Source: an uncultured Lachnospiraceae bacterium (GTDB taxonomy: Bacteria; Bacillota; Clostridia; Lachnospirales; Lachnospiraceae). From it: a stretch of 33,885 nucleotides of DNA. This document shows positions 1-33,885 of the stretch, one piece after another. A program made the position numbers and the translations under genes. The notes beneath the pieces were generated by a model. It was not told the DNA's origin. It made no database searches and saw nothing but the letters and a program-made list of their open reading frames with translations. The stretch's first letter is position 1, and the number at the start of each line of letters is the position of its first letter. The stretch lies in NCBI GenBank assembly GCA_947629545.1, contig CANREE010000024.1, forward strand, positions 1 through 33,885, read 5' to 3'.

Positions 1-446
1 ATCTTCTCAGCGGGCACGCCGATCTTCTTGTTCCAGATCTCATAGGCCTCGTCGTCGTCCATGTAGACCGACGGATAGAGACGTTCCGGATCCAGTCCTA
101 CCACTTCGGTCAGAAACTCCCAGGACCATGCGATGGCTTCATTCTTAAAATAATCGCCGAACGAGAAATTGCCCAGCATCTCAAAGAACGTGCCGTGGCG
201 GGCCGTCTTGCCGATATTCTCGATGTCTCCGGTGCGGATGCACTTCTGGCATGTCGTCACCCTGCGGCGCGGTGGAATCTCCTGTCCCGTGAAATAGGGC
301 TTCAGAGGCGCCATGCCGGAATTGATCAGCAGTAAACTGTTATCGTTATGGGGCACCAGCGAAAAGCTCTTCATCGCCAGATGACCCTTGCTTTCAAAAA
401 ATTCCAGGAACATCTTCCTGAGTTCATTTACGCCATATTTTTCCAA
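1..446 (-). CDS. alaS: Alanyl-tRNA synthetase, N-terminal part (runs off left edge)
   Basis: Charges tRNA-Ala with alanine in the cytoplasm. The 148 visible codons read as the class II catalytic N-terminus of AlaRS: an [14 protein letters not shown] opening, then [42 protein letters not shown], and [21 protein letters not shown], all hallmark stretches of the family. The start is inferred to be TTG at 446-444, because a GGAGG sits 8 bases upstream in the right register. The nearby ATG (GGATGAG) is out of frame. The rest of the protein (about 730 residues in typical members) lies beyond position 1. The 51-residue ORF at 511-666 lies just upstream and may share its transcript. Confidence 0.95.
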
Positions 447-510
447 TGTCTCATCCTCCAAGTAATCATTACTTTCCTGCAATCGGACGCAAGACGGCAC
501 ACATCCGGAT

Positions 511-666
511 CTATTCCTGCTTATCTCCCGCCGCAGACTGAGCCGCCTTCTCGGCGTCTTTCTTATCGCGGAACTTCCGCCCGCAAATCACGCCGACGAC
601 CGCCACGGCTCCCAATATAACCATTTTGATCAAATTGCTTATAATGCTTCCAAGAATCTCAGCCAT
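511..666 (-). CDS. Small single-pass membrane protein, 51 aa
   Basis: Function unknown. The sequence starts [21 protein letters not shown] and has one hydrophobic segment (about residues 8-28), then a basic stop-transfer region (GRKFRDKKD) and a charged Ala/Lys/Glu/Gln tail, so it probably sits in the membrane with the tail in the cytoplasm. I chose the ATG at 666 because a GGAGG lies 7 bases upstream. The longer in-frame ATG at 720 would add an N-terminus without a ribosome binding site. It lies 64 bases upstream of alaS on the same strand. I recognise the general look of a small Clostridia membrane protein but no named family. Confidence 0.7.
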
Positions 667-725
667 ATACCCGCCTCCTTCTGGTTTCTCCGTCTGCCAA
701 AACGCCTGATTTCCAATCATTCCTT

Positions 726-754
726 ATCCTATCACATCAAATCGGATTTAACAA
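726..754 (-). promoter_or_regulatory. Possible vegetative promoter for small membrane ORF/alaS
   Basis: On the minus strand TTGTTA (754-749) and TAGGAT (731-726) are separated by exactly 17 bases, each matching four of six consensus positions. The pair lies 60 bases upstream of the 51-residue ORF. The match is only moderate. Confidence 0.4.
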
Positions 755-763
755 GGTTTTTCT

Positions 764-1588
764 TCAGTCCGTCAACAAATATCCGTACTGGCTTATCAGC
801 TCATAAGCGCGTGCTCTGGTAGTTTCCGCCAGGGAAGACGTATATTCCACGCTTTCCAGAGAGCCCCCGGCAGAATTCTTCGCCGCCTCAATGGCAGCCG
901 CATCACGATTCTTCACCCACTGCCGTTCCGCCGTTACAAGTTCACGGGTCTGCTTTTCATCCAGCTTCTTAAGGATCGCATTATAAATCGTGCTTAACTC
1001 GCTGTCCCACAGCTTCAGCTCGTTATCGACGGTGTTTCTGGCAAGAGAATTACTGCCGGCGCCGCCGGCCGCATTTGACGCATTCTGTATGTCGCGGTTT
1101 TTCTGAATCTGCGCATCAAGTTCCGTAAGACGAATATAATACGGGTTCTTTTCCATAGGTGCCCCCCCGTCGGTGGCTCCGTCGTCAGAGGGCAGCATTT
1201 CAGGACCTGTATTGATCGGCGACACAGATTCATCTGCCATCTCTGCATCAGCGGAGGCTGAACCATCGACCTGCGTCAAAAACGCATTTTTGCTTACGTC
1301 TGATGCGCCTTCCTCCGACACTGTTTCAGGACCGTCATATGCATTTGTTCCGCCAGTCATTGCCCCCGGACCGGTTCTCACAGCCGCCGTACTCTGCGGC
1401 ATCGGTTCCGTCGGCTGGGGCGTTTCTTCTTCCACCGCTCCCGCACTGCTTTCCAAACCGCCGGCCAACGTCACTGTCACCTGTCCCAGCCGGTTCAGAC
1501 TTCCCGTCAAAAATCCGGTGCAAAGTGTAACGATACTGCCTATTGCAACTGTCAGCAACAGGATATCTATAAATTTACGGCCTCTCAT
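764..1588 (-). CDS. Membrane-anchored protein with C-terminal LprI/DUF1311-like domain
   Basis: A 274-residue protein. An N-terminal hydrophobic segment (about residues 8-28) serves as signal anchor. Then comes a long low-complexity acidic Gly/Ser/Ala/Pro linker (about 45-145). The C-terminal domain (about 148-274) is helical and carries the pattern ELKLWDSELSTIYNAILKKL ... ELVTAERQWVKNRDAA ... SLAETTRARAYELISQY. This is the layout of the LprI-like/DUF1311 family: a small extracytoplasmic helical domain with a central QRxWxxxRD-like motif, here ERQWVKNRD. In mycobacteria LprI inhibits lysozyme, and I would not transfer that function here. The start at 1588 has a GAGGGA ribosome binding site. 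It lies 36 bases after rnhA and is probably co-transcribed with it. Confidence 0.75.
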   Translation of the reverse strand: MRGRKFIDILLLTVAIGSIVTLCTGFLTGSLNRLGQVTVTLAGGLESSAGAVEEETPQPTEPMPQSTAAVRTGPGAMTGGTNAYDGPETVSEEGASDVSKNAFLTQVDGSASADAEMADESVSPINTGPEMLPSDDGATDGGAPMEKNPYYIRLTELDAQIQKNRDIQNASNAAGGAGSNSLARNTVDNELKLWDSELSTIYNAILKKLDEKQTRELVTAERQWVKNRDAAAIEAAKNSAGGSLESVEYTSSLAETTRARAYELISQYGYLLTD

Positions 1589-1624
1589 TCTTGTCCCTCA
1601 ATTTCTCAGGAAAACCAGCGCCGC

Positions 1625-2113
1625 TTACAGCGCTTCTTCCACGCCCTCATCCACCAGCAGGTCTTCGCCGTCCGCCGCTGTCGTGGCCAGCAGGTCGCAG
1701 CGTTCATTCAATTCATGGCCGGCATGACCCCTGACCCAGATAAAGGTAACCCTGTGACTGCGCTTGGCTTCCAACAGCCGTTCCCACAGATCGATATTCT
1801 TCACAGGACCGCTCTTCCCCCTCCGCCAGTTATTGCGGACCCAGTTATCGATCCAGCCCTGATTAAAAGCGTCGGTCAGATATCTTGAATCGGAGTAGAT
1901 CTCAACCTCACAGGGACGGTTTAACGCCTCGAGACCGACGATAGCCGCCATCAGCTCCATTCGGTTATTGGTCGTACGCTCATAACCGGCGGAGATGCAT
2001 TTCTCATACAATTCGCCTTTTTTATCAATATACTGCAAAATGGTTCCGTATCCGCCGGGACCGTCGGGATTTCCCCGCGCCGCGCCGTCGGTGTAGATCA
2101 TGACCTTTCCCAT
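1625..2113 (-). CDS. rnhA: Ribonuclease HI
   Basis: Degrades the RNA strand of RNA-DNA hybrids (R-loops, Okazaki primers). The 162-residue protein has the full RNase HI fold. The catalytic carboxylates are D9 (YTDGAARGNPDGPGG), E53 (NNRMELMA), D75 (YSDSRYL) and D140 (NERCD), and the conserved histidine is H130 (WVRGHAGHELN). The basic protrusion (NWVRNNWRRGKSGPVKN) resembles the E. coli-type handle, and there is no N-terminal hybrid-binding domain. The start ATG at 2113 is preceded by GAAGGA at suitable spacing. It lies 97 bases after the metallo-beta-lactamase gene. Confidence 0.97.
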   Translation of the reverse strand: MGKVMIYTDGAARGNPDGPGGYGTILQYIDKKGELYEKCISAGYERTTNNRMELMAAIVGLEALNRPCEVEIYSDSRYLTDAFNQGWIDNWVRNNWRRGKSGPVKNIDLWERLLEAKRSHRVTFIWVRGHAGHELNERCDLLATTAADGEDLLVDEGVEEAL

Positions 2114-2210
2114 ATCTTATATTCCTTCTTTCCGATCTTTTAGGCCGTCCTGACCCCGCTGTGTTTCGGACTTCTTCCATGCTCGCGGCCGTCAGCGGAT
2201 ATTCCGGCCG

Positions 2211-3830
2211 TCAGCGATCCCATTTATCGCACAGCGAATGGATCTGATCAGCAAATTTTGCCAGATCCTTATTTGATACGCCTTCATTCTTCTGCACAAC
2301 CTGCATGAGCCGTTCCGCGGCCGCCACAAGTCTTGCAAATACACTGTCGGCCCTCTTCTTACCGGCGGTTTCTTTTTCGACCGGCACGCCCTCGGTCTGC
2401 TTAAGCCACCGGCCGGCCGCCAGATCGTAGACAGAGCCGGAAAACGGTGCACTGGCCGTAAGCTTCTCCGCCCGGTTTAACTGCTCCGCGAACACATCAC
2501 AGACCTTGTCCTCACCATGGACCATAAATACCATCTGCGGTTTCTTCCGGAACGCCCGGATCCACTCCAGAAGCCCTTCCCGGTCCGCATGGCCGCTCAG
2601 GCCCGGAAGCTCTGCGATCCGCGCCTCCACATCGATGGTCTCTCCAAAAATCTTCACGGATGCCGCCCCGTCCACCAGTGCGCGGCCGAGGGTCGCCGCC
2701 GCCTGATAGCCGGCGAACACCACGCAGCTCTCCGGACGCCACAGGTTATGCTTCAGATGGTGACGGATCCGGCCGGCATCGCACATGCCGGCCGCCGAGA
2801 TGATTACCTTCGGCTTCGTATCGAAATTGATAGCCTTGGACTCCTCACTGGTGACCGCCAGCTTAAGGCCGGGGAACTCGATGGGATTGATCCCCTGCTC
2901 CACCAGTTCCTTCGTTTCTTCGTCGTAGCAGCGCAGCAGGTTCTTCTTAAACACATGGGTCGCCTCGATCGCCAGGGGGCTGTCCACATAGACTTCAAAG
3001 CCGTCGTGTCCCTTGATCATCTGATCCAGCTTGATCTTTCGCAGGAAATACAGAAGCTCCTGGGTGCGTCCCACCGCGAACGCCGGAATCACCACGTTAC
3101 CGCCCTTATCCAGCGTCTCCTGGATAATCTTCGCGAAACGGGCAATATGCTCCTCTGTGGTCCTTTTACCGCCCTCCACCTCATGGCTGCGGTCGCCGTA
3201 GGTGCATTCCATGACCACATAGTCCGCTTCCCCGATATACTGGGGATCGCGGATCAGCGGCTTATGCTTGTTGCCGATGTCGCCGGAGAATACGATCTTC
3301 TTCTCCACGCCATTCTCCCGGCACCAGACCTCGATGGACGCCGATCCCAGCAGATGGCCTGCGTCCGTAAACCGCAGGGAAATGTCGTCGTTCAGCTTCA
3401 CGATCTCATCATACTCCTGAGGCCGGATCAGACGGATTACGCCCTCCGCGTCGTTTATCGTATAAAGCGGCTCCACCTCCGCGCGGCCGGCCCTGAGGGC
3501 CTTTCGATTCTTCCATTCCGCTTCCATCTCCTGAATATGGGCGCTGTCACGGAGCATGATTCCGCACAGATCGCCGGTGGCAGCCGTGGTGATGACCTCC
3601 CCCCGGAAGCCTCTTGCGTAGATCAGCGGCAGGTAACCGGTGTGATCCACATGCGCATGGGTCACCAGCACATAATCGATCTGTGCGTAGCTGACCGGTA
3701 GTTCCGCGTTCTCGTATACATTGACCCCCTGCTCCATTCCGCAGTCCACCAGAAGCTTTGTCTGGCCGCATTCCAGATAATGACAGCTTCCCGTTACTTC
3801 ATGATCCGCCCCGATAAATGTCAGTTTCAT
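2211..3830 (-). CDS. Beta-CASP metallo-beta-lactamase fold protein, putative RNase
   Basis: A 539-residue predicted metal-dependent nuclease of the beta-CASP group (relatives: CPSF-73, RNase J, YsfT-like bacterial homologues), presumably acting on RNA in the cytoplasm. The metal site reads THAHVDH (H58, H60, D62, H63), followed by TDAGHLLGS and FSGDIG. Beta-CASP motifs follow in order: ECTYGDRSHE, IPAFAVGRTQELLY, VDSPLAIEAT, then SAAGMCDAGRIRHHLKHNL, and the C-terminal LSGHAD and VHGE histidines. The chosen start is the ATG at 3830 (MKLTFIGADHEVTGS), which is where family members begin. An in-frame ATG 75 bases further up would add an unlike, Asp/Gly-rich extension. The last ~100 residues are divergent and helical. 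Substrate specificity (RNA processing versus decay) cannot be read from the sequence. Confidence 0.92.
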   Translation of the reverse strand: MKLTFIGADHEVTGSCHYLECGQTKLLVDCGMEQGVNVYENAELPVSYAQIDYVLVTHAHVDHTGYLPLIYARGFRGEVITTAATGDLCGIMLRDSAHIQEMEAEWKNRKALRAGRAEVEPLYTINDAEGVIRLIRPQEYDEIVKLNDDISLRFTDAGHLLGSASIEVWCRENGVEKKIVFSGDIGNKHKPLIRDPQYIGEADYVVMECTYGDRSHEVEGGKRTTEEHIARFAKIIQETLDKGGNVVIPAFAVGRTQELLYFLRKIKLDQMIKGHDGFEVYVDSPLAIEATHVFKKNLLRCYDEETKELVEQGINPIEFPGLKLAVTSEESKAINFDTKPKVIISAAGMCDAGRIRHHLKHNLWRPESCVVFAGYQAAATLGRALVDGAASVKIFGETIDVEARIAELPGLSGHADREGLLEWIRAFRKKPQMVFMVHGEDKVCDVFAEQLNRAEKLTASAPFSGSVYDLAAGRWLKQTEGVPVEKETAGKKRADSVFARLVAAAERLMQVVQKNEGVSNKDLAKFADQIHSLCDKWDR

Positions 3831-3938
3831 ATGCCTGTCCCCGCTTTCTTCTCCGATTTTACCGCACAGTCCATTATGCCGATCGCCATCAGCATTCGAT
3901 TTCACCCGATACTTTCACGTTTGTCTGCATCTATAACC

Positions 3939-3967
3939 AGTATATCACGACAAAACTGATTTTACAA
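3939..3967 (-). promoter_or_regulatory. Putative vegetative promoter of the beta-CASP gene
   Basis: On the minus strand TTGTAA (3967-3962), a 17-base spacer and TATACT (3944-3939), with a TG-like base context before the -10. It lies 109 bases upstream of the start at 3830, within the 175-base gap between the LCP gene and the beta-CASP gene. Confidence 0.55.
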
Positions 3968-4005
3968 TTACGTTCAGGTTTTTCATGGCCGCTGTCCGTC
4001 CGGTC

Positions 4006-5304
4006 TTATTCTTCATCGCCATAAATACTCTCGCGCAGGAACTGCCTGTTCTGTTCAAAATCCACCTCAAGCACCGCCATATCGCGGATTCTGGCATCCG
4101 AATAGCTTCCATTTACGGGAATGCTTTGCTGCTCGATCCCGTAGACAACCGCCGCGGGCGCCATAAGGCTCAGACGCATACACTCGTCCTTTGTGAGATT
4201 CGTCGTCAAATCCGCCGGCAGATCGCGGATCAGATCCAGGAAATGACCAGTCAGGATAGCCGGCGCCTTCTCCACAAGCGCGGACAGCACCTTTCTCTGC
4301 CGTTCGGTCCGCGCAAAATCTGTACCGATATAGCGGTTCCGGCAATAAGCCAGAGCCTGTGGTCCGTTCAGGTGGAGCATACCGCTCAGCGTCTCATCCA
4401 GATAATCCGTGCCGGCCGGCCGGTTCTCCAGCATATTATATTCCGCCAGATAGCCGTTGACGTAAATCACCTCTCCGTTGGTGAGTTCCAGATCGACGCC
4501 GCCCGCCGCATCCACCAGATGAGCGAAGGCCTGAAAATTCACGAGCACATAGCGGTTCACATCGATGCCGAAATTCTGCCGGATCGTTTCCATCAGAAGC
4601 TCCGGTCCGCCGAAGGAATACGCCTCGTTCAGGCGGTTATCTTTATGGCCCGGTATCTTCACGTACATATCCCGCAGAAAGGAAGTCATATAGATCTTCT
4701 TTGTCCGGTTATTGATCGAAACCAGCAGCATGGCGTCCGAGCGTCCGTCGTCACCAGCCTCTCTGGAATCATTGCCGATCAAAAGGATATTGGTGACGCC
4801 TTCGGTATCCATGGCCGTGTACTGTACGGACGCAATGGGATCATAACGCATACGGTCATAGACGGTATTGACCGCATAGACCCAGAACCCGACGCCGGCG
4901 GCAAGGAGCAGGACCAGAAGCAGAAGAAGCCTTCTGGGGTGAAAGCGTTTTTTCTTCTGCCTTCTTCCGGCTTTTACCGGTTTCGTGCGCTGTACAGCGG
5001 TCTTTCTCCCGGTTTTTCTTTCTTTCGAATTATATCCCCCTGAATATGCATCGCCCGGATAATCCTTGTCTATGTAGTCTTCTTCCGAATACATATCTTC
5101 CAGATAGGCTTCGTCAATATATCCGTCGTCCGGATAGTCCTCATCCAGATATACGTCATTCGGATCGTCTCTGTACGGATCGTCCGCGTCATTCTCCGGC
5201 GGCCAGAGCATGTCCAGATTGATCTCCGGCTCCGGTGCTTTCGGCGTCCTTCTGTGGTTTGCCTGGTTTCTTCGCTTTATATTCCTTTCGGAATTCCTGT
5301 TCAT
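4006..5304 (-). CDS. LytR-CpsA-Psr (LCP) family cell-wall polymer transferase with acidic N-terminal tail
   Basis: LCP enzymes attach undecaprenyl-linked anionic polymers to peptidoglycan outside the membrane. From the ATG at 5304 the protein is 432 residues: a basic start, an acidic Tyr/Asp/Glu-rich cytoplasmic stretch (about 40-90), a basic patch (KAGRRQKKKRFHPRR), one membrane helix (about 126-145), then the LCP domain. LCP motifs are visible: NILLIGNDSREAGDDGRSDAM, TSFLRDMYVKIPGHKDNRLN, LVNFQAFAHLVDAAGGVDLEL and CRNRYIGTDFARTERQRKV, including the Asp/Arg residues that hold the pyrophosphate lipid. The start is uncertain. The next in-frame ATG at 5385 would add 27 residues, and neither has a convincing ribosome binding site. 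The DNA upstream is the gene-free region 5305-6111. Confidence 0.9.
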   Translation of the reverse strand: MNRNSERNIKRRNQANHRRTPKAPEPEINLDMLWPPENDADDPYRDDPNDVYLDEDYPDDGYIDEAYLEDMYSEEDYIDKDYPGDAYSGGYNSKERKTGRKTAVQRTKPVKAGRRQKKKRFHPRRLLLLLVLLLAAGVGFWVYAVNTVYDRMRYDPIASVQYTAMDTEGVTNILLIGNDSREAGDDGRSDAMLLVSINNRTKKIYMTSFLRDMYVKIPGHKDNRLNEAYSFGGPELLMETIRQNFGIDVNRYVLVNFQAFAHLVDAAGGVDLELTNGEVIYVNGYLAEYNMLENRPAGTDYLDETLSGMLHLNGPQALAYCRNRYIGTDFARTERQRKVLSALVEKAPAILTGHFLDLIRDLPADLTTNLTKDECMRLSLMAPAAVVYGIEQQSIPVNGSYSDARIRDMAVLEVDFEQNRQFLRESIYGDEE

Positions 5305-5471
5305 ATTCTTTGTCTGCGGATGCCCTATCTCCTCAGTCTCCTTTTCCGTATGGTCTCCGCTCCTCCCTACAGAAGTATAACGCATGGACGGAGAAAAAGA
5401 TAGCGGAAAATGCAGTTCCGTGAGACAATACAATGTTTTGAAATTAAATTTCACATATCCGCAGAAGAGAC

Positions 5472-5674
5472 GCGAAGGAAGCCTGCTCCTCCTGAGGTTC
5501 AGATTTGCTCGCGGGAAAAGTCTAAGTTCACAGCGATTTGCTAAAAGCATCACGAAAAATGGACAACTCGCTTCGCTCAAACAAGTCCATTTTTCGTGAT
5601 AACGCAAATCACTGTTCACTAAGACTTTTCAGCAGCTCGCAAAATTCACCTCAGGAGGAGCAGGTTCCCTTCGC
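5472..5674. repeat. Large imperfect inverted repeat 1 (about 203 bp)
   Basis: The two ends are near-perfect complements: left 5472-5499 (gcgaagg ... gctcctcctgagg) and right 5650-5674 (cctcaggaggagc ... ccttcgc). Matching continues inward with interruptions through aaaagtct (5516-5523) against agactttt (5622-5629). It closes with a perfect 16-bp stem, 5549-5564 with 5585-5600, around a 20-base loop that contains gcttcgc. The whole folds into one long hairpin. I see no transposase, no convincing ORF and no clear target-site duplication. It sits upstream of the LCP gene, within its possible leader. It could be a non-autonomous mobile element, an RNA element or a multicopy intergenic repeat. Confidence 0.75.
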
Positions 5675-5793
5675 TGGTTCTTCCGGGAGTAAGATACATT
5701 GCATTCTGGAACTCGATAAACCGGTTATTATTCGTGGCGCTGATTTTTTCTGAAACGGTGCATAATAAATATCTCTCAGCCAGCAACAGCGCA

Positions 5794-6049
5794 GCGTGGG
5801 AGGGAGGGCTGTGGAATATTCCGGGCGCGATTTGCGGAGAAGGGTTCAGCCTATCTTAGCGGGGAAGAGGGCCGTTTCGGGGTCGGAGTCCCTGACTTCA
5901 AGTCAGGGACGGAGCGCAAGCTGAGGGAGAACTCATCAAGAGTTCTCCCGAATTTGACGGTGCCCCGAAACGGCCCTCTTCCCCGGTTAGACAGGCAACC
6001 CTTCTCCGCCATGAGCGCCCGGAATATCCCGCAGCCCTCCCTTCCACGC
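5794..6049. repeat. Large imperfect inverted repeat 2 (about 256 bp) with two internal hairpins
   Basis: The outer arms pair over roughly 90 bases. 5794-5810 (gcgtgggagggagggct) pairs with 6034-6049, 5813-5828 (ggaatattccgggcgc) with 6014-6029 region, cggagaagggtt (5835-5846) with aacccttctccg (5998-6009), and ggggaagagggccgtttcgg (5861-5880) with its complement at 5965-5984. Inside are two perfect independent hairpins: 5888-5897 with 5901-5910 (10 bp, 3-base loop) and 5925-5934 with 5940-5949 (10 bp, 5-base loop). The element therefore folds as a long stem topped by a multi-branch head. It starts 62 bases after the spoIVA stop and could also terminate that transcript. Short ORFs here are by-products of the palindrome. 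Confidence 0.8.
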
Positions 6050-6111
6050 GTACCCTCCGCAACCATATGCCTATACCATGCATTCTTCTATCTGTCCGCA
6101 TATCCATCTTC

Positions 6112-7587
6112 TCAGATGATAATGCAGATCATCCCCCCATTCGAATCATTAATGATTTTCTGCAGCGCATCCTGCAGCTTCACCTGACAATCCTCCGTCA
6201 GCTGCGCCACCTTAGCCTGAATCCCGTCCTCAACGATCTGCTCAATAGACTTCCCAAAGATATTCGTCTTCCAGATCCCGTCCTCGCTCTCTGACGCGGT
6301 CTGTTTTATGTACGCGATCAGATCCTCCGCCTGCTGTTCGCTCCCGACGATCGGTGCAATTTCCGTCTCGATATGGGCCTTGATCATATTGATGGACGGC
6401 GCCTCCGCCCGCATCTTTACGCCGTATTTATTGCCGTGGCGGATCACCTGCGGCTCATCCAGAATGATCTCCGACTTCTCCGGCGTCACCACGCCATAGC
6501 CCCGCAGCCGTACCTGGCTCAGCGCGTTCTGAACTTTATCGTATTCCTTCTTCATCTTTGCCAGGGCGCTAAGCGTCTGCATCAGCTGCCACTCGCCGCC
6601 GATCGGCAGCCCCACATAATCGCTCAGGATCTGATAATAATATCCGTCGTCCACGTCGACGGTCACGTCCACCGTACCGTCCGACAGATCCATCTTATCC
6701 GCTTTCATCCCCCGCACCGCTTCCGCGGCCGCCGACGCAAGCGCCGCGGCTACGTCCTTCATCTGGGTCACCTTACCCATCAGTTCCTTCACCGCCTCGA
6801 TCACCCCGGCCTTCAGCCAGTGATCCGCGGGCAGGATCTCCATCCATTTGGGGATCTTAAAGTTCAGTTGTGTCACCGGGAATTCATTCAGCACCATCTG
6901 CAGGATCCGGAAAATGTCTTCCTTCCTGAGCTGTTCGCAATTGACCGGAAGGACGGATACGCCGTATTTCTCCTCCATCTCGCCGGCCAGCTTCTCCGTC
7001 TCGTCCGAGTAGGGCTTCACGGAATTTAAAAGCACCAGGAACGGCTTACCGATTCCTTTCAGTTCCTCGATCGCCTGTTCCTCCGCCGGGACATAGGCGG
7101 CCCGCCTGATATCGCCGATACTCCCGTCCGTCGTCACGACCAGACCAATGGTGGAATGATCCGTGATCACCTTCCGCGTTCCGATCTCCGCCGCCTTCGT
7201 AAACGGGATCTGATAATCGAACCAGGGCGTCTTCACCAGACGCTCGCTGTCATTTTCCACGTGTCCCGCGGCCCCGTCCACCATGAACCCGACGCAGTCG
7301 ATCAGGCGCACCTTAGCGGACGCCGTGTCGTCCAGCCTGATCTGGGCGGCCTCCTTCGGGATGAATTTCGGTTCCGTCGTCATAATCATTTTGCCCGCAG
7401 CGCTCTGGGGCAGTTCATCCCTGGTCTGGGTCCTGACATGCTCGTCTTCCATGCCGGGCAGCACCATCAGTTCCATAAATCTCTTGATGAATGTGGATTT
7501 GCCGGTGCGCACCGGGCCGACCACGCCCAGATAGATCTCGCCGCCGGTCCGGGCCTTGATGTCCCGGTATACCGAATACATTTCCAT
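6112..7587 (-). CDS. spoIVA: Stage IV sporulation protein A (spore coat morphogenetic ATPase)
   Basis: SpoIVA is made in the mother cell, binds the forespore membrane through SpoVM, and polymerises with ATP hydrolysis to form the basement layer of the spore coat. The 491-residue product matches the usual length (492 in B. subtilis). The N-terminus MEMYSVYRDIKARTGGEIYL is typical. Walker A is GPVRTGKST (residues 24-32), followed by the LIDCVGFMVDGAAGH and DHSTIGLVVTTDGSI stretches of the TRAFAC-type domain. The C-terminus ends NGGMICIII, like the conserved hydrophobic tail that binds SpoVM/membrane. The ATG at 7587 is chosen because AAGGGGG lies 8 bases upstream and the family starts here. It follows livF by 69 bases with no terminator seen, but it presumably has its own sporulation promoter. 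Confidence 0.97.
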   Translation of the reverse strand: MEMYSVYRDIKARTGGEIYLGVVGPVRTGKSTFIKRFMELMVLPGMEDEHVRTQTRDELPQSAAGKMIMTTEPKFIPKEAAQIRLDDTASAKVRLIDCVGFMVDGAAGHVENDSERLVKTPWFDYQIPFTKAAEIGTRKVITDHSTIGLVVTTDGSIGDIRRAAYVPAEEQAIEELKGIGKPFLVLLNSVKPYSDETEKLAGEMEEKYGVSVLPVNCEQLRKEDIFRILQMVLNEFPVTQLNFKIPKWMEILPADHWLKAGVIEAVKELMGKVTQMKDVAAALASAAAEAVRGMKADKMDLSDGTVDVTVDVDDGYYYQILSDYVGLPIGGEWQLMQTLSALAKMKKEYDKVQNALSQVRLRGYGVVTPEKSEIILDEPQVIRHGNKYGVKMRAEAPSINMIKAHIETEIAPIVGSEQQAEDLIAYIKQTASESEDGIWKTNIFGKSIEQIVEDGIQAKVAQLTEDCQVKLQDALQKIINDSNGGMICIII

Positions 7588-7656
7588 AAAAATAACCCCC
7601 TTGCTGTGGTGGTACAAATATATGCAAAGGGGTAAAATTGTATGATAACGGATATT

Positions 7657-8367
7657 CTACTCGCTGAGATACGCCTTCTTGACCTGCTCGTTGTCCATCA
7701 TCTCACGGGCGTCGCCGCTTAAGACGATCCTGCCGGTCTCCAGCACATACGCCTTATCGGCGATGGACAGGGCTTTCTTCGCGTTCTGCTCCACCAGAAG
7801 AACCGTGGTCCCGCTCTTGTGGATCTCTTTGATAATGTCGAAGATCTCGTTCACATAGATCGGCGACAGACCCATGGACGGCTCGTCCATCAGCATCAGC
7901 TTCGGCCGCGACATCAGGGCCCGGCCCATCGCAAGCATCTGCTGTTCGCCGCCGCTTAAGGTTCCGGCCGGCTGGTTCTTGCGTTCTTCAAGGCGCGGGA
8001 AGCGCTGGTAGATACTCTTTAAGGTTTCGTCTACCTCTGCCTTGTCTTTGCGGGTGTAAGCGCCCATCCGCAGGTTCTGAAGCACCGTCATCTCCGCGAA
8101 GACCCGCCGGCCCTCCGGCACATGGGCAATGCCCATGGACACAAGCTTATAGCCGGGCGTCTTCGTGATATCGGTTCCGTTATAAATGATCTTGCCCGCC
8201 TTGGCCGGGATCAGTCCGGTGATGGTCTGCAGCGTCGTGGTCTTGCCGGCGCCGTTGGCGCCGATCAGCGCGATGATCTCTCCCTGATTCACTTCGAAGG
8301 AGATTCCCTTGATAGCCTGGATCACGCCGTAACAGACTTCCAGGTCCCTGACTTCCAGTATCGCCAT
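7657..8367 (-). CDS. livF: Branched-chain amino acid type ABC transporter ATP-binding protein LivF
   Basis: One of the two cytoplasmic ATPases of a HAAT-family importer. The 236-residue protein has Walker A GANGAGKTT (36-44), the Q-loop, signature LSGGEQQ, Walker B LMLMDEPSMGLSP and the H-loop equivalent LLVEQNAKKAL, a Gln/Asn ending characteristic of LivF. The VPEGRRVFAEMTVLQNLRMGAY motif after the helical region is also typical of LivF. The start at 8367 has a GGAGGAGAGG ribosome binding site. It lies 11 bases after livG and is last in the liv operon. Confidence 0.95.
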   Translation of the reverse strand: MAILEVRDLEVCYGVIQAIKGISFEVNQGEIIALIGANGAGKTTTLQTITGLIPAKAGKIIYNGTDITKTPGYKLVSMGIAHVPEGRRVFAEMTVLQNLRMGAYTRKDKAEVDETLKSIYQRFPRLEERKNQPAGTLSGGEQQMLAMGRALMSRPKLMLMDEPSMGLSPIYVNEIFDIIKEIHKSGTTVLLVEQNAKKALSIADKAYVLETGRIVLSGDAREMMDNEQVKKAYLSE

Positions 8368-8378
8368 GTCCTCTCCTC

Positions 8379-9308
8379 CTACTCTCCGAGATACGCCGTG
8401 ATCACGCGGCGGTCGTTCAGCACTTCCGATGTCTCGCCCTGAGTCAGCACCTGACCGAAATTGAGCACAGTCAGCCTTTCACAGATCCCCGCCACCAGCT
8501 TCATATCATGCTCGATCAGAAGGATCGTCATACTGAATTTCTCCCGGACGAAGCGAATCGTCTCCATCAGTTCCGCGGTCTCATTCGGATTCATGCCGGC
8601 TGCGGGCTCATCCAGAAGCAGAAGTTTCGGGTCCGTGGCCAGCGCCCTGGCGATCTCCAGCTTTCGCTGCTTGCCGTAGGGAAGGTTGGACGCCTTGTAA
8701 TCGCACTCCTTGTCCAGATCGAAGACGGACAGAAGCTCCATCGCCCGCTCGTTCATCTCCTTCTCGATCCTGTAGAAGGACGGCAGACGCAGAATGCCTT
8801 CCACTGTGGAATATCTGTGATGATTGTGCAGGCCCACCTTAACATTGTCCAGAACGCTCAGTTCCTTGAAAAGGCGGATATTCTGGAATGTTCTGGCGAT
8901 GCCCTCCTGATTGATCTCGATAGTCTTCTTGCCGGTAATGTTCTTGCCGTCCAGAAGGATCATACCGGTGTCCGGCTTATATACGCCGGTCAGCAGATTG
9001 AACACCGTAGTCTTGCCGGCGCCGTTGGGGCCGATCAGGCCGTAGAGCTGGCCTTTCCCGATGACTACGTTGAAACCGTCTACAGCTTTTAAGCCGCCGA
9101 AGGAGATACTGAGATTCTTAACTTCCAGGGTAGGAACCGTACCATCTTTTTCTGTCCCGGCTGCCTGATCAACAGACGCACTGATTTTCTCGCTGTCAGC
9201 CGTCTGCTTTGCCGGTGCACCAACTTTCTCCCTGCCGGCCGCCTGTCCCGCGGACGCACTGCTTTTCAGCGCGCCGTCCGACATTTTCACAGCCTTACTA
9301 TCCGCCAT
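8379..9308 (-). CDS. livG: Branched-chain amino acid type ABC transporter ATP-binding protein LivG, with N-terminal repeat extension
   Basis: The second ATPase of the importer. The ABC domain begins near residue 60 (TLEVKNLSISFGGLKAVDGF). Walker A is GPNGAGKTT (93-101), followed by ARTFQNIRLFKELSVLDNV, a LivG hallmark. The signature region is NLPYGKQRKLEIARAL, Walker B is LLLLDEPAAGMNP and the H-loop is LLIEHDM. The 309 residues exceed the usual ~255 because of a ~59-residue N-terminal Ala/Ser/Glu/Lys-rich extension made of two related units (SASAGQAAGREK and SASVDQAAGTEK). The ATG at 9308 has a good AGGAGG at livM's end and only one base separates it from the livM stop, so translation is probably coupled. 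Confidence 0.94.
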   Translation of the reverse strand: MADSKAVKMSDGALKSSASAGQAAGREKVGAPAKQTADSEKISASVDQAAGTEKDGTVPTLEVKNLSISFGGLKAVDGFNVVIGKGQLYGLIGPNGAGKTTVFNLLTGVYKPDTGMILLDGKNITGKKTIEINQEGIARTFQNIRLFKELSVLDNVKVGLHNHHRYSTVEGILRLPSFYRIEKEMNERAMELLSVFDLDKECDYKASNLPYGKQRKLEIARALATDPKLLLLDEPAAGMNPNETAELMETIRFVREKFSMTILLIEHDMKLVAGICERLTVLNFGQVLTQGETSEVLNDRRVITAYLGE

Positions 9309-9309
9309 C

Positions 9310-10371
9310 TCACGCCACCTCCTTCTTCGCGCCGCCGCGCAGTTTGCTCATGACCACGCTTCTCAGCTCGATAGCTTTCGGGCTGGAATTGAAGATTGTC
9401 ATGACGATCAGCACGATGGCGTAGATCAGCATACGGTAGTCGTTGAGTCCGCGCAGCAGCTCCGGAAGCGCCGTCAGAAGCATGGCCGCGATGATGGATC
9501 CCCGCATATTGCCGAGGCCGCCCAGCACAACGAATACGAGAATCAGGATCGACTTATTGTAGCCGAAGTTATCGGAAGACGCCTTCAGGGTAGACAGACT
9601 GTGGGCGTAAAGCACGCCGGCCATGCCCGCCAGGGCCGCCGAGATGGAAAACGCCATCAGCTTGTATTTGGTAATATTGATACCGATGGACTCCGCCGCG
9701 ATCCGATTGTCGCGGATGGACATGATCGCCCGCCCGGTTCTGGAATGGATCAGGTTCAGCACGATAAACAACGTCAGCAAAAGCAAAAGGATACCGATCG
9801 TAAAAGTAGCCGCCCGCGGCGTCCCTGTAATTCCCTGCGCCCCTTTTACGAGGATCACCCCGGTCTCTTCGTCAAGTCCCAGAGATGTCGTATCTTTCAT
9901 GGAAAAATGGAAACCGTTTGCGTCGCGTCCCACATAGAGGACGTTGATCAGGTTCTTGATGATCTCGCCGAAAGCCAGCGTCACGATAGCAAGATAGTCC
10001 CCCTTCAGCCGCAGGACCGGAATTCCGATCAGCAGACCGAAAACGCCTGCCACCGCCGCGCCTAGGATCAGCGCCAGGAAAAAGCGCAGCCCCACGCCGG
10101 GAACCGCGGTCTCCAGACAGTTGGTTAAGAATGCGCCGGAGAACGCGCCCAGGCACATGAATCCCGCGTGTCCCAGACTCAGCTCTCCCAGGATCCCGAC
10201 GGTAAGATTCAGCGACACCGCCAGGATCGCGTACATACAGAGCGGTACCAGAAGTCCCTTAAACAGACTGGTCAGGTGGCCGGTCTTATCCATCACCTGG
10301 ATCACGACCCAGAACAGGATGACCATTCCGTAGGTGACCGCATTCTGAATTCTCACTTTGTTCTTCGTCAT
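9310..10371 (-). CDS. livM: Branched-chain amino acid type ABC transporter permease LivM
   Basis: Membrane permease of the HAAT importer, 353 residues from the ATG at 10371. It has about eight to nine hydrophobic helices. The diagnostic stretches are YAILAVSLNLTVGILGELSL followed by GHAGFM, the LRLKGDYLAIVTLAFGEI motif that contacts the ATPase side, and the FVVLGGLGNMRGSIIAA motif near the C-terminus. A GTG three codons upstream (10380) directly abuts the livH stop. I prefer the ATG because AGGTGG lies at proper distance from it. It is followed by livG with one base between. Confidence 0.95.
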   Translation of the reverse strand: MTKNKVRIQNAVTYGMVILFWVVIQVMDKTGHLTSLFKGLLVPLCMYAILAVSLNLTVGILGELSLGHAGFMCLGAFSGAFLTNCLETAVPGVGLRFFLALILGAAVAGVFGLLIGIPVLRLKGDYLAIVTLAFGEIIKNLINVLYVGRDANGFHFSMKDTTSLGLDEETGVILVKGAQGITGTPRAATFTIGILLLLLTLFIVLNLIHSRTGRAIMSIRDNRIAAESIGINITKYKLMAFSISAALAGMAGVLYAHSLSTLKASSDNFGYNKSILILVFVVLGGLGNMRGSIIAAMLLTALPELLRGLNDYRMLIYAIVLIVMTIFNSSPKAIELRSVVMSKLRGGAKKEVA

Positions 10372-10380
10372 GTCCGCCAC

Positions 10381-11262
10381 CTACACTTTCTCATTGATCT
10401 TCCGGCCCAGGATGCCGGTGGGACGCACCAGCAGCACGATGATCAGCACCGCGAACACGATGGCATCCGACAACTGGGAGGAGATATAAGCCTTTGACAG
10501 ATTCTCGATAACGCCCAGCACGATGCCTCCGATCAGCGCTCCGGGGATCGATCCGATGCCTCCGAACACGGCCGCCGTAAACGCCTTGATGCCGGGCATG
10601 GAACCTGTATAGGGAGTCAGGGACGGATAGGCCGAACAGAGCAGCGCTCCCGCGATGGCCGCCAGGGCTGAACCGATGGCAAATGTCACCGCAATGGTTT
10701 TATTTACGTCGATCCCCATCAGGGACGCCGCGCCCCGGTCCTCGGAGACCGCCAGCATAGCCTGTCCGATCTTTGTCCTATTGATAAACGCAGTCAGCGC
10801 GATCATGATGATGATACAGCTGATGATCGTAACAATTGCCGTAGAGGATATAATCAGATTCCCTCCGGCCAGCACCAGATTCGGCAGACTGACCACGGAA
10901 GTAAACTGGTGCGCGTTGGAACCGAAGATCAGCAGCGCAACATTCTGCAGGAAATAACTGACGCCAATCGCTGTGATCAGAACGGCAAGGGAAGTCGCTT
11001 CACGGAGCGGCCGGTATGCGATCCTCTCTACCGTTACGCCCAACAGCGTACAGGCCAGGACGCCTGCGGCAATACCAATAAGAGGATTCAGGCCGAATGT
11101 ACTGACCACCGTAAAAATAACGAAACTGCCTACCATGATCACATCGCCGTGGGCAAAATTCAGCATCCTGGCGATTCCGTATACCATGGTATAACCCAGA
11201 GCAATGATCGCATAGACCGCTCCAAGGCTGACGCCGCTGATAAAATATGACAAAAAGCTCAT
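10381..11262 (-). CDS. livH: Branched-chain amino acid type ABC transporter permease LivH
   Basis: The partner permease of LivM, 293 residues and highly hydrophobic with about eight helices. It starts MSFLSYFISGVSLGAVYAII, then ALGYTMVYGIARMLNFAHGD, the typical LivH opening, and has AVSEDRGAASLMGIDVNKTI and KAFTAAVFGGIGSIPGALIG, matching the conserved cytoplasmic loop and C-terminal region of the family. GGAAGGTGG before the ATG serves as ribosome binding site. It is separated from the upstream binding-protein gene by 141 bases that include a hairpin with a short T-run (11344-11378). Confidence 0.96.
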   Translation of the reverse strand: MSFLSYFISGVSLGAVYAIIALGYTMVYGIARMLNFAHGDVIMVGSFVIFTVVSTFGLNPLIGIAAGVLACTLLGVTVERIAYRPLREATSLAVLITAIGVSYFLQNVALLIFGSNAHQFTSVVSLPNLVLAGGNLIISSTAIVTIISCIIIMIALTAFINRTKIGQAMLAVSEDRGAASLMGIDVNKTIAVTFAIGSALAAIAGALLCSAYPSLTPYTGSMPGIKAFTAAVFGGIGSIPGALIGGIVLGVIENLSKAYISSQLSDAIVFAVLIIVLLVRPTGILGRKINEKV

Positions 11263-11343
11263 GGACCTTCCACCTTCCCCTGATATTCTGCATCAAAGTA
11301 TACCACAGAAACAAACAATACACAATCAATTTCGAAAGAATCC

Positions 11344-11378
11344 AAAAGAGGAGCCGTCTTTTCTGACGACCCCTCCTC
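11344..11378 (-). terminator. Attenuator-like hairpin between binding-protein gene and livH
   Basis: In the RNA sense GAGGAG(GGG)TCGTC pairs with GACGGCTCCTC around an AGAAAA loop and is followed by TTTT. The bulged stem suggests partial rather than full termination, which would give more binding protein than permease. Confidence 0.55.
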
Positions 11379-11403
11379 GGATCAGATGATTCTATCTGGC
11401 CTG

Positions 11404-12678
11404 TTACTGAATCTCATATACGCCGTTTACGATCTTGGCAACGATCGGATCCTTCGTTGGTGCGCCGGAAGCGTCCCAGGTGATATTGGAACCGGTGAGT
11501 CCGTCAACAGAGATCTCAACCATCGCTGACTTCATCGCTTCGCAGATATCGGAAATGCTCATATCCGGAGTGATGCCCGCGGTCTCAGCCGCCTTCTTGA
11601 TGGCGTACACGACATCATAAGCATCCGCACCGAACTGGTTGGGATCCTCACCATATGCCGCGACATAGTCAGCCGTGAACTTCTTGCTGCTTTCCTGCGT
11701 AGTGGCAAACGGAGTCAGAAGCATAACATCCTCAGCCAGGGAAGTATCAAAATTATCCACTGTCAGGATACCGTCCATACCGTCCACACCGAAGAAGATC
11801 GGCGCGTAGCCCTTATCAGACGCCTGCTTCAGGACAATGGATGCCTCCTGATAGTAGAACGGAAGGAATACAAGCTCTGCGCCCGCTTCGTTCATCTTGT
11901 CGATCTGTACAGAGAAATCCGTCGCGCTGTCTGCTGTGAAAGCCTCCTCAGCCACGATCTCAAGTCCCTGATTCGCCGCCTCGGCCACAAAGGACTCACG
12001 GATGCCGGACGAATACTCACTGGAACTGTCGTAGATGATTCCGATCTTTGTCGCCAGTCCCTTTTCGCCCATGTAAATAGCCGCAGCAGTTCCCTGATCA
12101 GGATCAGAGAAGCAGATGCGGAATACATTGTCATGGGCAATGCACTCCTCTGCGGAAGCAGACGGAGTCATCTGGAACATATTGTCAATGGCGGTCTCCT
12201 CAGCCACGGCAATACAGGGGGCCGTAGTAACAGAACCTACCAACATCTGCATTCCCCAGTCCTTCAGGGTGTTGTAAGCGTTCACGGAATTCTGCTCTAC
12301 GTTGGCGTCGTCCTGCGGATTCAACTCAACCTGATAACCGTTGATGCCTCCGGCTTCATTGATCTCTTTCACAGCAAGCTCAGCACCGTTCCTGACCGCC
12401 AGACCATAAGCAGAAGCGCCGCCTGTAAACGGGCCAATCACGCCAAGCTTCCATGTTCCGCCCGCGCTCGCTGCATCGGCTTCCGTCTCAGCAGCGGCCG
12501 CTGTCGTATCATCCGCTGCCGCGGCAGTCGTCTCAGCAGCTGCGGCAGTCGTCTCAGCAGCTGCGGCAGTCGTCTCGGAAGACGCGGCAGTCGTCTGGGT
12601 ATCCCCGGAACCGCCTCCGCAGGCAGTCAGGGAAGCGGCCATCACAACGGCCATACCTAACGCTAATACCTTTTTCAT
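11404..12678 (-). CDS. ABC transporter substrate-binding lipoprotein, LivJ/LivK type
   Basis: A 424-residue periplasmic-binding-protein type I (HAAT) receptor anchored outside the membrane. Signal peptide MKKVLALGMAVVMAASLTAC with lipobox cysteine C20, then a Thr/Ala/Glu linker of ~45 residues, and the Leu/Ile/Val-binding fold: WKLGVIGPFTGGASAYGLAV, RNGAELAVKEINEAGGINGY, the SVTTAPCIAVAEET loop and GVDGMDGIL. The family handles branched-chain amino acids but also other amino acids, amides and urea, so the ligand is open. The ATG at 12678 has AGGAGG 8 bases upstream. The longer in-frame start adds 17 charged residues ahead of the signal peptide and is rejected. It is first in the liv operon. 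Confidence 0.94.
   Translation of the reverse strand: MKKVLALGMAVVMAASLTACGGGSGDTQTTAASSETTAAAAETTAAAAETTAAAADDTTAAAAETEADAASAGGTWKLGVIGPFTGGASAYGLAVRNGAELAVKEINEAGGINGYQVELNPQDDANVEQNSVNAYNTLKDWGMQMLVGSVTTAPCIAVAEETAIDNMFQMTPSASAEECIAHDNVFRICFSDPDQGTAAAIYMGEKGLATKIGIIYDSSSEYSSGIRESFVAEAANQGLEIVAEEAFTADSATDFSVQIDKMNEAGAELVFLPFYYQEASIVLKQASDKGYAPIFFGVDGMDGILTVDNFDTSLAEDVMLLTPFATTQESSKKFTADYVAAYGEDPNQFGADAYDVVYAIKKAAETAGITPDMSISDICEAMKSAMVEISVDGLTGSNITWDASGAPTKDPIVAKIVNGVYEIQ
12521..12597 (-). repeat. 21-bp tandem repeat coding for the ETTAAAA linker
   Basis: The unit gcggcagtcgtctcagcag plus two bases (ct) is repeated at 12521, 12542 and 12563 (last copy diverging at its end), with a partial copy at 12584. 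In-frame copies encode seven-residue ETTAAAA units directly after the lipobox region, so copy number can change without a frameshift. Confidence 0.85.
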
Positions 12679-12703
12679 AATAGTTTCCTCCTCATTCTTT
12701 CTT

Positions 12704-12771
12704 TGCCGGACTGTTTCCGGCACGCGCAATTGCGCTTTTTGTCAGTTTTTAAGGAGTTATTTCCTCAAAAA
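12704..12771 (-). promoter_or_regulatory. Structured leader of the liv operon
   Basis: Three dyads are packed in the ~95-base leader. Next to the transcription start, 12746-12755 pairs with 12762-12771 (TTTTTGAGGA-type, one mismatch). Next is a perfect 12-bp palindrome gcgcaattgcgc (12724-12735). Then 12704-12710 pairs with 12716-12722 (tgccgga/tccggca). No known riboswitch or T-box motif was recognised. Confidence 0.5.
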
Positions 12772-12780
12772 ACTTTCAAC

Positions 12781-12809
12781 ATTATAAATCCATTCCGTGC
12801 AAATGTCAA
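12781..12809 (-). promoter_or_regulatory. Consensus vegetative promoter of the liv operon
   Basis: Minus strand TTGACA (12809-12804), 17-base spacer, TATAAT (12786-12781): both hexamers are perfect matches to the sigma-A consensus. The predicted start site is near 12774, giving a leader of about 95 bases before the ATG at 12678. The only gene it can serve is the binding-protein gene and its operon. Confidence 0.9.
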
Positions 12810-12859
12810 TGCTTTTCTTATACAACATTGCACCATATCAACGTAATAAAGCAGCGAAA

Positions 12860-12914
12860 GGCCGCCTTATCGGATCATACCGCCGCTGCGGCGATTCATC
12901 CGGATAAGGCGGCC
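12860..12914 (-). terminator. Long nested hairpin terminating the glycosidase cluster
   Basis: 12898-12914 pairs with 12860-12875 (ggccgccttat on both sides, one unpaired base). The apical part holds a second GC hairpin, 12881-12893 (cgccg/cggcg). It lies just after the GH29 stop, and the RNA continues with a short T-rich stretch (TTTCGCTGCTTTATT). It separates the glycosidase operon from the liv promoter. Confidence 0.75.
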
Positions 12915-12924
12915 GCCTGAGCCG

Positions 12925-14280
12925 CTAACAGATCACAAAGCAGTCCGCGTAGAACGCCCCCGCGTCCGAGATCCCCGAAGTGTCCAGCACAACGTTTCTG
13001 CCCTGCCGTGTAAACTTCACCTCTTCGCCGGTGCGCATCAGCGTTACCTTCGAGAAGTCCTTCTCCATCTCCAGATGGATCCGGCCCGGGATCCTGACTT
13101 CGTCCTCGTACAGGAAGAACGCGTAGGTCTTCTCTCCTTTGCGGGTATAGCGGATTTTCCAGTACTCATAGGGAGCCGCCGGCTCGGTTCCGTAGATCCC
13201 GTCGCCGTGGATCCCGAGCCACCTTCCCATCTCCTTTAATGAGCGGACGCCTCCCGCGGGAAGCTTGCCGTCGGGCTGAGGCGACAGATTCAGCGCCAGG
13301 TTGCCGCCACGGCTGACCACGTCGATTAGAAGATGGACCAGCGCACGGCCGGATTTGAAATGATCGTCGTAGCGGAAGCCGAAATTCTCTCCCACCGTCG
13401 TGCAGGTCTCCCACGGAATGAAAAGCGGCTTCTCCGGTATCTGCTGTTCCGGCGTGACGATGTTCTCAAACTCTCCGCCCACCGTCCGGTCGCATACGAT
13501 CAGGTGGGGCTGAGGACCGCCGCGAAGCTTTCCGACGATCTCTCCCAGACGGATATCCTGTCCCTGATTATCCGGGCGCACCCAGCCGCCGTCCAGCCAC
13601 AGGCAGTCGATCCTGCCGTAGCGGGTCCCCAGCTCTTCGATCTGGGTATGGACATACCGGACAAATTCTTCCCAGAGCTCGGGATGCTCTTCCACCGAAT
13701 AGTTCAGGTTCCGCGTCGGCGCCTCCCCGAAGGCGCGGTGCCAGTAGGCGTCCGAATGCCAGTCCGGCTTGGAGAAATACGCGGAGATCGCCATCCCGCG
13801 GCTTCGGAATTCCTCAAAAAGATATTTCGTGATATCCGCGTAAGGGCTGTCGGAAAACGGGCAGGACGGATCCGTGATCTTATAATCGGTGGCATGGCTG
13901 TCGTACATGCAGAATCCGTCGTGATGCTTGGTGGTAAACAGCAGATACCGGAACCCGCACTCCTTCGCCAGATCCGCGATCCTGTCAGGCCGGAACTTGA
14001 CCGGATTAAAGGTTCTGTTGGCATTCCAGTACTGCTTCTTAAATGTCTCTGTGTCGGTCCAGTCGATCTCTGCCTGGGACCACGCCGCGTCCTCATCGCA
14101 CAGCGCCCAGGACTCATAGGTCCCCAGCTGGCAGCCGGGACTGAAATGCATCATGAATCCGAGCTTCAGCCCCATAAACCATTTCAAATGTTCCAAAACA
14201 GCCTGTTCCTTTGGAGGAACATACCGTTCCTCCGTGGTATAGTCGTGAACTCCTCCGACTATGATCTCATTTTCGTCCAT
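12925..14280 (-). CDS. Alpha-L-fucosidase, GH29
   Basis: Removes alpha-L-fucose from oligosaccharides. 451 residues without signal peptide, so it acts in the cytoplasm on imported sugars. GH29 features are GFMMHF (43-ish), EYW/NANRTFNPVKF, TKHHDGFCMYDS (H119, H120) with the fucose-binding histidines, and LWLDGG in which D230 fits the conserved nucleophile. Later come VGENFGFRYDDHFKS and RGGNLALNLSPQPDG, both typical. The acid/base residue varies in GH29 and I do not assign it. A short beta-sandwich ends the protein (about 360-451). ATG at 14280 is preceded by AAAGGA. An in-frame GTG at 14301 overlaps the previous stop and is less likely. It lies 17 bases after the GH2 gene. Confidence 0.94.
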   Translation of the reverse strand: MDENEIIVGGVHDYTTEERYVPPKEQAVLEHLKWFMGLKLGFMMHFSPGCQLGTYESWALCDEDAAWSQAEIDWTDTETFKKQYWNANRTFNPVKFRPDRIADLAKECGFRYLLFTTKHHDGFCMYDSHATDYKITDPSCPFSDSPYADITKYLFEEFRSRGMAISAYFSKPDWHSDAYWHRAFGEAPTRNLNYSVEEHPELWEEFVRYVHTQIEELGTRYGRIDCLWLDGGWVRPDNQGQDIRLGEIVGKLRGGPQPHLIVCDRTVGGEFENIVTPEQQIPEKPLFIPWETCTTVGENFGFRYDDHFKSGRALVHLLIDVVSRGGNLALNLSPQPDGKLPAGGVRSLKEMGRWLGIHGDGIYGTEPAAPYEYWKIRYTRKGEKTYAFFLYEDEVRIPGRIHLEMEKDFSKVTLMRTGEEVKFTRQGRNVVLDTSGISDAGAFYADCFVIC

Positions 14281-14297
14281 CGCAGAACCGTCCTTTC

Positions 14298-16865
14298 TCA
14301 CCGGATATCGTACACGCTGCTGACGGTGATCCCTTCCGGATCTCCTTCCACGATCCGGATCCGCCGCGTCCCGCCGTCCATGTCAAAGTAATTGTCCTCA
14401 AGCCGCATATCGTCGTCCGCATTCAGGATCCGCACGCCTCTGGCGAAGCAGTCCGCGCTGATGACCAGCTCATCGCCTTCCACCTTCACATCAAACACCG
14501 GCTTACGGAAATGGAAATACTTCGGGAAACAGAACAGCACGGTCCCTCTCGATACCGTTTCGCCGTCCGCTTCCATCTGGTAGCTCACGTAATTCTCAAA
14601 TACATCCGCGTCCGGCAGCTCCACCTTGTCAAGCCATGTCGCCGACATGGGCGCCAGGGTCATTTCACAGCTTTCCTCCCTGAGAACCCGCGCGGAAGCA
14701 TCCCGCAACTGCCAGCGGACCGTCACCTTCCGCTCCGTAAGCGTCTCATTGTTGGCGCAGAGGCGGATGGACTTCTCATAGTCGAAGGGCTGCGTGTTCA
14801 GGTTCGGCGTCTGGGTGTGCATGCCCTCCTCCTCGCAGGAAAGCAGAAGCGGCGCGAAGAACCGTTTCGCACAGTACATGACCGCCTTCCACCGGCCGAA
14901 ATAGTCCACCATGGCCCAGCTGGCCACCGGCCAGCAGTCGTTAAACTGCCAGATCACCGCGCCCATGCAGCGTCCCCGGTTCCGCCGGAAATGCTCCACG
15001 CCGTAGCGCATGGCCTCTGCCTGCATCAGCTGCGAACCGTAGATGATCATGTCCAGGCTGGTCGGATAGAGATAGGTCTGCTCCATATAGCGCATGACCG
15101 TGCCGTTGCCGAAGGCGCAGCGCTGGTGCTTCTCCATCACATAGGAGAAAATGTTCCGGTCTTCCGGCTCGGTGAAGGTCTCCACGGTCTTAAGCGCCGG
15201 CAGGGACTCGAAGCCGAATTCCGACATATAGCGCGGGAAGAGCCTGCGGTAAGCCGAAAACGGCAGTCCGCCGTGCCATACGCTCCAGTAATGGACGTCT
15301 CCCCGGTTCTCGTCGTTGGGCTTGTCGAAGCCGCCGCCGCAGGACGGGCTCGCCGGCCAGTAATAGGTCTGAGGATCGTATTTTTTCAGCACCTTCGGGA
15401 TCAGGTACTCGTACATCTTGATGTAATCGCTGTAGCGGATCGGATTGTCGCACCATACCTTCTTATCATCAGCAAGGAACAGCTCCATCTCGTTGTTGCC
15501 GCACCACAGTCCCAGAGACGCGTGATGGCGGATCCGCTTCACATTATCGATAAACTCCGCGGTGATATTCGCTTCGAAATCCTCCGTCAGGTCGTAGACG
15601 CAGCAGGCGAACATGAAATCCTGCCACACTACCAGTCCGGCCTCATCACAGGCGTCGAAGAAGAAGTCGTCGGGATAATATCCGCCGCCCCAGACGCGCA
15701 TCACGTTGAAATTGGCGTCCTTTGCCGCGGCGATGAATTTTCTGGTCTTCTCCGCGTCCACACGGGCAACCAGGCTGTCCATCGGGATATAGTCGGCGCC
15801 TGCGCCGAAGAACGGCACGCCGTTGACCTCATGGGCAAAGGACTCCCCGTACCGGTCTTTGACCCGGTGCATGGTCATAGTGCGCAGGCCGATCCGGCGC
15901 TGCCAGGTATCGAGGACGCGGACGCCCGCCGCGCTTTTTGTATCGGTCTGGCTGCCGGCTTCCATGCATCCGGCTGATTCTCCGGCACCCGGGCATCCTC
16001 CCTCCAGCAGCTCCACCCGCACCGTATAAAGCGGCTGCGCGCCAAGGCCGTTGGGCCACCAGAGCTGCGCTTCTTCGATCACGATCTCCGACGGGCTGTC
16101 CGTGTAAACCGTTTCGCGGCCATTCGGGTCTGTCAGAGTCACACGGTAAGTAAATGCAGCCGCTGCGGATGCAGGAGCTGCTCCGGCCATAGCTTTCGCC
16201 GCGCTGCGGACCGCCGCCCCGGCGGCCGTCTCCGTCTCCACATGTAACGCAAGCCGCACCACGCCGTCCTCATGCTTCTGCTCGATATAGACGCTGTCGA
16301 TCCGCGCTTTCTCGATCCCAAGCAGACTGACCGGGCGGTAAAGCCCCATGTCCGGGATCCGCGGAGCCCAGTCCCAGCCGAACATGCAGTGGGCCTTCCG
16401 AAGCCGCGGCATCCCTTTCATTCCGTTGGCGTCGCCGGGGATCGGATTCTCCTCATAGCTTTCGGCAATGAATCTCGTCGGGGAATGGAACACGATATGA
16501 AGTTCGTTCCCGTCCGGCTTCAGAAGCTCCTTCACCGGGAATTCCCATACCCGGTGCATATTCTTCGCCTCTCCCAATGTCTGTCCGTTCAGCGCGATCG
16601 TGGCCAACGTATCGATCCCGTCAAAACGCAGCAGTACCTGATCGCAGGCCAGCATTTCCTCCGATACGCCGAACTCGGAGCGGTACTCATAATCCCTGTC
16701 GCTTAAAGGAAGCGTCTTAAGCTCATTGTCCCGGTAGAACGGATCCTCGATCCGCCCGTTCTTCAGAAGATCCAGGAACACGCTTCCCGGCACCGCGGCG
16801 TCCAGATATTCTCCTACGCCGCACTCGCGCATCTGCCAGCCCTCATTCAGTAATTGTTTCCGCAT
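14298..16865 (-). CDS. Beta-mannosidase, GH2
   Basis: Releases terminal beta-mannose, for example from beta-1,4-manno-oligosaccharides or Man-beta-1,4-GlcNAc. 855 residues, no signal peptide, cytoplasmic. The N-terminal sandwich (1-185) contains AVPGSVFLDLL, RFDGIDTLATIALNG and FGWDWAPRIPDMGLYRPVSL, typical of beta-mannosidases rather than beta-galactosidases. In the catalytic barrel the acid/base is E459 (LGLWCGNNEME) and the nucleophile E549 (RYMSEFGFES), with VIWQFNDCWPVASWAMVDYF after it. Two low-complexity Ala/Gly/Ser-rich insertions lie in the second sandwich (about 211-237 and 289-314). The C-terminus is a further beta-sandwich. The start has GAGAGGAT before the ATG. It is second in a three-gene cluster. 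Confidence 0.94.
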   Translation of the reverse strand: MRKQLLNEGWQMRECGVGEYLDAAVPGSVFLDLLKNGRIEDPFYRDNELKTLPLSDRDYEYRSEFGVSEEMLACDQVLLRFDGIDTLATIALNGQTLGEAKNMHRVWEFPVKELLKPDGNELHIVFHSPTRFIAESYEENPIPGDANGMKGMPRLRKAHCMFGWDWAPRIPDMGLYRPVSLLGIEKARIDSVYIEQKHEDGVVRLALHVETETAAGAAVRSAAKAMAGAAPASAAAAFTYRVTLTDPNGRETVYTDSPSEIVIEEAQLWWPNGLGAQPLYTVRVELLEGGCPGAGESAGCMEAGSQTDTKSAAGVRVLDTWQRRIGLRTMTMHRVKDRYGESFAHEVNGVPFFGAGADYIPMDSLVARVDAEKTRKFIAAAKDANFNVMRVWGGGYYPDDFFFDACDEAGLVVWQDFMFACCVYDLTEDFEANITAEFIDNVKRIRHHASLGLWCGNNEMELFLADDKKVWCDNPIRYSDYIKMYEYLIPKVLKKYDPQTYYWPASPSCGGGFDKPNDENRGDVHYWSVWHGGLPFSAYRRLFPRYMSEFGFESLPALKTVETFTEPEDRNIFSYVMEKHQRCAFGNGTVMRYMEQTYLYPTSLDMIIYGSQLMQAEAMRYGVEHFRRNRGRCMGAVIWQFNDCWPVASWAMVDYFGRWKAVMYCAKRFFAPLLLSCEEEGMHTQTPNLNTQPFDYEKSIRLCANNETLTERKVTVRWQLRDASARVLREESCEMTLAPMSATWLDKVELPDADVFENYVSYQMEADGETVSRGTVLFCFPKYFHFRKPVFDVKVEGDELVISADCFARGVRILNADDDMRLEDNYFDMDGGTRRIRIVEGDPEGITVSSVYDIR

Positions 16866-16941
16866 AATCCTCTCTCCATTCTAATATGTAAAATCTGTCT
16901 TTTCAACGACAAATGCGCCGGATGGCCGCGCGCTTACGCAT

Positions 16942-19140
16942 TCAGTCAGCGATGGAAACCGTCAGGCAGCGCACCTTCTGTCCGGTCAAGGCCGCCGACC
17001 GCGCGTCCGGTCCCTGGCCGCCCACATAGACAAGCGCTTCGCCGCTGTGAATATGGAAATGTCCCTCTTCATCGTAAAGCCCGAACGCCTCCTTCGGAAG
17101 CGCGATCGTCACTTCTTTCTCTCCGCCGGCTTCCAGGCGCACCTTCCGGATCCCCTTCAGCTGGGCGTTGGGCGTGTCTTCGCCGGGGATCTTTACATAG
17201 ACCTGAACCGTTTCCGCGCCGGAGACGGTGCCGGTATTCTTTACCAGCGCATGGATCGTCACCGCCGCATCTTTTCCGGCCGGGCATCCGCTTCCCGCCG
17301 CATCCGGGCAGCGATCTGTCGTCTCCGAATGATCCGAAGCCGCTTCCGCGTAAATCTTCTCATACGAGAAGCTCGTGTACGACAGCCCGTACCCGAAGGG
17401 ATACAGCGCCTCCTGCTTCATATACCGGTATGTCCTGCCCTTCATGCTGTAATCCTCAAAATCCGGCAGCACGTCGTCCCTGTGATAGAACGTCACCGGG
17501 AGCTTCCCTTCCGGACAACAGTCGCCGAACAGGAGCTTCGCGATGGCCCTGCCGCCGCAGGCGCCCGGATACCATCCCTGCAGGATCGCGGGGACATGAT
17601 CCTGCGCCCAGTCCACAGCCAGCGCGCTTCCGGACAGAAGCACGAGGATCACAGGCTTGCCGCTTTCGCAGGCCGCCTTAAGGACTTCTTCCTGAAGTCC
17701 GGGCAGGTTCAGATCCGGCTTATCGCCGCTGCCGTACTCATTGTTGGCGTCGCCCTCCTCGCCCTCGACGCTGGCGTCAAGTCCCAGACAGACCACGACC
17801 ACGTCGCTGCAGTCGCAGACGCCCTTCACTTCGCTCATCCGGTCGTTGGCGGCCGCGAGACCGCTGGTCCGGTCCTTATACAGATGGCACCCTTCCGAAT
17901 ACATGACCCGGGCACGGTCCCCTACATAGTCCTGGATCCCCTCCAGGACCGTCCAGTAATGGGACGCGGTTCCTTCATAATTGCCCACCAGCGCCCTGCG
18001 GCTGTCCGCGTTGGGGCCGATGACGCCGATGGTCTTTATCCTCGAAAGATCCAGCGGCAGCAGACCGCCTTCATTCTTCAGAAGCACCACACAACGGGCG
18101 GCAGCCTCTTCATTCAGCTTCCGCATCGGTTCGCTGTCGACCACCGTATAGGGGATACGGTCAAACGGATTCTCCTCCTTCCGGTCCAGCACGCCCAGCT
18201 TGATCCGCGTCGTGAAAAGCCGTTCCACCGCCTCGTCGATGCGCTTCTCGGACACTTTCCCCTCTTCCACCGCCTGCTTCAGGAAATAGAACATTTTCCC
18301 GCAGTTTAAATCACAGCCGTTCTCCATCGCCATCGCCGCGGCATCTTTGTAAGTGGCGGCAATATGATGGCCGTCGCAGATATCCTGGATCGCGCCGCAG
18401 TCGCTGACAAAATGTCCCTCAAAGCCAAACTCGCCGCGGATGATCTCCTCGATCAGCTCATGGTTGGCACAGCAGGGCACGCCGTTGACACGGTTATATG
18501 CTCCCATCACCGCCTCCACCCGGCCCTCCTGGACGCAGGCCTTGAAAGCCGGAAGATAGGTCTCATAAAGATCCTGTTTCCCCACGGCCGCGTTGAAGCC
18601 GTGCCTTACGCCCTCCGGTCCGCTGTGGGCAGCCAGATGCTTGGCGCAGGCCGCCGCCTTTAAATATTTCTCATCATGGCCCTGGATCCCTTTCACAAAC
18701 CTGACTCCCATGCGGGAAGTCAGATACGGATCCTCCCCGAAGGTCTCATGGCCCCTGCCCCATCTCGGATCCCGGAAAATGTTCACATTCGGGGACCAGA
18801 AGGTCAGTCCTTTATAGATATCCGTGTCGTCTTTGGCCTGCTGGAGGTTGAATTTGCCTCTGGCTTCCGTAGAGATCGCGTCGGCGACCTTCTCGATCAG
18901 ATCCTCGTCAAAAGTTGCCGCCAGACCGATGGACTGGGGAAATACCGTCGCCACGCCCGCACGGGCCACGCCGTGAAGCGCCTCGTTCCACCAGTTATAG
19001 GCCTTCACACCCAGCCGCTCTACCGCCGGAGCGTTAAAGAGCGTCTGAAAGATTTTCTCTTCCAGACTCATCTGACTGACAAGCGCTTTCGCGCGCTCGC
19101 GGTACTGCTCCAGAAGTTCCTTGTTCTCTGTCAATTCCAT
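16942..19140 (-). CDS. GH3 family beta-glucosidase/beta-xylosidase
   Basis: Exo-acting retaining beta-glycosidase, 732 residues, no signal peptide. The (beta/alpha)8 domain carries YNWWNEALHGVAR, TFWSPNVNIFRDPRWGRG and TFGEDPYLTSRMG, then KHLAAHSGPEGVRH (K167, H168 bind substrate) and FVSDCGAIQDI with nucleophile D247. The alpha/beta sandwich follows (VVLLKNEGGLLPLDL, GLDASVEGEEGDANNE) and a fibronectin III-like domain (about 600-732, AETVQVYVKIP). The YNWWNEALHGVAR pattern favours the beta-xylosidase/glucosidase branch over N-acetylglucosaminidases, but linkage cannot be fixed from sequence. A Cys/Ala/Gly-rich insert (DRCPDAAGSGCPAGKDA) interrupts the start of the last domain. It is first in the cluster and GGAGGCAGG precedes the ATG. 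Confidence 0.93.
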   Translation of the reverse strand: MELTENKELLEQYRERAKALVSQMSLEEKIFQTLFNAPAVERLGVKAYNWWNEALHGVARAGVATVFPQSIGLAATFDEDLIEKVADAISTEARGKFNLQQAKDDTDIYKGLTFWSPNVNIFRDPRWGRGHETFGEDPYLTSRMGVRFVKGIQGHDEKYLKAAACAKHLAAHSGPEGVRHGFNAAVGKQDLYETYLPAFKACVQEGRVEAVMGAYNRVNGVPCCANHELIEEIIRGEFGFEGHFVSDCGAIQDICDGHHIAATYKDAAAMAMENGCDLNCGKMFYFLKQAVEEGKVSEKRIDEAVERLFTTRIKLGVLDRKEENPFDRIPYTVVDSEPMRKLNEEAAARCVVLLKNEGGLLPLDLSRIKTIGVIGPNADSRRALVGNYEGTASHYWTVLEGIQDYVGDRARVMYSEGCHLYKDRTSGLAAANDRMSEVKGVCDCSDVVVVCLGLDASVEGEEGDANNEYGSGDKPDLNLPGLQEEVLKAACESGKPVILVLLSGSALAVDWAQDHVPAILQGWYPGACGGRAIAKLLFGDCCPEGKLPVTFYHRDDVLPDFEDYSMKGRTYRYMKQEALYPFGYGLSYTSFSYEKIYAEAASDHSETTDRCPDAAGSGCPAGKDAAVTIHALVKNTGTVSGAETVQVYVKIPGEDTPNAQLKGIRKVRLEAGGEKEVTIALPKEAFGLYDEEGHFHIHSGEALVYVGGQGPDARSAALTGQKVRCLTVSIAD

Positions 19141-19179
19141 ATGTCCCTGCCTCCAACCAGATCATTCATTTCTTCGTTA

Positions 19180-19232
19180 TTTATACCATACATTCCGCAA
19201 ATAATCCATACCCTGTTTTACTGTCCGCAAAT
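19180..19232 (-). promoter_or_regulatory. Candidate regulated promoter of the glycosidase cluster
   Basis: A TATAAA -10 (19185-19180) stands 40 bases before the GH3 start codon, with only a poor -35 (TGGATT, 19208-19203). A 9-bp direct repeat, tccgcaaat on the plus strand, occurs at 19194-19202 and 19224-19232, exactly 30 bases apart, flanking the weak -35. Direct repeats next to a weak -35 are typical of activator (for example AraC-type) sites. No regulator gene is in the window. Confidence 0.45.
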
Positions 19233-19362
19233 TTCTGAACTCATAGACTTACCTCCGTATAGCGGTATCAAAAGCTAAAACACGGACAAAACACCGCTGT
19301 CTGGCGGTCTGTTCCACAAAAAATATGAGCAGGACGTCACTGGCGCCTTGCTTTCATGGAAA

Positions 19363-19401
19363 CAGGGGGCAATGCCGCGCAGCGCACGGCATCGCCCCCT
19401 G
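19363..19401 (-). terminator. Strong hairpin ending the eight-gene transport operon
   Basis: 19387-19401 pairs with 19363-19377 as a 15-bp GC-rich stem (cagggggc...atgccg) with one G-U pair in the RNA, a nine-base loop, then TTTCC. It lies 30 bases after the last permease stop. The T-run is short, so termination may be incomplete. Confidence 0.75.
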
Positions 19402-19430
19402 AGTATACAGCAATTTTGAAACATTCCGCA

Positions 19431-20495
19431 TCAATCTCCGCCAAGACCGCTTCTGGCAGCGCCCTGTACGAAACGCTTCTGCACGAAGCAGTACAGGATG
19501 ATTAACGGCAGTACGACTAACAGCGAACAGGCTGAGATAACGGCCGTCTGCACATACGGGTTGGACGGGTCAATCTGGGACAGCCACGCCGAATTGGACT
19601 TGGCCGCCGTGTCGATGCTCCAGCGGATATTGGACTGCAGCGAGCTGTAATGATAGGCCAGGTTGTACTGGCTGGGATTCAGCAGGCTGGAGTAATAGGT
19701 ATCGGTGTAGTTCCACAGGAAGCTCAAAACCGAAACCGTCAGGATGGAACCGGACATACTGGGCATCACGATCCTAAAGAACGTGGTCAGGAAGCCGGCG
19801 CCGTCCACATGGGCGGCCTCTTCCACCGAGATTGGAAGTCCGCGGATACCCTGGCGCAGGAAGTAGATATAAAGGCCGCTTCTCACGCCCATGCCCAGGC
19901 CCGCCAGAATAAACTGGGATGCCGGTTTGTTCAGCAGATTCAGCGGTTTGCCGGTCACCGCCTTAATGATTCCGAAGATATCGAAATTCCGGAAGGCGGA
20001 ATACTGGGCAAGCATGATCGCGTCGGGCGGCACCACGATGGTCAGGACCACGAAGAAGAACAGGATATTGCTGCCCTTAAACTTCAGTCTCGCGAACGAG
20101 TAGGCGGCCAGACCCGCAGACAGAACCTGCAGGAATGTCAGCGCGATCGTCATCACCATCGTGTAACCCAGACTCTTCCAGAAATCCATCAGGTTCCTGG
20201 ACAGCGCCATCTCCATGAACAGCGTGGAAACCTTCTGCGGGATCCACATCGTGGATTTGTCAGCCAGCACGTTAGGATCGGTCAACGCATCCTTCGCCAG
20301 CGTCCACAGAGGCGTGATCACGACAAAGCCAAGGCAGATCAGGATCACATACCGGAACAGGGCCACGAGGAACCGGCGGACCTTCTTCTGGATCGTGTAC
20401 TTGGACAGACGTCCCTTCTTTAAGTCTACCCAAAAGCTTATTCCGGCTGTCTCCTCAGCCATTTGCAGTCTTTCTTTTCGGCTCATCTTAGTCAT
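19431..20495 (-). CDS. Carbohydrate ABC transporter permease (MalG type), pair A
   Basis: Inner-membrane permease of a CUT1-type sugar importer, 354 residues from ATG 20495. There is a cytoplasmic N-terminal tail, then six predicted helices (for example RYVILICLGFVVITPLWTLA near 60, ILFFFVVLTIVVPPDAIMLA, and a C-terminal ISACSLLVVLPLIILYCFVQ). The EAA loop reads VEEAAHVDGAGFLTTFFRIVMP, the site that docks the ATPase. A large loop before the last helix (SSLQSNIRWSIDTAAKSNSAWLS...) is longer than in MalG. The start overlaps the preceding permease stop by eight bases, with GGGGG nine bases upstream. A much longer in-frame start lies inside the previous gene and is rejected. It is last in the operon. 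Confidence 0.92.
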   Translation of the reverse strand: MTKMSRKERLQMAEETAGISFWVDLKKGRLSKYTIQKKVRRFLVALFRYVILICLGFVVITPLWTLAKDALTDPNVLADKSTMWIPQKVSTLFMEMALSRNLMDFWKSLGYTMVMTIALTFLQVLSAGLAAYSFARLKFKGSNILFFFVVLTIVVPPDAIMLAQYSAFRNFDIFGIIKAVTGKPLNLLNKPASQFILAGLGMGVRSGLYIYFLRQGIRGLPISVEEAAHVDGAGFLTTFFRIVMPSMSGSILTVSVLSFLWNYTDTYYSSLLNPSQYNLAYHYSSLQSNIRWSIDTAAKSNSAWLSQIDPSNPYVQTAVISACSLLVVLPLIILYCFVQKRFVQGAARSGLGGD

Positions 20496-21435
20496 AGTAG
20501 AACACCCCCTTGGATACAATGCCGCAGATGATTCCGATGGTGGCCAGCGTAAGCGCAAAGTACACAAAGCTCATGGCCGCGCCGTAGCCGTAATACTGGC
20601 TGGCGCCCTGGAATGTCTGAGAGCGGATGTATTCTGCGAGAACCACGTCTTTGCCGTTTAAGGTAACCTCAGCTGTCGCGAAGGACTCCGCGATACTGTA
20701 TACCAGGCATACCAGGATGGTCGGGGAGACCATCGGCAGCGTGATCTTACAGAAGGTTTCAAATGACGTACATCCTTCCATCTGGGCAACCTCGTAAAGA
20801 CTCGGGGAGATCGCCTGAAGGCCGGATAAAAACAGCAGGATCTGCACACCGCAGGTCGTGATGACCGTGAAGATATTCTCCACATAGCTGGTAAGCAGAG
20901 AACTGATCTCCTGCGGGATACCGGAATTCACGACCAGTTCCGTCAGCCATTCCATGTTCATGACCGATTCGGAGGTCTGGGTCGTCAGCGACGCCTCGCT
21001 TAAGTTGAAGGTCGCGATACCGGTCGCCAGGATGATCGGGATCACGAAGATCGCCCGGAAGAATCCTCTCCCTTTGTATTCTCCGTTCAGCATGATCGCG
21101 ATGAACAGGGAAAGGAAGATCTGGAACGGCAGCTCCGTCAGCATGTTGAGGAACGCTTCCGTCAGCATCCGGGTGAAATCCGGGTTCACAGTCAGTACAT
21201 ACTTGAAGTTCTCCAGTCCGATAAAGGTTCCGGTAAAACTGGTATCAGTCAGCTGCATGCTGCTTAAGGAGTAGCGCAGCGTATTCACCATAGGCCTAAG
21301 GAAGAAGAAAATCAAGCCGATCAACCATGGGAGCAGAAAGATTACGCCCCATAACGCAGTCTTTTTCTCGAAATCCATCTTCTTGTAGGAGAAACTGAAG
21401 GATTTCTTAACTGCTTTGTTCTTGTTCTTTTTCAT
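20488..21435 (-). CDS. Carbohydrate ABC transporter permease (MalF/UgpA type), pair A
   Basis: The partner of the permease that overlaps its end, 315 residues. After a basic N-terminus (MKKNKNKAVKKSFSFSYKK) come six predicted helices, starting LWGVIFLLPWLIGLIFFFLR, the usual MalF/UgpA-type opening. FRAIFVIPIILATGIATFNL follows, and the EAA loop is LYEVAQMEGCTSFETFCKITLP. There is a short extracytoplasmic insert (SLTTQTSESVMNMEWLTELV) between helices. AAGGAGG before the ATG overlaps the stop of the DUF5696-like gene, which implies coupled translation with that lipoprotein. Confidence 0.93.
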   Translation of the reverse strand: MKKNKNKAVKKSFSFSYKKMDFEKKTALWGVIFLLPWLIGLIFFFLRPMVNTLRYSLSSMQLTDTSFTGTFIGLENFKYVLTVNPDFTRMLTEAFLNMLTELPFQIFLSLFIAIMLNGEYKGRGFFRAIFVIPIILATGIATFNLSEASLTTQTSESVMNMEWLTELVVNSGIPQEISSLLTSYVENIFTVITTCGVQILLFLSGLQAISPSLYEVAQMEGCTSFETFCKITLPMVSPTILVCLVYSIAESFATAEVTLNGKDVVLAEYIRSQTFQGASQYYGYGAAMSFVYFALTLATIGIICGIVSKGVFYYD

Positions 21436-21447
21436 CTTAGCTCCTCC

Positions 21448-24018
21448 TTATTGAATCACGTAACTGAGTGCCGGCACCGAAACCCCATCGATGGTCTCAT
21501 CCACGTCGCTGTAGTTGAAGTACACCTTCGCGCCGTTGGAGTAAGTCACGATCCGCAGGTATTCATTGCGGTCATACAGCTCATGCTCGGTGATCACAGC
21601 GTCCTTCGTCGCGTTGAAGAAGGTCTGATAGTCATTGTAATACTTGACGATACGGTCCTTCCAGTAGCTGTAATCTACCGCGAAGTAGTGCTCCTGCTCT
21701 GTCTGGGACAGAAGCGAGCTGTCATTGTACATGAGCGAGAATTTCGGAGCGCTGCCGCCCTCCAGCACATGCATGAAGTTGGCGTCCACATCCGTGCTCT
21801 CTAAGTTCAGGGACTCGGAGGAGTATGTCTTGTAACCGTTCAGGACCATTTCCATGAACGGAATGGACGCGTCGAAGATCCTCATGCCGCTGTCCTCTGT
21901 CGGAATATCCGTCAGATAGTTACTGTAGGCGTAAGCGTCGCTGGCAGGATTGGAAAGCATGATGGTCATGCCGTCCGTCAGCTGGGCGACCGCTTCGTCC
22001 ATGATCTGCCGTCCGGTGGATGGCGAGACCTGCTTCTCCTGATAGTTGGTCGGGATAAATGTAAACAGGTCGCTGGTCGCCATAGTGGTAAGGCCGATCT
22101 TCTTCTGGTAGGAGGATTTCACCTTTTCCAGATACTTCTCAATATAGTTCGGGTTGATGATGTAAAGCGGATAATCATTCTCGTCTTCCGTCTCCACTTT
22201 CCTCTCTACGGGGTCGAAGGAATAGACCTGAGCACGCTCGTTGATCACATTCCAGGCCACCGCCTCGTTGCTCAGCTTCTTCTTGGTATAAGCCGTCTGA
22301 AGCTGCAAGTTCGGGAAGATCTGGGCACCGATGGAATCCGCGTAGGACTTCAGGCTGTTCCAGTCGGAGGAGCCGCCCAGTCCGGACGCGAAGCTGATCC
22401 CCTTATCCAGAGATCTCTGGTTCATTCCGCCGTTCACCATACCGCTGTAAAGGAGCTTGATGTTCTTAACGCCGGCGCCGTTCAGATCACCTAAGATCTC
22501 CTGCGCCTGCTTAAAGGAAGTCAGCGTCTGCTTGCCGTCATAGGGAATGCCAAGCATAAACTGGGTCTTGTCCGTGGAACCCATCAGTTCCACATAGAAC
22601 GGAGCGTCATCCTCGGCTGCTTCGCTGGAAAGGCCTCTCTCCACCAGATAATCGGCATAGCAGTTGGCCATATCCACATAGTCCGCGTCCTCGCCGAGCC
22701 ACTTATAACGAACCCTGATCAGGTCGTCATAAACATCGTTGGTGGCCTTATAGAGCGTGAACTCACCGGCCGAGTTCGAAGCGCCTGTACTTACCGCCTG
22801 CTGGGTCTGGATATCAAAGGAGAGCTTCAGCTTGCAGAAAGGCTCCGCGTTATCCTGGCCGCTCACATAAGCATCCATGAACGCCACCTCGGCTCCATCC
22901 TCGATGATGCCGAAGATGGTGCTGTCCGAAGTCTTCATGCCGAACACCGGCATCATAACTTCTTTCTTCTGCTGATAAGTCGTCGCGTTGACCAGCTGGT
23001 CGCCGTTATAGAACGCGCTGGCGAAATGATACTCTTTCACCTTGTCGCTGTCCAGATAGATCAGGGCGCCGCTTCCGTCCGGAATGAACATATAGCCTTC
23101 CTCGAGATCCTTGTCAGCCGCGGAGGTCAGGAAATACGGAATCAGCTCCAGCTTGTTGATCGGGTTGTCAACTCCCGTCTCGATCATCTTGGTGTCCACG
23201 CTCACGACCAGATCCCCGTCCTCCAGCGTATATTCCACTGGAACGCTGATAAACAGGTTGCTGGGGTAGTCTTCCGGCGCTACAGCCTCGGCCTCCAGAT
23301 CTTCGAGCAGATGCTCTTCCGTATACTGGCCGACCTCATAGAAGAGGTTTTTCACTTCCTTCAGAGCAAGATTACCAATCTTGTTCTGGTCGTTGGTATT
23401 GAACTTACGCTGCCAGGTGCCGTTGGACATCTGGGTGTAATAGCTGTTCTTCAGGACATTGAGCTGTCCGGCGTCCAGGTACTGGATTACGAACTCGTTC
23501 ATACGCTCGTCGGAAATACGGATCGGGAAATTCTTGTAGGTAAAATCATTATTTCCCATCATATAGACGATGCGAATGCCGTTGTCCAGTTTCTGATAGC
23601 AGAGCTGATCCAGCTCCACGCACATGCTGTAGGAATCGAATGTGGAAACCGTATCATACAGCTTGTTGTTGCGCTTCGTACCGGAAAAATAGGTCACGAG
23701 CACGTCGGAGCGCTGACGGGCAGACAGATTGCCCATGCCCTCGCTGTGGGTCATATTGGTATCCTGATAGGCGCCTGTCGCGGTATCATACCAGCGAACC
23801 ACGCCGGAGTTCGGATTCAGCTGAAGCTGCATGCCGGAGTTCTCCGCCACCACGACGAAATCATTGCCTTTCAGGGTCGTATCAAATTCCTGATTCGCCC
23901 AGTAGTCCGTCAGGGCCGGCGCCGTATCCGTCGAAGTATCAGAGGAGGAACATCCGGCCAGAAGCGTGAGGCTAAGAACCGAAAGACCCAAAAACAATCC
24001 AATTCTATCTTTTCTCAT
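21448..24018 (-). CDS. Large surface lipoprotein, DUF5696-like, with glycosidase-like architecture
   Basis: 856 residues. Signal peptide with lipobox LLAGC (C23), so it is anchored outside the membrane. I read three parts. About 35-470 is a beta-rich sandwich (FVVVAENSGMQLQLNPNSGVVRWYD...). About 475-760 is an alternating alpha/beta region like a TIM barrel (GAGVKNIKLLYSGMVNGGMN, SLKSYADSIGAQIFPNLQLQ, GLTTMATSDLFTFIP, then SIPFMEMVLNGYKTYSSESL). About 770-856 is a small beta domain ending YVIQ. The layout resembles GH36/GH101-like glycosidases, and I associate the sequence with DUF5696 from memory. No catalytic pair is established. The place between two permease pairs suggests a role in handling the same glycan. 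The start has GGAAGGAGG. Confidence 0.75.
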   Translation of the reverse strand: MRKDRIGLFLGLSVLSLTLLAGCSSSDTSTDTAPALTDYWANQEFDTTLKGNDFVVVAENSGMQLQLNPNSGVVRWYDTATGAYQDTNMTHSEGMGNLSARQRSDVLVTYFSGTKRNNKLYDTVSTFDSYSMCVELDQLCYQKLDNGIRIVYMMGNNDFTYKNFPIRISDERMNEFVIQYLDAGQLNVLKNSYYTQMSNGTWQRKFNTNDQNKIGNLALKEVKNLFYEVGQYTEEHLLEDLEAEAVAPEDYPSNLFISVPVEYTLEDGDLVVSVDTKMIETGVDNPINKLELIPYFLTSAADKDLEEGYMFIPDGSGALIYLDSDKVKEYHFASAFYNGDQLVNATTYQQKKEVMMPVFGMKTSDSTIFGIIEDGAEVAFMDAYVSGQDNAEPFCKLKLSFDIQTQQAVSTGASNSAGEFTLYKATNDVYDDLIRVRYKWLGEDADYVDMANCYADYLVERGLSSEAAEDDAPFYVELMGSTDKTQFMLGIPYDGKQTLTSFKQAQEILGDLNGAGVKNIKLLYSGMVNGGMNQRSLDKGISFASGLGGSSDWNSLKSYADSIGAQIFPNLQLQTAYTKKKLSNEAVAWNVINERAQVYSFDPVERKVETEDENDYPLYIINPNYIEKYLEKVKSSYQKKIGLTTMATSDLFTFIPTNYQEKQVSPSTGRQIMDEAVAQLTDGMTIMLSNPASDAYAYSNYLTDIPTEDSGMRIFDASIPFMEMVLNGYKTYSSESLNLESTDVDANFMHVLEGGSAPKFSLMYNDSSLLSQTEQEHYFAVDYSYWKDRIVKYYNDYQTFFNATKDAVITEHELYDRNEYLRIVTYSNGAKVYFNYSDVDETIDGVSVPALSYVIQ

Positions 24019-24034
24019 CTCTCCCGCCTCCTTC

Positions 24035-26113
24035 CTAACTTACCATCCGGATCTCTCTTGCGATTTCGATCACGTCATTGACGAACTTGGCAAGAAGAGT
24101 CGCGAACAGCATCGCTACGAAACAAATAATCAGGATCGCCACCGCCGACAGAATCAGCGTGGCCACGTTCTTCGTAAATGTATACTGGTGCACCATGATG
24201 GTACCGATAAACATATAGAAGAAGAACAGTACAATTCCGAAGATGAACAGCGCGCTCACCAGGGCCGCCTCATCCAGCGTTACAAAATTGGAGAGGATGG
24301 TTCCGGCCAGGTACAGCCAGCAGGCAGGATACAGGGAGTATCCGACTACCTTGATGATATGCACCAGCTTGCCCTTGCCGCTCATCAGAACGCCGACCGC
24401 CCAGTTGCCTGCGATAAACGCCACATACGGGAGGATCGCGCTGCCGACGATCATCGGCACGTTCACATTCTTAATGTCCACAAAGTCGACCAGAAAACCG
24501 GTATAGCGGTACTTGATCAGGCTGATCCATCCAAACGCGATGATCACGCAGATACTGAATACCAGCGAACCGTCGTCGTAATACTTCACGTCGTCAAACG
24601 CCTTGAACGGACTGGTCAGCACATAGCCGGGCCATTTGAACAGCGTAAACTTGGTCTTCTCCCAGAACCGGGCCAGCTTCGTATCCTTCTTCTGGGCAGG
24701 TCTGAAATGACGGTACACCTTGTACGCGACAAAGAGTACGATCACAGCCGCCAGAATTCCGATGATCTTGCCGAAGTTGGCGTCCATCCACGCGCCGGAC
24801 ACGCGGTCGTAGGCGTTGGAATAATAGGAGCGGTCGACACCGAGGTAGAAATTATTCATTGCCTCCTCATAGTCGCCGGTACGCATCTGGTATTTGCCGA
24901 GACCCAGGTTCGCGTAATAGAAGTTGCTGTTGATGTCCAGCACTGCCTGCCAGCAGCGGGCCGCCTCTGCGTAATCATATTTGGACTGGGCTACCAGACC
25001 GTCATTGATCAGCGCGCCGTAGGTTGTCGGCATGAACACTTCCATGGACTGGTATACGATATCGACCACAAGGATCTTGTCGTCCATGAAGCACATGCTG
25101 ACCGGGGAACGGAGCAGGCCCTTCTTGTCGCCGGAGCCGGCCAGTTCGTACATCAGGTAGCCGTCGGAGCTGTAGACAAAGATCCTGGACTGGTTGGAAT
25201 CCAGTACCGCGAACCTTCCGTCGTCCGCCACCGCAATGCTGTTTAAGTTGGAAAGCGTCTTGCCGTTCTCATAGTCGCCCATGGGATACTCGACAAAATC
25301 GTTCACCGTAAGAACATTCTCACCGGAGGAATTCAGCTTCCGGATCGGCTCCTCCTCGGAGTTGCCGCTGATGCTGGCAAAGATGAAGCCGTCCTTGTCG
25401 ATCGCCAGGTCGCTGTAGGTCGTAGGCAGCCACAGGTCGCTTCTTGCCAGCTGCTCTTCCGTCGCGATCGATCTCCAGAACAGGTTCCAGAGGCTGTAGG
25501 AAACCTCCGTCGCGCCGACATAACGGTTAAAGTTGCCTTCCGGGTCCAGCTCGACGAAGCCCTCGTAGCAGTTGCGGACCAGCACGTAGATACGGCCGAC
25601 GCTGTCAACCGCGATCTTGGTGGGCCGGTAGGCTACGGTCAGACCGGTACAGTTGGGATCTCCGATCACCCTGACGCACTGGTAGTTCTCGTCAAACTCG
25701 ATGATCTCCCCCTGCGCCTCTTCGCAGACATAGATATGTCCGTCTTCCGTGACATAGATGCCCGTCGGAGCGGTAATCTTTCCCGCGCTGCCGTCCGGTC
25801 TCTTATAGTCCGTGATATGTTCCACATGCTCCAGATCCTTATCGGCGACCACAACATAGCCGTTCAGGATCAGGTAAATCTTGTCATTCCGATAGAATAC
25901 ACCTGACACCGTGGACATACTGTCCAGATTAAGGTCACGGGCATATATCGTCTCCTCCAGCTCGTAAGCGGCCGGCGCGGCAGTGACATTGCCCCAGATG
26001 TCATAAGAATAGGTATCAGATGCATAGCACACCGTGCCAAATCCAAGGATGGCACACATTATGAGAGCAAACACCGCGACGTATTTGCTCAAAATCTTAT
26101 TTGATCTTCGCAT
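24035..26113 (-). CDS. NHL beta-propeller / TPR / Yip1-domain membrane protein
   Basis: 692 residues, function unknown. An N-terminal signal or anchor (KYVAVFALIMCAILGFGTVC) leads to an extracytoplasmic propeller of about six NHL-like blades (about 65-350): APTGIYVTEDGHIYVCEEAQ, PTKIAVDSVGRIYVLVRN, LAIDKDGFIFASI, LNSIAVADDGRFAVLDSNQS. Two TPR-like helix pairs follow (YDYAEAARCWQAVLDINSN, GDYEEAMNNFYLGVDRS, about 365-425). Then there is a membrane helix (IIGILAAVIVLFVAYKVY), a cytoplasmic basic loop, and a five-helix C-terminal Yip1-like module (FSICVIIAFGWISLI, GYSLYPACWLYLAGTIL, and others). The start has GAGGTGG. Gaps to neighbours are 10 and 16 bases, so it is clearly inside the operon. 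It could be a sensor, an assembly factor or a transporter accessory. Confidence 0.8.
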   Translation of the reverse strand: MRRSNKILSKYVAVFALIMCAILGFGTVCYASDTYSYDIWGNVTAAPAAYELEETIYARDLNLDSMSTVSGVFYRNDKIYLILNGYVVVADKDLEHVEHITDYKRPDGSAGKITAPTGIYVTEDGHIYVCEEAQGEIIEFDENYQCVRVIGDPNCTGLTVAYRPTKIAVDSVGRIYVLVRNCYEGFVELDPEGNFNRYVGATEVSYSLWNLFWRSIATEEQLARSDLWLPTTYSDLAIDKDGFIFASISGNSEEEPIRKLNSSGENVLTVNDFVEYPMGDYENGKTLSNLNSIAVADDGRFAVLDSNQSRIFVYSSDGYLMYELAGSGDKKGLLRSPVSMCFMDDKILVVDIVYQSMEVFMPTTYGALINDGLVAQSKYDYAEAARCWQAVLDINSNFYYANLGLGKYQMRTGDYEEAMNNFYLGVDRSYYSNAYDRVSGAWMDANFGKIIGILAAVIVLFVAYKVYRHFRPAQKKDTKLARFWEKTKFTLFKWPGYVLTSPFKAFDDVKYYDDGSLVFSICVIIAFGWISLIKYRYTGFLVDFVDIKNVNVPMIVGSAILPYVAFIAGNWAVGVLMSGKGKLVHIIKVVGYSLYPACWLYLAGTILSNFVTLDEAALVSALFIFGIVLFFFYMFIGTIMVHQYTFTKNVATLILSAVAILIICFVAMLFATLLAKFVNDVIEIAREIRMVS

Positions 26114-26123
26114 ACGCCACCTC

Positions 26124-27053
26124 TTATTCTTTCATACCGGATGTAGCCATCGTAGATACCACGTTGTTCTGCATAATCAGGAATACGATCAGCGGAACAG
26201 CGAACATAATGATCGCGGATGCGGCGGATATACCGGCGTAGGAACTTCCGACGCCGCTGATCTTGCCGCTCGCCAGCTGCTGTACCACATAGGCAAACCC
26301 CTTGTTGGCTTCGGTGTAGATGAACCTGTCGCCGGTGTTGGTCCAGAAGCTCTGGAACACCAGGATAAACGCAGTCACCAAAGCAGGTTTCGTAACGGGC
26401 ATCACGATCAGGAAATGAATCCGTACATAACCGGCGCCGTCGATCTGGGCCGCTTCCATTAAGCTGTCCGGGATCTGCTCCATGAAGTTCTTCATCAGGT
26501 ACAGACCCAGCGTGGACGCGAAGCCCGGGATGATGATCGCCCACTGCGTGTCCAGCATGCCCAGACGCGCGATGGTCAGGAAGTTGGGGATCATTGTGAC
26601 CGTGGCGTTGAACATCAGCGAGTACACGATCAGCTGGTTGAAGAAATTTGATCCCGGGAACTTGTATTTCGCCAGCGGATAAGCGCACAGCGAAGCGATC
26701 ACAATGTGTCCGATCGAGCCGACAACCACCACGAAGAGGGAGTTAAACAGCGACCGGGTCACAGGCACTACGGTGTTGGCAAGTACGTTTACAAAATCGC
26801 GATAGTTGTTAAACGTCGGATTCATGACCAGGATCCTCGGAGGGAAGATGAACATCTCGTTCATCGGCTTTAAGGACTGGCTCAGCATATAAATGACCGG
26901 GAAGAAGAAAGCGAGACCCATAAGCAGCAGGAACAGGCCCAGGGCCACATTCCCCCAGAAGCTTCTCGGAGTTTTCTTAACCGACGGGGCGAAATCCAGT
27001 TTGGATTTCTTTTTCTTCAGATAATTCGCTCTGATCTTATTCAGAATATCCAT
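26124..27053 (-). CDS. Carbohydrate ABC transporter permease (MalG type), pair B
   Basis: 309 residues, CUT1-type permease. A basic cytoplasmic N-terminus (ANYLKKKKSKLD) and six helices, beginning VALGLFLLLMGLAFFFPVIY, the classic MalG FPxxYMLSxS opening (here MLSQSLKPMNEMFIFPP). The EAA loop reads LMEAAQIDGAGYVRIHFLIVMP. I chose the ATG at 27053 (AGGAG eight bases upstream). A GTG two codons earlier is too close to the ribosome binding site. It ends 10 bases before the NHL-Yip1 gene. It is clearly distinct in sequence from pair A, so this is not a recent duplication. Confidence 0.94.
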   Translation of the reverse strand: MDILNKIRANYLKKKKSKLDFAPSVKKTPRSFWGNVALGLFLLLMGLAFFFPVIYMLSQSLKPMNEMFIFPPRILVMNPTFNNYRDFVNVLANTVVPVTRSLFNSLFVVVVGSIGHIVIASLCAYPLAKYKFPGSNFFNQLIVYSLMFNATVTMIPNFLTIARLGMLDTQWAIIIPGFASTLGLYLMKNFMEQIPDSLMEAAQIDGAGYVRIHFLIVMPVTKPALVTAFILVFQSFWTNTGDRFIYTEANKGFAYVVQQLASGKISGVGSSYAGISAASAIIMFAVPLIVFLIMQNNVVSTMATSGMKE

Positions 27054-27074
27054 CGTCACTTCTCCTTTCTCCCA

Positions 27075-28010
27075 TCAGGTTCCGACCTTGCGGAGCAGTT
27101 TCTGGATCAGCATGTTGCAGACGATCATGAGCAGGAACAGAAGCACCGCGATCGCCGACGCGTAGCCCATCTCCATACGGATGGAGCCGTAGTCGTTTAA
27201 GTGGTTAACGATCGTATGGGAGGCGTAGTTCGGGCTCGGGAAGCCGACCAGAGCGTCTCCAACGCTGCCGACCGACAGAGAACTTGTGATCGTCATGACG
27301 GCGCCGAACAGAAGCTGAGGCTTCATATTCGGGAGCGTGATGTACCACAGCTCCTGCCAGCGGTTGCGGATCCCGTCGATGGCTCCGGCCTCGTACTGGG
27401 CCTCATCGACGCCCTTAATGCCGGCGACGAATGACAGGAAGCCTACGCCCATGCTGGTCCACAGGGAAGCAAGGATCACGACGAGAGCCACATACTTCTC
27501 ATCAGACAGCCACAGGATCGCTTCCTTCGTGATTCCCAGGTTGCGCAGCGCGGCGTTTAAGTAGCCGTTGCTGTCGTTGGAGAAGATCTGCGCGAACACG
27601 GTGATAACGGCGGTGCCCGCCATACTCGGCGCGTAGAAGATCACCGTCAGAACCGTGCCCAGCTTGTGGGGCAGCTCGTTGATCATCCAGGCCAGGAGGA
27701 AAGAAAGGATATATCCGCCCGGTCCTACGATCACAGCGATGATAAACGTATTCTTAATCGCCGTGATGAAAATATTGTCATCCAAAAACAGTTTGCGATA
27801 ATTGCTGAGACCCACGAAGTTCGCCGGTTCCAATACATTGAAATCCGTAAAGCTGTACCACATGGCCGTCAGAACGGGATATACAACAAAGATCGCGAAC
27901 AGGATCATAAAGGGAGCGATCATGATGTACAGCGGGATACTCCTCTTCATATCGCGGAGAGTCAGATGAACTCTTCTCTGCAATGACATTTGATTCTTAT
28001 TCTTAGCCAT
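27075..28010 (-). CDS. Carbohydrate ABC transporter permease (MalF/UgpA type), pair B
   Basis: 311 residues, partner of the permease starting at 27053. The N-terminus MAKNKNQMSLQRRVHLTLRD is followed by six helices, the first being LYIMIAPFMILFAIFVVYPV, then WYSFTDFNVLEPANFVGLSNY, typical of UgpA/MalF-type proteins. The EAA-like loop reads YEAGAIDGIRNRWQELWYITLP, with the G-x9-LP spacing kept. GGAGGGGAGAG lies before the ATG. It follows the membrane-anchored binding-protein gene by 13 bases. Confidence 0.94.
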   Translation of the reverse strand: MAKNKNQMSLQRRVHLTLRDMKRSIPLYIMIAPFMILFAIFVVYPVLTAMWYSFTDFNVLEPANFVGLSNYRKLFLDDNIFITAIKNTFIIAVIVGPGGYILSFLLAWMINELPHKLGTVLTVIFYAPSMAGTAVITVFAQIFSNDSNGYLNAALRNLGITKEAILWLSDEKYVALVVILASLWTSMGVGFLSFVAGIKGVDEAQYEAGAIDGIRNRWQELWYITLPNMKPQLLFGAVMTITSSLSVGSVGDALVGFPSPNYASHTIVNHLNDYGSIRMEMGYASAIAVLLFLLMIVCNMLIQKLLRKVGT

Positions 28011-28023
28011 TCTCTCTCCCCTC

Positions 28024-30978
28024 CTATTCTGCCGTATTCAAACCAAACTCAGTACGCTTGTTGGTGATCTCGGTATTGATCGCGTCGAGTTCGATATACA
28101 GGGTGTCAACAGGTTCCAGATTCTCCGATACCACGGCTGTGAACGCGTTGCGGATCGTACGTCCCGTGATGTATCCGCCGGGGATCTGCGGCTCTGCCTT
28201 CAGATCGCCGGAATCGATGATGGAAAGCACCACGCTCTTGAACTCCTCGTTTAAGCCGCCGCCGCGGATCGCTTCGATGTTCGATACCGGAAGCTCAGCC
28301 GCTTCGCCGTTCTCCGCCTTCAGCTCGGTGGAATATCCGATCTGTGTATCCGCGTCTGTCCACCACTTCAGGAACTCCCACGCCTCATCCGTCATGCCGT
28401 CCTTCGCCACCGTGGAAGCCACGATGAAGCAGGTGCCGATCATGCTGGCTGCGGAGTGATCCACGGTGCCGTCCGCGAGACGCGTTCCGGGCATTCTGGC
28501 GATAGACCATTTGCCGGAGATCTCAGGAGCCGACACGTTCAGGGTGTTCACATAGGTGTAATCCACGACCATGACCGGAATCTCACCGGTACGGAAACGT
28601 GTCACCAGGTTCACGGAATACTCCAGACCCTGTTTGGTATAATACTCCGTCCACTTCTTGAATACGCTCATCTGCTCGATCTGATCCATCAGCGTCGCCG
28701 TATGGTCCGCGTTGTACAGATCATAGCCTTCCTGATACAGCATGGAAAGGAAGATGCTGTTGACGGGAACCGTTGTGGAACTGGTGCCGCCGCCGAGGGT
28801 CATGTACTCATTGCTGCCCAGATAGACGTCCATATTCTCAGCTTCCAGATAGGGGATCAGGGCGATCAGATCGTCCCAGGTCTCCGGAACCTCAAGTCCC
28901 ATGCTGTCCAGGATATCCTTCCGGTAGATCATCACCGGGAAGGACAGCTGATCCGGAAGTCCGTACACGCCGCCCTCATACTCCAGGAACGGACGCACGC
29001 CGGACGGGAACCGCGAGAACACTTCTTCAAAATCCGAGAACTTCGTCAGGTCGTAAGAAGCGTTGCGGTAAGCAAAGTTGGTGGGCTGGCTGTAGCTGGA
29101 CTGCAGAACCACATCCGGGCCCCTGCCTGCCACCGTCGCCGGAAGAACCGTATCGCCCTGAACCATGCTCAGGTTGACCTCATAGTCCTTATCGGCAAAC
29201 GCCGCGTTGATCATCTTCTGGATGATATCATACTGGCTCCTCACATCGACCGTGACCCAGACATCCAGCTGCTGCTTGTCTCCGGAGGAGGTATTGTCAG
29301 CATGGACCTTGAAGTCGTTGGTGAAAGAACCGACAAACGCTTTCCATGCATGGGCGACGTTCTGGAAGAAGTTGCCGTTGGCCCTGGGCAGCGAATAACC
29401 GTCGCCGGTCACGACCACGTAATCCAGTTCCAGCGGAACATTGTTGATGTTGTTGATCCAGTCGCCAAGCGCGGACAGTTTGTCATTATAATCCTTTAAA
29501 TATTTCGCCACGTCGTCGGCCTTCTTGATCAGCTTGATCATGCTGTTCATCATGTCGACAACGCCGGAAGTCTTGTTGGCAGACTCCATGGACTCACCGA
29601 ACATATCCACAACCGCATTCAGTCTCGTGTATTCCACCTTCAGGTCATCCGTCAGGTTCGGAAGATACGTGGTGATCTGATAATCGCGGTAGGTATCCGG
29701 ATCCGTACCGGTCACTGCCGTGATCTCACGGTAGAGATTGGTCAGGTTCGTCACACTGGTGCTGGCCATGTCAACCGCTTCCGCCAGACTGCCCAGAGTC
29801 GCTGTCAGGGAGATCGTATTGGTTCCTTCGTCAAGATAGAAATAATAATCTCCGCTGTCATCACCCAGATAACCGATCTGCCAGTCGGGCGCGTAGTTGA
29901 ACTTCAGCTCCGCAGCCTCCTCGAACGGGAGATCTCCGTTGATCCTCAGATAACGGGCGGAGTAGAATCCTCTGTTCAGATACTGCTTATAGCGGAACGC
30001 CAGTTTATAAAGTCCCGCTTTCTTTGTCTCCACCGTCCAGGTAAGCGTCTGGCCGGCAGTGGCCCAGTTATCACCGCCGATCGTATTGTAAACGATGTTC
30101 GTCGCGTGATACGGCTGGGTTCCTACAGAAGTACGGTCATTGTTGGGAGAAAGCGAAGAACTGGACTTCACCGAAGTATCCTCCGCCTGCACAAGCAGCG
30201 CGCCCCCCGGGATCTCGTTGGGAATCACCTTCTCAGCGCCGACTTCTTCTGTATAATACGTGTAATAATCCTTATAGGACAGATATTTTCTGGCCGGGAC
30301 GAGCGCCACCTCTCCGATCCCCAGTTTTCCCTGGGAGGAGGTAAATGTCACGGTGTTCTTTCCCTGGTCAAAATAAAACATATAACTGCCGACGGTATCG
30401 CAGTCCGTAGACTTGACATATGCCGTAGCCGGTCCCTCCATCTGGATCTGGGTAGGCGCGGCCTGATTCCCATCGACATTCATCAGCCAATCCTTGTTGT
30501 CGTCCGCCCACAGACGGTCGATCGTGAGATCCTCACAATCGGCGAACGGCAATTCACCATTAATATTGACATCACGCAAAATGCTCTGTGTGCTCGTGAT
30601 ATCCGGATAGTAGGTAAGCTGAATATGATATAGTCCGGCTTCTTTCACATCGAAATCGTAGGAGATGCTGCCTTCAGACTGGGTCCAGACGACCCCGTTT
30701 TCTTCCTGCAGTCCGTCCATCTCGGCGTCCGCGTAATCGGTTCCCGCCTTTACGATACTGGCCGTATCGTCTCCGACATAGGAATCCTTATGCTGGAACA
30801 CATAATCCGAGTACGACACCGTATCATCACCATAGCTGACATATTCTGCAAGAACTTCTTCTCTCGTCTGAACATATTCATCACTCGACGCAATATTCAA
30901 TGCTACAACCGCTACCACGATCAACGCAACCAGAATACATATATTGCGAATGCGGGTTTTGTTCTTCTTCTTTTTCAC
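28024..30978 (-). CDS. Membrane-anchored solute-binding protein fused to two carbohydrate-binding-like domains
   Basis: 984 residues from the GTG at 30978. One N-terminal membrane helix (about 11-29) without a lipobox. About 62-230 and 265-420 are two related beta-sandwich modules of CBM6/CBM35-like look, each with an AGLYHIQLTYYPD or AGLYKLAFRYKQY strand, an INGELPF or INGDLPF turn and a GKNTVTF or GTNTISL ending. About 420-570 is helical, with coiled-coil character. About 600-984 is a family 1 solute-binding fold (GRGPDVVLQSSYSQ, GVYGLPDQLSFPVMIYRKDI, TWDDLIALIPYLE, AWEFLKWWTDADTQIGYS). An alternative ATG at 31005 lies right after a stable hairpin and lacks a ribosome binding site, whereas the GTG has GGAAGG. 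Likely glycan receptor for the neighbouring permeases. Confidence 0.85.
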   Translation of the reverse strand: MKKKKNKTRIRNICILVALIVVAVVALNIASSDEYVQTREEVLAEYVSYGDDTVSYSDYVFQHKDSYVGDDTASIVKAGTDYADAEMDGLQEENGVVWTQSEGSISYDFDVKEAGLYHIQLTYYPDITSTQSILRDVNINGELPFADCEDLTIDRLWADDNKDWLMNVDGNQAAPTQIQMEGPATAYVKSTDCDTVGSYMFYFDQGKNTVTFTSSQGKLGIGEVALVPARKYLSYKDYYTYYTEEVGAEKVIPNEIPGGALLVQAEDTSVKSSSSLSPNNDRTSVGTQPYHATNIVYNTIGGDNWATAGQTLTWTVETKKAGLYKLAFRYKQYLNRGFYSARYLRINGDLPFEEAAELKFNYAPDWQIGYLGDDSGDYYFYLDEGTNTISLTATLGSLAEAVDMASTSVTNLTNLYREITAVTGTDPDTYRDYQITTYLPNLTDDLKVEYTRLNAVVDMFGESMESANKTSGVVDMMNSMIKLIKKADDVAKYLKDYNDKLSALGDWINNINNVPLELDYVVVTGDGYSLPRANGNFFQNVAHAWKAFVGSFTNDFKVHADNTSSGDKQQLDVWVTVDVRSQYDIIQKMINAAFADKDYEVNLSMVQGDTVLPATVAGRGPDVVLQSSYSQPTNFAYRNASYDLTKFSDFEEVFSRFPSGVRPFLEYEGGVYGLPDQLSFPVMIYRKDILDSMGLEVPETWDDLIALIPYLEAENMDVYLGSNEYMTLGGGTSSTTVPVNSIFLSMLYQEGYDLYNADHTATLMDQIEQMSVFKKWTEYYTKQGLEYSVNLVTRFRTGEIPVMVVDYTYVNTLNVSAPEISGKWSIARMPGTRLADGTVDHSAASMIGTCFIVASTVAKDGMTDEAWEFLKWWTDADTQIGYSTELKAENGEAAELPVSNIEAIRGGGLNEEFKSVVLSIIDSGDLKAEPQIPGGYITGRTIRNAFTAVVSENLEPVDTLYIELDAINTEITNKRTEFGLNTAE

Positions 30979-31012
30979 CCCGTCAGCCCTTCCGTTTCTA
31001 TGCATTACACGA

Positions 31013-31040
31013 CTGCGGCCTGTGGTTACACAGGCCGCAG
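31013..31040 (-). promoter_or_regulatory. Perfect 12-bp hairpin between the two binding-protein genes
   Basis: 31013-31024 (ctgcggcctgtg) is fully complementary to 31029-31040 with a four-base loop. No T-run follows, so it looks like an mRNA stability or processing element protecting the upstream lipoprotein message rather than a terminator. It lies 35 bases before the GTG start at 30978. Confidence 0.7.
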
Positions 31041-31085
31041 CCACTCAGCATTAAGAATCATACTTCAGTTATGTTTTGATCCGGA

Positions 31086-32627
31086 TTACTGTACAATTCC
31101 AAGTTCCTTCATGTTGGCGTAGCCAGCGTTCGCGTTGCTCTCGCCGGTGCTTCTCGCGTCGCGTCCGGCAATGATCTTCGCCATGTTGCTCCAGGTATCC
31201 ACAACACCGCTGTCGTCGAACGGCTTCGCCCAGTCATACAGAACTCTCGCATGAGCCCAGTCATACAGCTCGATATCCTCTTCCGTGCAGAAGTTTCTCG
31301 CTGTGCCGGCCGAGAAACCGATGGTCGGGGTCTGGCCAGCCTGCTCGGACTCCCAGGCGGCATGCATGGAAGCAACGCCGGTTGGGTCGATCAGCTCGTT
31401 GAAATCCTTCGCGATCTGGAACAGAGTGATATCATCGATGCCGGTTCTCGCGGAAGCGTCCTTCAGGACAACTGTCGGGCCCCAGTAAGCCTGAGCCAGC
31501 TTGTAGTTGTCGCTAAGGGTCGTATAGTCGCCATCACAGGTAACGGAGTCGCCCCACGGCCAGAACACGATGCCCCAGTCGCCGATGCTGTCGGACAGGC
31601 CGCTGGTCTGCCACATCTCAGCCATGGTCATCACATAATCCTGATTCAGGCCGCCGGTTCCGTACATCAGATCCTCACCGGTCAGGTTGTCGTCTTCGTC
31701 AAACTCCAGAGTAATCGGAGCAGCCAGGCCCAGATCGATCAGCTCTTTGTAGAACTCCATCGCCTCGATGTAGTTCGGATCCGTGAAGCCGATGGTTCCG
31801 TTAGAGCTTACAGACGGAACGCCGCCGTTGGCAGAACCGGCCATGCAGGCCCAGTGGAAATAATGGGTAGCGATGGGATACATGCCGTCCGGAAGTTTGG
31901 ACTTCATCTCGGTCAGGTATTCCTTCATGTCGTCGAAGCCCCACTCGCCCTTCATGAATTTCTCGGTCGGGGTCTCGGTCATACCGATGTCTTCCAGATA
32001 CTTACGGCTGTAAACAAGCATATAAACGTCGCCTACGTTGTCGAAGGTCACGCCGTATACATGATCGTTCCAGGTAGCCGCATCCGTATAGAGCTTGCCA
32101 AGTTCAAGTTCATTGTATGTATCGGTGATATCCGCCAGAACATCCGCGCCGATCATGGAAATGATCGCGTCAGGAGTAGACTCCAGAATGTCCACAACAC
32201 CCTCGCCGGCCGTCATCGAAGAAATGATCAGCTCGTCCAGGTTGTAGCCGGTGTCGCCGCCGGGCTCCGTGTAAACAAGGTCGATATTGTACTTCTCTTC
32301 TACCTGTTTCTCTGCATCCGTGTACAGGGATACATCAACCGTGGCATCCTCAGCCTTCGCCGGATCCAGGTTGTTCCAGTCGCCGCCGTAAACCTTGACG
32401 ACCTGCCCGCCGAAATCAAAAGCAGGTGCCTCAGCCTCTGCCGCTGTGGTCTCTGCCTCGGCAGCCGCTGCCGTGGTCTCCGAAGACCCCCCCGCTGCCG
32501 CCGCTGTGGTCTCAGCCGGTGCCGCTGTTGTGGTCGTGGTGCCGCTACCGCCGCCGCAGGCAACCAGACTTCCGACCATTGCCGCTGTCAATGCGACAGC
32601 GCCAAGTTTCTTGATTGACTTTTTCAT
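31086..32627 (-). CDS. Extracellular solute-binding lipoprotein, family 1 (carbohydrate ABC transporter)
   Basis: 513 residues, captures the sugar substrate outside the membrane. Signal peptide with lipobox LVAC (C24), then a Thr/Ala/Glu/Gly linker (about 25-70), then the family 1 binding fold: FGGQVVKVYGGDWNNLDP, EKQVEEKYNIDLVYTEPGG, DILESTPDAIISMIGADVLA, DVYMLVYSRKYLEDIGMTET and a Trp-rich ligand region (GDWGIVFWPWGDSV). The ATG at 32627 has AAGGAGG seven bases upstream. The longer in-frame start reaches into the promoter zone and is rejected. It is first gene of the eight-gene operon and is followed by a stable hairpin and the membrane-anchored binding protein. The ligand is likely an oligosaccharide, but the sequence does not name it. 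Confidence 0.93.
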   Translation of the reverse strand: MKKSIKKLGAVALTAAMVGSLVACGGGSGTTTTTAAPAETTAAAAGGSSETTAAAAEAETTAAEAEAPAFDFGGQVVKVYGGDWNNLDPAKAEDATVDVSLYTDAEKQVEEKYNIDLVYTEPGGDTGYNLDELIISSMTAGEGVVDILESTPDAIISMIGADVLADITDTYNELELGKLYTDAATWNDHVYGVTFDNVGDVYMLVYSRKYLEDIGMTETPTEKFMKGEWGFDDMKEYLTEMKSKLPDGMYPIATHYFHWACMAGSANGGVPSVSSNGTIGFTDPNYIEAMEFYKELIDLGLAAPITLEFDEDDNLTGEDLMYGTGGLNQDYVMTMAEMWQTSGLSDSIGDWGIVFWPWGDSVTCDGDYTTLSDNYKLAQAYWGPTVVLKDASARTGIDDITLFQIAKDFNELIDPTGVASMHAAWESEQAGQTPTIGFSAGTARNFCTEEDIELYDWAHARVLYDWAKPFDDSGVVDTWSNMAKIIAGRDARSTGESNANAGYANMKELGIVQ

Positions 32628-32728
32628 CAATAGTCCTCCTTTTAATGCATTTTTTATAGCTTCAACAGCGCCTTTTGGGGAAGCCGCCATTGTAACTATC
32701 AACAAAATCAGCAAACAGACTATTATAT

Positions 32729-32758
32729 TTATATAACAAGATATGACATTTTGTCAAT
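32729..32758 (-). promoter_or_regulatory. Vegetative promoter of the eight-gene operon with dyad over the -35
   Basis: Minus strand TTGACA (32758-32753), 18-base spacer, TATAAA (32734-32729), about 100 bases before the ATG at 32627. A perfect dyad tgaca-ttt-tgtca (32745-32757) overlaps the -35 and could be an operator half-site pair. A second TATAAT lies a few bases further down but at too long a distance from the -35. Confidence 0.75.
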
Positions 32759-32781
32759 GTTCTTTTTTCAAAACACAAAAA

Positions 32782-32815
32782 AATTGGTAACTATTCATAA
32801 CACTTTATAACAATT
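32782..32815 (-). terminator. Weak terminator candidate at the end of the right-edge gene
   Basis: In RNA sense AATTG (32815-32811) can pair with CAATT (32786-32782), extended by TTA/TAC next to it, and a run of Ts follows. The stem is short and overlaps the last codons, so it is only a candidate. Confidence 0.3.
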
Positions 32816-33885
32816 CCATATAAAAAAACCTTTGCACCTTCCTTACAGCGGCCTTTTGCCAGCGGTGTCTCTGGCAGTCCGTCCGGATTTCGTTCCAGAT
32901 CCGCCAGATACCGCGGCTCACCGGTCCGCAGGGACAACTCTGCCAGTCCGCCGACAGCCGCCATGAACGGAAAGCGCGCGGCGGAAGCCTCGCCGGTCAG
33001 CACCTCCCATCCTGACGGGTCCTCACACCCGGTACTTGGGGGAAGCGCGTCCGGGGCGTCCGCCGCTGAGCCGTCGGAAGCAGTGCGGCAGCGAACTGCC
33101 GCCGTATAGGAAAAGCTTTCACAGTCCGCTTCGATGGTAAGCTCCATCTCCTCATCTTCTCTCCAGGGCTTTTTGCCAAGGTCCAGTTCACACACGGTGC
33201 GATGCCGCAGCCTGCCGCCCGGACGGAACAAAATCCGGACAGCCGTCTGATGCGCGGCGCTCCCAAGCTCGATCTGCAGGGACTTGCCGTCGCCAAGACA
33301 CAGGATACGCAAGCGCAGCGTAACGCTCACCCGCTTCGCGGCCGGAAAAAGCCGGACCAGCCGGGCGTAGTCGTACGGTTCCCGGTCCTCCAAAAGGATC
33401 TGCCCGGAAGGCATACGTTCGATCCTGCACCAGGAAGGCTGATAGAGATTCCAGCAGCTCAGCGCGAGGTTCCTGTCGCCCTCCCACACTTTTTCCATCG
33501 GCTCCTGTGTTTCCTGCGGCTTTTCCATCGACTCCCGCATTTCATGCAGTTTTTGTGACTCCTGCGGTTTCTGCACTTTCTGGGCATTCTCACCAGGCTG
33601 CCGCTCCCCGCCTTCCACCGGCACCGGGATCCTGGCAAACCAGATGTCTTCTTTATTCACCGAATAGGTCACGCACAGCTCCCCGCCGGGTCTTGGATTC
33701 CCTTCGCTGATCCCCCGCATGTACTGGGGGCCGAGATCCTTGCAGAAGCCCTCATAGCGGATCGGCGGCACCTCCCCGTGGATAAGCAGCATATTGTCAA
33801 AATGCAGTCCGTCGTCCGAGGTCACGATACACAGCGGGAACCGGTGCTGGGTCTCCAGCGTCGGATCATAGACCAGCGCGTACCG
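32791..33885 (-). CDS. C-terminal part of a propeller-type glycosidase/sialidase-like protein (runs off right edge)
   Basis: 364 residues are visible, open to the right edge, so the N-terminus is missing. The first ~90 residues (YALVYDPTLETQHRFPLCIV, TSDDGLHFDNMLLIHGEVPP, GPQYMRGISEGNPRPGGELC, NKEDIWFARIPVPV) look like the last blades of a five-bladed BNR/sialidase-like or GH32/43-like propeller. An SDDG turn is of the Asp-box kind. A Gln/Glu/Lys-rich linker (EKPQETQEPMEKVWEGDRN) leads to a concanavalin-like beta-sandwich. The gene stops 33 bases before the -35 of the transport operon on the same strand, so it is likely part of the same glycan locus. The exact glycosidase or lyase family is not clear. 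Confidence 0.65.
   Translation of the reverse strand, partial: RYALVYDPTLETQHRFPLCIVTSDDGLHFDNMLLIHGEVPPIRYEGFCKDLGPQYMRGISEGNPRPGGELCVTYSVNKEDIWFARIPVPVEGGERQPGENAQKVQKPQESQKLHEMRESMEKPQETQEPMEKVWEGDRNLALSCWNLYQPSWCRIERMPSGQILLEDREPYDYARLVRLFPAAKRVSVTLRLRILCLGDGKSLQIELGSAAHQTAVRILFRPGGRLRHRTVCELDLGKKPWREDEEMELTIEADCESFSYTAAVRCRTASDGSAADAPDALPPSTGCEDPSGWEVLTGEASAARFPFMAAVGGLAELSLRTGEPRYLADLERNPDGLPETPLAKGRCKEGAKVFLYGIVIKCYE

Follow-up and report, generated by a model that had tools for sequence, protein, structure and literature searches.

The window, as we call the whole 33,885-nucleotide stretch analysed here, carries eight minus-strand genes (19431-32627) that belong to a unit conserved across Bacillota: seven genes, encoding a solute-binding protein (SBP2), two permease pairs (B and A), NHL and Yip1 domains (fused or separate) and a DUF5696 protein, together with a variable binding protein (here SBP1). 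It is reasonably probable, judging from the sequence comparisons below, that these genes specify a tandem CUT1 ABC importer that is inherited as one set and takes its energy from a shared ATPase; DUF5696 would be its surface part, serving either to bind glycan or in a re-purposed catalytic role. We found no experimental description of the cassette in the searchable literature. If this reading is correct, a widespread cassette in which two permease pairs of separate origin are accompanied by a modified glycosidase and a scaffold with a Yip1 domain would change the view of complex-glycan uptake by Bacillota, and DUF5696 and such bacterial Yip1 proteins would gain a first role.

All eight reading frames are open, and their order (SBP1, SBP2, MalF-B, MalG-B, NHL-TPR-Yip1, DUF5696, MalF-A, MalG-A; Table 1) agrees with the original prediction, as does the tight spacing described there after a first-gene gap: 107 bases lie behind SBP1, followed by spans of 13, 15, 10, 16 and 12 bases and finally an 8-base overlap. 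Two start codons involve a choice. SBP2 is taken from GTG 30978, its longest ORF opening upstream at 31044, and MalG-A is assumed to begin at ATG 20495, its longest ORF opening upstream at 20567. The strong hairpin predicted behind MalG-A is borne out by its folding energy (-38.4 kcal/mol, z -6.2, 0/200 shuffles); it is no textbook intrinsic terminator because only UUU comes after it, and it is absent from the list given by a terminator scan of the window. A promoter had been placed at 32729-32758, and there is a consensus match at that place (ATGTCA-16-TATAAT at 32749-32722, and also TTGACA, with TATATA 16 bases further), but this is weak evidence because a scan of the region gives 14 sites of such kind versus 10.8 in shuffles. 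Searches of the window with Rfam at gathering scores and for tRNAs returned no match.

Table 1. Features of the cassette and its surroundings in the window
Feature	Positions	Strand	Basis
Promoter-like region upstream of SBP1, TTGACA / ATGTCA ... TATAAT	32722..32757	-	consensus match only
SBP1, predicted solute-binding lipoprotein, the cassette's variable receptor	31086..32627	-	lipobox LVAC; family profile vs PDB
SBP2, predicted solute-binding protein, N-terminal membrane anchor, CBM35-like domains in front	28024..30978	-	family profiles
MalF-B, pair B permease with EAA motif	27075..28010	-	Pfam BPD_transp_1; motif match
MalG-B, pair B permease with EAA motif	26124..27059	-	Pfam BPD_transp_1; motif match
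NHL-TPR-TM-Yip1 membrane protein, fused form	24035..26113	-	Pfam PF01436 and PF04893; hydropathy; AlphaFold2
DUF5696 lipoprotein, putative remote GH101/GH129-type relative, acid/base-like Glu absent	21448..24018	-	Pfam; profile comparisons; alignment columns
MalF-A, pair A permease with EAA motif	20488..21435	-	Pfam BPD_transp_1; motif match
MalG-A, pair A permease with EAA motif	19431..20495	-	Pfam BPD_transp_1; motif match
Strong hairpin behind the last gene (MalG-A)	19363..19401	-	folding energy vs shuffles
GH3 beta-xylosidase/glucosidase-like enzyme, no signal peptide seen	16942..19140	-	family match
GH2 beta-mannosidase-like enzyme, no signal peptide seen	14298..16865	-	family match
GH29 alpha-L-fucosidase-like enzyme, no signal peptide seen	12925..14301	-	family match
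C-terminal part of BT_1020-like propeller / sialidase-like-CBM protein, cut by contig end	32791..33885	-	sequence match

Joint inheritance is supported by the recurrence of the set in other genomes. Among 398 sampled genomes of the phylum, full-length DUF5696 occurs in 41 (about a tenth), NHL-Yip1 in 42, full-length SBP2 in 43 and all three in 41, so that every genome with full-length DUF5696 (41/41) also has the other two, and a chance combination can be rejected. These counts leave aside 11 weak DUF5696 genomes of 52 and five more genomes in which the SBP2 profile matched through its SBP part only. In two genomes (G118 and G184) SBP2 lies on contigs other than that of the core, yet both parts are present. 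Three others (G158, G200 and G282) have one part only, each time at a contig end; in the first two it is SBP2 and part of MalF-B, and the remaining genes may lie off the contig because the parts sit at its end, and in the third it is a short NHL relative whose adjoining genes gave no match to the cassette profiles.

Gene order is conserved as well. The exact seven-gene order is seen in 43/67 loci (the window and 42/66 others) and the core of NHL/Yip1, DUF5696 and pair A in 59/67. NHL or Yip1 immediately precedes DUF5696 in 65 of the 66 loci having a gene at that place, MalF-A immediately follows it in 64/66, and MalG-A comes next in 62/65. The original prediction had asked whether, across Firmicutes, the two unknown proteins keep company with these permeases in a constant order, and had named their usual separation from the permeases as grounds for abandoning it; the answer is strongly positive, and no such usual separation is seen. 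Where it described eight genes, the conserved set is one of seven with a variable binding protein, and it is modular, because several genomes have SBP2 and pair B in a different place from NHL-Yip1, DUF5696 and pair A. By their distances, the seven cassette proteins co-diverge: correlations among the cassette proteins themselves are 0.77-0.94 for 21 protein pairs in 42 loci (0/500 permutations each), and 0.73-0.97 over 29 pairs of paralogous cassettes within one genome. Such co-occurrence is a functional link and no proof of contact.

These data also bear on whether the operon instead encodes two complete, independent CUT1 importers, each for a different product of one polysaccharide (for example, a long and a short oligosaccharide), with DUF5696 and NHL-Yip1 as accessories and no joint machine. 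A binding protein often lies near each pair: at least one additional SBP-like ORF is present in the stretch in 43/51 loci with SBP2 called, and the gene after MalG-A matches SBP_bac_1 in 20/48 scanned. The two halves, moreover, can be apart in a genome. Independent importers would, however, be expected to suffer separate losses, whereas SBP2 is present in all 41 full-length-DUF5696 genomes, even when unlinked, and co-divergence between the halves nearly equals that within them. We therefore regard two independent importers as rather unlikely.

For the tandem importer, the transport components are those of CUT1 systems. Sugar ABC importers described so far work, to our knowledge, with a single permease pair. 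Here BPD_transp_1 scores above the Pfam cut-off in four proteins of the window, and an EAA-like coupling motif occurs in 52/52, 47/47 and 63/63 members of three permease groups and in 53/63 of MalG-A (the pattern had no match in the other 10/63), so the pair of EAA-bearing permeases typical of CUT1 is present twice over. Pair A is one clade and pair B another, with a mean identity of 21-22% between the two; the groups were initially assigned by best profile, so the clade test is not fully independent. A recent local duplication of one pair is rejected on these grounds, and, as the pairs are separate lineages, the doubling appears to be old.

The original prediction had remarked on doubled receptors and permease pairs without an ATPase. 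The doubling holds, but doing without an ATPase gene of their own is usual for CUT1 importers with a shared one. The window holds no OB_MalK protein, and two are found elsewhere in the genome, so a MalK/MsmX-type ATPase is available that may serve this cassette. Shared (multitask) ATPases of Gram-positive CUT1 importers are described in one report (PMC7658222), and another (PMC4452783) gives Clostridium phytofermentans transporter operons as typically two permeases and one binding component, most without an ATPase. With these precedents we reject the absent ATPase as an oddity. In Paenibacillus cellulosilyticus, one UgpC-type ATPase lies directly before the whole cassette. The cassette thus resembles Gram-positive CUT1 importers that use an MsmX-type ATPase in having a binding protein, two EAA-motif permeases and an operon without ATPase, and differs in its two permease pairs of different lineage, its usually two receptors and its two conserved non-transporter proteins.

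As families, SBP1 and SBP2 are solute-binding proteins by profile, and both would supply the extracytoplasmic sugar-binding function of a CUT1 importer. The window's SBP1 alone gave no Pfam match above cut-off; its lipobox is LVAC, and a search of the PDB with its family profile yields CUT1 binding proteins (best E 1.5e-34). A sub-threshold CBM_35 match is the sole Pfam signal in the window's SBP2, and among 29 relatives SBP_bac_1 is found in 27 and CBM_35 in 9.

The NHL-TPR-Yip1 protein has NHL (PF01436) and Yip1 (PF04893) above the Pfam cut-off and TPR below it. In 34 loci a single protein carries NHL and Yip1, in 28 they are encoded by adjacent separate genes, and 5 loci have another arrangement. 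An AlphaFold2 model from five close sequences is weak (mean pLDDT 53.8); it is all-beta to about residue 362, with partly good confidence, and helical beyond, with low confidence. One could suppose that this protein, DUF5696 and pair A form a sensor or regulator that gauges how much glycan passes through pair B and governs expression, with no second uptake route. LacI in 5/37 scanned genes preceding SBP2, and a histidine kinase with a response regulator upstream of the cassette in Butyrivibrio, would fit. But transport is indicated by the EAA loops that almost all pair A permeases carry and by the additional SBP close to most cassettes, and a Pfam search of all eight proteins gave no match to a cytoplasmic signalling domain. 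A sensor therefore seems very unlikely.

DUF5696 appears to be a remote relative of GH101/GH129-type glycosidases. The window's protein matches the Pfam family at E 1.1e-141, and the DUF5696 profile matches the GH129-like 3,6-anhydro-D-galactosidase DagB (5opq; E 1.6e-14, through one main stretch and, towards the N- and C-terminus, two weak ones) and the GH129 enzyme NagBb (5wzn; E ~2e-9). As a stand-in for GH129 we used the family around L017 and L018, which score above cut-off for Pfam GH101 and below it for GH129; HHalign aligned DUF5696 with this family at 99.3% (E 2.4e-20), and six control alignments gave 38, 2.0, 1.4, 1.1, 0.2 and 0.1%. Homology to the GH101/GH129 barrel is thus indicated by profiles with controls. 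A search for GH129 (PF11308) in 199 genomes of the phylum gave 0 matches, controls included, and is hence uninformative. Four weak DUF5696 matches examined among the relatives were two alpha-amylases and two GH101/GH129-like proteins. The fold rests on profiles because an AlphaFold2 model from six close sequences was useless (mean pLDDT 36.5).

The active-site columns raise the question of whether DUF5696 represents a new family of surface enzymes, glycosidases or transglycosidases with a layout unlike GH101/GH129, that are active and cut glycan for pair A. Besides the remote relationship itself, there is a precedent: in DagB homologues, a single one of NagBb's two catalytic residues is conserved (PMC5698469). 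The nucleophile column was placed three ways, twice by HHalign and once by eye, on remote alignment and no structure. HHalign sets D431 of the relatives against F654 (Asp in 4/46 DUF5696 members) and D439, invariant like D431, against N658 (Asp in 38/46); by eye, D431 falls on D650 (Asp in 19/46). In favour of activity, the N658 column is conserved as Asp in the family, and D314, D340, D716 and E753 are further conserved acids. Against activity, the two acid/base-like columns, likewise sited by remote alignment, hold Glu in 10/46 members and any acid in 21/46, and the window's protein has Ser689/Asn690 there and Asn at 658. Pairs of Asp plus Glu occur in 1, 8 or 3 of 46 members, and pairs of acid plus acid in 8, 19 or 10, for the F654, N658 and D650 placements, respectively. 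A plain GH129 enzyme is rejected on these alignment columns, and an active enzyme of a new layout, which would be compatible with the tandem importer, we hold to be doubtful. Like NagBb and DagB in remote sequence homology, DUF5696 is unlike them in its scarce acid/base-like Glu and in being a constant companion of permeases.

For the tandem importer we infer a physical complex, a transport direction, a division of labour and a substrate as follows. SBP2, held at the membrane by its N-terminal helix, would catch glycan via its CBM35-like domains and pass it to pair B. The NHL-TPR-Yip1 protein would be a membrane scaffold with its propeller outside, making up, with DUF5696 and pair A, the second half of the importer. 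DUF5696, a GH101/GH129-like barrel with its acid/base Glu mostly lost, would bind or present glycan, cooperating with SBP1 (the variable lipoprotein receptor) and pair A. Through their EAA loops, the two permease pairs would be powered by the shared MsmX-type ATPase encoded elsewhere. In the window's subtype, the glycan would enter largely intact and be trimmed inside by GH29, GH3 and GH2.

This last step is suggested because the neighbouring GH29, GH3 and GH2 enzymes are signal-less, and the cargo may be fucose/xylose/mannose-bearing, plant N-glycan-like glycans. Fucosidase, xylosidase and beta-mannosidase families fit a plant N-glycan locus, the match being at the level of family and not of linkage. 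Gram-positive polysaccharide utilisation loci are a familiar concept; the present locus is like them in that a transporter adjoins GH3, GH2 and GH29 genes, and unlike them in that a seven-gene cassette takes the place of a single SBP and a single permease pair as transporter. A study of plant N-glycan loci of gut Bacteroides (PMC9522356) has a GH3 beta-1,2-xylosidase and a GH29 alpha-1,3-fucosidase at work, and names GH2 and GH130 enzymes as able to take off beta-1,4-mannose. The GH3, GH29 and GH2 families named there recur near our cassette; the difference is in uptake, which is through SusC/D in Bacteroides and through an ABC cassette in our locus.

Enzymes beside the cassette vary from genome to genome, and the cassette therefore likely serves several glycans. 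The single machine for one complex glycan originally envisaged is partly supported: its genes recur together, they may form one assembly, and a single glycan for all cassettes is unlikely. A bolder form of the tandem importer has one physical importer of four permease subunits of two lineages, linked by NHL-Yip1 and supplied by DUF5696 as a pseudo-glycosidase, for very large or branched glycans, the window's subtype taking intact N-glycans or glycopeptides to be dismantled inside by signal-less GH18, Transglut_core, GH29, GH3 and GH2 proteins; we advance it tentatively, as a less probable elaboration. A short way upstream of the cassette the contig breaks off within the gene for a BT_1020-like protein, which also precedes the cassette in several related loci.

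The seven-gene cassette, accompanied by a variable receptor, is real, old and widespread. In the window, eight minus-strand genes were found in the order that had been claimed (see table), and the intergenic gaps, from the variable solute-binding receptor SBP1 to the permease MalG-A, are 107, 13, 15, 10, 16, 12 and -8 bases. The window is one contig of a draft genome. A promoter-like site was located upstream of SBP1, where a promoter had been claimed; behind the operon, the strong hairpin of the original prediction is present and very stable, although without a long U run. GH3, GH2 and GH29 genes lie downstream, and just beyond GH29 stands a separate ABC importer of branched-chain amino acid type (window 7657-12729), with two ATPases, two permeases and a binding protein. 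The nearest loci found are those of Lachnospiraceae/Acetatifactor MAGs of isolates named 'Lapin', presumably from rabbit gut.

Genes of the operon in the window, and Transglut_core proteins at related loci
Feature	Sequence	Coordinates	Strand	Transcription order
SBP1 lipoprotein	window	32627-31086	minus	1st
SBP2	window	30978-28024	minus	2nd
MalF-B	window	28010-27075	minus	3rd
MalG-B	window	27059-26124	minus	4th
NHL-TPR-Yip1	window	26113-24035	minus	5th
DUF5696	window	24018-21448	minus	6th
MalF-A	window	21435-20488	minus	7th
MalG-A	window	20495-19431	minus	8th
Transglut_core protein	L035	16019-18856		
Transglut_core protein	L037	15747-18623		
Transglut_core protein	L153	2501-5365		
Transglut_core protein	L155	2077-4959		
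Transglut_core protein	L157	5527-8343		

Gene order was compared across 67 loci, the window and 66 more (6 + 20 + 40) hand-picked among DUF5696 matches, often several per genome, with 61 short loci left out and ORFs labelled by profiles seeded from the window's own proteins. NHL or Yip1 immediately precedes DUF5696 in 65 of the 66 loci having a gene at that position; the sole exception is L093, where the ORF called there is antisense and NHL lies behind it. MalF-A immediately follows DUF5696 in 64/66 loci, and MalG-A comes next in 62/65. The exact string SBP2-MalFB-MalGB-NHL/Yip1-DUF5696-MalFA-MalGA occurs in 43/67 loci and its last four members in 59/67; contig ends, ORF-calling noise and genuine rearrangements are among the causes of its absence. 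This four-gene core has no SBP2 within the stretch at L098-L101, L119 and L120, and has SBP2 downstream at L106, L108, L110, L112 and L125. Two plasmid records matched, and their annotation has this set of genes as well: pNP243 of Butyrivibrio fibrisolvens D1, annotated in the order GH43, SBP, two permeases, NHL, YIP1, DUF5696, two permeases and two SBPs, and a Paenibacillus cellulosilyticus plasmid with a UgpC-type ATPase (OB_MalK and TOBE domains) upstream of the cassette.

Among 398 sampled phylum genomes, the DUF5696 profile matched 52 (41 long and strong, 11 weak; 43 above Pfam's cut-off), the NHL-Yip1 profile 42 at E 1e-25, and the SBP2 profile 48 at E 1e-60, as the full protein in 43 and the SBP part only in 5. 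All 41 genomes with a long, strong DUF5696 contain both NHL-Yip1 and full SBP2, and the DUF5696/NHL-Yip1 overlap has a hypergeometric log10 P of about -54, a statistic that ignores kinship of the genomes. Three genomes hold a single part: in G158 and G200, SBP2 lies at a contig end with MalF-B running off the contig, and in G282 the end of a contig carries a short NHL relative. SBP2 is kept in G118 and G184, though on other contigs than the core. Genus g163 has cassette parts in seven sampled genomes (G199, G222, G246, G312, G333, G354, G373).

The cassette proteins also diverge together. Pairwise distances of all seven in 42 loci correlate at 0.77-0.94, values that 0/500 permutations reach. 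Among 29 same-genome cassette pairs, for which species history is not the cause, the correlations are 0.73-0.97; these pairs are non-independent, as cassettes are common to related genomes. Permease pairs A and B form separate clades with a mean identity between them of 21-22%, so their doubling appears to be ancient. In 34 loci NHL and Yip1 form one fused gene, in 28 they are two genes and in 5 the state is unclear, which suggests that they work in contact.

Most likely, the cassette is a tandem CUT1 sugar importer. The sequence-level features examined are those of CUT1 members, and the permeases carry EAA-like motifs (52/52, 47/47, 63/63 and 53/63). Two OB_MalK proteins are encoded in the host genome, both outside the window; shared ATPases are established for CUT1-type importers (excerpts of PMC7658222 and PMC4452783). 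At least one further SBP-like ORF (300-760 aa, E 1e-6) is in the stretch at 43 of the 51 loci with SBP2 called, a count that in the window and L034 takes in a neighbouring LIV-type binding protein. The joint machine and its substrate are thus far predicted. 'DUF5696' appears in no paper of the literature searched, which left out most subscription papers, and we recognised no paper on the cassette in literature on Yip1, NHL, permeases and SBPs (including excerpts of PMC6344614 and PMC8990778).

In the PDB, the DUF5696 profile (46 members) matched DagB (5opq) at E 1.6e-14 and NagBb (GH129) at E about 2e-9; it also matched, at E about 2.5e-14, the entries 8rzg and 8rzk of a 'conserved hypothetical periplasmic protein'. 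HHalign paired it at 99.3% (E 2.4e-20, 484 columns) with a GH101/GH129-matching family, aligned as 14 rows with one protein present twice; six control alignments gave 38% over 64 columns for SBP1 and 2% or less otherwise. Proteins of about 620-680 residues at L017, L018 and L132-L143, kin to GH101, GH129 and DUF6259, share invariant acids that are candidates for catalysis and appear to be a glycosidase family yet to be characterised. The GH101/GH129-matching family has fifteen invariant acids, including D431, D439, E474 and E475. Following the pattern of such barrels, we take D431 and E474 as its catalytic pair; they lie 43 residues apart, as do Asp435 (PMC5698469) and Glu478 of NagBb.

By HHalign, E474 and E475 fall on S689 and N690 of the window's protein, where 8 and 2 of 46 members have Glu and 21 have an acid at either column, so the family does not conserve the putative acid/base-like site, which the window's protein has lost; DUF5696 is not classed as a GH101/GH129 enzyme. 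HHalign places D431 on F654 (Asp in 4/46) and D439 on N658 (38/46), and by eye D431 falls on D650 (19/46). For placements F654, N658 and D650, Asp plus Glu pairs occur in 1, 8 and 3 of 46 members, and acid plus acid pairs in 8, 19 and 10. One nucleophile candidate, the N658 column, is conserved in the family, yet is Asn in the window's protein. A binding role would fit that protein best. It may instead be a changed enzyme, a less favored reading that we keep because DagB homologues, too, retain only one of the two NagBb catalytic residues (excerpt of PMC5698469).

A scan of 48 genes after MalG-A and 37 before SBP2, largely at loci of other types than the window's, gave, among the matches listed, GH43 (6), GH130 (4), GH10 (3), GH30 (2), GH29 (2) and single GH26, GH28, GH5, GH31 and GH18, a variety that makes it likely that several glycans are served by the cassette. 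Of the flanking enzymes in the window's subtype, GH3 is xylosidase-like (PDB E 9.7e-107) and falls below the NCBIfam cut-offs, GH2 matches beta-mannosidase (PDB E 8.5e-142) and GH29 has a PDB match at E 1.1e-50; related loci add GH130, GH18, a second GH29 and a Transglut_core protein. N-terminal hydropathy indicated no signal peptide in nine flank-type proteins (0.15-1.40; some starts uncertain), versus 2.11-2.64 for three exported controls. Work on plant N-glycans describes, among other activities, those of GH3, GH29 and GH2/GH130 (excerpt of PMC9522356).

The Transglut_core protein, of about 940-960 residues, accompanies the window's subtype beside GH29/GH18 or GH130 genes, with no signal peptide in the two examined. 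It could possibly be a cytosolic glycopeptide-processing enzyme; its matches to peptide N-glycanases reach E 0.13-0.37 only, so a PNGase role would be a guess. At L129 (21868-31091, Paenibacillus cellulosilyticus), several LLM-class flavin-dependent oxidoreductases, an NADPH-dependent oxidoreductase and extra SBPs follow the cassette, a neighbourhood uncommon for sugar importers that perhaps points to a sulfonated or otherwise modified sugar. Finally, two scaffolds from human faeces, recorded as UNVERIFIED 'Bacteriophage sp.' (MT835587.1 and MT835600.1; L162 and L163), carry the whole cassette, SBP2 to MalG-A; they are most probably bacterial DNA that was submitted as phage.
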